Assembly (NCBI RefSeq): GCF_047948215.1 | Contig: NC_134467.1 | Coordinates: 38,167,020 to 38,231,019, forward strand | Length of the DNA stretch: 64,000 nt | DNA from: Lycorma delicatula | Lineage: Eukaryota; Arthropoda; Insecta; Hemiptera; Fulgoridae | Direction of reading: 5' to 3' | Shown here: piece after piece, positions 1-64,000 of the stretch | How the letters are laid out: each line of letters begins with the position of its first letter | Numbering within the stretch: position 1 is the first letter of the stretch | The notes under the pieces: generated by a model | The model's input: only the letters and a program-made list of their open reading frames with translations | The model's database searches: none | What the model was told of the DNA's origin: nothing | Position numbers and translations under genes: made by a program

Positions 1-905
1 TGGCTTCCTCCGTTTCCTCGCCCTGAGCAGATCAGCTAAAGAGGTATAGTAGAGTAGCATTCTGGGTGGCTAGGAACCGCCTGGGCAGTTGATTGGCCGG
101 AGGTAGGTGTGTTGGCATTGAACCATGATTAGTCAGTAAAGTAATGGTGATTATTGATGATTTGTTAGCTGTTGACAGAATGACGACTGCACTGCCGAGG
201 GTATGGGTTATCATGCAGCCATGAGGTGTAGCATTGTTTTGACAAGGGCAATTTTTGAATAAGCAAGCACATCACTGTCTGTGAGATGGCGACTGCACTG
301 CCGAGGGCATGGATTCCCATGCAGCCGTGGTGTAGCAGTATCTCGACGATGGTAGTAAGTAAATGTCATGCAGGACTCAGCGATGGAGCTAAGTGGGAGT
401 AGGAAGCCTGTCCACCTCTCCCTGGTAGACCAGACCAGAGTCCAAAAAGAAACCAAGCGAGGGGTATGAACTGATATTTGAGTTCACTAAGGGAACTAGG
501 GCTAAATTTCATTGTTACAAACAATATTTTTGGTGGTATGTTACTATTCAATTACCTCGAATTATGAGACATTTACACGAATTCGCTCAATAATGTAGAA
601 CTAGGCGTGGAGTTCGTGCTTCCACGAATTCGGTTAGTTAGTTTAGAGGGCAACAATGTATATTCAAGATGTCCAGAAAAGGGCTGCAGTGAAGGCAAAA
701 GCTGAGTTTAAAAAATCACCAATGTAAATGACTGCTGAGGCATTTACATTGGTGACATCCCTGGCTTATTACTATGAGGGCTTATTCAAGTTAGAGGGCA
801 AAAGGTGACTCCAGTTAAAGCTCATCAAGGCTAGAAAAGTGGGGAGTGATGTGGCGACTGGAAACATCACAAGGTCGGTGTCTTCCCCTATGGGGTTAGG
901 ATGCT
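1..905 (+). mobile_element. R1-type LINE 3' region (decayed fragment, enters from window edge)
   Basis: No protein survives here. The stretch matches, block by block, the downstream part of the R1-clade LINE at 55600-56520: shared blocks include CGCCTGGGCAGTT near 85, GATGGAGCTRAGYGGGAGTA near 385, and CTCAGGG/TTTACATTGGTG near 740. The same blocks, inverted, recur at 31863-32427 and 56750-57110. It is therefore read as the 3' untranslated tail of an R1-like element whose coding part lies left of the window. Divergence between copies is substantial, so it is an old insertion. Confidence 0.7.
180..335 (+). repeat. Partial tandem duplication inside the R1 tail (period 105 bp)
   Basis: A block with GACTGCACTGCCGAGGG followed by CATGCAGCC...GGTGTAGCA occurs at about 180-232 and again at about 285-335. 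The copy at 55790-55920 has this region once in a related form, so the duplication looks specific to this copy or subfamily. Confidence 0.55.
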
Positions 906-1499
906 CTGCCGACTTTTAGAATATGTTACAGAAACAACCAAGATACTAGTTGAACCATTTATCATGGTACTCGTCCTCAGTTTGAGCTTATTAATTATAC
1001 TGCTCAGGACTTTTTTTAAGACTCCAATTCTGCTTTGATAAAAGTCCATGGCACTATAAACTGAATCTCTGATCAAGAAACAACTGAAATGCTAGCTTCA
1101 GAATACATAATAGAACGATGGTCAATTCATTGCTAATCAGTATTATTTTAATATACAATTAAAAAAGTAACTTGCTGCAACCTTCTATGAAAATTTTATA
1201 ATATGTTTTACTTTGTATGATTTCAATAATTTACCTAAAAATCTATTATAATCTAAAGATTAAGAAAATAATAATCACTAAAATTACAAACAATTTTGTT
1301 GGTATTTCAAGTTTATGTTTTGTTTTGTTAGTTTATAGTTTATTGTTTTAGTGTCTCACTAGTGTTGCGTATGGAACTCACTTTTTCCTGTTTTCAGGAA
1401 AAAGGTGTATGGTTAGCTATCAGCTCAATTGGGACAGTCTTACTTAAGACTGTAAAAGTATTTGTAGGGTTAACTAGGCTAATGTAGTACACTGATGGG
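906..1499. other. AT-rich spacer, no gene seen
   Basis: Short open frames only and long T/A runs. No recognisable transposon protein or host exon was found between the two R1-like fragments. Confidence 0.6.
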
Positions 1500-1645
1500 A
1501 ATCTCATTTGTGTCATTAGAATCGATGGCATCATGACTGAGGCAATTCAGACTGAAAGATGTCTGTTGCTGAGGTACTGAAGATGACTTCTGGTAAAGCC
1601 CCTCAGGGCTAAGTACGGAGTAGGTAGAGTGGTGACCGTAAAGCC
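1500..1645 (+). mobile_element. Second R1-type LINE 3'-end fragment
   Basis: The block around 1550-1640 (GAAAGATGTCTGTTGCTGAGG, GGTAAAGCCCCTCAGGGCTA, GTGGTGACCG) matches the extreme 3' part of the R1-like element at 56540-56635. It abuts the gypsy remnant without a spacer, suggesting the LINE tail and the LTR element were juxtaposed by insertion or deletion. Confidence 0.5.
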
Positions 1646-3440
1646 ATGGAGATTATCTTTCCTGTTGGGGGTCAGGATACACAGCAAGCCTTCAAAACAG
1701 TTCAGCAGGCCTTCAGAAGACTGTTGAAGTTATCTTGGCTGGATCCAGAGCCTTCTACAGTCTTGCAAACCGGGGCCAGCCAGCGAGGACTGAGAGCTGT
1801 GCTTTACCAGCAAGAAATGGGGAACAAAGAGTCATTTTGTACACCAACACGAAGCTTTCAGAGGCAGAGAATGCCTCACTCTGGTGTGGGCAATCAAATG
1901 CTATTGTCCATACCTCAAAGACCAAACTTTCATTCTCAGAATGGACAAAATGGACAACAAGGCTTTGACATGCTAAGGAAGGCCACTGGGCTGAAAACAA
2001 AATATGCTTGTTAGGCCTCATTGGTTCAAAGTTTCAAGTTTACATTAGAGCACTGTCGTAGCTGGGAGAATGAACTACCAGATCTGCTGTCAAGAGAAAT
2101 GGCGGAAGAAAAAAATACTAAAATGGTGCGTGATGAAGATAGACTACACCGGACTGAATGCAGCCAAGAAGAGAATGAAGCGGTTACACCCCGACCGCAA
2201 GAAATCGTCGCCACTTCTCTGTTTCAGTAGGTGTGGAAAGCACAAGAAGCCGATCCAGAGGGCCATTGATTATGTCAGTCAGGATACAAATTCGGCCTCA
2301 GGCCTTCACTTCAGAGAGAAAGAAGGCGGAATCCTATGTACAGCAGGACATAGCACTAGGGCAGGGACCTACAGCAGTGGGAGTGTACGTCTCACCAGTA
2401 ACCGGTCGGCTATCATACGACACTACCACAACGCTCTAGAAGCCGGTCATCCCGTAGCAGAAAAGACATGGCGGGGCAATCCGCCAACACTACGATTGGC
2501 AGGGCCTTACGAAGAACGTACATCCGGGACTGCCGCACTTGCGCCCGCTACAAACGAGGGCCAAACGTTCCACCAGACAATCAGCGACCTCAGAGGATTA
2601 CAACTTGTTGGAAGCATGTGGCGATTGAATTAGTGGGTTCATAACTAGAAACAGAACGAAGCAACAGGTCAATCGCTACCACTTGCGACTGACCTGTTTT
2701 CCCGCTGGATAGAGGCTAGGTCCGTTCCTCGAGCTGACACGGACACAATCTTCAGCTGTTTTGAGGAGGAAGTGTTTTGCCGCTGAGGCTATCCTGCGGC
2801 CGTCCTGACAGATAACGGACTGCGCTCACAAGTTGGAAGTGGAAGAAGTTATACCGCCAACGATACACTACACACTTGCCTAACCCGTATACCATCTATG
2901 GACGAATCCCACGGAGCATCGTAATGAGGAAGTGAAGAAGACACTGAGAACAGAACTCGAGCAGGATGTCAACCATCTAACCTGGGATAAGAATGTGCTA
3001 CGAGTGCTTTTCGCATTAAGAAATCGGGCTAACGTCGCGACCGGCACGCTATCAAGCGATCTGCTCATTGAGAGACAGCTAAAGAGACCCGGAGTCTGAC
3101 AGCAACCAAAAGCAGAGGAATCACCTCAACCGATTGAGGAAAAAAAGGAAAAGGCAGCATCACACCAAGAAGTCTACTGTCAAAAGAAATTCGTAGATAT
3201 CAGAGAAGAGCAACCGACATTTGAGGTGGACAACCAAATGTTTGTCAGGCAGTACACCGGCCCTGCTCATGAAGGTCGATATGCAGGATTCGAGGCTCCA
3301 TGGGAAGGCCTGTGCACTATTTTTCAATGTACAGGAGACGTTTATAAATCGACCGGAAAGGCACCCGACTAAAGGTACACCTCTCCAGGCTCAAACCTGT
3401 ACACCATGACCTGACAATTGAACTACAACGAGATCCATCA
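1646..3440 (+). pseudogene. Ty3/gypsy LTR-retrotransposon pol remnant (RT/RNase H and integrase)
   Basis: The pol polyprotein of a gypsy-type element would reverse-transcribe and integrate its RNA copy. Visible pieces in order: end of RT into RNase H at 1665-1830 (AFRRLLKLSWLDPEPS, then LQTGASQRGLRAVLYQQ, equivalent to the TDAS..G.GAVL.Q block, with the Asp replaced by Gly); end of RNase H at 2060-2100 (ENELPDLLSRE, usually AD.LSR); integrase zinc-binding region around 2420-2580 (HYHNALEAGHP, later CRTCARYKRG in another frame); integrase core around 2680-2830 (DLFSRW, then VLTDNG), and downstream integrase sequence to about 3100. Several frameshifts and stops separate these blocks, so the element is dead. 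The protease and most of RT are absent. Confidence 0.75.
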
Positions 3441-3660
3441 GATCTGGATTCGTATGCGCCCGCCTAGATGTTGCCGCATACATGCCGAGCTTGATATCGA
3501 CAAACGCAACGCTAGCAGGTCAGATGTCAGTGGGAGTACAGTGTACGTACGCAGCTGCACGCGTCACTAGTAGCTGACCGCGCAGCTCTCCCACCACTCG
3601 CAGGCTCCAATAAAAGAGCAAACACCAGAGCGAATTTTTAATTGACCATCAATTGGAAAA
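3441..3660 (+). other. Possible 3' LTR remnant of the gypsy element
   Basis: Follows the integrase remnant and carries an AATAAA polyadenylation signal at 3609-3614 in a GC-richer context. No matching 5' LTR lies in the window, so this is inferred from position only. Confidence 0.3.
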
Positions 3661-4150
3661 GAAGAAACATATGGAAAAGTTCCCTGGCCGGCTCAACATG
3701 GGACCTCCCGATGGATGCCAACTTCCCCGCCGGAACAGCAGGCCTGACCGTCCCCTGAGGGAGCCACCGGGCGCAGACGCTACCTTCCCGCCCCAGCTAG
3801 TCGGCGGGCTCAGCATGGGATCGCTCAGGGAGTACCAACTCGGCTGCGCCGGCGGGTTGGACGCCGACCCGAGGCTCTGCCATGCTGCAGTGGGACTCAA
3901 CTGTCGCTGAGGGGAGGCTTGGTGTGATTCCGAAGACGAGCCGACATCGCCGGAGACCAGCTTCCGGACCCAACAGTCCTTCTCTGAGCTGCCTCACAAA
4001 CGGTTCTTTTCATTGCTACCGCTCCAAAACCTTCAAACAGCCCGTTTTAGGGCTATCAAAAGAATTTAAACAGCCCTTTTCAGGGCTACCACAAGGTTTT
4101 AAAGTGCCATGTGCCGTTGAAGCCATTCGGCAACAGGATGAAATATAAAG
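3661..4150 (+). other. GC-rich island with two histone-type 3' stem-loops
   Basis: This roughly 490-bp block is far richer in GC than its surroundings and has no recognisable protein. Near its end, 4072-4087 forms AGCCCT-TTTC-AGGGCT, a 6-bp stem with a 4-base pyrimidine-rich loop, preceded by TTTAAAC and followed by ACCACAA. That matches the replication-dependent histone mRNA 3' processing stem-loop. A weaker version (AGCCCG-TTTT-AGGGCT, one stem mismatch) lies at 4039-4054. No histone coding sequence was found upstream in any frame. It could be a decayed histone 3' end or part of an unidentified repeat. Confidence 0.4.
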
Positions 4151-4625
4151 GTTAACTAAAACAACCAAAAGTAAAAAAATAATTCTAACAATTCTTTGTA
4201 AATTTTGAATTTTATACTCGGCACCAAATTAAGGGTTAGCTAATTATTCAAAGTAGTTTTATAATTTTTTGCTGATATTTACAAATTATAATTTTAATTA
4301 ATTAAAAAATATTATTTTTATTTATTGTATTTTTAAAACTTTTTTCTATCTGTATAAAAAATGAATTTTTGATCAGCTGATTTCAGAGGATAAAATATTT
4401 ATACATTAAAATAAATAAACAAATTTGCAACTCGTAATTTAATAGTATTTATGTAGCATACAGCTATTTTTTTTTTTTTTAATTTCTTCCAAATGTTTTG
4501 TTCCCATTAACATTTGAAATACAAATGTTATTCATATTTCTTACAAATAACCATACAATATATAAACAAATATACAAAAAATTTTATTGTAATAATAATT
4601 TTTTTTTATCAAATAAACTTTGAAA

Positions 4626-4644
4626 ATGAAGTCAACTAATAATG
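4626..4644 (+). CDS. Putative first coding exon of the Asn/Lys/Glu-rich protein gene
   Basis: ATG at 4626 starts six complete codons (MKSTNN) and one base of a seventh, then a consensus donor GTAAGA begins at 4645. The phase (one base carried over) fits exactly the reading frame after the acceptor at 9496-9497, where the exon begins with AT to complete an Asp codon. The pairing is inferred from start codon, donor quality and phase. A noncoding upstream exon or another first exon is possible. Confidence 0.45.
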
Positions 4645-6176
4645 GTAAGATAATTTTGTTCATTCTTTTATAATTTTGTGTGTACATCTTATTAAATTAT
4701 ACATCGTAAAGCTTTGTTTACTTAATATTAAATTCCAGTTTATAGTAAATTGTTCATTTCAAGGCCTAGATTTATAAAAAGCTCAAGTATCTCATTTTTA
4801 GATTGACTTTTTGTCAGTATAATTTGATAATAATGATAATTGTAATCCACAAATCAGTATGTAAACTGCAATACTGAATTATAAAAAAATAAAAATATAT
4901 ATTTTTTTTAATTAGGGTTGTTATATTAGACATATTGTAATGTATCATTTAGTGCTGATGACTTATTTAAAAAATTTACATACTAGATTTTTAAATCCAT
5001 TTGGTTATATGGATATGGAGTTACAGAGCAATATTAAAGTAAGGAAACTGTTTCATATTTAAAGTTGGGATCTACATAATTAGAAAATTACTGCTTGGAA
5101 TTTTTGTCTACCATATTGAATCAAACCATTTTTTTTAACAGAAAAGTGAGTACATGTATGTATTACATGATTTTAACGTAAAATTTTACTAGAAAAACGA
5201 TGGTGAAATGTTTCTTAATAAATGATTCTCTTTTTGAGTTAAGAGCGATCATAATTGCAAAAATGAGTTCCAGATCATTGAATAGGTCATAGTAGAGTCA
5301 TAGATACCTGCCAGGTCTACGGATCTTACTCCTCTAAATTAATTATTTTTACTTAAAACATAATGTATATGTATACAAAACAAATCCGTAAACACTGATG
5401 AATTGAAAGGCACATAATTGAACGATGAATCTGCACTTGTTACACCAAACATGATAAACAGATATTCCTTAAGGTTAATATCAAATTATAAGTTTACTGG
5501 TAAGTTATAAAGGGAAAGCATTTTGAAGACTTCTTGTAGAATGGTATACTCCAAAATTTATCACATAAAATAATTTAGTAACGAAAACAACTAATTTTAA
5601 AATTAAATACTGTTATAAAGTAAATATCAGTTGACCTAGCTATTTATTGTAATATTGAATCAAATTGTTAGTTCTGTGTATTACTATAATCAGTGTTATA
5701 GTAAAAAAAGTTATAGTTGAAAGCTGTATAGTGTTTGGGTCATTAACTCGAACATTAATTTTATAATGTTTGTTACTGGATGCAATTCTGAAGGTAATAA
5801 AAAATAAAAAAGTTACTACAAGGCATTTTACTTTATTTTATTAATATTGCAATTTTTGCATTTATAAGCAACTTTGTTCATAATTCGAAAAGTTTTAAAA
5901 TATGATTTCTTACTTTAAATTACTCTGTAAATCATATCCATATAAACATAAAAATTTAAAAATTCAGTTTATAAAGTATAGAATAAGTCAGTACTAAAAA
6001 AAAAAAACAAACCTTACAATATATCTCGCATTACAAACCTAATTAAAATATGTCTTAGATTTTACATGTCGATTTACAGATTACAATTTTTATTTTAACT
6101 GTATTATCTCATTGTTAAATTATACTGCTAACATTATAACTCAAAACATTGTTTATTGAGAAACAATAAACAATAA
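4645..6176 (+). other. Intron sequence without recognisable elements
   Basis: AT-rich sequence with T/A homopolymer runs. No transposon protein, exon or RNA gene was recognised before the RTE-like insertion. Confidence 0.5.
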
Positions 6177-7540
6177 GTCCGTCAGACTTCAAAAGAAGTG
6201 TTATAATCATGATACCAAAGAAAGCAGCAGATAAATGTGAAGAATACAGAACAGTTAGTTAAACTAGTCACGCATCAAAAGTCTTAACTAGAATTCTATG
6301 CAGAAGCTTTGAGAGGAGAGTAGAAGAAGTGTTAGGAGAGCACCAATCTGGTTTCAGGAATAGTATAGGGAGAAGGGAAGCAATTTTAGCATTCAGATTA
6401 ATAGTAGAAGGAAGATTAAAGAAAAACAAACCAACATACTTGGCATTTATGCACCTAGAAAAGGCATTCGATAACGTAGACTGGAATAAAATGTTCAGCA
6501 TTTTAAAAAAAAAATTAGAATTCAAATACAGAGATAGAAGAACGAACGATTGCTAACATTTACAGGAACCAAACAGCAAAAGTGATAATTGAAGAACATA
6601 AGAAAGAAGCTGCAATAAGAAAGGGAGTCCAACAAGGATGTTCCCTATCCCTGTTACTTTTTAATCTTTACATAGAACTAGCAGTTAATGATGTTAAAGA
6701 ACAATTTACATTCGGAGTAACAGTAAAAGGTGAAAAGATAAAGATGCTATGATTTGCTGATGATATAGTAATTCTAGCTGAGAGTAAAAACGATTTAGAA
6801 GAAACAATGAACGGCATGGATAAAGTCCTACGCAAGAACTACTGCATGAAAATAAACAGAACAAAACGAAAGTAAAGAAATGTAGTAGAAATAATGAAGA
6901 TGGACCACTGAATGTGAAAATAGGAGAAAAACGATTATGGAGGTTCACAAATTTTGTTATTTGGGAAGTAGAATTACTAAAGATCGATGACGCAGGAGCG
7001 ATATAAAATGCCGAATAGCACAGGCGAAATGAGCCTTCAGTCAGAAGTATAATTTGTTTACATCAAAAATTAATTTGAACGTCAGGAAAAGATTTTTGGG
7101 AAAAGGTATATGTTTGGAGCTCCAAACATATTCGCTTTATATGGAAGTGAAACTTGGACGATCGGTGTACCTGAGAAGAAAAGATTAGAAGCTTTTGAAA
7201 TGTGATGCTATAGGAGAATGTTAAAAATCAGATGGGTGGATAAATTGACAAATGAACAGGTGTTGCGGCAAATAGATTAAGAAAGAAGCGTTTGGAAAAA
7301 TATAGCTAAAAGAAGAGACAGACTTATAGGCCACATATTAAGGCATCCTGGAATAGTCACTTTAATATTGGAAGGACAGGTAGAAGGAAAAAATTGTGTA
7401 GGCAGGCAACGTTTGGAATATGTAAAACAAATTGTTAGGGATGTAGGATGTAGGGGGTATACCGAAATGAAACGACTAGCACTAGATAGGGAATCTTGGA
7501 GAGCTGCATCAAACCAGTCAAATGGCTGAAGACAAAAAAA
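6177..7540 (+). mobile_element. RTE-like LINE, 5'-truncated copy (RT and C-terminus)
   Basis: A non-LTR retrotransposon fragment. RT blocks are visible: KCEEYRTVS near 6230, HQSGFRNSIGRREAI near 6340, and FMHLEKAFDNVDW near 6445 (motif A, normally D-LEKAFD). The motif C region FADDI lies near 6750 after a stop. The C-terminal part has WTIGV, KRDRLIGHILRHPGI, CVGRQRLEYVKQIV and ends with GACTGAAGAC plus poly-A, as in the copies at 12215-13215 and 37153-40397. A frameshift and several stops inactivate it. Clade is assigned from the endonuclease of the longer copy and is a moderate-confidence inference. It sits in the intron of gene 1 on the same strand. Confidence 0.85.
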
Positions 7541-7682
7541 AAATTTATCAAATCTTCACCTTCCTAATAAAGAAAAACATTTGATTCAATATAGCAGATC
7601 CAAGATGACAGATAAAAATTCCAAACACACCTAAAGGTAGTAATTTTGTAACTATGTAGATCCTCATTATTTCTACCTCCTA

Positions 7683-9018
7683 CGAGGGACGTTCAATAAT
7701 TAACAAGACAAATTGATGTAGAGAAAAAACAGTTCATTCAGTGACAGTGAAACTTTGAGGGTTAAGTTGGCAACCTTGTGAATACATTTAATTAGCTGTT
7801 CGATCATAATTAATCAAAACATATCCTCCTTTGTTGATTTCAGAATGTTAGCTTCGCTTGAAATATGTACGCCAGAAGAGTAACATTCAGTGATAAGATT
7901 TTTGGTATTATACGATGTGAAACGGGGTGAAATTTATTCAAAAATTTTGAAACAGTATGGTGAAAAGTGTATGGTAAAAAGCAGTAATGGGTATAAATGG
8001 GTGGAAAAGTTTTTATTCGGGCAGAATAAGTGTGACTGATCTCAATCAGCCTGGTCTGGAAAACCAGTTGAGGTTTCGACTACCGCGCTGAAAAATTGCA
8101 TAAATGATCTTATTTGTGAAGACAGGTAAGTCTGAATTTCCCAAATTGCTAATTTGCGTAATATTAGTGTTGGAACTGCGCATTCAATCATTCATAATGT
8201 ACTGAATTATTGCAAAATGTGTTCGAGATAGGTTCGAAGAGAGTTGACTCAAGCCCATAAAAACACCCATATTTACAATTCTTCTGCACTCAAAGAACAG
8301 TTTGAAGCCAAAGGTAAGGACTTTGTAGATCGTATAATAACCTGTGATGAAATGTGGGTAGACCATTTCAAACCTGAATCCAAACGACATAGTTTTGGGT
8401 GGAAACATCTGAATTAGCCCAGAAAAAAAATTTTAATTTGTGCCTCAGCTAGTAAGGTGATGTTGATGGTCTTCTGGGACTCACAAGGTCCAATTTTTAG
8501 TGACTATTTAGAAGAAGAACAGCATACTATGAACAACGAATACTATTCTAACATGCTCCAACAAAGTGAGACCTACGATAAGGTGAAAACATAAGGTCAA
8601 AACACACCTTTTGAGAGAGCACTCTGATTCTCTTGCGTGATGACATGTACCCCCACATTGCTCAGAGAATAGAAGAAACACTCTAGAAGTTGGATTGGGA
8701 GGTGTGGCAACACCTTCCAACCCATATCTCCTTACAGCTCAGACCTCGCCCTGTCCAATTTTCATATATTGTGCCCGCTCAAAGACTTTTTACGCAGCAA
8801 GAAGTTGGATGACAACAAAGAGGTCAAAAAGTGATGCACTAATAGTTCAAACAAGGTAAAGATGTCTAAGCTGCAGGAATCAGAAAGCTCACAGAATGGT
8901 GAGACAAGTACCTAAATGTTGCTGGAGGCTATGTTGAAAAGTAGTGTAAGTTTCGTTGTCGTTGAATAAATTGTTTTTTCTCCACATCAATTTCTCATGA
9001 ATTATTGAATTTTTCTTA
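7683..9018 (+). mobile_element. Full-length but decayed mariner element
   Basis: Terminal inverted repeats of about 50 bp are clear: TTCAATAATT...AATTGATGTAGAGAAAAAAC at 7692-7730 against the reverse complement near 8970-9010. TA dinucleotides flank the ends (7681-7682 and 9019-9020), giving about 1336 bp. Inside, transposase blocks on the plus strand include an HTH segment near 8130 (SQIANLRNISVGTAHSII), the first catalytic block ITCDEMWVDHFKPESKR near 8335, and FWDSQGPIF near 8475. Stops and frameshifts disrupt every block and the second and third Asp regions are poor. It lies in the intron of gene 1. Confidence 0.85.
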
Positions 9019-9020
9019 TA

Positions 9021-9495
9021 GTATTCCTCAATTTTGAAATATGAAACCATTTCCATTCTTTAATATCACTGTGTATACACATTTTTATTCACTTTTACAA
9101 CAGACTGAAGTCCAGATGACTAACAATGAATTTATAGTCCACATGAATAACAATGAATTTTTATAGGATGTGAAAAATCTCAGACAGGAACTTGAACTAC
9201 TAGACAAGATAGAGATGTTACCAATCTGCCAGAGGTTGATGAAATTGTTTTAAAACCATTATTGAAAAATTCACTTTTTTGTTGATAAATTTCTTTCTTA
9301 CATCAAAAATACCTGGTATCAAATTTGTTTCCAAGTATTTTTTTTTTTTTGTCTACTATTAAGAAATCTGCAATTCTTAACAGTAGATGCAAAATTCATA
9401 ATAGTATTAATTTAAACACAGTTAAGTTAAAATTATTTAACTTACCTAAGCGATTTAAATATATATAAATTCATTATAGAATTTAACTTTTTTAC
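9021..9495 (+). other. 3' part of gene 1 intron
   Basis: AT-rich, ending in a pyrimidine-rich run and acceptor TTTTTTACAG at 9488-9497. A second acceptor-like TTTTTATAG near 9163 precedes 28 open codons but has no matching donor, so no exon is called there. Confidence 0.5.
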
Positions 9496-9497
9496 AG

Positions 9498-11824
9498 ATG
9501 ATGATAAAAAACAGAAAAGCAGTAATGGAATATCAGTGTGGAAATATGGATTTGGAAGTGCTTTCGATAATATAATTAATAAAAATATTAAATGTAATGA
9601 CGATAAATCGCCATGTGAAATGTTATTTTTTTTTGGACCAAAAAGTTATATAAATAAGCTTAATACGAGTTTAAAAAAATGTAAATCAAAAAGATCAATT
9701 AATGATAATACAAATAAAAAATCCGACAAAGGAAAAAGTATGTTTGAAGTACGTATATATACTGTTAAAAGCTATTTAAAACATATAGAAAGTTTGAAAA
9801 AATCATTAATACCAACTAATTCAAATTTTGAAAGTGATGATAATACATTATCACTAGCAGAAATAAATAAAGAAAATGCAGAGGAAGGTACTATTAACGT
9901 TTCTGATGACAAAAATAATAATAACGATAAAAACAACATTAAGCAGGAATATCATAGTAGTAAAGGAGGTTTTCAAATAAACTTGACATGGTTTCTTGAT
10001 TATCCAAAAAAAGATAAAAATAAAATAAATGTTAATGATACTGATAAAAAAATGATTAATTACAATATAGATGTCGATAATAATAAAAATAATAAATTAA
10101 TTATTAAAGAAATTGATAATGATAAATCTATTAATGAAATCGATCACATTAAAAAAGAAGTAGTTACTTATAATGTTGAAAACATTAAAAATACAACAAC
10201 AACCACCACCAATGATGTTCTTACAGATGATTATTGTAGCGATATAAATAAAGATAGAGCATGTAAAGCGATTGATAATTCTGAAGAAGAAACAGAAGAG
10301 GAGGAAAAAGAAATTATATATGTTAGAGAAACTGGAATAAAAGAAGAAAAAGAAAAAAAAGATAATTCTGAATCAAAAAGTATTGAAGAAAAAATAGATG
10401 ATGATCAAGAAAAAGAAGAAGAAGAAGAGGAGGAGGAAAAAGAAATGATATATGTTAGAGAAACAGAAATGAAAGAAGAAAAAGAACAATATAATAATTC
10501 TGAATCAAAAACGATTGAAAATAAAGAAAAAACAGAAGATGATCAGGAGGAGGAAGAACAAGAAGAGGAGAAGGAGGAGGCGGAAAAAGAAATGATATAT
10601 GTTAGAGAAACTGAAGAAAAAAATAATTCAAAATCAAAAAAGATTGAAGATAGAGAAAAAGCAGATCAGGAAGAAGAAGAAGAAGAGGATGAAGAAGAAG
10701 AGGAAGAAACTGTTGAAATATTAAATTATAAAACCGATCATAAAGATAATAATGATGATGATGATGATAATTCACCGCAATTATTACAAAATAACAAAAT
10801 AGACAAAACATTAAGTATAGAAGATAATAATCGATACCAATCTGACAAAACTAATAAAACAGTTCCATACAGTTTAAAAAAAAAACAAAGTAAATCTGTA
10901 TCTAATCGTAATAATTTGCCATCAAATAAGACAAAAAGTTGTATAAGTTTATCAGAAAATAATAAAACTGATTGTAATATTGGGCTTAAAAATAATAATA
11001 AAAATTCATTTAATCCTTCAAAAAAAAAACTTAAAAAAAAAATAAAAAATCATCAACAATATTGCTGTTGTTATAAACATAAACGTAAAATTTGTATTAA
11101 TAGATTAAATTCTCATAATAATAAGACTGAACAAAATGAATTTATAAATTTGAATATTAATAATCATAATAAAAATGAAGAATCAATGAATATCTCATCA
11201 ATATCATTAACAGATGAATCATATTCGATTAAAAGAAGCGACAGTAATCCATCAATAATATTAATATCACCTCCATCAAATAATAAATGTATTTATAATA
11301 TTAATAACGATAAGAATAAAAATCATTGTATTCGGATAAATACTAAAAATAGTTATAATAAAGGCTTATTTGTACACGGTGATATGATAAAAATACCAAT
11401 AAATAAAATGTATTGTCATAATTATAATAAAATCATATTAAATCAGCAATATAAAATAATTACACAATTTCAAATTATAAGAAATTATTTTTTAGATTTA
11501 TATTTTATAAAGCTAATTATAAATTACTTTTTACCAATACTAAGTTACAGATTTTTTAATAATAAAGTAATTAAGTTAAATTATTATTTATGTAATAAAA
11601 TATATAAAATTATAAAAAATGATAAAACTATGTTAAATGAAGATAAATATTACTGTAATAATAATAATGAAAAAATAGATGTTAATGAATCTAATGAAAA
11701 TAAAATTGAGAAAAATTATATAAAAAATTATTTATTTAATTATGATATTGCAAAGCAATATAATAACGTTTGTTTGTTTTTAAATAAAACACTTATTAAT
11801 TTTATTGGTAAATTATTACAATAA
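9498..11824 (+). CDS. Asn/Lys/Glu-rich hypothetical protein, main exon
   Basis: I do not recognise this protein. The frame is open from the acceptor AG at 9496-9497 to a TAA at 11822-11824. With the 19-base first exon the product is 781 residues, and no ATG is available near the start of this exon in frame. The N-terminal 120 residues are the least repetitive (WKYGFGSAFDNIINKNI; FEVRIYTVKSYLKHIESL). Residues about 265-430 are acidic, with three imperfect repeats anchored by IYVRET at residues 279, 323 and 372 and spaced by Glu/Lys runs. A Lys/Asn-rich stretch and a hydrophobic, Tyr/Ile-rich region (NYFLDLYFIKLIINYFLPIL) follow near residues 655-690; this last could be a membrane segment. Codons are strongly AT-biased. 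AATAAA signals lie at the stop and about 85 bp downstream. Preservation of one 2.3-kb frame amid dead transposons argues for selection, but homology is unproven. Confidence 0.6.
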
Positions 11825-11923
11825 ACTAGTTTTATTTACTAATAATTGATGTTTGTGTGTTATTAAGTACAATACTTATTATTTTATTGGTAAAGTATCA
11901 CAAAAATAAATTTTATTTACTAA
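11786..11923 (+). repeat. Imperfect tandem duplication of the gene 1 3' end
   Basis: The last dozen codons plus early 3' UTR (AAACACTTATTAATTTTATTGG ... TTTTATTTACTA, about 11786-11842) recur at about 11868-11922 with several differences. The second copy ends exactly where the Helitron-like element begins (11924). Confidence 0.6.
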
Positions 11924-13567
11924 CTAGCAGTCCTAGCAATGCTTCGCTATTGGTAGATCAGATTTAATTCAAACTATTCTCTAAACACAGTAGTCTGTTC
12001 AACAGTCTGGTCAGATCAAGGATTTCAGTAGCTTTAATACCTTTTCCAGACAATATGGACCATTTTGCAAAAACCCGGATGTAAATCGGTCCAATAGTTT
12101 AGTCTAAAGCGGTTACACATTGCCTTGTATATTTGTTTTCGTAAATATCTTGACACCAGCGCCACCTAGTGGGTATAGTTGTTACAAAAATTATTCTTTT
12201 CATGTAACTAATATTTTTTTTTTTTTGTCTTCAGTCATTTGACTGGTTTGATGCAGCTCTCCAAGATTCCCTATCTAGTGCTGGTCGTTTCATTTCAGTA
12301 TACCCTCTACATCCTACATCCCTAACAATTTGTTTTACATATTCCAAACGTGGCCTGCCTACACAATTTTTCCCTTCTACCTGTCCTTCCAATATTAAAG
12401 CGACTATTCCAGGATGCCTTAGTATGTGGCCTATAAGTCTGTCTCTTCTTTTAACTATATTTTTCCAAATGCTTCTTTCTTCATCTATTTGCCGCAATAC
12501 CTCTTCATTTGTCACTTTATCCACCCATCTGATTTTTAACATTCTCCTACAGCACCGCATTTCAAAAGCTTCTAATCTTTTCTTCTCAGATACTCCGATC
12601 GTCCAAGTTTCACTAACATATAAAGCGACGCTCCAAACATACACTTTCAACAATCTTTTCCTGACATTTAAATTAATTTTTGATGTAAACAAATTATATT
12701 TCTTACTGAAGGCTCGTTTAGCTTGTGCTATTCAGCATTTTATATCGCTTCTGCATCGTCCATCTTTAGTAATTCTACTTCCCAAATAACAAAATTCTTC
12801 TACCTCCATAATCTTTTCTCCTTCTATTTTCACATTCAGTGGTCCATCTTTGTTATTTCTACTACATTTCATTACTTTTGTTTTGTTCTTGTTTATTTTC
12901 ATGCGATAGTTCTTGCGTAGGACTTCATCTATGCCGTTCATTGTTTCTTCCAAATCCTTTTTACTCTCGGCTAGAATAACTATATCATCAGCAAATCGTA
13001 GCTTCTTTATCTTTTCACCTTGTACTGTTACTCTGAATCTAAATTGTTCTTTAACATTTGTGTCATTAACATCTTGTTCTTTAACATGGAACTGCTAGTT
13101 CCATGTAAAGATTAAAAAGTAACTGAGATAGGGAACATCCTTGTCGGACTCCCTTTCTTATTACGGCTTCTTTCTTATGTTCTTCAATTGTTACTGTTGC
13201 TGTTTGGTTCCTGTACATGAACTAAATATATATATTCTGAATATGAGCCAAATCTGTTCATAAATACGTTTTTTCTCCAGTGCCATCTAGTGGGTCCATT
13301 TTTTGCAGAGGTAACATTTTTTCCATGTAACACACTTCTGAATATGAACCAAATTGGATCATAATAAAATTTTCATTAATATCTTGAACCCCAGCACCAG
13401 GTACATTTTTTCCCCAGTGCCATGCACCAGGTACATTTTTCAGAGGTATTTCTTTCTATATAACACATTTTGAATATGCGCCAAATCTGATCATAAATAC
13501 AATTTTTCAAAATGTCTTGACCCCCAGTGTCACGTAGCAGGTCCAAACTAATTCATTTTATATATGA
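11924..13567 (-). mobile_element. Helitron-like nonautonomous element with internal tandem repeats
   Basis: Read on the minus strand, the element starts TCATATATAAAATGAATTAG (13567 downward) and ends ...AGCGAAGC...GGACTGCTAG at 11924, followed by T. The 5' TC, 3' CTRR (CTAG) and insertion between A and T fit Helitron rules, and the GCGAAGC...CTAG ending resembles that at 44173. The body has tandem units of roughly 110 bp (CAGCGCCACCTAGTGGG; GAATATGARCCAAATCTGATCAT) around 12140-12200 and 13225-13545. No Rep/helicase protein is present, so it is nonautonomous. An RTE copy is inserted at 12215-13215. Short perfect TIRs and target duplications are absent, as expected. Confidence 0.65.
12215..13215 (-). 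mobile_element. RTE-like LINE 3' fragment nested in the Helitron-like element
   Basis: Antisense copy of the same family as 37153-40397. The C-terminal protein is intact over 153 codons (12231-12692: KINLNVRKRLLKVYVWSVAL, WTIGVSEKKRLEAFEMR, GRPRLEYVKQIVRDVGCRG), and an upstream frame at 12732-12953 carries the connecting region (NKNKTKVMKCSRNNKDGPL, FCYLGSRITKDG). RT motif C region FADDIV lies near 12975. It is 5'-truncated at about 13215 and ends in a poly-A tail at 12215-12226. Similar flanks (CATGTAACTAATAT at 12201-12214, CATGAACTAAATAT from 13216) look like a degraded target-site duplication. Confidence 0.85.
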
Positions 13568-14955
13568 TTAAAAAAACAACGGCCCGCTGCGAAAATGTTA
13601 CATGGTTTATGTTTCATTACACATGATTTTGTTAAATGTTTTTTTCAAATTATAACTATAAATAAAAACAAACTTTTACTTTGAAAAACATCAAAATCCT
13701 GAACATGGAGCTGTTTTTGAGTTGTGATTATTTAACACAGCTCTAAACTCCCAATGTTTTCCTTTATTATCTACAAAACACAAATATAATTCTAGATAAA
13801 TCATTCGATTGAAGGAATCTTTTGTATGCTTCATTCCAAATAAAAATGAGTACACACAGCAAACTAACGCACCATGCTGTTTCTTATTGGAGAGATTCTG
13901 ATAACTATAGATAAACGTGTATGCCCAAATACTCATATCTACCTCTCTTCTGTTTTGACAAATAATTTTACTTATAAAAACTAATTTTGTTAGTTAAAAA
14001 ACATAAAGCTTTACTAGTATTTGAACTTGGAACTTCTAGATGGAAGAGTGAGATCACTCCACTATGATTTCTGTGGCATTACAGAAAGTTTAATTATTTG
14101 TTAGATTTTTGACAGAATTCATATCCATATTGTTTTCAATGGTATGAGTGGAATTATGCAATGTTAAATGTTAATTTTTCACAAAAATTCTACAAACATT
14201 TCTTCTCTCATTATTAAACATTTTAAAATTATTCTTTAAAGCAGGATTATGATTAAATTACATTCATATTTTTCTTTTTCATTTCAACATTAAGATATGT
14301 AACTTCCAATTAAATAACTTTACAAAATTTATGTTGTAACTTTATCACTTAACGTGAGTCTAATCAATCAGTTAGGGCTCAATTCACTCGCCATTCCCAT
14401 CTAGACAGGACCCCCCTTATTCATTATTGTCATAGCTGTGAGAATAATACAAATAATGCCTGTACAATTTATATAAACTATCTGTGTATTGTAATTCCTA
14501 CAGAGCAAAACAATTTGGTCAGCACAGGACTTGAATTTATGAGTATGTGGGTTTCAAAATAGTAGCCCTCATCTTAAAAAAAATAGCTATAGCTGGTTAC
14601 CCGTCCTTCATATGTATTTTGCATGGTTAATAGCATTACCCAATGAACACAATGAGGAAATGACTGTACTTAGTTTCTAATTTTTTTAGTCCCAAAATTG
14701 AGGCAGATGCAACCAGTTGATTTACACAGAGTAACAGTGATAATAGCTGTAGGTTGAGCCACTGTTCAGTATATCATTGCATCTTTAAACCACTTTTCTC
14801 AATAATCGAAAGAGATATTGAAAAAGATTAGACCTTTTTGCAGAAAACTTAATTTTGAATACTGCATGTGGTCTCTGATTTTGATTTGATCAACCATAGT
14901 TTTCTTAAATATTGGCAAGGAACATAATCTGGTTATTATATTTGCAAGACTTTAA
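13568..14955. other. AT-rich stretch, no recognisable gene or element
   Basis: An 81-codon minus-strand frame at 13691-13936 is open but shows no family resemblance, no splice signals and no repeated copy in the window, so it is not called as a gene. Confidence 0.5.
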
Positions 14956-15240
14956 ATGAAATATTAGTTTCAATATCAGCTTTGTTGGTCACTCTACAAA
15001 CATCCAGCCTATAATCGACTTCTGCCTAGGATAGCTGGATCACTGCAGGCGTAACTTTGGCAATAGCAGCAGAAATCCATTGTCTTAAATGTTGTACATT
15101 CCTGTTTTTTTCACTATAGATGATGTTTTTGATATATCTTCATAGAAAAAAATTTAGGGATGTCAAATCTGGGCTTTTTGGAAACCAAATCAGAGGACTG
15201 GCCCTACCAATCAAACAACAATGACTTTAAATCATGAAAC
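14956..15240 (-). mobile_element. Tc1/mariner-superfamily transposase C-terminal fragment, inverted copy
   Basis: On the minus strand the sequence reads through IGRASPLIWFPKSPDLTS, then FFL-RYIKNIIYSEKNRN, AAIAKVTPA, AEVDYRLDVCRVTNKADIET. It matches the plus-strand fragment at 16115-16370 almost block for block. These are the last catalytic Asp region and the C-terminus of a DDE transposase of the IS630/Tc1/mariner group. Only this end is present. Confidence 0.75.
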
Positions 15241-15740
15241 AGTACGTAATGGCAACATTTCTATGCTATTTTGAGGTTAAATACTGGGGTTTGTGAAAAA
15301 TTACAGCTCAGTTGAGTAGTTTTTTGTGTGAAAGTGACACCAGTATAAAGCATCTTTTTATAAAATTACAAATAAAATTTTTATCTTCTTCATTTTCTAA
15401 GACAAATCTTCATGTTAAATGACTTTCTACAATTGCTACAACTATACATCAGTTTTATCAAAATGAAAAATATTCATGTTAAAAATTAATAAAAAATTGT
15501 GAAATTCTTACATTTGTATTTAGTTTCTGTGGACTTATATCAATTTAATCAGAACCAAATTTTCTACAAGTTTTTTAAAACTTTTATGTATTTGTATATT
15601 AACTCATAAAAAAAAAACATATCTCATAAACTAGTAGAGAATTAAACAAAATTTTTTTAAAAAATTCAATACAAAAAGTTTTTTTTACATACCTTACCTT
15701 AAACCTATGCACAGTCCTAAACGTGTTGATTTTGCAAGTA
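15241..15740. other. Spacer between inverted transposase fragments
   Basis: AT-rich, no protein block recognised on either strand. It is not the missing catalytic part of either copy. Confidence 0.5.
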
Positions 15741-16425
15741 AAATTCTAATAACTTTGATGATGCTGAAACATTTTTAAAACGCATTATCTTTACAGATGA
15801 GGTGACTTTTCATGTAAGTGGTTGAGTCAACTGGCATAATTGTAGATATGGGAATCTCCGGAATTCAATGAAATTATCGAGTATGTCAGAGATTCTCCAA
15901 AAATAAATGTGTGGTGCGGTGTGGTTTGATGTATAACTGTGTGATTGGCCCATTCTTTTTTCATGAGCCTACTATCAAAGGGAATGTTTATTTTGACATA
16001 CGTACAGGAAGATGTACAAATGTACGTTTTTCTGTAAAGTTTCAACAAGATAGTGTACCACCACCATTTAGCCTAGGTGTTTGACGTGCTCTTAATCAAA
16101 GATTCCCTAATTGTTGGATTGGTAGGGCCAGTCCTGTGCTTTGGCATCCAAAAAGCCCATAGATATGACATCCCCAGACTTTTTTCTATGGAGATACATT
16201 AAAACCTTTGTCTATACTGAAAAAAACAGTAATGTACAATATTCAAGACAATGGATTACGACTGCTATTGCCAAATTTACACCTGTGGTGATCCAACGAA
16301 CCAGGGCAGAAGTCATTTATAGGCTGGAGGTCTGTAGAGTGACCAATGAAGCTCATATTGAAACTTATAAGGTACAGGAAAAGCGTTTTGAGTTGGTGAA
16401 TTTTTTAAAAAAATACTAGGTTTAT
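15741..16425 (+). pseudogene. Tc1/mariner-superfamily transposase relic
   Basis: Catalytic half of a DDE transposase. Block 1 near 15775 is FLKRIIFTDEVTFHVSG (first Asp in TDE). The middle reads NVWCG-type and GPFFF-type sequence in shifted frames. QQDSVPPP near 16045 is the second Asp block with the usual GAPPH changed. SPDFFLWRYIKTFVY near 16170 contains the third Asp region, followed by an open C-terminus to 16419 ending RLEVCRVTNEAHIETY. Multiple stops before 16141 make it a pseudogene. The N-terminal DNA-binding half is missing. Confidence 0.8.
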
Positions 16426-17289
16426 TACCTATAGTAGTTTCTGAAATGATTTTTTTAAATTACTGCAACCTTTTACAATGACCATACATTTAACAAAGTT
16501 ACTTTACACCAAATGTAAAAGTGTTTTTTTCAAGCCCCAATCTTTTGCCTTTTATATAAGATTTCTTGAAAATACTAAAAATACAGTTGGGATTTTTTCA
16601 GTTTTTAAAATCAGATTTTATATAAAACCACTAAATTTAAATTCCAAGAATTACAATCTGGCTTCATTTTACCCCTTCAAGCAGAAATAAGGGCAAAATC
16701 TTTTGCCAGCCCAACACACTCTAATGAAGCATTTCCAAACCTATGTTTATATGAACTTTCTTATTTATTTTCACCAATAGAACATCTGAAAGTGTTACAT
16801 TTTTCATGAATTATCCTATATAACAGATTATTTATTTTCTTAATTTTTTTTATGATTTACCAGTCCTGTCACTGAAACACACCTCTTATGTGGAACAGCA
16901 ACTCATGGATAACACCAAATAATAATCATCTAGAGTTAGAATACATCCAAAACTGGATTTTCAGCTTTTATCACAATTATATTGATTTTAGGATAGATTT
17001 TTTATCTGTGCAATTTATAATTTGTATTAGAGACACCTATAATTAAATGTCTACAAAAAAAAAACAAGTTGGTTTATAAATAATTTGTGAAATAATTTGA
17101 AATTTAAAAATAATACAAGGATAATAATATTAAATGACCACAAAAATTATCACAGCTTTAGATTTATTCAAAATATAAACAATAAATTTTTTGTTGTAAA
17201 CTAGACATATTATGAAGTACATTAGTAAGATAATATTATTTCTAATCTGTAAAATAGTACAGCAAACAATAATGTGTTTGGAGCATATA
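16426..17289. other. AT-rich stretch, nothing recognised
   Basis: Only short, biased open frames (for example 16478-16690) without family motifs. Confidence 0.5.
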
Positions 17290-17575
17290 TTCCAAACAAA
17301 TTTATTTCAATGTATGCATCATTGAAGTTACATTTCCACTTGCTACAGTAACTCTTCATGAAGTATTCCTGGAATATCCCTTTTTCTTACATCCTCTTTC
17401 ACTTTAGTAATCCATCTATGGTGCAGATTTTCTTTCGTGGACTTTCCCCCACACATTTCAACAACGCTCTTTTACGCTACTCTTCCAGTCTTCACTCTCC
17501 TTCTCATCCAAACCAACTTGCTGTACATTATATAAGTTTTTCTTGAGATTTTCCATTTCAGCAGCAAGTCTACAT
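17290..17575 (-). mobile_element. LINE C-terminal fragment (left part of a split copy)
   Basis: Read on the minus strand it contains CGGKSTKENLHHRWITKVKE followed by DVRKRDIPGILHEELL, the typical C-terminal region of a non-LTR retrotransposon ORF2 in which GRPR...W..V..D is conserved. The upstream part of the same ORF appears at 18870-19560, beyond the mariner at 17640-18855, so this is best read as one LINE interrupted by a DNA transposon. It differs from the RTE-like family elsewhere in the window. Confidence 0.5.
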
Positions 17576-17639
17576 TATTTATTTATTTTGTTTATGTTGG
17601 TAGTACTGTCGTGTTGCGTAGATGACGCATGCGTGGTTT

Positions 17640-18855
17640 AATTGTTATTATGTCTGTGCAGGTTTGATGCTGCTATGTTAGTTTCATTATCTCTGTCCTG
17701 CTGTTAACCATGGCTGCTCCGCTTTCTGTTTGCACCAAAGATAAGCAACATTCAGCGATCCGTTTTTTGTGGTCGGAAGGTGTATCAGGGGCCAAAATTC
17801 ATCAAAGACTTTTGGTACAGTATGGGAACAGTATGTTGCCGCAATGGAGTATCTACGAATGGATTGAAAAACTCAAAAACAGTAGCACACGTGTTACACA
17901 CGACGAAGGAGCTGGATGACCGTTTACCGCCACAAATGAGGAAAACATTGAACATGCACATGGCATGGTTTTCTTAGACAGACGAGTAACTACTGATGAA
18001 GTGGTACATCATCTGCAAATTAGTCACGGTTCTGCCTACGAAATCATCCACAACAGACTTGGGTTTCATAAAGTCTTTGCAAGATGGGTCTCAAAACAAC
18101 TCACACAGTTGCATAAACAAATGTGCTTGGACATCTGCCAAAAACATCTGTATCGCTACAGTAACGAATGAGACATCTTCTTAGACAGAATCATCACTGG
18201 TGATGAAACATGGATCCATCATTACAAGCCGGAGAGTAAACGACAGAGTATAGAATGGAAACATCCAAATTTGTCCTGGAAAAAAGTTCAAGACCCAACC
18301 ATCCGGAGGAAAACTGATGCTTACAGTTTTTGGGACTTACAAGGCCCAGTACTGGAACATTATAAGGAAAGGGGCACAACAATAAACAGTGCGCATTACA
18401 GTGATATGCTTACTGCGAATCTGAAGCTTGCAATTTGAAGCAAACGCTGAGGACTGCTGTCGAAAGGTGTTGTGTTGTTGAACGGCAATGCCCGTCCACA
18501 TACTGCTGCCCACACTGCTGAAATGCTCCAGAAACTCAACTTTGAAGTATCGGCTCATCCTCTGTATAGTCCTGATCTTGCCCCTTCTGACTACCACTTA
18601 TTTGGTCCACTCAAAGGGCCATTAAGGGACCGTCGATTTACCTCAGACGAAACAGTGAAAGATGCGGTACATTCCTGGCTCGCAGCTCAACCGATAACCT
18701 TCTTTTATGAGGGCATCAGGAAGCCTGTGCAATGATGGACCAAGTGCGATGAAATGCAATGGGACTATGTTGAAAAATAATGTACATGTAAGTTTCCTAT
18801 TTGTATTGTAATAAAATGTATAACTACGTTGCAGATAATAATTGACTTACCCTTG
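17640..18855 (+). mobile_element. Mariner element with dead transposase
   Basis: Transposase starts at ATG 17710 (MAAPLSVCTKDKQHSAIRFL) with the HTH region over the first 70 codons. Frameshifts follow, then HLQISHGSAYEIIHNRLGFH near 18010, TGDETWIHHYKPESKRQSIE near 18200 (first Asp), WDLQGPVLEHY near 18340, LNGNARPHTAAHTAEMLQKL near 18480 and YSPDLAPSDYHLFGPLKG near 18570 (third Asp). The usual HDN of the second block is GN here, so the second catalytic Asp is lost, besides frameshifts and stops. The right end CAAGGGTAAGTCAATTATTATC (reverse complement, to 18855) looks like a TIR next to TA at 18856-18857. The left TIR is not recognisable. Confidence 0.85.
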
Positions 18856-18869
18856 TATAATTTCCGTAG

Positions 18870-19560
18870 TCTGGATTTTCAATTTATAGAACTGAAAATT
18901 GGTGACCACTCTGTGGTTACCAATATAGTTGTACTGTAAGTCAAAATTTGCGTATAATATGACAAATGTAGTACTTCCTCCCAATTATTAATCATTAACA
19001 TTCCACAGAAAGCTCCTCTCAATCTAGAAAAATCAGCCAGCTTGTACGATTCTGTTGTCAATTTCCAAATTTAATTTTTCATCTCTCTCGTTAAATAAAA
19101 AAAAGTTTTACTTATATTCAGTTTATCTCTAATTTTTTGATGCCTATTTCTTTTCTCATATCTCATCAGAAAATTTATCTTTCTCTTCTTCCTATGCACT
19201 TCAATTTCATTCTTTATATTCCTTACATCTAGTTGTTCTTTCACTATCACATTGCTTGGTCCAAGAATCACAATATCATCTAAGAATCATAGTATATTTC
19301 TCTTGCTTATTTCTGATTTTCAATGTTTCTTTCTCTAGTGAATGTCATCCAAAAACACAAAGGATGGTACGCACTCCACTGCTTCAAATCTGTCCTTTTA
19401 TAGCAAATAATTCAGCTACTTTAATTCCTCATATTATTCTGCATACACACTGCTTGCTTTCACCTTCATTAATTCCTTTGAAATCTCTTTAATTTGAAAT
19501 TCTTTTTATTATTAACCTTACGATGCTATTGTGAGCAGTTTCATTATCAATGAATGACAA
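18870..19560 (-). mobile_element. LINE reverse-transcriptase remnant (right part of a split copy)
   Basis: On the minus strand, decayed blocks in ORF2 order: an AKDLMLSFIDNETAHNSI segment near 19560 resembling motif A (F.D.EKAFD), DDIVILGPSNVIVKEQLDVR near 19260 (motif C DD), and NLEIDNRIVQAG, LRGAFCGMLMINN near 19040, resembling the post-RT region with EI..RI..A....L. Many stops. It lines up in order and strand with the fragment at 17290-17575 once the mariner is taken out. Confidence 0.5.
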
Positions 19561-19655
19561 CATTAGATCCTTCGCCTATTCAAAGAAATTAATATTTCCA
19601 ATTTTTGGTTATTGTTAAAGACCTTGTTAAACAAATGTAGTATCAGTTAATTGAT

Positions 19656-20573
19656 TTAATTAGCAATAGTTTTATGAACATCATTAAAATGTTCGATTAA
19701 ACTGGATTTAAAATTAAATGATTTATGACATAAATCACAAAAATAGCTTTTTTCAGTGTTATGCACATCAAGATGTTTCTTTAAAGTAGATTTATGATGA
19801 AATGATTTTTCACAAATATTGCAATCAAACTTTTTATCATTATTGTGTATATTGATATGTGCGGTTAAGTAACTTTTTTGTGTAAAAATCTTCTGACAAA
19901 TAGTACAAACATATTTTTTCTCGTTTGTATGTATTTTAAGATGAGTATTTAAAGCGGAACTTTGTTTAAAAGACTTCTTACAAAAATTACAAATATAATT
20001 TCTTTCGTTGGTATGAATTTTAAGATGTGATGTTAAATGATCTTTACGATGAAATGATTTTTTACAAAACTCGCATGCAAATGTTCTCTCATTGGTATGA
20101 ATATTAAGGTGTGTAGCTAAATTACCGATTTGAGTAAAAGACTTCTGACAAAAATTACAAACGTACCTTCTTTCATCAGTATGAATTTTAAGATGTGTTT
20201 TCAAAGTAGAACTGTGAGTAAAAGACTTTTGACAAACATTACAAACAAATAGTTTTTCTTTAGTATGAATTCTAATATGGTCTGTTAAATTACTTTTTTT
20301 ACTAAATGTCTTTCCGCAAAAACTGCATAGAAATTCCCTTTCTTTAGTATGAGTATTGACATGTTCTTTAAAATTCCATTTATGATTGAAGATTTTATCA
20401 CAAAATTCACATTTCAATTTGACAACATCCTTAATTTGCACTGATACACTCCCATGACTATTTTCCATGTAATTTTCAGCAGTTACATCACTATTAAACA
20501 CAAAATGTTTTAACAGTAAAGAATCCTTCAAATTTTCTTTTGCAGAATATTCTGTTGTATCCATATCACTAAC
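19656..20573 (-). CDS. C2H2 zinc-finger protein, last coding exon (nine fingers)
   Basis: Encodes the C-terminal 305 residues of a nuclear DNA-binding protein, presumably a sequence-specific transcription regulator. It begins at 20573 after an acceptor (TTTGTTTGTCACAG) and ends with a TAA at 19656-19658. After an acidic leader (VSDMDTTEYSAKENLKDSLL) come nine consecutive classical C2H2 fingers, the first CEFCDKIFNHKWNFKEHVNT-H and the last with an H-X4-H ending, joined by seven-residue linkers (HTNER, HTKEK, HTDER types) rather than strict TGEKP. All Cys and His ligands are present. The frame remains open for 17 codons upstream of the acceptor, but the splice site and phase-0 joins to 26023-26121 and 42936-43064 give a 381-residue protein. 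The exon is intact amid dead transposons, so the gene is probably functional. A named orthologue cannot be given. Confidence 0.9.
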   Translation of the reverse strand, partial: VSDMDTTEYSAKENLKDSLLLKHFVFNSDVTAENYMENSHGSVSVQIKDVVKLKCEFCDKIFNHKWNFKEHVNTHTKEREFLCSFCGKTFSKKSNLTDHIRIHTKEKLFVCNVCQKSFTHSSTLKTHLKIHTDERRYVCNFCQKSFTQIGNLATHLNIHTNERTFACEFCKKSFHRKDHLTSHLKIHTNERNYICNFCKKSFKQSSALNTHLKIHTNEKKYVCTICQKIFTQKSYLTAHINIHNNDKKFDCNICEKSFHHKSTLKKHLDVHNTEKSYFCDLCHKSFNFKSSLIEHFNDVHKTIAN

Positions 20574-20874
20574 CTGTGACAAACAAAACATATTTGTATA
20601 ATACTTATAATGATCACATTTCACTGTTACATAGGTTCTAGGTAAAGGGGTAACCTACAATGATTTGAATTAGTCTCCTTTCATTATATTTCTTTTATTC
20701 CTACTTCATTACTTAAATAAATACCACTGGGAATGTCACTATTTTGAACTCTTCAAATATTTCTTAAAATTATAATGCCATCAAAACATTCCTGCAGTAT
20801 AATATAAGATGAAGCAGCACAGAATTATTAACATACCAAAATTTTATTGGTTAGTTTATGTAATGTATATATAC

Positions 20875-22153
20875 ACAAGGTGTGTTCAAAAAGTAATGAG
20901 AATTTTGAAATTTCGCGGGTTGTAGTCCGATTCTCGGGATTTTTTCGTTGTTGTATTGGTAAACATATCTGAAAAGTAACTGTACATTTTTATCCATATT
21001 GGGTGTTTAGTCTATTGTCAGCTGTCAAAAGGATAACACGTGTTTTGATAAGATTGGCAATTTTTTATTTGTATAAATAATTGATCAGAGAATTTGTATT
21101 AAATTGTGCTATAAGAATGGAATAAAGTGTAGTAATGTTTTAAAAATGTTAAATATTGGTTTTGGTGAGTCTGCTGTGAGTAAAGCAAGTGTTTACGAGT
21201 GGTATAAGTGTTTCCAAGAAAGTCGTGAAAACGTTGAAGATGACGAGCACCCCGGACACCCCAGCACATCAACAACCGATGAAAACATGGAAAAACTGAA
21301 AGAAATGACTATGAATGATCGTCGAATCACAATCACAGAAGTTTCTGATGATGTTGGTTTTTCAATTGGGTCATACCATGAAATTTTTTCAGATGTTTTG
21401 GGTATGAAACGTGTGACAGCAAAATTTGTTCCAAAATCGTTGAATTTCGAATAAAAACAGCGGCGAATGGATGCAGAAACGTGTCATAACAGATGATGAA
21501 ATACGAGTTTACGGATATGATGTCAAACTAAGGCTCAATCGTCCCAGTGGAGGCATTCTGGATCACCAAAACCGAAAAAAGCTCGACAAGTACGATCAAA
21601 TGTGAAGGTTGTGCTCACCGTGTTCTTCGATTTTAACAGCATATTGCATCATTAGTACTTGCCACAAGGTCAAACGATCAATCAGGAGTATTACCTACAA
21701 TTTCAACACTATTTGCATGAAGCAATTCAAAAAAATCACCCGAATTTGTGGTAAAACAATTCATGGCTTTTGCACCACGATAATATGCCTGCTCATACTT
21801 CATTGCTTGTTCATCAATTAATTTTTAGCCAAAAACAAAACTGTAATGATACCCCAGCCACCATATTCACCAGATATGGCCCTGTGTGACTTTTTTCCAT
21901 TCCCAAACATAAAAGACAACCTTAAAGGGCCGTCATTTTACAAGTATAGATGAGATTAAAAGTGAATAGCTGAAACAACTAAACACTATTCCAAAGATTG
22001 TGTTCCACAAGTGTTTTGGGGATTGAAAAAGCACAGGTATAAGTGTATATTATCTAATGAGAACTATTTTGAAGGGGATAACATTAAAGTAGACGAATAA
22101 ATAAAATTCTTTCCAAAAAACAAAAATTCTTGTTACTTGTTTAATATACCTCA
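20875..22153 (+). mobile_element. Mariner (SETMAR-like family) element, decayed
   Basis: TIR-like ends: CAAGGTGTGTTCAAAAAGTA near 20877 against the reverse complement of the segment ending TTAATATACCTCAT near 22153, both followed inward by AA(T/C)AGAATTTT. The transposase N-terminus is open over 116 codons (21104-21454: GESAVSKASVYEWYKCFQES, DDEHPGHPSTSTTDEN, SDDVGFSIGSYHEIFSDVLG). Beyond a stop at 21452, frames shift: SPKPKKARQVRSNVKVVLTV near 21560 and an HP...SPDMA-type third block near 21860. It lies in an intron of the zinc-finger gene, antisense to it. Confidence 0.85.
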
Positions 22154-22299
22154 TATGCATTCAAACAATATATATGATTTTATATTATGAGTAATACCAA
22201 TCATTGATAGCAACCATAGAGCTACCAAAATTTTGGAATGCTTAACCCAATGATGTCATATTTAAATGCCTACACAGCTGACTTAGAAATCATATTTAA

Positions 22300-23360
22300 T
22301 CTCCTGGCAGTATGTTGGGGAACACAGTAATATATATAAAATCAACCAATAAAGATATTTCACTGAAAATGTCCCACAGTTCAAATTACATTTGTTTTCT
22401 CTCTATTAGCCTTCTATATAAATCTGGAGAATACCAATTATCTAAAAACAATGTGTGACCTCAGTCCAACAATGGTTCAACATGCTGATCACATTAGTAC
22501 TGGCAGGAAGAGCAGGATTTGTCATATCATCACCTATATACATTTTGAAATATAAACAATCGCCTCAAATAGATTCACAAATTTTGTAAAATTTTATTCC
22601 AAATCTTGATCGTTTAGATCTCTGAAGGTGACCTCTGAATTTCATTCGACTTTCATCCAAAGCTATGTTCTGAGAAGGGAAATGTAATTCAGAAAATTCT
22701 GTAGAAAAATTTTATATGACAGGCCTAATTTTTTTCAATTTATCATTTTCATTGTTGTCAGTAGTGAAATTAGTTTGAATCTCTCTGCTCACTGTTTCGC
22801 GAAATATACGTGAGTCAATGCATCTATTTCTACTCCAATACAATTGAATATGCGATTTATACACCTGTGACATGAAAATTATATCTGCAGTAGTTTGAAA
22901 CCAATTATCATCATCTTTCAACTTTTTCCTAACGGGATTGTTCAGTTGCTTTGTAGCGTATGTATTAGTTTCACCACAAATTTTATCTAACAAAGGTTTT
23001 ATATATTCTGAAAAAATTTGTGAAGGTGAATCTGATTCAAACTTATTCAATACATCTTCACAAGCGCCACTATGTTTGGTAAAAGAATATATAATGGGGT
23101 TAGTTTTTGTTCAATTCAAATCACTTTGATTTTTCTGCGTTGCAGTACATACACGCTTAGAAGGGCTTGGTGCATCATTATTATTATCATCATCGCTTTT
23201 CTCACTAATTTCATCGCTAGATTCACTAGTATTATTACTACAACTTTCTTCAGACTTTGATTCATCATCAGAAAAATCACTAAATTCATTATCACTGTTT
23301 AGAATGCTTTGTCAATTCTTCCTCATCATCACCACAAAATGTTTTCTCTGCCATGATGGC
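22300..23360 (-). pseudogene. piggyBac-family transposase remnant
   Basis: piggyBac transposases cut and paste DNA at TTAA sites. On the minus strand a start (MAEKTFCGDDEEEL near 23355) is followed, after a frameshift, by the usual acidic N-terminus (FSDFSDDESKSEE, SDEISEKSDDDNNN) to about 23130. An open block at 22712-23050 (SPSQIFSEYIKPLLDKI, ETNTYATKQLN, YWSRNRCIDSRIFRETVSRE, NDKLKKIRPVI) matches the domain just before the first catalytic Asp. Downstream (22560-22700) come IALDESRMKFRGHL and RSKRSRFGIKFYKIC, the block with the first Asp and conserved FGIK. The rest of the catalytic domain is missing or eroded by 22300. No TTAA-flanked ends were recognised. Confidence 0.8.
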
Positions 23361-23639
23361 TACTGAAGTCATCAAAAAAATACAATCAGAGATTATTTTA
23401 TTTCGATAAAAAGCAGAAAAAAGCTAGAAATGGGGATTTGTGAAAATTAGATGTCAGCACTTCACTTCAGAATGAATTACAATTCCATCTATGAGCTACG
23501 AACTGAAATGTATACATGAATATGGAGCACTGCAACCCGTTATATGAATTATATGCCAAAAAATTGTGTGACAACCTCTGGGCATCATACGATTCGAATA
23601 GGTTAATTAGGATTTTATAAAACATTTTTAAGGATGAGC

Positions 23640-23935
23640 AGAAGTCTTTGAAGGCATGAAAGTTTCAAAGCAAAGTTTCTGCTGAAGTAACAGTTACTTA
23701 CAAGGAGTCGATCAACCTCAGAATAATGGAAAATATTTAAAAAAATCTCTAGAAGTTATTCATGAATACAGTTGCCAAAAAATCCATGAATTGTGAGAGA
23801 TGATTGGAATTAGTTATGGGGCTTGCCATGAAATCTTAACTAAAAACTTCAACATGTGTCGCATTGATGATATGAGCTGTGAACTTCAAAGATATTCATA
23901 TCTTGCAAATGAAAAAAGATAGTCAAATGCAACAA
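23640..23935 (+). mobile_element. Mariner N-terminal transposase fragment
   Basis: Short decayed piece with the second HTH signature: KIHEL near 23790 then MIGISYGACHEILTKNFNMC near 23800-23860, followed by diverged sequence where AAKFVPRLL is usual. Too short to define ends. Confidence 0.6.
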
Positions 23936-23959
23936 ATATGGAATAAAAGTACATTTTGT

Positions 23960-24620
23960 TTTCTAGAAAAAACTTACATTTATTTTTCCATGAATTCACC
24001 AGTTAAAACTACACAGTTCTCCTAACGGTGAAAACAGTTTTCTCATTCCATCAAAGGAGGCTGGCAGTCTTTTCTTCATCAATGACCTCATTGCATTCTT
24101 TGGTTCATCATCCATGGTATAATAAATAACCTTAATATCCCTCTTTAATTGCAGAAAGGAATGAATATCACAGGACATGAAATCTGCTAATATGAAGGGT
24201 GTGAAATAGGTTCAAATTTCAACTTCCCAAAAACTTTAGCAGTTGCATCTGATATGTGTGGCCAAACATTATTGTTTTGCATAATTACTGGCCCTTATGG
24301 ATTGTCAAGCATAATTCACATTTCTCCTAAGGTGTTTTAATATCCCTACATATCACATAGGATTTTCAGTCAACTCCCCATCCAGATAGTAATCGTGTAC
24401 ATGTGTATGGAATCCCAGAACACTGTCAAGAGAAATATTTTGGCAAAAAATTTCTGATATACGTTCATCACCATAAATGGCTTTTAGATGACTATGAATA
24501 TAATCAGAAGCATTCACTTTTCCTATTAAAAATTCAATCACATTGTTTTTGATGCGTTGACATAGCGGCCATACTTGACCCGTAACAATAGAAACTTTGT
24601 TCTCCCATTATGTTCTTGTG
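23960..24620 (-). mobile_element. Internally deleted mariner transposase relic
   Basis: On the minus strand the N-terminal HTH is open (24353-24541: MIEFLIGKVNASDYIHSHLK, AIYGDERISEIF). Then the first catalytic block is absent, and the frame resumes with a QNNNVWPHISDATAK segment near 24270 (equivalent of HDNARPH) and DIHSFLQLKRDIK, MKKRLPASFDGM to about 23996. It has lost the region holding the first catalytic Asp. Orientation is opposite to the neighbouring fragment at 23640-23935. Confidence 0.65.
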
Positions 24621-24639
24621 AACATTACATTTCAACTGG

Positions 24640-26020
24640 CCCTCATATATATCTTTTATTAAAACAAATGTTAAATACTTTTTTGTTTCATTCTAACTAC
24701 ATTTATTTGTAGTAGAGGTGATTATTTCCTCTAAAAGTGTGTATCAGTTGGAAAAGTTTGGAAATTGTTGCTGTAGACTGATCCTAGGATCTATATTATT
24801 CTGACCTCAATTCCCAGAATGGCTTCAAACACTGGCATTTTATTCAAAATTACATCTTTCAATTTCCAAGATGCTACTCTTTGAGACATTCTATATAGTG
24901 AAGAACTGTATGATTATAAGAAAAAGCAGTTTACCATCTTATTCAGGTCCTGATAATATTTTTAAAATTGATCAATAAAAATTTAGCTAAATCACCCAAA
25001 AATTGGTGCGTTAAGAATTAATTTAATCTTATTTTTTCAAGAGTAATATGATTTTTTTTTATAAAATAATAAAAAATTTGAGATTAAAGCTAAAATAAAT
25101 TACAAATTAAAAAAAAAAACAAAAATAACACATAAAGTCTGTTCAAATTTTTTCAAACTTTTTTTTTTATTATAAATTATTTAACCCAATTTAAATAAGC
25201 CTTTCCTACTTTTGAGCTAATTTCCCTCCAGAGGTAAAGCAATGATCTCAATGCTGTTGCTCTTCTGGAAATAGCCTGTTAGGCCTGCAAAAGAATCCAT
25301 CGTCAATATTTTTTTAAAATTTATCCTTTCAATGAAGTGCTTCAACTTGAAAAATAAGAAAAATTTGCTAGAGGCAGATCAGATGTACAGAGTACTTGAG
25401 GAAGCACTGTGTCTTTTGATTAAAAATAATGAAGCAAGCTAGTGTCAAACATTCTTTACAAATTTACAACTACCCAGTGCATTTATGATTTGTTTTTTTT
25501 TTGTACATGTCATACATGATTATTAGTGTTTAACTCTTCTGCTATTTCTTGACCAATCAAAGAATGAATACAATTTTAGGAATGTGCAACGTTGAGACTT
25601 GCCATGTGAAGTTGGTGACACATTTGAATGTGTGTCAATCTGCTACTGACTGATGGCTATCCTTAAATCATTTTAAATCACTTAAACCAACCGTGACAAT
25701 GCATATATGAAGCTCATGTATCGATTAAAATAAACTTATTTCATCGTTTAAATAAATTATGAAAATTTTTCTAAAGCTTTATACAAAATTTAATATTAAA
25801 TTTCTGTTCTTGAATAACAGCCATCTCAAATCTAAAAACATATTACACACACAGTTGTAGTATAACCAAAATAGAATAATATGATTTATAGCAGAGATTA
25901 GTCATGTAGAACACCATTAAACAACATCATTTACTGTGCAACGGTATGACTTCACACAGACACAATAAAAAGTTGGGCAACTTTTTGAATAAACCTCATA
26001 TTACAACACAAATATATATT
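24640..26020. other. Intron sequence, mostly unidentified
   Basis: AT-rich. A block at 25236-25290 (GCTGTTGCTCTTCTGGAAAT, GCCTGTTAGGCCTGC) recurs at 27062-27112 with few differences, so a repeat family is present, but its type is not recognised. No exon signals. Confidence 0.45.
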
Positions 26021-26022
26021 AC

Positions 26023-26121
26023 CACTTCTTCATCCTGTTCTTCTTTGATTGATTTAACTGAATCTAAACTCAGTGGATCTTCTTCCGTTACCAGTTCTGA
26101 ATCAAATTCATTATAAGTCAC
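26023..26121 (-). CDS. C2H2 zinc-finger gene, second coding exon
   Basis: A 99-base exon (33 codons) of the zinc-finger gene: VTYNEFDSELVTEEDPLSLD and SVKSIKEEQDEEV. It has an acceptor TTTTGTTTTGCAG (AG at 26122-26123) and a donor GTAATA (GT at 26021-26022). It is phase 0 at both ends, matching the flanking exons at 42936-43064 and 19656-20573. The acidic Glu/Asp-rich content is typical of the linker between the N-terminus and finger array in insect zinc-finger proteins. Found by reading; too short for a length-filtered ORF search. Confidence 0.75.
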
Positions 26122-26123
26122 CT

Positions 26124-27229
26124 GCAAAACAAAAGATTTCATTTAATTATAGAACAACAATTACAATGAAAAACCCTGTATCTCTCTTGAATTAATAATA
26201 ACAGGGTTTTCAAAAAAAAGAAAGGTAAAAAAAATAACTGTGCCCAAAAATGGTTGAAAGAAAGAAGAGAACAGCAAGCTCAAAGAATGAGAGAATAATG
26301 CGCAAAGAGAAAACTGCAAAAAAGTTGAACATTGGAACATGATCTTTCAGAGGCCAAAATCGAAAAGAAAAACAAATAATTTTTTCAATATTTATTAAAA
26401 TTTTTTTTTTTTCATAAGCATGTGAGGTTAGATATTATAGTCAGTGAAGGGTAAAGATGCCAATAATTCTGTTGATAATAAGATTATCAAAAGAATTAAT
26501 CTGAATATTAGTGAATTATACAAATAAACACATTATTTAAGGATTAGGTAAATAGAAGCAGACAGTGATGGTATAATATCAAGGAAAAGAATTACAATTA
26601 TGACAAGGATTCAAGAACTGCTCAGACATTCTTATGAAAAATTTTACATTACAAAATAACTATTAAATTTTATCAACAGAATAAATTAATTAGATATACT
26701 GTGATAGAGGAAGACAAAAATGATTTCTAACTGTTAGATCCTCTAGGTTATAAATGACAGGTTGTTTATACCACAGTAGATTATATTTAAAGTGTTACAA
26801 AACTTTTGTTATACATCCGTTCTTCTTCTTTATATACATGTCTATCTATCTGGATAATTACTTTATCCACTGCTGAATAGAGCAAAGAGCTGGTTGATGT
26901 AGAAAATCACTGCGTTAAATTGAATTCAACTATGAAATTTTCCATCAATTTAGCTCTGTATACCATGATTTTTTTCATGAAGTATGAGACATGGAAGCCG
27001 ATACTTTGCTGGATGTATCATCACTGCTGCATACAACGGCAGAGGGAAGGTACAATAATCATGCTGTTGCTATTCTGGGAATAGCCTGGTAGGCCTGCAG
27101 AAGAGTCCATACTTAATTGCTCTTTCTCAAGAAAAGATATAGTTCAGAAATGCTGAAACAGTTTATTTGAATTCTGTTATACATTTGAACAGTCTACCTT
27201 AATTCTGCTGAAACATCATCTAAAGTTTC
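26124..27229. other. Intron sequence with one repeat block
   Basis: AT-rich. Apart from the block at 27062-27112 shared with 25236-25290, no element or exon was recognised. Confidence 0.45.
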
Positions 27230-27470
27230 CTCCTGAGTTTGGACATGTCAACCATCTATGTCTGTGATTGAGGGAAACATTGCTGTAGTATGAAAAATGC
27301 TTGAGACAGACATGTGACCTACCAACAAATAGAGGTGTCCTTGGGCATTAACGCACCAGGGGTTTGTGATATTCTGTGATGTACATTCAAAGTTAGAAAA
27401 CCTTGTACCCTTTGACTACCGTCAAGTGGTTTAGCTGCAGAGCCTCAACATACATGCATGTTGAAATTCA
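27230..27470 (+). mobile_element. Mariner N-terminal transposase fragment
   Basis: The sequence reads LSVIEGNIAVV, KMLETD, VTYQQIEVSLGINAPGVCDI, the N-terminal HTH region of mariner transposase. It closely matches 30110-30220 in the larger relic at 29760-30800, so both belong to one family. Confidence 0.65.
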
Positions 27471-27728
27471 AGATTATTATAATGTTTGTTAATTTTTTTC
27501 AATAATATCTTAAGTGACATCAATTACTATTGTCATTAGCCATTAATAAATGCCCAACAGCATACAACGAATTGAATCTAGTTTCTCAATTTAGGTCATT
27601 TATAAAATCTAGTTCATTGAACATGGGTTTGGGAAAGGGAATTTTACTTTACCTCATATCCTTCATCCCTGAGGTATTTCAGAAGTTATAGAACAGTCAG
27701 TTATAATGGATGCAGTTTATCATCTGAC

Positions 27729-27952
27729 CCGATATACTATAATCCAGTCATATGTTGTATTTTTCATAAGCTATAAAAATAATTTTCATCATAAAAAAAA
27801 GAGCGAATGGGTAGATTGTAGTTACGCAAAAGCAAGAAATATAATATACTATAATCCAGTCAAACGTTGTATTTTTCATAAGCTATAAAAATAATTTTCA
27901 ACATAAAAAAAAGAGCGAATGGGTAGATTGTAGTTACGCAAAAGCAAGAAAT
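27729..27952 (+). repeat. Tandem duplication, two 112-bp units
   Basis: Units 27729-27840 and 27841-27952 are nearly identical (a few mismatches; both contain ATACTATAATCCAGTCA and GAGCGAATGGGTAGATTGTA). Frames run through both units, but no protein family is recognised. The second unit leads into a 44-codon frame ending CTICNF before a stop near 28033. Confidence 0.85.
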
Positions 27953-27959
27953 TACCAGT

Positions 27960-28440
27960 GTGAAATAAATAAACGATACAGATTAGGAAAACAGTTAGGT
28001 GATAAGGCTTTATGTACAATTTGTAATTTTTAATGGATAGAACAATTTTAAAGAATTTTTTTGGGTGAGAAAAGAATTTGTTTTTACATTTTGTTCAATT
28101 AAAAACTACTTTACCCTTTATTTAATCATTAAAAGTAATGAATTAAATCTGGTAATCCCTCCACAGACTTAAGTCCGATGTAGAATTGTTTACACTCAAA
28201 TAATGCTGTTCTACAGACTTTCACAAACTAGCTTGTTCTATTTCTTGTTACAATCACAAGTTAAAATTTCTTTAAAAATCTATTTGCCTACAATCAATTA
28301 TTTCTTAATAAATAATGATGAAATTGTTATTAATTGTATACATTTAAAATACTGCCTAAATGTCTTTATTCATAATTTCTGTTGTATTGCCTGTATAAAA
28401 TATTATTTGATTTTTTTTAATCATTAATTACACTGAATGC
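27960..28440. other. Intron sequence, nothing recognised
   Basis: AT-rich, short frames only. Confidence 0.5.
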
Positions 28441-28444
28441 TACC

Positions 28445-28745
28445 TCTCTGAAAGGCTGGCGACATGTTATTCAATCGAGGGAGAGGTGCAGGATCAGGAT
28501 ATTTATGGTATTCTACGGGGCTCAATACTGTGGAATATCATCTATAATGAAATCCTATTCATTGAATTCCTGTTGGGGGCAGCCCTAAACGGGTTTGCCA
28601 ATGACTTGGCACTCGTAATGGTCAAGTCGGAACAGGCAGTGATGGACACTGGGAACAAGTACATAAATATTATCATCTCATGTCTGCAGATTATTAACTC
28701 TTGTAATGACACATTCAGACCAACTGGAAACAACAGTTGTTAACT
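28445..28745 (+). mobile_element. LINE reverse-transcriptase fragment (R1/Jockey type)
   Basis: An isolated RT piece: GILRGSILWNIIYNEIL is motif B (normally PQGS.LGP..WN..Y) and GFANDLALVMVKSEQAVMD is motif C, with FADD mutated to FAND. The surrounding domains are absent. It is a different lineage from the RTE-like copies and closer in motif wording to R1/Jockey-group elements. Confidence 0.7.
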
Positions 28746-29750
28746 CTATCTAGTATCTATTGATTGTACTTTACAACCAAACATATTTTGTTTAATAGTA
28801 TACTATCACAATAATTTTTTATATTAAGCTTAATTATGGATGGTAATATTAACTTATTCAATGACAGATCAAGTGCAACTAACAACAACAGTTAACGCTG
28901 AATTTTTTGATCTGATTACATCAAATTTCTGTAATCATGAGTATAGTACAATTAAATTTCCACTTATGAAATGTCATTCTATCTATAAAATAATGTACTT
29001 CCATATTTATTTTATGGACTTTGATGGTTTCTTTTTTTATTCTACTAAAATAATCAAAATAATAATACCTTTATATTGACGTAACTTTTTATACAACTGA
29101 GATGAAATCAAAAAAACATATTTATTAGTAGTGTAGAAGAACTTAATACAGTTATTTTACACACCAACCCTCATTCAAAAGGACTTAAAGGTTTAAAAAT
29201 TTTTTTTCTGTAATAGAATTTTTACTAATTAAAACAGAAAACAGTTGTAACTTATAATTAAGTTAAATAACTTAATAAAAAGTTTTTATTAAAAAAAAAA
29301 GAATAAATAAATAGATCATATAATATTAACCTATAAACATAATTTCCTGAATTCAAAATGAAAAACCCAAATGAATTTGCATGTGAAACGTTTTAGTTTT
29401 TAAAAAAATAAATTCTTAAGTAATAAGTTTTAGATATAAGAGCACCATTTCTCACTTCCGGTCTGGTGGTCAAAAGGTTAATAGTAAAATAATACCAAAA
29501 AATAGTAGAATTAATCAACCAAACACGACAAATCTGAATTTATTAAATAACAATAGTATTAATAAAATAATTATATGTATAAAATTTTGATGACTTCACT
29601 AAATTTAATAAAAAAAAATAATTTTAAATATAACCGTTATGTAAATTGATTAAAATGTCTAATTGAAATAACTAATTTTTTGTCTAGTTTAGAATGATAT
29701 AATATTTTGCCACATTTTGGTATTTTATTTTAAATAAAAATCAAACTTTT
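28746..29750. other. Intron sequence, nothing recognised
   Basis: AT-rich. The 79-codon frame at 28840-29079 has no family resemblance. Confidence 0.5.
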
Positions 29751-29759
29751 GCTTGTTTC

Positions 29760-30800
29760 CGATTAAGTTTATTTACAAAGAGCACTAAGAAATTATTGCA
29801 ATATGACAGAATGTATCATCACAGGTGGTTACAAGTTACTGGTTATTTAGATAGGTCCCAACCTGTACTGCAGCCACTCTAGTCAATTACTTTTAGCTGT
29901 ATTGGTGAAAAGAACTAGTGATGTCGTTGTGGTCGAAAACTGAATACAGGGCAATATTGGACATGGGCTAAGCATTAATCAGTGTTTACAGGAAATGACT
30001 TCTGTGCTTATAGAGGATTGTCTTCATCAAAGAACAATATTTAGGTAGTGCCGAGAATTTGAAAGAGGAAATTTCAGCCATGAAGATATTCCAAGGATGG
30101 TCGTCAGATCAACCATTTTTGTCTGTGATCGAGGGAAACGTTGCTGTAGTAAGAAAAATGCTAGATAGACAAGCATGTGACCTACCACTAAGCAGAAGGG
30201 TCCTTGGGTACCATATAACTTGACTGACGATCAGATGACACGTTGTATATCATAACAGCATGAAATACTGAAAAAATTTTAAAATGGGAAATCTTATATG
30301 AACAGTATTGCGACAGGTGAGAAAACTTGGCTTTATTATTTTGAAGATGAGAAGACTCCAATGGCTTTTCGAAAATCCTGATCAATGAAAAAGAAAATGG
30401 TGGCCGTTATTTTTTAATGGGAGAAGAGTTTTAAAGCAAGTTGTGTTGAAAACTTGGAAGATAGTTACACGGAAATGTTTATACTGACGAATGCCTGCCT
30501 AAAGTTGTCAAAGCTCTCAAGAAGTTACACCAAAACTCAAGGATAGGCACATGGATTCTTCATCACAATAATACTCCAGTGTTTACTCAGGATATTTGGC
30601 CAGCACTGGAATAAAATTGTTAAAGCACCCTCCCTAAAGTCCTGATCTCGACCCATGTAACCTCGCACTGATGCCCAGATGAAAGGGAGGCATTTTATGA
30701 GTCATGATGACCTCTTTAGAGGTTGGGATGATGAATGTGCCCACATTTCCGACAAAACATGGTTGAATTTCTTTAAAGACTGATTTCGAAGAATGGAGAA
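29760..30800 (+). mobile_element. Mariner element relic
   Basis: Transposase blocks in order on the plus strand, all separated by frameshifts: N-terminal region near 29950-30060 (REFERGNFS), HTH 2 near 30115 (LSVIEGNVAVV-KML), a KFKMGN segment near 30275, first Asp block SIATGEKTWLYYFEDEK near 30305 with the acidic residue after TG altered to E, second block HHNNTPVF near 30565 (HDN changed to HNN), third block SPDLDPCNLA near 30640 and the C-terminus near 30700-30790. Two catalytic residues are altered, so it is dead. Terminal repeats were not resolved. Confidence 0.75.
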
Positions 30801-30901
30801 GTTACTATATAAGTAAGTAAGAAGAATATATATATGTATAAATAGTACTATATAGTAAGTAACATATATGGCTTGAATATGTCACATGCAAACTATTTTT
30901 T

Positions 30902-31012
30902 ATGAATTTTATGTTACCGGGTCACAGATATTTAGGACCAGGAAATCCAATTGACAATGGTGAACCTATTGATGTAAATGATCAGATCGCCCAGAAATGC
31001 AATCTCATCTAA
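30902..31012 (+). pseudogene. Densovirus capsid (VP) N-terminal phospholipase A2 remnant
   Basis: A frame of about 34 codons after ATG 30911 contains YLGPGN, the calcium-binding loop of the parvoviral phospholipase A2 domain found at the unique N-terminus of the largest capsid protein. In functional domains a His-Asp pair follows roughly 20 residues later. Here the equivalent place reads AQKCNLI and then a stop, so the catalytic pair is gone. The 31013-31250 stretch that should continue the N-terminus is eroded with many stops and I could not align it. Confidence 0.7.
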
Positions 31013-31253
31013 GAACGCGCAACCACCTGAGTGATATTTGAACTGTAGATAGGGAAGCAATCTACTCTTTTGCTGGGGACTGTTCAGACTGGCAACTAGC
31101 AGAGCATTCTCAGTGTCACAGGCCTTACTACAAAATATATCGCTGAGAGTTTTGTATGAATACATTATCCTAATGTCAGTAAGAACATCTTGTGGAGCGA
31201 GTGATACGAATACTGTACAATTGGCAAAAAAAATGAAAATAGAAGGCAACAAA

Positions 31254-31862
31254 GTGTAAGAATCAGCAGTGGTAGGAAATTCTTCGGGAGGCGATGGCAG
31301 TATAACATCATTTGTACATTTACCGATTAGTCAATTTAAAAAAGGTATATTAGTGTTTACTCATTGTTTAATGTGGACTTGTGGTTATCAATTTGTACAT
31401 TTAGAAACCATCCATAAGGCTAATAATAATATAAAAATAAACTTAATCACTACTCCGTTCGCTTACTTTCCAGTAAATATTTTACTATGGTATTTATCTA
31501 AAGCAGAATTTAATAATCTACCGGTTACGGTGAAAGTGAAATGAGCATTAATCAGTATGTACACCGATTGGGTTCATATTACTATTTATTGTGAATTCGA
31601 CACAAGGACAACCTGCTAATAATGAACAATTTATGATTTGTGCACACGCATTTGCTTTGAAAATAAATATCAAGGTATAGATGTTAAATATAAATGGTCA
31701 GCAGATAATATCTGATGATACCAACTGCAGTCAGTCTAAATAATCTGAACTATGATTATGAATGGTATGGTGATAAAGCTACAGGATCGCCAATTGATTA
31801 CGCTAAAATACAGTGTTTGTTTGATAATCAATTACCATTAAATTTATATTACATCCCAACCC
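31254..31862 (+). pseudogene. Densovirus capsid (VP) barrel fragment, N-terminal half
   Basis: Open from 31254 to 31544, beginning with a Gly-rich leader (SSGGDGS), then SQFKKGILVFTH, CGYQF and LITTPFAYFPVNILLWYLS, which have the spacing and wording of the first strands of a densovirus capsid protein. After frameshifts and stops (31545-31715) the frame resumes in 31715-31858 (AVSLNNLNYDYEWYGDK, CLFDNQLPLNLYYIP). It is cut at about 31863 by an antisense R1-type LINE tail. The protein would form the icosahedral shell in a live virus; here it is nonfunctional. Confidence 0.8.
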
Positions 31863-32427
31863 CCGTAGGAGAAGACGCTCACCTTGTGACGATTTCGGTT
31901 GCCACACCCAACCATTCCTTGCATTGATGGGCTTTAGTGGAAGTCGTCTTATAGACCATCCACTGATTACACCTCACAGTAATAAGCCAGGCCTTGGTTT
32001 GGATTCACCATTGTAAATGCCTCGGTAGACATTTACATCAATGATTTTATTATTTTTTTTTAACTCAGCTTTTGCCTTTGCTGCAGGCCTCATATGGACA
32101 TTTTGAATGTCCTACATCGTTGCCCTTTAAACTAGCTAACCAAGTTCACGAAAGCATAAACACTGCGCCAATTTGTAAATGTTGCTTTGATCGAGGCAAT
32201 AGAAAAAACAACATACCACCAGCAATGTTGCTCGCAACAACGGAGTTACTCCTAGCTCTCTTAGTGAACACATTTTAGTTTATACCCCAGACTTAGGTCA
32301 AATTACGAATTCCGTCTGGTCCACTAGGGAGAGGTGGACAGACTTCCTACTCCCACTCAGCTCCATCATAGAGTCCTGCATGACATTTACTTTCTTCAAC
32401 CATAGTCGAGATGTTGCTACACCTCAC
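31863..32427 (-). mobile_element. R1-type LINE 3' tail inserted in the viral capsid sequence
   Basis: The minus strand matches 220-900 and 55950-56520 over its whole length (GATGGAGCTGAGTGGGAGTA near 32360, GGCAACGATGTAGGACATTC near 32120, ATGTCTACCGAGGCATTTAC near 32025, GTCTTCTCCTACGGGGG at the left end). It carries only 3' untranslated sequence, that is, a 5'-truncated insertion. A clean target-site duplication was not seen. Frames running across its left edge (31715-31927) and right edge are chimeric and not real proteins. Confidence 0.85.
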
Positions 32428-32531
32428 GGCTGGTAAACATTGTAATAATCAGGCAGGACATGACACTTTACCTGAAATAATGATGGAAGTTTGTTTATAT
32501 GGATTTAATAACGGACAACCTAATACTCCTA
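32428..32531 (+). pseudogene. Densovirus capsid (VP) middle fragment
   Basis: A short open segment between the R1 tail and the SINE: GKHCNNQAGHDTLPEIM and EVCLYGFNNGQPNTP. It continues the capsid reading direction and then meets the SINE at the 11-bp duplicated target TAATACTCCTA. Confidence 0.7.
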
Positions 32532-32816
32532 ACTCATCGGGTTGGTCTAGTGATGAACACGTCTTCCCAAATCAGCTGATTTTGAAGTTGAAAGTTCCAG
32601 CGTTCAAGTTCTAGTAAAGGCAGTTATTTTTATATGGATTTGAATACTAGATCGTGGATATTGGTGTTCTTTGGTGGCTGGGTTTCAATTAACCACACAT
32701 CTCAGGAATGGTCGAACTGAGATTAAACTTCATTTACACTCATACATATTATCCTCCGAAGTAATACGTGAACGGTAATTCCCAGAGGCTGAACAGGAAA
32801 AAGAAAGCTTTAAGCA
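32532..32816 (+). mobile_element. tRNA-derived SINE with 11-bp target-site duplication
   Basis: The left part is tRNA-like: an A-box-like TTGGTCTAGTGATGAACACG and a B-box-like GCGTTCAAGTTCTA about 40 bp apart. A tRNA-unrelated body follows, ending GGCTGAACAGGAAAAAGAAAG. The exact duplication TAATACTCCTA stands on both sides (32521-32531 and 32817-32827). Relatives: 46139-46407 (minus) and 49829-49963 (5'-truncated). The SINE inserted into the viral capsid sequence, so it is younger than the viral integration. Confidence 0.9.
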
Positions 32817-33640
32817 TAATACTCCTATCACATATGAATATTGGCTGCAAGTTTCTGTATGAAAACCACGTAAAACATATCCACCATTCAGAACAGATAA
32901 ATCAGCTATACATTTGAAAATTAAAAATAATTATATATGTGCAATTCCATTTAAGGCCAATGCTTTGTCTCCTGTAATGAGTGTACCGACTACATTTAGT
33001 GCTATTAATGTTTATCTTCCATATAAAAGTTACATCAAACAGTGTCGAAGTATGTCACATGGATTTTACAAATATGGCGGTAGTGTTTTGCCACCTTCTT
33101 TACATATTAGAATTTTACCTTGTAATAGTTTTGTTAACAATATGAAAAATGATAATATTCAAGAATCAGTTGCTGTATATAAAATAGATACAAAAATAGA
33201 AATAGAATATTCATACGATTTGTTGTACGCTAACGATACTTACATCTGCAAACACTTGACGATAAAAATGGAATTGATTTATCTGCTAATAATTAGGCAT
33301 GGGCCTATAAGTCGTACTTAGAGACATGCAGTTTAGTTATGGAAGATATTCCATTAAAGATTTGACAATCAGCAAGTGAAAGTATGCCGTCGCAACATCA
33401 CTGAAAGTGGATCAAGTCAACACAGTGCAGTGGTAAATACAAGATTCAGAGTCCTCAAAAAAGACATTTTAAAAAACACAAGTTCTTCAGATTGTGTGGT
33501 ATTCATGGTGAAACACCTGATCTTTATAATTGTTTATCATAAGAAATAAATATAACATTGATATTATTGTTTTATCTAATGAAACAGATATTAGAAAGTG
33601 GGATATGTAAAAAATTTAAAGGATGAAATAACTGTGTGTG
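32817..33640 (+). pseudogene. Densovirus capsid (VP) C-terminal fragment
   Basis: Resumes right after the SINE (YEWLQ-like region near 32840, then a stop) and is open at 32914-33321: NNYICAIPFKANALSPVM, SHGFYKYGGSVLPPSLHIRI, YKIDTKIEIEYSYD. These match the C-terminal strands of densovirus capsids in order and spacing. After 33321 the frame shifts and decays to about 33640, where AATAAA on the plus strand is close by (near 33650). The last part of the protein cannot be traced confidently. Confidence 0.75.
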
Positions 33641-33997
33641 GCGGTGGTAATAAATAAAAAGAAGATTTTACATATTGTATTATTTTTATTTAAAATAAAA
33701 TATACCATACACCTTCACTTTACGAAACTAAGTTTATTTATATATACATATTTAAATTACATACATAATATTTTTAATCTATATAATAACACATAATACT
33801 TATTTTTATTTAAAAAACAGTAAAAATATAGTTCTTTAAGTGTTGGATAATTTTGTATTTCCAATATTTTGTAATTTAAAATATATATTATCTGTAAAAA
33901 TTAAACAAAAATTTTATTTTTATTTTTCATTTCATTCATTTTTTCAATTAAAATCATTTTTTCATTCATCAATTTCAATTGATGTGATAATTTGGGT

Positions 33998-34506
33998 TTA
34001 TTTCTTTAACTCTACCTCCCCGGCATAACATACATTAAACCTGCTATAGACAGACGAGGCTTTTTTTGATCGACTTTTAATATTACATGGTTGCCAGCTG
34101 TATCTAAGGTAACGTATTTTAAACGAATCATTATCAGAAAATACATTCCTATTGGACAATAAGTGGCGTCTTACTTGGTATTTTTGGAGCGAGATTTTTA
34201 ACTAGCACCTTTAATACATAGCCTGCCATAATTTGTTTAATGTCTCTATAAAAGTATGGATCTAAATGACCCTCATTCCAAATATTAATATGCATATTAA
34301 GGCCGCCTATAAATGGAAGCTGTTCATAGCAAGACGGATTTATTATTGTACCATGATTTAAAAGGAAACTACCCATTGTGTAGAAAAAAAAGTTTTTCCC
34401 AAAATTTGATCGTACATAAATACAAAACTGAATTACATTTACCATTATATTTATTTATTATTAGATACAGATTTTAAAAAATCTTTCATTATAGTAATAT
34501 CAAAAT
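33998..34506 (-). pseudogene. Densovirus NS1 SF3 helicase domain remnant
   Basis: NS1 is the replication initiator and helicase of parvoviruses. On the minus strand, 34149-34445 carries the core of the superfamily 3 helicase: GKNFFF (end of Walker A), about 37 residues later INIWNE (Walker B), and after a further 35 residues KTPLIV (start of motif C). The Walker A loop is damaged: a one-base shift falls just before GKNFFF, with the preceding residues continued in another frame. A second shift follows KTPLIV, and sequence in the new frame runs to a stop at 33998-34000. The order, spacing and strand fit NS1, and the 3' end faces the capsid remnant. Confidence 0.85.
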
Positions 34507-34960
34507 CAAACTGGTACAATAATAAAATAAACAGTATATAAATCGTTTAATCAGTAGTTAACGTTACAAGCACGCTTCTTCACTAAGAAATTAAAAAATG
34601 AAACGTTATTAAGATATAAATCCATGAACTGTTCCACAGTCATTTCATTGATATGATAGTTTACACAGTACGTTACACACAACTTTATCATGCAACACCA
34701 ACGAGCCACATTTCCTTGATCAAGATTTTCGCACATACCGATGCATGTCGCCACCAATCCCTGTTGAAATCTTCTCCAAGGAGAACAAATTCAATTGAAG
34801 TTGGGTATTCCCACGTATCTTCTCTGACCGCCAGGAATACGATCTGGTCGAGATAAATAATTGATAATATGACACCAATCAAGTTCCTGGACCTTTGAAC
34901 ATCTATATACATTTCTAGATTGTTCCAATTATGAATAGTGAGAGGTTCATTACAACACCT
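34507..34960 (-). pseudogene. Densovirus NS1 middle fragment
   Basis: Two overlapping minus-strand frames carry collinear pieces: 34688-34912 onward (a Cys-rich CRCCNEPLTIHNW segment near 34950, then EMYIDV, LGEDFNRDWWRHA) and 34551-34757 (GMCENLDQGNVARW, MTVEQFMDLYLNNVSFFNFL). They sit where the region between the nuclease and helicase domains of NS1 is expected. The assignment follows mainly from position next to the helicase. The HUH nuclease signature was not identified. Confidence 0.6.
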
Positions 34961-35340
34961 GCATGTCGATCTGTTGTATGAACAGTTGTGTAAGTTGTTG
35001 AAGTGTTTCCACTTTGCGTTTGGGGTTTGCGGTAGCTGATGATAATGAACATATCAGCGTCCGCACTCCTGAATTGTTGGATTCATTGGAGGTTTGCTTG
35101 AATTCTTTTAAGAATTCCAGAGCAGTCGTTGTTGCCTCGAATGGGAACGATGTCGGAGATGAGAACAGGTTGGGATATCTGCTAGGTAGCTGATTTAAGG
35201 AATATGTGCCACAGTCTGCTGCCGGGACACAGCCCCAGATTCTCACGATTTCCATGAGAATTAATCTTGCCTGTCTAGTGATGTTTTTATGAATCTTTGA
35301 AACACTATAAATATTTTCAAATAATCTTCCCTGTGTGCAG
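34950..35340 (-). pseudogene. Densovirus NS1 N-terminal region fragment
   Basis: A 101-codon minus-strand frame (34950-35255: IVRIWGCVPAADCGTYSLNQ, KEFKQTSNESNNSGVRTL, KRKVETLQQLTQLF) with open continuation upstream to 35340. It is collinear with the downstream NS1 pieces and interrupted by a frameshift near 34960. No catalytic motif is visible, so identity rests on context. Confidence 0.5.
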
Positions 35341-35780
35341 ATTTGGGAGAAGCTATAAAATTTAGGTTATCGTCAGCAGGTCAATCACTATTGTCATTTC
35401 CAGTCTTCTTCAGTGCTGCATTTGCCATCTTCTTTGAAGAGGTAGTAGCAGTCTTTGTGTTTTTTTTTTGCTGGTTGACCGACCTGGGCAGTCGCATATT
35501 TCCTTTTATTGTTTGGTTTCACAACGGGAACCACAGCAGCTGGAGATGAACTTTCTACATCCATGGCACTTGTGAATCTTCTTGTAACGTGTCATTCAAA
35601 TCTTCAGGCAAAATAACAATCGAGGCTTGTGAATAATTTTCAAAACTGCAATCTTCAGGCTGAGTGTTACTGACCAGATCTAAAATTTGATGATACTCTT
35701 CTTCTCTACTTGTAAAACTAATGCTCTGAAAAATTTCTGTTTTGTAAGCAGGTCAAGCTCCTCCAATTCAAGCTAGATCT
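35341..35780 (-). pseudogene. Densovirus NS upstream fragments
   Basis: Minus-strand frames read EEYHQILDLVSNTQPEDC with NYSQASIVILPEDLNDTL (35700-35575), then from an ATG at 35563 MDVESSSPAAVVPVVK, NKRKYATAQVGQPAKKKHKD. Basic, low-complexity beginnings of this kind occur in densoviral NS proteins, but I do not recognise a domain. Assigned to the element by strand, order and continuity with the NS1 fragments; it could include an NS3-type frame. Confidence 0.4.
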
Positions 35781-35829
35781 CCTGTCTGTAATCAAAACAG
35801 CAACCCTTCAGCTCAAGTTTCATCTTGGA

Positions 35830-36600
35830 TAAAAGGAAGAAGCTGCAAGAGAATCAAATCCAGTGAATTATAGTAATGATTATGTTAATTTTAGATGAAC
35901 ATTTTTTTTTAAGCTTTATGGAAGGGAGTATTGTCATGATGAAGCATCCCATTGCCCTCACTACTACTGTGCCAAAAGTTTTTCTTCAGATGCCTCAGAA
36001 TCCTGTGTTGATAGTTATCCTCTTGGATGAATTCACAATCCAGACAAACTTTGAATCTTGATGAAAAAACTATAAGTATGCTTTTGCTTGATCTTAGTCT
36101 TGAGCTGCCTCGTGGATCTAGTCTGGAGGTTCCAAGAATTCAGACTGCAAATCCAACTTGCATCACTGCTGATGATTCTTGAAGTACAGTTTGAGGTTTC
36201 TTGGCAGATTTTGATGAGTTCTCCTGCTCAGAGGTCAAAAGCCTATTTATGAATTTGGCAGACAGACATGGCTGATAAAATAGTAGTTTGCTTCCACTAT
36301 TCCAGTTAATAAACAATGTCAAACCTCCTTAGGGATGATACAAAAAACCTACTGTGGAAGCTGCCAAATTTTCACTTTTTGGGACTTGACCATCTGTTAC
36401 CCCAAATCTCTTCATCCTTCAGCGATCTTCTACTCCTATAGAAACAGAAATGTTATTCAAAACAACTTGTCTGAGTGATTATTTCTTTGCTGCAGGTTGG
36501 GTGGATCATTTCAAAAGTTTTTGTTGCGGATTTCTCGAGTTTGATCCAAATGAATTTCCTTCTAGAGAGCAGTCTGTGCTGAAATTACAGATGCTTTAAT
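35830..36600 (-). mobile_element. Mariner transposase relic
   Basis: On the minus strand: INWNSGSKLLFYQPCLSA near 36300, NSSKSAKKPQTVLQESSAVM near 36200, a PRGSSRLRSSKSILIVFSS segment near 36090 (equivalent of the SRPKKARQ..S..M..VFFD region), FIQEDNYQHRILRHLKKNF near 35990 and MLHHDNTPFHKA near 35940 (second catalytic block intact as HDN). Frames are broken throughout and the third block is missing at the left end, next to the viral remnant. Confidence 0.65.
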
Positions 36601-36971
36601 GTACATGATCTTAAAAACAAGAAAAACATTTATTCAGAATGATGCTACTCACCTTGGTACCGTTTCTGTGCATATATGCTCATAGATTTTATCATAGAAT
36701 TTTTTTATTGCACACTTTATATATATTCTAAAACAAGCACTGAACTGAAATTACTGTCTTTAGTTCAGTACCACAAAGCTCATTAAGATTCTTTTTCATA
36801 GATAGGAAATGTAACCACAAGCATGGTAGTCAATCTGTCAGATTGTGGTATCCATTGCTACCAGTATTATTTCTTAAAATGTCCATACTTACTATTTACT
36901 ACTATTACTTATGATTACTGAAATTAATTTTTTTTTCTGAGATTCATATTCATCTATACTGTTAAATTTTA
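36601..36971. other. Intron sequence, nothing recognised
   Basis: AT-rich spacer between the mariner relic and the hairpin element. Confidence 0.5.
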
Positions 36972-37120
36972 TTTAAATTTATTAAATGAACCACCTAGTA
37001 CAGAATGCTTAATAAGACGTGTCTTACCTTAATTTTTCATGAAAGTACACTTCATGAAAAATTAATGTAAGATGCGTCTTGTCTAAGTGTTCTGTACTAG
37101 GTGGTTTATTTAATAGAATT

Positions 37121-37126
<6 letters not shown>
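36972..37126. repeat. Near-perfect 155-bp palindrome (hairpin, MITE-like)
   Basis: Left arm 36972-37043 and right arm 37051-37126 are inverted copies (left TGAACCACCTAGTACAGAAT, right TTCTGTACTAGGTGGTTTAT; centre TTTTTCATGAA-agtacac-TTCATGAAAAA). Only a few mismatches over about 72 bp and a 7-bp loop. No coding capacity. Confidence 0.9.

Positions 37127-37152
<26 letters not shown>
37127..37152. repeat. (TA)n microsatellite
   Basis: Pure TA run separating the palindrome from the start of the RTE-like LINE. Confidence 0.9.
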
Positions 37153-37156
<4 letters not shown>

Positions 37157-40100
37157 GACCTTGCCGTTGGTGAGGGGGCTTAAGTGCTCAGTGATACAGA
37201 ATAGCTGTACCAAAGGTGCAACCATATCGTAGAGGTATCTGTTGAGAGTCAGACTAAGGAATGATTCCTGAAAGAGGGCAGCATCTCCTTCAGTAGTTGT
37301 TAAGGGCGTAAGTCAGAACGACTTAAACGGCCATATCAAAATCACTCAGTCCTCTGAGTACTGCGCAGCTGAAAGCAATGAGAAACTACAGCTGCTTTTT
37401 TTCCAAAAAAAATGTAGCTCTCTACATTTTCATATAGCAATGATAGAGGCGCCTTCCTTGGTAAAATATTCTAGAGATAAACTAGTCCCCTGTTAAGAAT
37501 TTCTGGATGGGGACTACTAAGGAAGGGGTCACCTGAAAATTAAAAAATAACATTCGAGTCGGAGCGTGGAATGTTAGAAGTTTAAAAAAGGTTGGTAGGT
37601 TAGAAAATTTAAAGAAGGAAATGGATAGGATAAATGTAGATCTAGTAGGAATTAGTGAAGTTCGGTGGGAAGAGGAAAACGACTTTTGGTTAGGTGATTT
37701 TAGAATAATTAACTCTGCTTCAAATAATGGACAGGCAGGAGAAGATTTCGTAATGAACAAGAAGATAGGGAAGAGAGTAGAGTATTTCAAAATGCATAGT
37801 GACAGAATCATTGTAATAAGGATAAAATCAAAGCCTAAACCGACAATGATTGTTAACATCTATATGCCTACAAGCGCCCATGATGATGATGAGGTAGAGT
37901 GTGTATATGAAGAAATTGATAAAGCAATTAAACACATAAAAGGAGACAAAAATTTAATAATAGTTGGAGATTGGAATGCAATTATTGGAAAAGGGCAAGG
38001 AAGGAAATATAGTGGGTGAATACGGGCTGGGCAAAAGGAATGAAAGAGGGGACCGACTTATAGAGTTTTGCACGAAGTATAATTTAGTAAGTGCCAACAC
38101 CCAATTTAAAAATCATAATAGAAGAATATACACTTGGAAAAAGCCAGGCGATACTGCAAGGTATCAGATAGATTATATCACGGTTAAGCAAAAATTTAGA
38201 AATCAACTCGTCGACTGTAAAACTTACCCTGGAGCAGACATTGATAGCGACCATAATTTAGTGATAATAAAATGTAGATTGGGGTTTAAAAACCTGAAGA
38301 AAAGGTGTCAGATGTATCGGTGGAATTTAGAGAAGCTTGAGGAAGAGGAGGTAAAGAAGATTTTTGAGGAGGACATCGCAAGGGGTCTGAGTAAAAAGAT
38401 AAGGTAGAAAATGTAGAAGAATGGGAGAATGTTAAAAAGGAAATTCTTAAATCAGCAGAAGCGAACTTAGGTGGAACAAAGAAAGCTGGTAGAAAACTTT
38501 GGGTTTCAAATGATATATTGCAGCTGATTGATGAACGTAGAAACTATAAGAATGCTAGTGACGAAGAAAGTAAAAGGAACTATTAACAATTAAGAAATAC
38601 TATAAACAGCAAGTGCAAACTGGCAAAAGAAGAGTAGATTAAAGAAAACTGTTCAGAAGTGGAAAGAGAAATGAACATTGATAAAATAGACGGAGCATGC
38701 AGGAAAGTTAATGAAAATGCTGGGGTTAATTAAAAAAATAATAATGTGTTAAATAAAGAACACCGATTTATTATTCGAAAGGCAAAGTCGATAAGTGGGT
38801 GCAATATATTGAAGAGTTATACGGAGGGAATGAATTAGAAAATGGTGTTACAGAGGAAGAAGAGGAAGTCGAAGAGGATGGAAGGGGAGAAACAATATTG
38901 AGATCTGAATTTAAGAGAGCATTAAAAGATTTGAATGGCAGAAAGGCTCCTGGAATAGACAGAATATCTGTAGAATTACTACGCAGTGCAAGTGAGAAAG
39001 CGATTGATAGATTATACAAACCGGAATGTAATATTCATGAAAAAGGGGAAGTTCCGTCAGACTTCAAAAAAAGTGTTAGTCATGATACCAAAGAAAGCAG
39101 GGGCAGATAAATGTGAAGAATACAAAACAATTAGTTTAACTAGCCAATCATCAAAAATCTTAACTAGAATTCTATACAGAAGAATTGAGAGGAGAGTAGA
39201 AGAAGTGTTAGGAGAAGACCAATTTGGTTTCACGAAAATATAGGGACAAGGGAAGCAATTTTAGGCCTCAGATTAAAAGTAGACGGAAGATTAAAGAAAA
39301 ACAAACCAATATACTTGGCATTTATGGACCTAGAAAAGGCATTCGATAACGTAGACTGGAATAAAATGTTCAACATTTAAAAAAAATTAGGGTTCAAATA
39401 CAGAGATAGAAGAACAATTGCTAACATTTACAGGAACCAATCAGCAACAGTAATAATTGAAGAACATAAGAAAGAAGCCATAATAAAAAAGGGAATCCGA
39501 CAAGGATGTTCCCTATCCCTGTTACTTTTTAATCTATACATAGAATTAGCAGTTAATGATGTTAAAGAACAATTTAGATTCGGAGTAACAGTACAAGGTG
39601 AATAGATAAAGATGCTACGATTTGCTGATGATATTATAGTAATTTTAGCCGAGAGTAAAAAGGATTTAGAAGAAACAATGAATGGCATGGATGAAGTCCT
39701 ACGCAAGAACTACTGCATGAAAATAAACAAGAATAAAATGAAAGTAATGAAATGTAGTAGAAATAACAAAGATGGACCACTGAATGTGAAAATAGGAGGA
39801 GAAAAGATTATGGAGGTAGAAGAATTTTGTTATTTGGGAAGTAGAATTACTAAAGATGAACGAAGCAGGAGCGATATAAAATGCCCAATAGCACAGGCGA
39901 AACGAGCATTCAGTCAGAAATATAATTTATTTACATCAAAAACTAATTTAAACGTCAGGAAAAGATTTTTGAAAGTATATGTTTGGAGCATAGCTTTTAT
40001 ATGGAAGTGAAACTTGAATGATCGGAGTATCTGAGAAGAAAAGATTAGAAGCTTTTGAAATGCGGTGCTATAGGAGAACGTTAAAAATCAGATGGGTGGA

Positions 40101-40397
40101 TAAAGTGGCAAATGAAGAGGTGTTACGGCAAATAAATGAAGAAAGAAGCATTTGGAAAAATATAGCTAAAAGAAGAGACAGACTTATAGGCCACATATTA
40201 AGGCATCCCGGAATAGTCGCTTTAATATTGGAGGGTTAGGTAGAAGGAAAAAACTGTGTAGGCAGGCAAAGTTTGGTATATGTAAAACAAATTGTTACGG
40301 ATGTAGGATGTAGGGGGTGTACCGAAATGAAACGACTAGCACTAGATAGGGAATCTTGGAGAGCTGCATCAAACCAGTCAAATGACTGAAGACAAAA
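37153..40397 (+). mobile_element. RTE-like LINE, near full length, inactivated
   Basis: A 3.25-kb non-LTR retrotransposon copy. A 5' untranslated region runs to about 37550. The apurinic-type endonuclease follows (37621-38019 and 37964-38407): NVRSLKKVGRLENLK, DLVGISEVRWEEENDFW, IIVGDWNAIIGKGQ, then, after a frameshift near 38000, YQIDYITV and DSDHNLVIIKCRL, the SDH catalytic block. RT lies at 38900-39650: GRKAPGIDRISVELL, EYKTISLTSQSSKILTRILY, EDQFGF, FMDLEKAFDNVDW (motif A), GCSLSLLLFNLYIEL (motif B), LRFADDIIVILAESKKDL (motif C). The C-terminus ends GTEMK..ALDRESW and GACTGAAGAC plus A-run. At least six stops or shifts inactivate it. The endonuclease wording is like RTE/BovB-type elements; the clade is inferred, not computed. 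Confidence 0.9.
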
Positions 40398-41801
40398 AAA
40401 TTATATATATAAATAATTATAATTACATATAATATAATTAATAATTATTAATAAGTTTTCCAATATTAGACATTTGTACTGTACTAAAAATAAAATAAGA
40501 ATTATAAATTAAATTGTGCTTGTTGATTCTTAACTGCTTCAATTTCATCTGAATAATTTTGAAATTATTCATTCTGTTTACTAAATAACTGACGCCAGCT
40601 GGTTCTTGCCGGCAGTGAAGCTGCAGCCTGCCTACAATCTCAAACTTAATTGGAAGTCAATAGGGAAACTATTATATATTTTCCCTATTGCAGAATTTGC
40701 AATTACAAAAAATTGTTTATTATTTCCAAAACTTCATCTGAACAATCTTTTTGCTTTCTACTTGTGGTAGTAGACATTAAGTTCATGAAAAATCACTAGG
40801 TAACTCGAAAATTATATCACTTTCATTTAATTATTCATAACTGTTAAGTTTCTTCAACCTGTAAAAAATAAACATACCTGATATTCACTACCAAACATTT
40901 TGTCAAGCATAAAGTTTATAATATTGTGAAACATGAATATGGAGAAAATCACAATTTTGTAATACTCACACACATTTTGATAGTGTCTTTATAGCTTTGT
41001 TTCTATTTAATCATATCTTCATACCAAGTTTTGTTGCATTTGCATTTAATTTCATCATGCTTTATTTTATACAATGCCTATACTTTTCAAATATTCATGA
41101 TGACATAATTTTTTTTATTATAAACGCTTATTAAATAGCTAATTATTTTGTATTAAAAGAAAACAAGCATGTTTTTGGAAGAAAAAAACAAAAATTTTCA
41201 TTATTTGAAGGTGTAAAATTTAAATGAGAAATAAAATTGTGAAAATGAATTATGATACTAATGAGATCATATTTCTTGAATACAAAAATCCATGACAAAC
41301 CATAATAAAAAGGTATTTTAGGAAGAATGGAAAAAGTAAAACTTAAACTATATTGGAACAATCTCTAGGAGAAATAATTCCACCAAAATCCTTGTATACT
41401 AAAAAACCAAAAATTGTGTTTAAAAAAAAAACAAATTGTATGTAAACTGTTCAAACAAAACCTGATGTATTAAAATCTCATGAGTACATAATTGGACATA
41501 TATTAGCAACATTATGATGCAATAGTTCTTATGTCAAACGTTGCTCATTTGCAGTGTAAGACCGAAAAAAAGGGTCATTGAATTATTACAGCAACAAATC
41601 AATTTTAATAAATTGTTAGTCGAAAAATATCAACAAAAATGAAGAGCAAATATTACAGCTAGCTGGATAATACGGATAAAATTTGCGATGAAGTCATCAA
41701 ATAAAAAACTAAGTGGCTGTGCAGGGTCAAACATACTAAGGCCTAAAGCAGTACGACCCCCCATACACATACATATAAGTATGGTGATCATGTCAAAAAA
41801 A

Positions 41802-41855
<54 letters not shown>

Positions 41856-42935
41856 TTGGTCCACATGAACTAGTTGGAAAATGTAAATATTTAAAAATAA
41901 ACAAATAACCAATTTTTGACATGATCACCAAACTTCTCCCTTAAATATATAGTTGTCCTAGCTATATTCGCCAGGAAAGTAAAAATATATTTGTAAAAAA
42001 ATAGCTCTGAAGTAACCTAGAATTAGTTTCTTTATTTAGCTTTTATACATACCTCTTTGATAATGTCAGCAAATGCTTCCATGTTATCCATTCTATATTG
42101 ATATATCTCTTGGTCTATCAGCAAAAGAAGCAAATAAAAACACTATAAAATTGACATTTTATCAACACCAGCTGCCATTTTTCTTGATTCATTTATCACC
42201 TTTCATTTTTTCAGAATCACATCAACAAAGAAGTGAACTTTTTCATAACTTTCTTTTCGCTTGTGGATCAACTTTTTTCATTTTATTGACTAATTTTAAA
42301 TTGCATTATGTTTTTTTTGTTTTATCAGAATATCTTTTGCTTTTTATTTCCACAAACAAATTGATTTAAATTGATTTACAAATTTGCGCGCTAATAATTA
42401 TATATTGACATATAAAATTAATATAAACAAGAATTTCATACAAATACGCAGTGATAAACAAAACGAGCAAACAGATGTTTGTACAAAACTTCTTAAAAGG
42501 CAACAAGACATGGAAATAAACAAAAAAAAAAAAATATTTGAGGGAGTTAAATTTCTTTCAAGCCACGGAATTTCATGGAACTCAATCAATCAAGTTATTG
42601 AATTTAAATTGAAAGTACATCCATTCACTCAATCTTCCACTATACCTTAATAATGCACAAGTAAGACGTAGGTTAAGAATATGAAAAGCCTTTAAGATTT
42701 ATTTACTATTCTCATGATGCCATAAGTAATTACATACTACTGCCTACAGCAGTAGAAATATCTTCTCAGCGTCATTTAGACATGGATAACGACCAGTTTC
42801 TAAAAGTAGTAATGTTACCAGGAGATAATTTATATTAAAACAAAATTTTGATATATTAATAATTTCAAAATTACAAAAGATTATCGTAATAATGGTCAGA
42901 GAAAGAAATAATCAACATATTAAAAAAAAACTTAC
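40398..42935. other. Intron sequence, no element identified
   Basis: AT-rich. Open frames at 41143-41361, 42073-42369 and 42384-42650 are biased in composition and show no family motif. The only structured feature is the inverted repeat and microsatellite at 41782-41930. Confidence 0.5.
41782..41930. repeat. 18-bp perfect inverted repeat flanking a (TA)n/(TG)n microsatellite
   Basis: TGGTGATCATGTCAAAAA at 41782-41799 is the exact reverse complement of 41913-41930. The 113-bp interior is largely a TA run followed by a short TG run. It could be the ends of a tiny inverted-repeat element. Frames across it (41630-41866, 41688-41873) are microsatellite artefacts. Confidence 0.8.
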
Positions 42936-43067
42936 ATCATCTTTTATTTTATCTGGTTCCAGAAACAAGCATTCAGTCTGCTCAACTTCATTCAATTCTG
43001 TCTTTACTTGAATATTAAAACACGATGAATTTTCATCAAATGTTTTACATACTTGTGCACTCATTAC
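42936..43067 (-). CDS. C2H2 zinc-finger gene, first coding exon
   Basis: The exon spans acceptor TTCTTCTCCAG (AG at 43068-43069) to donor GTAAGT (GT at 42934-42935). The start codon is at 43064, preceded by three 5' UTR bases. It gives 43 codons (MSAQVCKTFDENSSCFNIQ; KTELNEVEQTECLFLEPDKI) and ends in phase 0, joining 26023-26121. VKTE and acidic clusters are common in insect zinc-finger proteins outside the finger array. The intron downstream (26122-42935) is 16.8 kb and holds the endogenous densovirus and a near-full-length RTE-like LINE. Confidence 0.75.
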
Positions 43068-43236
43068 CTGGAGAAGAAAAAATATGTTAAATAAATGTCC
43101 ATTGTAAATACATCATTAATTTATTTAGATTAAATTTTTTACAATTCATCCTTTTTTTCTTTTTCCTCTGTACATTAAATAACTATATATATATTTTTAG
43201 TCTCGGCAAAGAAACAGAATTAGAGAACAATCTTAC

Positions 43237-43330
43237 CTTTACTTTTTTATGTTCCAAATTTTCTCGCGCCGAAGTTCATTTTTAGTGATATTTTTACTAA
43301 TTCTTCATCTGTTTACATTTACACATTAAA
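43237..43330 (-). other. Putative 5' UTR exon of the zinc-finger gene with a short uORF
   Basis: A consensus donor GTAAGA (GT at 43235-43236) ends an exon just 169 bp upstream of the first coding exon. The exon contains a CpG-bearing TTCGGCGCGAG, unusual here, and a 10-codon upstream ORF (MNFGARKFGT, stop TAA) that closes before the donor. The transcription start is not determined; 43330 is approximate. The uORF would be expected to reduce translation of the main frame. Confidence 0.45.
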
Positions 43331-43545
43331 ATTTATCATTTTACTTTTTATTTTGTAAAAATTTTCATTAATAAAATTTAAAAACATTTTAAAAATTCAG
43401 AACAAATATTTGTTCAGTAAGAGAATGAAAAAGTATTGCAATAACTATTCATTTATCAATATCTTAATTTTGTATGCCAACTTAAATAATTTTAATTAGA
43501 ATGTCCCCATTAAATTCTGTTTGCAGATTTATAAGGCTGAATTCA

Positions 43546-43548
<3 letters not shown>

Positions 43549-43588
<40 letters not shown>
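43549..43588. repeat. (TA)n microsatellite
   Basis: About 20 TA units just left of the Helitron-like element. Confidence 0.9.
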
Positions 43589-43595
<7 letters not shown>

Positions 43596-44172
43596 TAAAA
43601 ATCAATGTTTGTTTGTCTGTCTGTTCCAACTTCTCGAAATCTATCGGACAGATTTGTCTAAAAGTTTGCACAACTACACTTTGAAGCCCTATGGTGAACA
43701 CAGGCTGCTAATTTTTTTGGATCTCCGACATAACAAAATGTTACAACGAAATTTAAAACACTTTATTTCTTCCTTAAAACTTAATTTTCAAAATGACTTT
43801 GATTTTCAAGAAAAATTTAATTTTTAGTTAAAATTTTTTTGAATTGATCTTTTTTCAAAACATCATACAATGCCTAAAAGACATTCTTCAATCGGGAAAA
43901 ATACAAAAACAAACACGTATGTTGAAAACTGTTCCTGTGGCAGACTGAAGACGATAGACAGTCAAATTGGAAAGCGACCAAATACACACAGCCCAATCCT
44001 GTTTGACTGAAACAATTGAGCAACGGGAAATGCGATATGCCACCGTTACTGTATGTGTAACTGACTGCACCTGCCTCCGGTTACTTGACTAATAAATATA
44101 AAATAAAAAGATTGACCACCACGAGAAATGCAAGTAACCATATAGCACGAGCGAAGCTGCGACTGGGAGCTA

Positions 44173-44173
<1 letters not shown>
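43589..44173 (+). mobile_element. Helitron-like nonautonomous element, short
   Basis: Starts (A/T)C-ATATATAAAAATCAATG, similar to the start of the 11924-13567 element, and continues with GTTTGTTTGTCTGTCTGTTC. It ends GCGAAGCTGCGACTGGGAGCTAG at 44173 followed by T, the CTRR end with a GC-rich hairpin-prone stretch just inside. About 585 bp with no protein. The 5' TC appears mutated to AC. Confidence 0.6.

Positions 44174-44210
<37 letters not shown>
44174..44210. repeat. (TA)n microsatellite
   Basis: TA run directly after the Helitron-like 3' end; with 43549-43588 it suggests insertion into a TA tract. Confidence 0.9.
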
Positions 44211-44212
<2 letters not shown>

Positions 44213-44545
44213 TTTTTCTAAAATTTCCAATTTTTTATTACTATTTTCATGTTCAATATATATTCTTTCGTTTATTTCTAAATTAGTTATATTATGATTA
44301 TTATTTATTAAATGGTCAGCTATATTTGAGAAACCTATTTTTTTATTTTTAAATGATCTAAAATGTTCATTAAATCTACCTTTAAAGGACGTATTCATTT
44401 TACAATTATATATCTTTTTACAATTGATGAATTTTATTTTATAAATACCAGAAGAATCATATTTATTTTTTGCTTTTTTATTATTATTATATTTTAAATG
44501 TTTTATTATGTGATTAACAGGTTTATAAACAGGCTTATATTTAGA
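44211..44545 (-). pseudogene. Penelope-like element GIY-YIG endonuclease fragment
   Basis: On the minus strand: SGIYKIKFINCKKIYNCKMN near 44440, then FKGRFNEHFRSFKNKK, NIADHLINNNHNI and EHENSNKKLEILEK. This is the GIY-YIG nuclease module found C-terminal to RT in Penelope-like retroelements: the GIYKI core, the R..EH block, and the H...N.H block are visible. The expected IYIGxT is degraded to IYNCKM. No RT is attached. Confidence 0.7.
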
Positions 44546-44569
44546 TTAAAAAAGTAAAAAATAAATACA

Positions 44570-44690
44570 TTCTTCCGGTATTTATAAAATAAAACGCATC
44601 ATTTGCAAAAATATATATATATTGGTAAAACGAATAGGTCCTTTAAACATAGATTTAATGAACATCTCAGATCATTTAAAAATTACTGCA
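44570..44690 (+). pseudogene. Penelope-like GIY-YIG fragment, opposite orientation
   Basis: On the plus strand SSGIYKIKRIICKNIYI, then after a shift within a short TA run YIGKTNRSFKHRFNEHLRSF. This is the same module as at 44211-44545 but inverted, the two facing away from a 25-bp spacer. It keeps the IYIGKT block that the other copy has lost. Confidence 0.7.
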
Positions 44691-44694
44691 TACA

Positions 44695-45020
44695 GCCCAC
44701 CGCATGACGTGCATGCTATAAGATCTTGGCTGGGAGTTATTGTCACATCCCCTGTACAGTCCAGACCATGCTCCCAGTGATTTTCACCTGTTCGGGCCCT
44801 TGAAATTATTCCTGGAAGACCAGCATTTTAGTAGCAACGATGTGGTGAAACAGTCAGTCCTATCTTGGTTTCAACGATATGCCAAATCATTCTACATTGT
44901 GGATATCGAGACACTAGTGAAACACTGGTATAAATGTAGCAGAGGATTACATCAAGTAATAAAAGTATCTTTTACTATCATAAGTGTGTACATTTATTAA
45001 AAATTAATAGTCACAGATTG
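44695..45020 (+). mobile_element. Mariner transposase C-terminal fragment
   Basis: An open frame carries SHPLYSPDHAPSDFHLFGPL (third catalytic Asp block), FLEDQHFSSNDVVKQSVLSW and KHWYKCSR, the standard mariner C-terminus. The N-terminal two thirds are absent. Confidence 0.8.
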
Positions 45021-45647
45021 TCCTGAAAACTCCTCATATATATGTATAATTTCTAACACTGAATTTAGGATTTAAATTATTCTGGATTCAGGAATATCTT
45101 CAATTTTTTAAATTGGTGAAAAATTTAAAAAAACTTCAAATCATTAAACTAAATGCTTATCTAAAAACTAAAGTACAAAATGGGTATAAAAAATATAAAT
45201 TAATTTAATTTGGAAAACCAAAAATGTTTTCTTTAGTCCACATAATTTTATATGTATTCCTAAATAAAAGAATTGGTTAATTATATACAGTAATGGTCTC
45301 ACCTCTGCGAAATTTAGAATTTATATAGGTCTAAGTTATTCATTACAACTGAAATTATTCATCAGAACATTCACCCAAGTTATGTCCCTCATAAGATAGA
45401 CAGTAACAACACCCAAAATTTGTTTCTTTGTACTTTACATTATTTACTGACTAAATAATATGGTTTCAGTTAAATTTAGTTAAAAAAAGGGTTAGAAATG
45501 TTTAAAGTCAAGTTGGGCATAAGTCTTTCTGCTTCAGATAAATGAAGGTAAGTTTCTATCAAATTTATAAATTACTTGTAAATCAACATAACCTTGTAAA
45601 CTTGTAAACCTACCTAAATTCAATTAAAGTTCACTTAAACCAAAATA
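45021..45647. other. AT-rich spacer, nothing recognised
   Basis: No frame or repeat of note. Confidence 0.5.
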
Positions 45648-46063
45648 GGTACTTACGTATTAACCCCACCGCAGCTACAGCTGCTGTTTAGGTTATGTTG
45701 ACTTCGTACCTATATGTTAACTTCGTGTACTGACAAATCATACTTATTTCAAAATAACCTAACTAAATATAACCTACGCTCGCTAACCTCTTATAATTAA
45801 CATAAAATATGCATAATATATACAACTTATTAATAACCTTAATGTTATAGCAGTGAAATCCAATTAATGTTAATCCACCAAAATCCGATTGACTACTTTG
45901 TTTTTAAATAGCTGTAGCTGCGCTGGTGTTAATACATAAGAGGTTAGCGAGCATAGGTTATATTTAGTTAGGTTATTTTGATATACGTATGATTTGTCAG
46001 TACACGAAGTCAACATAACCTAAACAGCAGCTGTAGCTGCAGTGGCATTAATACGTAAGTACC
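45648..46063. repeat. Foldback element with ~130-150 bp inverted arms
   Basis: The left arm (45648-45795; GGTACTTACGTATTAA..., CAGCTACAGCTGCTGTTTAG, CTCGCTAACCTCTTAT) is matched by the reverse complement at 45936-46063. The left arm carries an extra 20-bp duplicated piece (TTAACTTCGTGTACTGAC next to TTGACTTCGTACC). A partial third copy of the arm start lies at 45909-45935. No protein. This is a palindromic, MITE/foldback-type repeat. Confidence 0.85.
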
Positions 46064-46138
46064 CCAAATTATTTACTCCGTAAATAATGTTAAATATTTG
46101 CACATTTAACAAAACTATCACCTTAAACTTAATTTAGT

Positions 46139-46407
46139 CTCTTTTTCTGTTTAGCATACAGAACCAACATAAGATATTACTTCAGAGAATGATATGTATG
46201 AATGTAAATGAAGTGTAGTCTTATACAGTCTCAGGTTGACCATTCCAGAGATGTGTGGTTAATTAACACCCAACCACCAAAGAACACTGGTGTCCATGTT
46301 CTAGTAGTAAGGCAGTAACTGCCTTTCCTAAGATTTGAGCCTTAGAGCTCTCGACTTTGAAATCAGCTGATTTGCAACAAGTTCACCACTAGATCAACCC
46401 AATGGAG
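46139..46407 (-). mobile_element. tRNA-derived SINE with 11-bp target-site duplication
   Basis: Minus-strand copy of the family at 32532-32816. The tRNA-like head (GGGTTGATCTAGTGGTGAAC, CTCAAATCTTAGG) is at the right and the tail (GCTAAACAGAAAAAGAG) at the left. CTTAATTTAGT occurs on both sides (46128-46138 and 46408-46418). Confidence 0.9.
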
Positions 46408-46419
46408 CTTAATTTAGTT

Positions 46420-48321
46420 GAAAAATAATGCCATTAAATTAATAAATATATAAATTATTTATTAAATGATCTTACGAATGTTCTTTTTTTCAGTTATTAA
46501 TTTTTTTAATACAGCCTCTAATATATGCAGCAATAAATGCAATATAAATCATGGAGTAATGGCTTTCGACAGTCTGGGAAGAGGAAAACAGAACACGACC
46601 CTTTTTTATCCATGGAAATCATTCCTAACATACTACTAAGTATAGATGGAAATAAAATAAATAATTATTCATTTGAAAAGATCAATGTGCAAGTCGCACA
46701 TTGATACTTCATACTGATATTCCCTTTAATCACTTTTAACATGACTAATTGCAGAATACATTTTTCATCATAATAATAAAGTATTCTTTATATAATAAGA
46801 TCATGTATTAAAATACAATGTAATTTTATAATTTCAATTAATATAAACATTACATTACCTACTCTAAACTTATTACCTATATTTACTAACCACACCTTAT
46901 CGTAGTTTTATACAATGGACATTTCAAAACAAGGAAAATAAATTTTTTACAAATATTAAGAAATCATTATTCAAATTTGGTTATCATTAAAAGAAAGTAT
47001 AATACACAAAAAAATTGTTACAATTCTGGTGAAAAAAAAATTAAAACCAATCGTTTCAATTCTTTTTACATGATTATCAGTACCTACATATACAATATTT
47101 CTCCAAATTATTTATTAAAAATTGGTGAATATCTTATAACATTTTTAAAAGAATTCAAACAAAAATAGTTCTGATTAACGTTGAGTTATACTTCTAAGAA
47201 AAAGTCAATAAAATTAAATATCTAAAAAAAGGAAATTATTAAGTTTAAAAAAGAAATGAAACTAAAATTGCATTTCATTTTAAAATTGCTTGCATCGGTA
47301 ACTCAATTCGATGAGCATCCAACGAACACAAATTTCGGATTTAATTTTTAAGATTTGAAACAATACTTCGACCTGTTTATCAGAGATTACAATCTAACCT
47401 CTTTCTATGATCAAACGAAGACTTAAGAAGGAATCATCCAATAAAAGAAATACAACAAATAATAAAGATTACAAGTATTCAATAGAGATTATTTAAAAAA
47501 ATAATAAATCCGTATTAATTAATGCTACAGATAAATAGCAAAACTGAAATTAAAAATACTGGGCTACACACAAAATTTCCGGAACAAGAAGCTGTTATAA
47601 AACAAAAACACAGAAAACCATACATTGAATTATTTTAATACAATAATAAAACTTACAATCAGTAGTATAAATCTTTAAATCAGTAGTATAAATATATTAT
47701 AATTATTATACACACAATTACCACAAACAGACGGCGTCACCTGAACCCGAATAAAAACAGGTCCTTAAACATTGATACCAACAGACGGATTTCGATTTCA
47801 CTGTATAAAAAAATGTATAACAAAGTTATTCAGGAAGAATGTAACAAACTTCCAGGTTTTATTGGTAAAAATAAAGAAGAAAGTTTATGTAAGCATAGGT
47901 TTGGAAACGTTTCGTTAGCGAGTGTCAGCAGGCGAAAGTTTTTTCCCTGATTTTTGCGCTTTCGTAAAATTAAGCCCGACTGTAATTCTTGTGATCCAAA
48001 TTAACGGATAAATTTAGTGGATTGTATTAAATTTGACGTAGATTTTGAAAAAAAATAAATAGGTTTCAGAATTGCATTGTTGACAGATTTTTTTTAATTA
48101 ATCTGGCGTAAAAAACATTAGACTGGGGGTTGAAAAACATACTATTTTATGTTTGGCGTAAAATAACTTTCTTAAATGAGTAATAAACATAAAAAATCTT
48201 AAACAAAACTTGTAGTTAATCTGATTCAGAATAAAATGGTAAAAATAAAGTTACTGAAAATTATTTCTGCAGACCACATCACCATATGTTAAGCATAATT
48301 TCTTATATCTATCTCTCATCG
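46420..48321. other. AT-rich region, no gene called
   Basis: Mostly AT-rich with short frames. A CpG-bearing stretch at about 47720-47990 (GACGGCGTCACC; CGTTTCGTTAGCGAGTG) differs from its surroundings and might be promoter or first-exon sequence, but no start codon plus donor combination was convincing. A small hairpin (TCAATGTGC-aagtc-GCACATTGA) lies near 46683-46707. Confidence 0.45.
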
Positions 48322-48323
48322 TA

Positions 48324-49240
48324 CGAGGTGCTACCCAAAAGTTAGGGGAATATTACCATAAAAATAAAATAGGTTACCATAACTTATAATTTTCACTGTC
48401 TCCTTCAAAGTAATCCCTTTGGGCATTGATACAGTGATCCCAGCGTTTTTCCCATGATTCCATGCATCCCTGGAAGTCTGCAGGTGTAAGTGATCGAAGC
48501 ACGTTCTGCGTTTCTTCCTGAATCTCTTCAATTGTGTTAAAACGACGGCCTTTCAATCGAAATTTTATTTTCGGAAAGAGAAAAAAGTCGCACTGGGCAA
48601 GGTCAGGCGAATAGGGTAGGTGGGGAATTTTTTGGATGTATTTTTCAATTCACTACAGACAACTACGCAATTTTGTTTCTGGTGGCTGTCAACAGTTTCG
48701 GTACGAATTTTGCAGCAATGCGTCTCATGTTCAAATTGTCCGACAAGATGCGTTGCACGGACCCATATGACATTTGTACGATTGCACAAACATCATGGAT
48801 TGTTTGTCTACGATCTGCAACAATAGCCTCTCGCACTTTCGCCATGTTTTCCGGTGTTGCGCTTGTTGATGGTCTTCCTGAACGCTCATCGTCATCGACT
48901 GTCGTTCGTCCATCTTAGAATCGTTTGTACCACAAAAAAGTTTTACTTTTACTCTTAGCATTGTCACCAAATGCTTCCACAAGCATGCTATGGGTTTCTG
49001 CACCAGTTTTTTAAGCATGAAGCAAAATTTGATGCAGGTTCTTTGCTGTTCAAAATCTGCCATTTAGAACTTCGCCGAAGCAGTAAAACACAATTACACA
49101 ACCGCACGAAAGTCAACAATGCAGCCTCTCACTGTCACAATTGTTGGAACACTGATTCTCAAAGAATACTGTTAGCCAGTAATACCAGCAATTGTTCGCG
49201 CGTGAAATTCAAATTCCCCGAACTTTTTGGTAGCACCTCG
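48324..49240 (-). mobile_element. Internally deleted mariner (917 bp) with near-intact TIRs
   Basis: TIRs CGAGGTGCTACCCAAAAGTT (48324 on) and CGAGGTGCTACCAAAAAGTT (reverse complement, to 49240) differ at one base over 20. TA flanks both (48322-48323, 49241-49242). The transposase reads on the minus strand: N-terminus from 49063 (TCIKFCFMLKKLVQ), then MAKVREAIVADRRQTIHDVC and MSYGSVQRILSDNLNMRRIA (48845-48680). It then jumps, without the first two catalytic blocks, to a C-terminal part near 48600-48380 (FFLFPKIKF-type, then RRFNTIEEIQEETQNVLRSL). About 400 bp of the catalytic core is deleted. It could still be mobilised in trans if a related transposase exists. Confidence 0.9.
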
Positions 49241-49242
49241 TA

Positions 49243-49540
49243 TAGCGAAAAAGTCACTATTTTTGACTTGAGCTAATAATTTTTTTTACGTTTAATGTCA
49301 TGCTTTCAATTCTGCAGTACACGGTATCATACTTAGCTAACAATTGACCCAACGTATAGTCATCGTATCTTTCATAACAGTTAACAACAGCTCTTCACAG
49401 GTTGTATGAGCGTTTCTCCACTTTATTATTCTTAAGCTCACTAAGAAAAATGCCTCAACTGCTTTTTTAATACTGCTTGGAAAAAATTAAGTTTTCTTTG
49501 TACAGTTTTTCTCTGACAATTTTTGATAAAATAATACTTA
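49243..49540. other. Spacer, nothing recognised
   Basis: AT-rich, no repeated or coding signal. Confidence 0.5.
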
Positions 49541-49541
49541 C

Positions 49542-49663
49542 ATATGTTTTCTAACATTGAATCTTTTCTTACTGCGAAGGAGTATCTGAAAGTAGTCCTT
49601 CATCTCTTTACTAGTTTTACTAGATGTCCCTTCTTTCATATTGACAAACACCACTTCTGGCTG
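49542..49663 (-). CDS. Candidate host exon, gene unknown
   Basis: Minus strand: an acceptor-like GTCTGTCCTGACAG (AG at 49664-49665) precedes 40 open codons (QPEVVFVNMKEGTSSKTSKE, MKDYFQILLRSKKRFNVRKH) and a consensus donor GTAAGTA (GT at 49540-49541), ending in phase 2. The composition looks like ordinary protein and not like the local AT-rich noise. An ATG inside could equally make it a first exon. It cannot join the zinc-finger exon at 42936 in frame, since the junction would create a stop. No partner exon was found. Confidence 0.3.
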
Positions 49664-49828
49664 CTGTCAGGACAGACTAGCTTCGCATTTCTCTTTTAAA
49701 ACCTCAGCCTAAAGTTTACGCTGAGGCTGTGGGATAGAAACAGGGACAGAAACTGTCTCCAGCCAGTAGACTGGCTGTCTAGCAGCCAGTAACAGTAAAC
49801 AGAATAAATGACAGATATGGGGTAAGCA

Positions 49829-49963
49829 TACATCTCAGGAATAGTCAAACTGAGAATGTACAAGACTACACTTCATTTACACTCATACATATCAACCTCA
49901 TTCATCCTCTGAAGTATTAACTGAACGACAGCTACCGGAGGCTAAACAGGAAAAAGAAAAGAA
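49829..49963 (+). mobile_element. SINE fragment (5'-truncated) with 16-bp target-site duplication
   Basis: Matches the body and tail of the SINE at 32532-32816 (CATCTCAGGAATAGTC, CTTCATTTACACTCATACAT, GGCTAAACAGGAAAAAG). AGATATGGGGTAAGCA (49813-49828) and AGATATGGAGTAAGCA (49964-49979) flank it, differing at one base. Confidence 0.85.
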
Positions 49964-49999
49964 AGATATGGAGTAAGCAAAGATTAAAGATTGTTGACT

Positions 50000-50430
50000 A
50001 CTGATACACATGCAACATGTTAATTACTGCAACTGGTTTATATTTAATCAGCCAATTAAAAATGTTAGAGCAGCATATTTTGGAATAGTCCAAGTATTCT
50101 TTTTTCCAATTTTCCTATATGAGATATGAGCTAATAATTTAAAAAACTATGTGTTCTAGAAATAACTGAATTAATAAGTACCATGATAATATTTAATGAA
50201 TAGCAATGATTTCTCAAAATGAATGAGTCCTTACTTAGTGCTAAGGCCTAATTCATGTTAATTAATTTCTCCAAGTTCGTCATTGCAACTACTTTATTAA
50301 TTGCAATATTACCTTTGTTGCTATTCACTTATTATCTGATATTATAACCTTAGTAAAAGTGGTTTGTATGACTGATACACATGCAACATGTTAATTACTG
50401 CAACTGGTTTATATTTAATCAGCCAATTAA
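50000..50430. repeat. 60-bp perfect direct repeats 371 bp apart
   Basis: The 60 bases at 50000-50059 (ACTGATACACATGCAACATG ... CAGCCAATTAA) recur without a mismatch at 50371-50430. The 311-bp interior has no recognised content. Confidence 0.9.
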
Positions 50431-50482
50431 CAATTATAAAATATTTTTATATTTCTTAATACATCCTTAAACAGTATAAAAT

Positions 50483-51651
50483 AAAAAAATTACAAAAATA
50501 TATTTGATTACATATAAAAAATTATTTAAAAAAAACTTTTATTTAACTAATATTAATATTAATAAAAAAGGAAACAAATAAGTAGAAACCCTCTAAAACA
50601 TACAAAAATAAGAATTAAATTAAATTGAGAATTTAAAAAAAAAATAATAATTTATTAACAAATATAAAAATGCACTGAAAAGTAAAAAATAAATAATTGC
50701 AATAATTATTAAATTTTAAAATTAAAGGTAATGAAAATATTTAGTTAAATAATAGCGTGGCACAGTTTTTATAATTTATTTAAAACCACACAACATTTAT
50801 TTTTACAATTAATTTTCATTTTCAATAACGACACGAGTAGTTAGAAAGGTCTGCTGGAACCTCTTCAGTTGAGACTGACTAGCTACAAGTATCAATCTGG
50901 GAAAATGGACCCACTCGCTTTCTTTGTATCTGTTCTCATATAGTTGAAGTTCATCTTTGAATTCTGGTTGTAATCTAAACCAAATTGAATGCATTCTTTC
51001 CGCTAAAATTTTCATTTTAATTAATTATGAATTTTTATTTAACGAATTCATAATTACAATTACAATTATAATAATGATATTATTAATAATTTTTAAGATT
51101 ACTGTCAAAATTTAATAACTTGTGCAAGATTTCTAAATTTAATTTTTATTTTTAATCTTATTAACCCTTAAAGGTCATCTCGGTGCAAATTTGAACCATC
51201 AAAGAATTAAAACTTGAGTTATTTTATTACAGATAAATATAAGTATATACATATACTAAACAACCTCGTTAAACAAAAAATATATTTTAAAATACAGCTA
51301 ATGTCTATAAATACTTATTCGAAAAGATAAGTATGTTAATAAGATAAGTAAGTTGCGCCACGCTTTTATTTAACTAAATATTTTCATTACTTTTAATTTT
51401 AAAATTTAATAATTATTACATTTATTTATTTTTTACTTTTCAGTGCATTTTTATAATTGTTAATATATTTTTTTTTTTTTTTTGTTTAAAATTCTCAATT
51501 TGATTTAATTCTTATTTTTTACTTTTTAGAGGGTTTTTTTCTAATTTGATTCCTTTTTTTATTAACGTTAATATTAATATTAGTTAAATAAAAGCTTTTT
51601 TAAAAAATAATTTTTTATACGTAATCAAATATATTTTTGTAATTTTTTTTG
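50483..51651. mobile_element. Long-inverted-repeat element (~290-bp arms) carrying a small ORF
   Basis: The left arm 50483-50764 and right arm 51348-51651 are inverted copies with scattered differences: outer ends AAATTACAAAAATATATTTG / CAAATATATTTTTGTAATTT, middle TGCACTGAAAAGTAAAAAAT / ATTTTTTACTTTTCAGTGCA, inner ends AGCGTGGC / GCCACGCT. The ~580-bp interior holds a 68-codon minus-strand ORF (50809-51015). The structure resembles a foldback or long-TIR DNA transposon. No transposase or known superfamily was recognised. Confidence 0.8.
50809..51015 (-). CDS. Unknown 68-residue ORF inside the long-inverted-repeat element
   Basis: I do not recognise this protein. It reads MKILAERMHSIWFRLQPEFK, then DELQLYENRYKESEWVHFPR and LILVASQSQLKRFQQTFLTT, ending ENEN. 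Composition is balanced, with Trp, Arg and Glu, quite unlike the AT-driven frames around it, and it looks like a soluble, mostly helical piece. The start is the only ATG at the beginning of the frame, and there is no downstream continuation because the stop lies just inside the left arm. It may be the end of a longer eroded gene, an exon captured by the element, or a chance frame. Confidence 0.35.
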   Translation of the reverse strand: MKILAERMHSIWFRLQPEFKDELQLYENRYKESEWVHFPRLILVASQSQLKRFQQTFLTTRVVIENEN

Positions 51652-51654
51652 TAT

Positions 51655-51789
51655 TTTTTTACTTTTTAGTCTTAATGAACAATAAACTTTTTACATCCAA
51701 AAAAAATATTCTTAATAATATTTATATCTGAATATTATTGTTTGTTTATTAAAATTAAAAAAAAAAATTAAAAATATTTATTTTTACAT
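51655..51789. other. AT-rich spacer
   Basis: T/A runs between the inverted-repeat element and the minisatellite. Confidence 0.5.
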
Positions 51790-52175
51790 ATCAAAGTTAC
51801 ATACGTGTAACAAATTTCATTGATTTTCATACGATAATTGATGAGAAATAAAAATTTTAAGCAACATGCATGAATTTAGCGTAGAGGTATCATGTGGGTA
51901 GGTGGGGGTGGGTCATATCAAAATGCCGTCGACATGTAGCATTGTATTGTCATCGAAGTTACATACAAATTGTAGTGATTAAATTTCATTGATTTTCAAA
52001 CAATAGTTCATGTGAAATAAAAGTTTTCAGCAACATGCATGAATGGGGTTAGTGCTTGGTGGGGGGGGGGGGGGGGTGTGATATCCAAATTCTAACACCG
52101 TAGTATTGTATTGTCTTTGAAGTTACATACGTGTACCAAATTTCATTGATTTTCATACGATAGATCAAAAGATAT
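51790..52175 (+). repeat. Minisatellite-like tandem repeat, ~162-bp unit, 2.4 copies
   Basis: The motif GAAGTTACATAC...AAATTTCATTGATTTTCA recurs near 51795, 51956 and 52119. The first two units also share GCAACATGCATGAAT and a G-rich tract (GTGGGTAGGTGGGGGTGGG near 51895; a G17-like run near 52061). Confidence 0.85.
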
Positions 52176-52179
52176 AGCA

Positions 52180-53105
52180 GTTGCAAGATTTAATTATAAC
52201 TAAAGCAAGTTAAATAAAAGCTTATAAAAAGAACACCTTAACACCTTAAGAAGATACATTTTCGGGTAACCTGTTTGCTTACAGATTGTGATATTTCATT
52301 GTAAATAAATAATAATTTTGACTTACTCTGTACATACAGATACACATAATACATATGGAATGTGGATAAAGAATAACAATATTAGATACACTTTGATTTA
52401 TTTTGCACAATTTCATTATGGAAATTTAATATTCAGTAGAAACTAAATGAAAATTTAATCACTATATAATATCACAATATACAAATACATTTATTGTTGC
52501 ACTTACTCATATACTTTATGTTTGGTTCAAAACAGCAAAGAAAATACTTTTAATCAAATAATTTTTGCTGTATACAAAATGTTTATTTTCTGAAAGAATA
52601 ATACATTATAATAGACTGCAAACATCGCTGTATAAAAATATTAACTAAATGTGAAAACATCCAATATTTTGTTATTTTGGATGACTGATGATAATTCTAA
52701 CATCTACATTAACAAAAGCAAATAGCCATGTAATAAACTACACTACTAAGTAGTTTAAATAGTTTATTACATGTATGTAGTATGTTTGTTAATACTACTA
52801 TATGATAACTGCTTAATTTGCTGTAGACAGTTGAGTTTCATATAATTAATTCAATCACAAAACACCTATTTCTGCAAACAAATAATTGTTACAATAAAAA
52901 AGTAGTATTCCAGATTTTATTGTATATTAATTAGATTTTTATAGAATAATTTACTGAAAGTTGTACAGCTCAGAAATCGCATATATCAAGAAAAGTAAAA
53001 TTTCAAAAAGTAAAGAGAAAAAAATTTTGGCTTACTAAATAGAGACAGTTGTTACTTTTTGGTTTTTTTATAACATCATTATCATCAAAATAATCACTGA
53101 AACAA

Positions 53106-53162
<57 letters not shown>

Positions 53163-53399
53163 GATAATATCAGTTAAAGAAAATTATCACTCAGGGTAGT
53201 GAACTACCACCAGTAAAATACTGAAAAATGTGGACAAGATTTTGGAACTCATCCGTGAATTATCTATTAATTTTGTAATTTGGTTTGGGGTTTACCAAGA
53301 AAAATCTTAACAAGCATCATTCACATGACTATGAAGTTAGTTATTAGGTTCTGTATCTTTGTGTGAATGAAAGATTGACCTCGCAATATTTATTAATGG
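52180..53399. other. AT-rich region with a TA microsatellite
   Basis: No gene recognised. A (TA)n run lies at about 53107-53155, and a small palindrome (CATGTAATAAACT / AGTTTATTACATG) around 52728-52777. Confidence 0.5.
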
Positions 53400-53850
53400 A
53401 CCAATCAGTATGGCTTTCATCCTGGTAAGGGTACCGATAGTGCTATACTCAAGGTTATGTTATGAGTGTAGTGTCAGCCAGCAAGGCGGAATATATATTG
53501 GGTATCTATTTAGATACCCAATCTGGAATCTTTAATAACCTGTGGTGGCCCTCTGCCATTTATCAGTTAAAAAGAAGGGGATGTACTGAAAATGAGTTGT
53601 AAGTTCTGCAAAGTTATTTCAGTTATCGAGATGTGCTGCTTCGCGAAGGCAGCCATGAGGTTAGTAAGACCCTGTCTAAGAATTGCCCTCCCAGGGCAGT
53701 GTGTTGGGTTCTCTGTTATGGATGGTAGAGTTTGATTCTATTCTGCGGCAGAGGTTGCCCAGTGGGTGTTGCATGATGGCTTATGCTGATGACAGGTCTC
53801 TGCTGGTCGAAGGATGCTTGTAGTGTAGTTCGTTTTATTATCAGCTCAAA
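53400..53850 (+). mobile_element. R1-clade LINE RT fragment (separate copy)
   Basis: A decayed RT piece: NQYGFHPGKGTDSAIL near 53400, ILGIYLDTQSGIFNNLWWP near 53490 (motif A region) and MAYADD-equivalent near 53780 in another frame. It corresponds to 54310-54680 of the adjacent copy. So it is a second element, not part of the same ORF. Confidence 0.8.
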
Positions 53851-53919
53851 CAGTCCAGTCTTGTTTAAGACTTGACAGGTTTCTTTTTGTATGGATAACA
53901 TTGAATAATTAGTAGTACA

Positions 53920-56655
53920 CCAATGGAAATGTTGCAACTGGCATTTGCATTGGTGGCATCCTGACTGAGGCACGAACAAAGCAGAGGTCCGCCAAGCAAT
54001 TTGCAGCCTGGCTAGGAACAAAGCCCTTGGATATGATGGTATCACGGAGGAACTCCTTGTTCGCACTCTGCCTGTCATTCTTGGTGTATTGACTAGGGTT
54101 TTCAATAGGTTGCTGTTTGCTGGGCACTTCCAAACGTGTTGGAAACGAGGTGTTTTGAAGATGCTTTTCAAGGGTGGCGACAAGGAGCCCACTGTCAGTT
54201 CCTCATACCGTCCTCTGACGCTCTTGCCCGTAGTAGGTAAGGTTTTCGGGAAGGTCCTGTACCTCCGCATCAATAGTAAGTTAACTTCTAACCATATGGT
54301 GATGGACGATCAGTATGGGTTCCGTCCTGGTAAGGGCACAGAGGATGCGATAATTAGCGTTATGGATTTGGCTTCAGGCAGCGACTGAAAGTATGTACTC
54401 GGTGTCTTCTTGGACATATTCGGGGTGTTCAATAACTTGTGGTGGTCCTCAGCGTTGTTGCAGTTGCACGCGAGACGAGATTAGAACTCTCAATAGAACT
54501 GTCGTTCTTCGTGACAGCAGTTCTGAGGTAGGAAAGACCCTGTCTAAAAGTTGTCCACAGGGCAGTGTTCTAGGTTCACTCGTTTGGGTCGTTGAGTTCA
54601 ATTCTCTCATGTGATTGCGAATGCCTGGCGGCTGTCGTATCGTGGCTTATGCCGACGATGGGGTCCTGCAGGTCGAGGGGAATTCGCGTGCCGAGATCGA
54701 GCTCAGAGCGACACAAGCATGTAAGGTGCTAAGGTTGTGGAGTCTTCAGCATAAGGTGGTTTTCAGTGCGGAGAAAACCACTATGATGTTTTTGAAGCGC
54801 CGACTAGCCGCAACCAGCTATCCGCGGGTTGTGATGGACGGCCTTACAATTAGGTATGTCAACGTTCAGAAGTAGCTAGGTGTTATCCTTGATGAGAGGC
54901 TTCTCTTCAAGGAGCACCTCCAGTTTGTGGCGAAGAAGGCTATTGATGCCTTCTTCGGCGCCCGTAGAGTGATCCATCCCGATTGGGGGTTGAATTATCG
55001 TACCATGCGTATTCTCTACAAAGGTGTCTGTGAGGCCATTATGTTATACGCTGCGCCCGTCTGGGCTCATCGTTTGCAATTTTAGAGTTATATGGACATT
55101 CTGTTACGAGCCCAGCGTCTTCTGTTGTAAGCTGTTGTCAACGGTTACAGGATTGTTTCGCGAGAGGCCGTTACTGTGATCGCCAGCATGAAGGCAGTGG
55201 ATATTTTAGCTACAGAGCGTAGCCAGCGGTACATCTCTAAGAAGGAAGGCCTTCTTACATCACGGCCTATGCGGGAAATTGAAGACCAAGGTTTTGACTC
55301 TTGGCAAGCTAGGTGGAATGAATCTTCTACTGGTCGATATACGTATGGTATCTTTCCAAATGTTAGGGAATTGCGTGCTATTAGCTGGGTTTCCCCAATC
55401 AGTATACTACTCAATTTCCTGTCGGGACATGATGCCTTTAGGGACAGTCTAGCGAGGTTTAGGTTGGTTAATTCCGGCTTGTGTAGGGTCGATGACAACA
55501 CGGTGGGCCATGTCCTATACATCTGTCCGCGGTACCAGAGTTGGTAGGGAACTTGAGAGAGCAGACGCCTTTTTGGATCTGCGAGTTAACTGGAGGACTC
55601 GCAGTGAGTGGACGATTGTGGCTGGCTTCCTAAAATTCCTCGCCCAATGCAGGACGGCCGAAGGGATTTAGTAGAGTAGGAACCCGGGTGGCTAGGGTCC
55701 GCCTGGGCAGTTTGATTGACCGAAGGTAGGCGCTTCGGCAACGAGTCACGGTTAGTTATAAAAGGTGTCAATTGATTTGTTAAGCCGTTGGCGGAGTTGC
55801 GGCCGCTGCCAACGGGCATGGAATTCCTTGTCCCGGGTGGGTGCGGTCGCGCTTCGACGGGGGCATTTGTATGAGCATACGACACTGTCGGCGGGACGTG
55901 GCTGCATACCGTTTAGGTGGCATGCAGCGGCATTTTGACGGCGGTTAATGGATGAAGGTGAATGTCACGCGGGACTCCGCGATGGAGCTGAGCGGGAGTA
56001 GGCGTTCATTCTCCTTTCCCGGGTAGACCAGACCGGAGTCCGTTTAATCTTTTCACTTATGTATGAGTTATAAACGTTAGCTGGGTTCATTAAGGGAACT
56101 AGGTCTAAATTTCGTTGCGATCAACACTTTTAGTGGGGAAGTTGTTATATTGCCTCGAATTCGAGACATTCACGAAATTGGCTCATTAAATTGTTAGAAC
56201 TAAGCGCAGGGTCTTCGATCTTCCGCGAGTAGGTTTATAGCTTAGTTCCTGAGAGCAACGTCGTAGCATTAAGTGTCGGATGTCTTCTTCAGAAGGCAGA
56301 ATTAAAATCTGTTATCGGGGTTAACTTACCGATGTAGATGTCCCTCGGGGCATCTACATCGGTGGCATCTCACGAGGCCGGACTGAACACTGTGGAATGT
56401 GATCAGTTTGAGGGCGAGAAGATGTCCTCCGATTAAGCCACTCTTGGCTAGGAACGGAAGGGGTGGTGTAGCGACCTGACACGCTACGAGGCGGGATCTT
56501 CCCCCTCGGGGGGGGAATCGAGATGAGGCAAGAACAAGGTTGAGAGATGTCTTTTGCCTGAGGTTTTGAAGATACCTGAGGTAAAGCCCATCTGGGCTAG
56601 GTACAGAGGGGGTGACGTGGTAACCGGAATCATTACATGTCTTCGCCTATGAGGT
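53920..56655 (+). mobile_element. R1-clade LINE, 5'-truncated, with RT, C-terminal zinc finger and long 3' UTR
   Basis: RT starts near 53975 (EVRQAICSLARNKALGYDGI), then SSYRPLTLLPVVGKVFGKVL, DDQYGFRPGKGTEDAI (to 54388), a frameshift, VLGVFLDIFGVFNNLWW (motif A), CPQGSVLGSLVWV (motif B, 54550), AYADDGVLQVEGNSRAEIEL (motif C, 54650) and the thumb LGVILDERLLFKEHLQFV near 54880. From 55176 an open frame leads to NSGLCRVDDNTVGHVLYICP, the C-terminal CCHC zinc knuckle typical of R1-group LINEs. About eight stops or shifts disable it. The roughly 1-kb 3' UTR (55670-56655) is the source of the repeats at 1-905, 1500-1645 and 31863-32427. No sign of rDNA insertion, where classical R1 resides. Confidence 0.85.
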
Positions 56656-56749
56656 CATAATGTTACTAAGTAATACCATTGAAAATTGGAAACTGTTGTA
56701 TTACTGGATTTGAGGATTAAGGCGACTGTCACCTTAATCCATTCGGCTA

Positions 56750-57110
56750 CACCAGCTTCATATGGATGCAGGGACCATCCCAACCTCATAGGGGAAGACA
56801 GCTGTCTTGTGATACTTTCAGTCACCACACCACCCTCCCAGTTCTTAGCCATGATGAGCTTTAACGGGAATCATCTTTCGCCCTCTAACTTTTTACACCT
56901 CGTAGTAATAAGCCAGGCCTCGTTGGGATGCCACTGATGTAAATGCCTTGGTAGACATTTACATCGGTTATTCTTTTCTCAGCTTTTGCCTTCGCTGTAG
57001 GCCTTGTCCTGGATATCTTGAACGTCCTACATCGTTGCCCTCTGAACTAGCTAAACAAGTTCGCAGAAGTATGAACCCTGCGCCTAGTTCTACTTTTACT
57101 GAGCCACTTT
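56750..57110 (-). mobile_element. R1-type LINE 3' tail, inverted against the preceding copy
   Basis: On the minus strand this matches 56200-56520 of the neighbouring element (AGGGCAACGATGTAGGACGT near 57030, ATGTCTACCAAGGCATTTAC near 56955, GTCTTCCCCTATGAGG near 56800). The two copies stand tail to tail with about 95 bp between, which includes a 25-bp near-palindrome (GATTAAGG-cgactgt-CACCTTAATC). Confidence 0.85.
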
Positions 57111-58869
57111 AGGATACATGGACCATGCATATCACAAATGTTTAGGATACAAAGTGTTTATCATACATTCTGCATGAACAGAACAGCTTTAGTAATAGCC
57201 GTTCATATTTAAGGCTGGTTGTTAGCATTTACTTATCTTTATAAAAGATTTTTTAACTGAAATCTATATTTTTGCTACTTAATAATGTTACTTTCAGTAC
57301 ATCTTCCCTTTGTTACATATTTTATCTCCTGTAATTGTAACTAAACATGTACTTTCTGATCTTAATTTACATTGCTATAAATCATTTGTAATAATTACTT
57401 AGGGCGGTGTCATTTCTACGATTATGTGTCCTTGTTCCTTTTATATTCATATTGCATTTATGATCACAAAATAACTTTGAAAAGTATGAATAAAATAATT
57501 TTGTAATAAACAAGTATCAGTCATTCAAAAGAGTTAATTTCAGACCCAATTTGCCATTGAAATGTCAACTGTTTAATAAATTCTCTGTCCAGAGTAAAAT
57601 GCTATGATACAGACTAGTATTTTGTATCATTACAAGACAAAATTTATTTATAACACAAGTTTTTGGTGATCAATCCAAAAATGATTGGCTTAAAATTAAT
57701 GTACAATTTTTGTACTACATAGGTTTTTTAATATATTTTTATATTTTAATAAATAAAATGAATTTTTAAAAATTTGCTTTTAAATTAATTATTATCAAAT
57801 GATTAAAGTTGTTAAAATGTTAAGTTCATACTTAACTAGAATATGGAATTTTAGGTGATAATGCAAATTGTTAAATTTTGTTAGGCTAATCTGAAACCTA
57901 ACAATTTTATTTTGCAAGATTGCTTTTATTTTCTGTTTAAGATTCCCTTCAACTCCTGTACGGGTTCCATTGTTTTTATGTATTTAAATTTTATTATTTA
58001 ATTACTAAACATGTGTATTGTTTAACAAATAATTTTTATTTGATAAAAATTGTACATATCCAAAAAATTTCATTTCTGATTTCTTTGGTAACTATTAATA
58101 AAGTTATTTTTAATATATATTTTTTATATAGCTTTATTTATAGTTGTCTACTGTCATCTCCTGATCCAATCCTCCTTATAATATTATTTACCATGAAAAA
58201 TTTTGTTTGCAAAACATATTTATTTATTTTAAAATAAGATTTTTTTATTTATGCCAAAAGCATCTAGGAAAATTATATTCAGAGTTACTGAGTTATTTAA
58301 TGATACAATTTATTTGTTTTTACATTTTCCCTTTAACACAAGATAATTTACAATTTTTTTCTCTTCAAAAAAACAAAATTACCAGTTATAATATTTTTAA
58401 AAAGGTACTTTCATTATAAATATTTCATGGTTGTAAATCAACACATAGTTTTAATTTATAAAATTGTGACTCTTTCATTAAAGAGTAAAAAGTATTGATA
58501 TCTTTTCAGTATTGTAAAACAGGCTGTTATAACTTATTATAACAGACTAATAACAATTTAGATATATTATTCACGTAAAATGATTTAAGCTTGTTATTTC
58601 ATTGCTTATTATTTTAAACAAAAATAATTTTTTGAAATGAAGCTTCATAACACAGGCTTTGGGATGGGGAGTCAACTGAGAAAAAAATGAGCGAAATGTA
58701 AAATATAACTAAAAGTATATTAAGTCACGATAAAATGATTGTTATATAAATACCATTTTTTTAAATTTATAAAACAAGTAGTTTTGTTATTGACTTCGCA
58801 GGGATATTACTGTTTTAGGATATTGTAACTATAAAAATGAGTTCTGTTTGTTTTCCATTATTATCAATA
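57111..58869. other. AT-rich region, nothing recognised
   Basis: Only short biased frames (58013-58237, 58207-58419). No splice-bounded exon, repeat or transposon protein seen. Confidence 0.5.
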
Positions 58870-58871
58870 TA

Positions 58872-60203
58872 CAAAGGTTTTTCAAGGTCTAATCGGTCAC
58901 GAAATTAAAACCACAGTGAAAATAAACAATTTTTTATTCGTAACAAGTACTTACATAGTTACGCTATTTCTCTACATAGTCGCCACTCTGATTTAGACAT
59001 TTGTCGTAGCGTGGTACCAACTTTCAAATACCCTCATCATAGAACAGAATCGCCTGTGTTTTCAGCCATGTTTCTACGCTGGTCTGCAGTTCAATGCCTG
59101 TGCCAAAATGTTGTCCTCCTAGCCAGCGTTTCATGTGAGCAAAGAGGTGAAAATTGGATGGAGCCAAGTCCGGGCTGTATGGTGGGTGATCAAACACTTT
59201 CCAACGAAAACGCTGCAGGAGCTTCTTTGTTGCAGCTGCAGTGTGCGGCCGAGCATTGTCTTGGAGAAAGATAATGCCTGATGACAACATTCCTCTCTGC
59301 TTATTCTGAATTGCCCTTTGTAGATGTTGAAGAGTCACGCAGTATGAGGCTGCAGTGATGGTCATGCCACATTCCATGAATTCCACCAAGAGAACTCCAT
59401 TCCGGTCCCAGAACATAGTAGCCATACACTTTCTGTTGGAGAAGGTTCGCTTGAACTTCTTTGGTTTACTGGGAGAATGAAAATGCATCCACTGTTTGGA
59501 TTGTTCTTTTGTTTCTTCAGTTTCAAAATTGACCCGTGTCTTATCTCCTGTGACAATTTTGTTCAAAAAATCTTCTTCTTCATTGTGGTAGCGCTGGAGA
59601 AAGGTTAGGGTGGCCTCCATTCTCATTGTTTTGTGATGGTCGGACAGCATCTTGGGAACCCATCTTGCATACAGTTTGCATACTGAAGTCTCTCACTCAC
59701 AATGGTGTAGAGAGCTGACCTTGAAATTTCAGGAAACAAATCACTCAATACAGAAATTGTGAACCAATGATTTTCCCGAATTGCCTCATCCACTGGCTCA
59801 ATGAAATCATCAGTTGACAATCGCTTCCTTCCCTGACCACCTGCATCATGAATATCTGTACATCCTGCTTTAAAGTTCCTGCACCATTGTCGCACTTTGC
59901 TGTCATTCATTGAAGTTTCACCGTATACTTTACCTATTCATCGATGAATTTCAGCCGCATTACACCACTCAGCCGGAAGAAATTGAATTACTTCACGCAC
60001 TTCACACTTGGTGGGAGATGCTATTGTTGTAGACATGTTTACGTGCTAGTTGCGTGTTCAGAACCAAACAAAGTGACGCGGTGTGATTGAAGGCCATACT
60101 AAAGATTCTGTGCAACACATATGCGCAAAGATTAATCCGATCTTTGGATGAATCACGGGTTTTTATTTCGCGACCGATCAGACCTTGAAAAAAATAACCC
60201 TTG
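58872..60203 (-). mobile_element. Mariner element, full length (1332 bp), lightly decayed
   Basis: TIRs: CAAAGGTTTTTCAAGGTCTA (58872 on) against CAAGGGTTATTTTTTTCAAGG (reverse complement, to 60203), both followed by ATCGGTC(A/G)CGAAAT. TA flanks are at 58870-58871 and 60204-60205. The transposase starts at about 60035 (MSTTIASPTKCEVREVIQFL), meets a TGA near 59940, continues in 59623-59910 (SMNDSKVRQWCRNFKAGC, SVLSDLFPEISRSALYTIV), shifts near 59640 and runs to 59024. Catalytic blocks are VTGDKTRV (TGDE changed to TGDK), FLQDNARPHTAAATKK and YSPDLAPSNFHLF, so all three Asp are present. With few lesions it is the youngest mariner in the window. Confidence 0.9.
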
Positions 60204-60205
60204 TA

Positions 60206-61229
60206 TCATGAAGATCCAGTTGATGCAGAAGTAAGTAGTATTTTCAGTCAGAAATACTGTTAAGACAAATTAGAATGATAATTCAATCCATATGAAGTAA
60301 TTCAACCAAAATATTTTTGGCTGCTGCATCATTTTTTCATTTTATTTATTTTATAAGTTATTTCTTAATATATTAGCAGTCCAAAACAGGTCTTTTTCTA
60401 TTCTTATCCCAGCCTGCTTATGACTGGTGACCATGTTTGTTTAGCAGCACATACTCATTTTTAGCTTTGCTGACATTAGCATAAACTTTAATGTTCTTGG
60501 ATTGGATTATGCCAAAACATTGCAACATAAACATTTCTTTTTCATCAAATTCTCTTTTTTAATTTGGATCCTTTAAACTGAAACCCTTAATAAGTCTAAT
60601 AAATAAAAATGACCACTAAAATTTGATATCAAATTATAATAAATTCCCTATTTTACAGTTTAGATTTGTAATGATGGAGTGAAATATCAAGTTAATTTTT
60701 TTATTATTATTGCAAAAGCTACCATACTCACCATAGCGAGTTAGAACTGATAAGCTTTTCCTTATTTTTAAAAAAATTAAACTTTTAAATCTTTCGAAAG
60801 TTTGAGCTTGTTATCTTCGGTGAGGGACTTATGCATGATTTGTGCATTTATGCACAAACCATGTGCATTTATGCCATTATTAACCACAACAAAATTTAAG
60901 AAATGTATATTTTACCAACTTAAATAACAGAACACTTTGTTCTTGTATGTGATATTTCATTTTTAGTATCAACTAAGGTTTAGAATTATTCTACTACATT
61001 TCTAATTTAACAAATACAATTGAAAAGTTAATTAACTAAATAAAAACTAAAAGTGATATAAAAAGTACAGTTTGAAAAAGTTAAACTATTTTTAAAAGTT
61101 TGAAAGAAATGAAAAATAAGTACAGCAGCTAAAGGGTTATGTCTCCAACGCTAATTATTTTAATGTAATTAAAATAATATCTCTCAATGGTTTTTCCATT
61201 CTTGTTTTGTGGGCATCTCTTAGTTGTTT
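60206..61229. other. AT-rich region, nothing recognised
   Basis: No coding or repeat signal beyond homopolymer runs. Confidence 0.5.
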
Positions 61230-61470
61230 CTATATACATTGTGCACACTAGTTACAATTCCATAAAGAAACTTGAAATTTGAGGAAAAGTTTTACTAAGT
61301 TCAGTAATTATGAAGCACTGTTTATCACAAATGGTACGATCAATTTTTTCAACAAGTTCATTATTAATAATGGAATGTTGCCTTCTTTCTTTCACATTAC
61401 GCACATTACTTAAGCCATCCCTGAATTTCCTTCACCATTCTCTCACAGAACCATCACTAATTACATTATT
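61230..61470 (-). mobile_element. Mariner N-terminal transposase fragment
   Basis: Minus strand: VISDGSVREW, RKFRDGLSNVRNVKERRQHS, IINNELVEKIDRTICDKQCF, IITELSKTFPQISSFFMEL. This is the HTH region of a mariner related in layout to the 58872 family but a different lineage. Confidence 0.7.
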
Positions 61471-61659
61471 ACCATAAAATATACATAACTAATGTCATTT
61501 TCAGTCTAAAATAATTTACTCAACCCCGTTCCCGTACGTATATAAAACAGTGACTAATAAATTATTTTCAGAATACTTCTTAAATACTTCTAAAAGTATG
61601 AAGAAAAACAATCTAATCTGAAACAATTAAATTAGTACACATCTTTAGGAGTGGCTAAA

Positions 61660-61682
61660 ACATATATATATATATATATAAC
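61660..61682. repeat. Short (TA)n microsatellite
   Basis: About ten TA units. Confidence 0.8.
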
Positions 61683-62109
61683 TATATCGTAAATGAAATT
61701 CAAAACCAGTCTTTTGTACAATATAATTTACGCAAAAAAAATCTGCACAAAGAAGAAAAAAAAATCATCAAAAATCTATAAGTTTGGGAAAGAATAAAGT
61801 TTGAATGTATATTACAAATAAAAACCATCCTTTGTTTTCAATGATTAAAAATATAAAAAGTTTTCATAGTTTTATGGTAAGTGATGTAGTGATGTAGTGG
61901 TAAGTGATGTAATTATTACAGTAGTAAGTTCAAAACGGTCGATTTTGAAAAATAAAATTATAATTACAAATAAAATCACAAAAAAAGAAAACACCATCAC
62001 TGCCAACAATTGTTAATTTTAATAACGCTCTTCAAAAATACTGACTATATAAAGTTTTAATATAAACGCAATGCACTAATACTGTTCTAATTATGTTATA
62101 TATTGTTAT

Positions 62110-62193
62110 TCACTGTCTCATGATATCCTCTTCATCTTGCAACTGTTGAATGTCTGATTTATTCATGAAATAATAACTCGGTTGTCTTCCTTT
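62110..62193 (-). CDS. Candidate terminal exon of an unknown host gene
   Basis: Minus strand: acceptor TAATTTATTTTAACAG (AG at 62194-62195) followed by 27 codons (KGRQPSYYFMNKSDIQQLQD, EEDIMRQ) and TGA at 62110-62112. If read from phase 0 it would be the last exon of a gene whose other exons lie beyond the right edge of the window. The charged, non-repetitive composition is protein-like. It is short, so chance cannot be excluded, and the product is not recognised. Confidence 0.35.
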   Translation of the reverse strand, partial: KGRQPSYYFMNKSDIQQLQDEEDIMRQ

Positions 62194-62195
62194 CT

Positions 62196-62535
62196 GTTAA
62201 AATAAATTAAAACTACCATTAAAGAAAAATTAAATTAAATTATTATTATTATTAATTAAATTAATGAATGTTTTCACTGAAATTTGAAGATCAAGAAATC
62301 TATCCAGATAAATACATATTTGAGTAAGCAATAAAACTTAAATAGATGAATGTTTTATACTCGTAGTATAGTTTTCCTGTAATATTTTGATTGCTGGTAA
62401 AACCAATTTCTGTAAAACATAGCTACAAGATTGTAAATGAAATTTAGGTAAAAGACTAAATAATTATTTTGGTATTTCATTAATTATAATCAGATAAACT
62501 GGACTTGATGTAACAGCAATTTAATCAAAAACTCT
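62196..62535. other. AT-rich spacer
   Basis: No feature recognised. Confidence 0.5.
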
Positions 62536-63071
62536 ATCTTGCACACAGTTTGCGTACTGAAGTCTCTCACTCGCAATGGTGTAGAGAGCTGACCTTGAAA
62601 TTTCGGGAAACGAATCACTCAATACAGAAATTGTGAAGTGACGATTTTCTTGAATTGCCTCATCCACTCGCTCAACGAGATCATCGGTTGACACTCGCTT
62701 CCTTCCCTGATCGCCCTGATCATGAACATTTGTACGTCCTGCTTTAAAGTTCTAGCACTATTGTCACACTTTTCTGTCTCTCATTGAAGTTTCACCGTAT
62801 GCATTACTTATTCGTTGATGAATTTCAGCTGCATTACACTTCTCAGCCTGAACAAATTGAATTACTGCACGCACTTCACACTTGGCGGGAGATGCTATTG
62901 TTGTAGACATGTTTACGTGCTAGCTGCAGTTCAGAACTAAACGAAGTGACGCGGTGTGATTGAAGGCCATACTAAAGTTGCTGTGCAACACATATACGCA
63001 AAGGTTCATCTGATTTTTGTGCGGGGTTTTATTTCGCGACCGATCGGACTTTGAAAAAAATAAACCCTCGT
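62536..63071 (-). mobile_element. Truncated sister copy of the 58872-60203 mariner
   Basis: Contains the right TIR (CAAAGTCCGATCGGTCGCGAAA, reverse complement) and the N-terminal third of the transposase on the minus strand. It matches 59670-60203 nearly base for base with scattered changes. It breaks off at 62536, just before the position of the frameshift in the longer copy. The matching TGA disruption in the long copy is absent or differently placed here (NAAEIHQRISNAYGET-like reading). Confidence 0.85.
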
Positions 63072-64000
63072 AGATTACGAAGATAATTTACTTTCAATAA
63101 CCAACTGGAAGTCAATTTTGGAATAGCTCTTCCAAATGGAACAAAATATGTAAGGTTTAAATGAAAATTTTCAATGTGAGGAAAAAGAATTAAAACATTA
63201 ACATATACTGTTGTTTAAAATGTGTTGAAAGAAATATTTCTAGGGTGAAAAATTCAGTTTGGTGGTAAATATGAGTAAAATAGAAGTTTGATATAAGTAA
63301 AGTTGATGATTTAAAAATTTTCTAAAAGTTAATTGACATTTTTAATTATGCAGTAAAAATTCAAATGATGGACAGTCTTTACTGCCCATTATTTGAAGGC
63401 AGACAGAAAAGATAGTAAAAGGATAGTATATTAAATTTTAATACAATCAGCTCCTGTTTTTAAGTCTTTGGTTAATTAAAGCATCTTTTCTACTTAACCT
63501 CACTCTTTAGTCAGGAGATTATGAATCACCTTCAGAAAATAAGTAACTGTTTCAAAAGATGGCTGTTAGAGCTTTTTAGTTGTCTTTACACGCTAAACTT
63601 CATTTTCAGAACTATGGAAAAAGCTGTTTTTTTTTGTTTTTTTTTCCACCTTTAGAATGAGCAAGAAATGTTAATGTTTTTTTGGGATTTTTTTCATGGG
63701 CGAAAAATCTGCATTATCATCGCTCAAATACAATATATTTCTTGTAGTAAACAAAGATTTGATTATATATCTCAAAGTAATTCAACAGCATGAACAGCTG
63801 AAACTCACTACAGTAATATAAATACTTGAATCTAAACAGACGGCCCTAAGAAACTGTGAAACTAAAGATAGCAACATTTCATTATTCCCTAGAATAGTTC
63901 ACATGTTAGCCCTAGGTTAAACTTGTGATGATGCAATAACAGATACAATTCACAAGGATATGATGCACTGTCAGTTGGCAGTTACAGTGAGCACAAAGTG
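63072..64000. other. AT-rich region to window edge
   Basis: No gene, repeat or transposon protein recognised. Confidence 0.5.

What the first reader, a model, noticed from the sequence alone, without database searches (positions are those of the whole stretch)
30902..35800. Endogenous ambisense densovirus with both capsid and NS halves, inside a zinc-finger gene intron
Seen: plus-strand capsid pieces (YLGPGN phospholipase loop, Gly-rich leader, barrel segments) and minus-strand NS pieces with SF3 helicase blocks (GKNFFF, INIWNE, KTPLIV) converge near 33.7-34.0 kb. Known: ambidensoviruses have this tail-to-tail layout and encode these domains. Inferred: one integration captured most of a genome, later eroded. 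Many endogenous densovirus records are single-gene fragments, so a two-sided one is useful for dating and for placing the extinct virus.
Basis: partly seen in the sequence, partly recalled or inferred. Interest (0 to 1): 0.9.

Follow-up and report, generated by a model that had tools for sequence, protein, structure and literature searches.

The report
Decayed two-sided endogenous densovirus relic
A worn-out remnant of a parvovirus, probably of the densovirus kind, with its replication gene on one strand and the start of its coat-protein gene on the other, sits in repeat-rich DNA; similar relics are already known, so this is a useful but fairly ordinary viral fossil.

Summary
The observation largely holds. 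The minus-strand half is a decayed parvovirus NS1 gene: one open piece matches a public 655-aa NS1-like protein (P0001), E 2.9e-23, 62% identity, and 343 of its 655 residues map in order to 35250-34001 with stops and frame changes. The plus-strand half begins with a VP1-type phospholipase A2 start (PDB parvovirus capsids E 1.3e-5; Pfam E 1.9e-4, just under cut-off). The rest of the capsid half found no parvovirus match, and two stretches of it, 31852-32432 and 32535-32806, are interspersed repeats. Both 5' ends face inward, as in ambisense densoviruses; that layout, not a named match, is why I call it a densovirus. One integration is the simplest reading. No terminal repeats were recognised. 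The zinc-finger intron is unproven: one exon with an acceptor-like edge lies 10 kb away; no exon search was run. Endogenous NS-VP densoviruses are in print for aphids (PMC5013282): a new member of a known kind.

The parts
30863..31009 (+). Start of VP1 with the first part of a parvovirus phospholipase A2 domain (possible start codon at 30902); a stop follows and the expected catalytic positions are not conserved
   Evidence: Pfam PF08398 E 1.9e-4, 22 bits against a cut-off of 23.9; 31 PDB sequences, all named as capsid, VP1 or AAV, best E 1.3e-5, weakest 0.0016; the catalytic motif is recalled, the letters are
31010..31851 (+). Probable further capsid-coding stretch, open frame broken several times
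   Evidence: Position and open pieces such as 31260-31541; no parvovirus match in Pfam or PDB: inference
31852..32432 (.). Interspersed repeat inserted in the capsid half (not viral)
   Evidence: blastn to 903-322 (70%), 56776-57092 (74%), 56185-55951 (71%) in the window
32433..32534 (+). Short stretch between two repeats, possibly capsid
   Evidence: Position only; the piece 32444-32611, which runs into the next repeat, had no parvovirus match
32535..32806 (.). Second interspersed repeat, SINE-like (not viral)
   Evidence: blastn: 32535-32766 to 46404-46175 (74%), 32690-32806 to 49823-49959 (72%); the SINE label is recalled
32807..33542 (+). Probable C-terminal part of the capsid gene, including the 152-codon open frame 32863-33318
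   Evidence: Open frame reached by 0 of 1000 same-strand shuffles and 1 of 500 both-strand shuffles; no homologue found: inference
33543..33997 (.). AT-rich stretch of about 0.45 kb between the two converging halves, origin unknown
   Evidence: GC 0.25 for 33001-34000; matches elsewhere are short AT-rich stretches; one small tandem repeat at 33923-33966
34001..35250 (-). Decayed NS1: remnants of the nickase half (35250-34769) and the SF3 helicase half (34546-34001)
   Evidence: tblastn of P0001 residues 146-307 and 446-630, group E-values 2.1e-15 and 2.4e-33; helicase piece E 2.9e-23; P0001 is Parvo_NS1 PF01057 E 6.8e-15 and matches AAV Rep in the PDB, best E 3.5e-7
34953..35366 (-). 138-codon open frame overlapping NS1 in another frame, possibly a remnant of an internal NS2-type gene
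   Evidence: Frame comparison; reached by 7 of 1000 same-strand shuffles and 11 of 500 both-strand shuffles; no Pfam match; NS2 identity is inference
35251..35770 (-). Probable N-terminal NS coding region (open pieces 35397-35591 and 35558-35752)
   Evidence: Position only; no significant match to P0001 or Pfam
30109..30691 (+). Left flank: decayed mariner-type transposase
   Evidence: tblastn with a window mariner ORF over 30205-30540 and 30614-30691, E 3.3e-7; 30109-30208 is 84% identical to 27248-27345
35909..36524 (-). Right flank: possible decayed mariner-type transposase
   Evidence: Weak: 36524-36408 E 0.002 in a small database, 0.036 in the window; LHHDN motif at 35930-35944; no Pfam match for 35912-36139

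Best explanation
This is a decayed endogenous viral element from a parvovirus, most likely an ambisense densovirus. Viral DNA, probably nearly the whole coding span, joined the host chromosome in the germ line in one event, without recognisable terminal hairpins today, and then decayed without selection through stops, frame changes, a probable internal deletion in NS1 and at least two repeat insertions in the capsid half. It most likely does nothing as a protein now. Shown: NS1 and VP1-start homology, opposite strands, inward-facing order, broken NS1, repeats between the two confirmed ends. Inferred: densovirus rather than another parvovirus (from layout), single event, identity of the capsid body, absence of function.
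For: NS1 match E 2.9e-23 and collinear mapping 35250 to 34001, with 21 control queries no better than E 0.14; PLA2 start; inward-facing layout as described for ambisense densoviruses (PMC12297876 passages); PLA2 at the very start of VP fits that paper's virus, where it spans residues 5-45; three stops and at least four frame changes within the aligned NS1 stretches; repeats within the capsid half.
Against: No capsid-body piece matched anything viral; François et al. note that some densovirus pairs share under 15% VP identity, so silence is weak evidence. No call names a densovirus: P0001 has no organism. No terminal repeat was recognised. A 0.45 kb AT-rich stretch separates the halves, whereas the NS and VP terminators overlap at the genome centre in ambisense densoviruses. 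Frame length does not support the capsid reading in 30900-31851.
Confidence: 0.82

Rival explanations
1. Two independent parvovirus integrations, or a rearranged pair of fragments, ended up next to each other by chance or by repeat-mediated rearrangement.
For: An AT-rich spacer of about 0.45 kb and repeats lie in and around the element; only the PLA2 end and the NS1 end are confirmed by search.
Against: Order and strands are those expected of one ambisense genome; P0001 has no further match in the 64 kb window better than E 0.10.
Confidence: 0.12
2. The plus-strand half is not capsid beyond the short PLA2-like stretch; the remainder is host or repeat DNA next to an NS1 relic.
For: Two stretches are repeats; no capsid match elsewhere; the longest open frame in 30900-31851 is on the other strand.
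Against: A 152-codon plus frame at 32863-33318 in AT-rich DNA (0 of 1000 same-strand shuffles; 1 of 500 both-strand shuffles) where a capsid C-terminal region is expected.
Confidence: 0.12
3. A co-opted element whose remaining NS frames, or small RNAs from it, still serve the host. It can hold together with the best explanation, except for the absence of function.
For: Densovirus-derived NS genes act in pea aphid wing plasticity and a possible Rep-host fusion is reported in whitefly (PMC10594914 and PMC12297876 passages).
Against: NS1 is broken by stops and frame changes; the PLA2 stretch ends in a stop. No expression data were available.
Confidence: 0.04

Closest known systems
Endogenous NS-VP densovirus sequences of aphids (pea aphid, Myzus persicae), as summarised in PMC5013282 (section 5 read)
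   Same: NS and VP sides of a densovirus together in an arthropod genome
   Different: Those were listed as non-degraded frames with transcription of both genes reported; this one is heavily decayed and interrupted by repeats
Large NS-VP sequences from Aretaon asperrimus and Halyomorpha halys (PMC5013282)
   Same: NS and VP together, 4.2 and 5.6 kb
   Different: The authors leave open whether these two are endogenous or exogenous
Degraded parvovirus-related sequences (31, in fifteen arthropod and seven flatworm species) with stops and/or adjacent transposable elements (PMC5013282)
   Same: Stops, truncation and neighbouring repeats
   Different: Here an NS side and a VP start are present at one place
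Ambisense densoviruses such as Bemisia tabaci ambidensovirus (PMC12297876, passages seen)
   Same: Converging NS and VP units, PLA2 at the VP start, SF3 helicase in NS1
   Different: This is a chromosomal fossil; genus not placed, no sequence of that virus was compared
P0001, an NS1-like public protein of 655 aa (source marked lgn, no organism given)
   Same: 62% identity over the helicase piece, collinear over residues 146-630 with one long unmatched stretch
   Different: Unnamed, no genome context; residues 1-145 and 308-445 not matched in the window

Membership tests
Parvoviridae (NS1) | NS1 with SF3 helicase | tested here: met
   the window piece on its own had no Pfam or PDB parvovirus match, the link is through P0001
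Parvoviridae (NS1) | HuH nickase motif | tested here: inconclusive
   The region aligns (35026-34769) but the motif is not fully conserved in the relic (motif as described in PMC12297876)
Parvoviridae (VP1) | Phospholipase A2 domain in VP1 | tested here: met
   first part of the domain only, Pfam score 1.9 bits under its cut-off; the piece expected to follow (31042-31143) had no parvovirus match
Densovirinae capsid | Capsid body domain (Denso_VP4-type) | tested here: inconclusive
   No parvovirus match for any other capsid-side piece in Pfam, PDB or protein search; AlphaFold models of two pieces too poor to use, mean pLDDT 40 and 50
Ambisense densovirus | NS and VP on opposite strands, converging | tested here: met
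   VP1 start at 30.9 kb on plus, NS1 from 35.25 to 34.0 kb on minus; only the VP start is confirmed by search
Ambisense densovirus | Inverted terminal repeats | tested here: not met
   No shared inverted 9-mer between 30600-30940 and 35700-36200 and no listed inverted pair joining the two ends; a strongly diverged repeat would be missed. Filed as a relic of such a virus, not as one
Ambisense densovirus genera | Genus placement by NS1 helicase tree | not tested
Endogenous viral element | Non-viral flanks on both sides and decay of viral genes | tested here: met
   Left mariner-type sequence (E 3.3e-7); right flank weaker (E 0.002), with a retroelement-type endonuclease frame at 37537-38016; decay. 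Assembly junctions were not checked with reads
Insertion in a zinc-finger gene intron | Exons of one gene on both sides | tested here: inconclusive
   Nine-finger open frame 19659-20654 with acceptor-like edge at 20574; no exon search was run on the other side

The most novel reading that the evidence does not exclude
The relic derives from an undescribed ambisense densovirus lineage with a VP1 phospholipase at the very start and an unusually long AT-rich centre, and its overlapping second NS frame (34953-35366, 138 codons) has stayed open while the NS1 frame broke because the host keeps using it.
Probability: 0.05. Interest if true: 0.55.

Novelty: new member of a known kind. Interest (0 to 1): 0.27.

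Why it matters
A relic carrying the NS gene and the VP start gives two markers of one past infection and, once the host and its relatives are known, a datable insertion with nested repeats. It also shows how repeat insertions inside such a relic can be mistaken for capsid segments. It does not change what is known about densovirus endogenisation.

Tried and rejected
Led nowhere: scans of viral contigs with the NS, PLA2 and capsid pieces and with P0001 (stretches matched patterns, none a relative by tblastn), a DNA pattern scan (5 stretches, not examined further), genome contigs with one NS-side piece and with P0001 (none a relative), the first NS protein search, limited to short candidates (none), the capsid protein search (0 of 39 candidates at E<=1), and single-sequence structure models (too poor; no fold search was made). 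The genome search gave no answer in 8 of 8 tries, so the host genome, copy number and empty sites were not examined. The host organism is unknown to me.

Rejected: chance for the NS half (controls); the palindrome 36946-37149 as a viral hairpin (about 1.2 kb from the relic and without a partner at the left end); a single mariner split by the virus (the two flanking mariner-like pieces have opposite orientations; the right one is weakly supported).

Unsupported by any search: capsid resemblance of 31260-31541, 32863-33318 and 33405-33539 rests on my recall and on position. The phospholipase catalytic motif and the SINE label are also recalled.
Full report
What was checked. The finding claims plus-strand capsid pieces and minus-strand NS pieces converging near 33.7-34.0 kb. 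The motifs named are there: YLGPG at 30929-30943 on plus (the N follows) and GKNFF at 34386-34400 on minus.

NS half. The open piece 34152-34454 on minus had no Pfam hit to a parvovirus family (only SH3_CYT4, E 0.15) and no parvovirus hit in the PDB (one unrelated chain, E 0.76). A protein search of that piece, padded with X to pass the length filter, found one match among 12 candidates: P0001, 655 aa, E 2.9e-23, 62% identity over 83% of the piece. P0001 is an NS1: Parvo_NS1 PF01057 E 6.8e-15, and it matches AAV Rep proteins in the PDB, best E 3.5e-7. Mapped on the window, P0001 residues 146-215, 220-307 and 446-630 (343 of 655 residues) fall in order from 35250 to 34001 on minus, in frames -2, -1, -1, -2, -3, -1, with three stops inside the aligned stretches; group E-values 2.1e-15 and 2.4e-33. 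Residues 1-145 and 308-445 have no significant match; the space left for 308-445 is about 220 bases, so part is probably deleted. One reversed and 20 shuffled versions of P0001 gave nothing better than E 0.14.

Capsid half. The piece 30863-31009 matches the phospholipase A2 family PF08398 (E 1.9e-4; 22 bits, cut-off 23.9) and 31 PDB sequences, all named as capsid, VP1 or AAV, best E 1.3e-5. After that, nothing: no other capsid-side piece matched a parvovirus family, chain or protein. Some densovirus pairs share under 15% VP identity (PMC5013282 passages), so this is weak evidence against. The 152-codon frame at 32863-33318 was reached by 0 of 1000 same-strand shuffles and by 1 of 500 shuffles when both strands count. 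In 30900-31851 the longest frame is on the other strand (132 codons, 8 of 1000 same-strand shuffles), while the plus frame of 94 codons was reached by 34 of 1000. Single-sequence models of two pieces were too poor to use.

Repeats inside the relic. 31852-32432 has relatives at 903-322, 56776-57092 and 56185-55951, and 32535-32806 at 46404-46175 and 49823-49959. Open frames in that part, for example 32045-32275 (wholly) and 32384-32611 (partly), are repeat sequence. On the single-integration reading they are younger than the integration.

Flanks and ends. The left flank holds a decayed mariner-type transposase (E 3.3e-7), the right flank a weaker match in the opposite orientation (E 0.002). No inverted 9-mer is shared between 30600-30940 and 35700-36200; the only direct repeat of nine or more bases there starts at 30701 and 35933, in or beside the mariner-like sequence. 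Shorter target duplications were not tested. The possible VP start codon at 30902 (sequence), with the PLA2 motif right behind it, fits a described ambisense densovirus whose PLA2 spans VP residues 5-45 (PMC12297876 passages), so the VP 5' end may be complete.

Overlapping frame. The 138-codon frame 34953-35366 on minus overlaps the NS1-homologous stretch 35250-35038 but lies in another frame. It was reached by 7 of 1000 same-strand shuffles and 11 of 500 both-strand shuffles. An internal NS2 frame is described for an ambisense densovirus. This is suggestive only.

The zinc-finger gene. A nine-finger C2H2 open frame lies at 19659-20654 on minus, with an acceptor-like edge at 20574. The relic is about 10 kb upstream of it. 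I ran no exon search on the far side of the relic, so 'intron' is open.

What it most likely is. One integration of an ambisense densovirus, later decayed, is the best reading (0.82). The two confirmed ends, their inward layout and the decay of NS1 are shown; densovirus rather than another parvovirus, the capsid body, the single event and the lack of function are inferred.

Novelty. Four large NS-VP sequences in arthropods are in print, two of them integrated in aphid genomes and two of open status, as are 31 degraded parvovirus-related sequences with stops and/or adjacent transposable elements (PMC5013282, section 5 read). Further densovirus relics in aphids and whitefly were seen in passages (PMC10594914, PMC12297876). 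Literature searches: (listings seen). I do not claim that this locus is absent from print, since the host is unknown.

Noticed in passing
31852-32432 and 32535-32806: Interspersed repeats in the capsid half; other copies in the window are 70-74% identical.
   Followed up: partly
34953-35366 (-): 138-codon frame overlapping NS1 in a different frame, possibly a remnant of an internal NS2-type gene.
   Followed up: partly
33543-33997: AT-rich stretch between the two converging halves, origin unexplained.
   Followed up: partly
36946-37149: Palindrome with arms of 66 bases (74% complementary) and an inner pair of 30 bases (90%), foldback-element-like; apart from its AT microsatellite no second copy was found in the window.
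   Followed up: partly
19659-20654 (-): Nine C2H2 zinc fingers in one open frame with an acceptor-like edge at 20574.
   Followed up: partly
37537-38404 (+): Endonuclease-type frames of a retroelement (Exo_endo_phos E 2e-06, above its cut-off; Exo_endo_phos_2 E 0.003, below it).
   Followed up: no
53969-54385 (+) and 1628-2011 (+): Retroelement frames: RVT_1 E 1.9e-5 (below its cut-off) and RT_RNaseH_2 E 4.5e-7.
   Followed up: no
59027-59692 (-), 21077-21451 (+), 48491-49063 (-), 17746-18717 (+): Several mariner-type transposase copies; the first keeps a 222-codon open frame.
   Followed up: partly
9431-11821 (+): 797-codon open frame of repetitive acidic and asparagine/lysine-rich sequence without a Pfam match at E<=0.01.
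   Followed up: no
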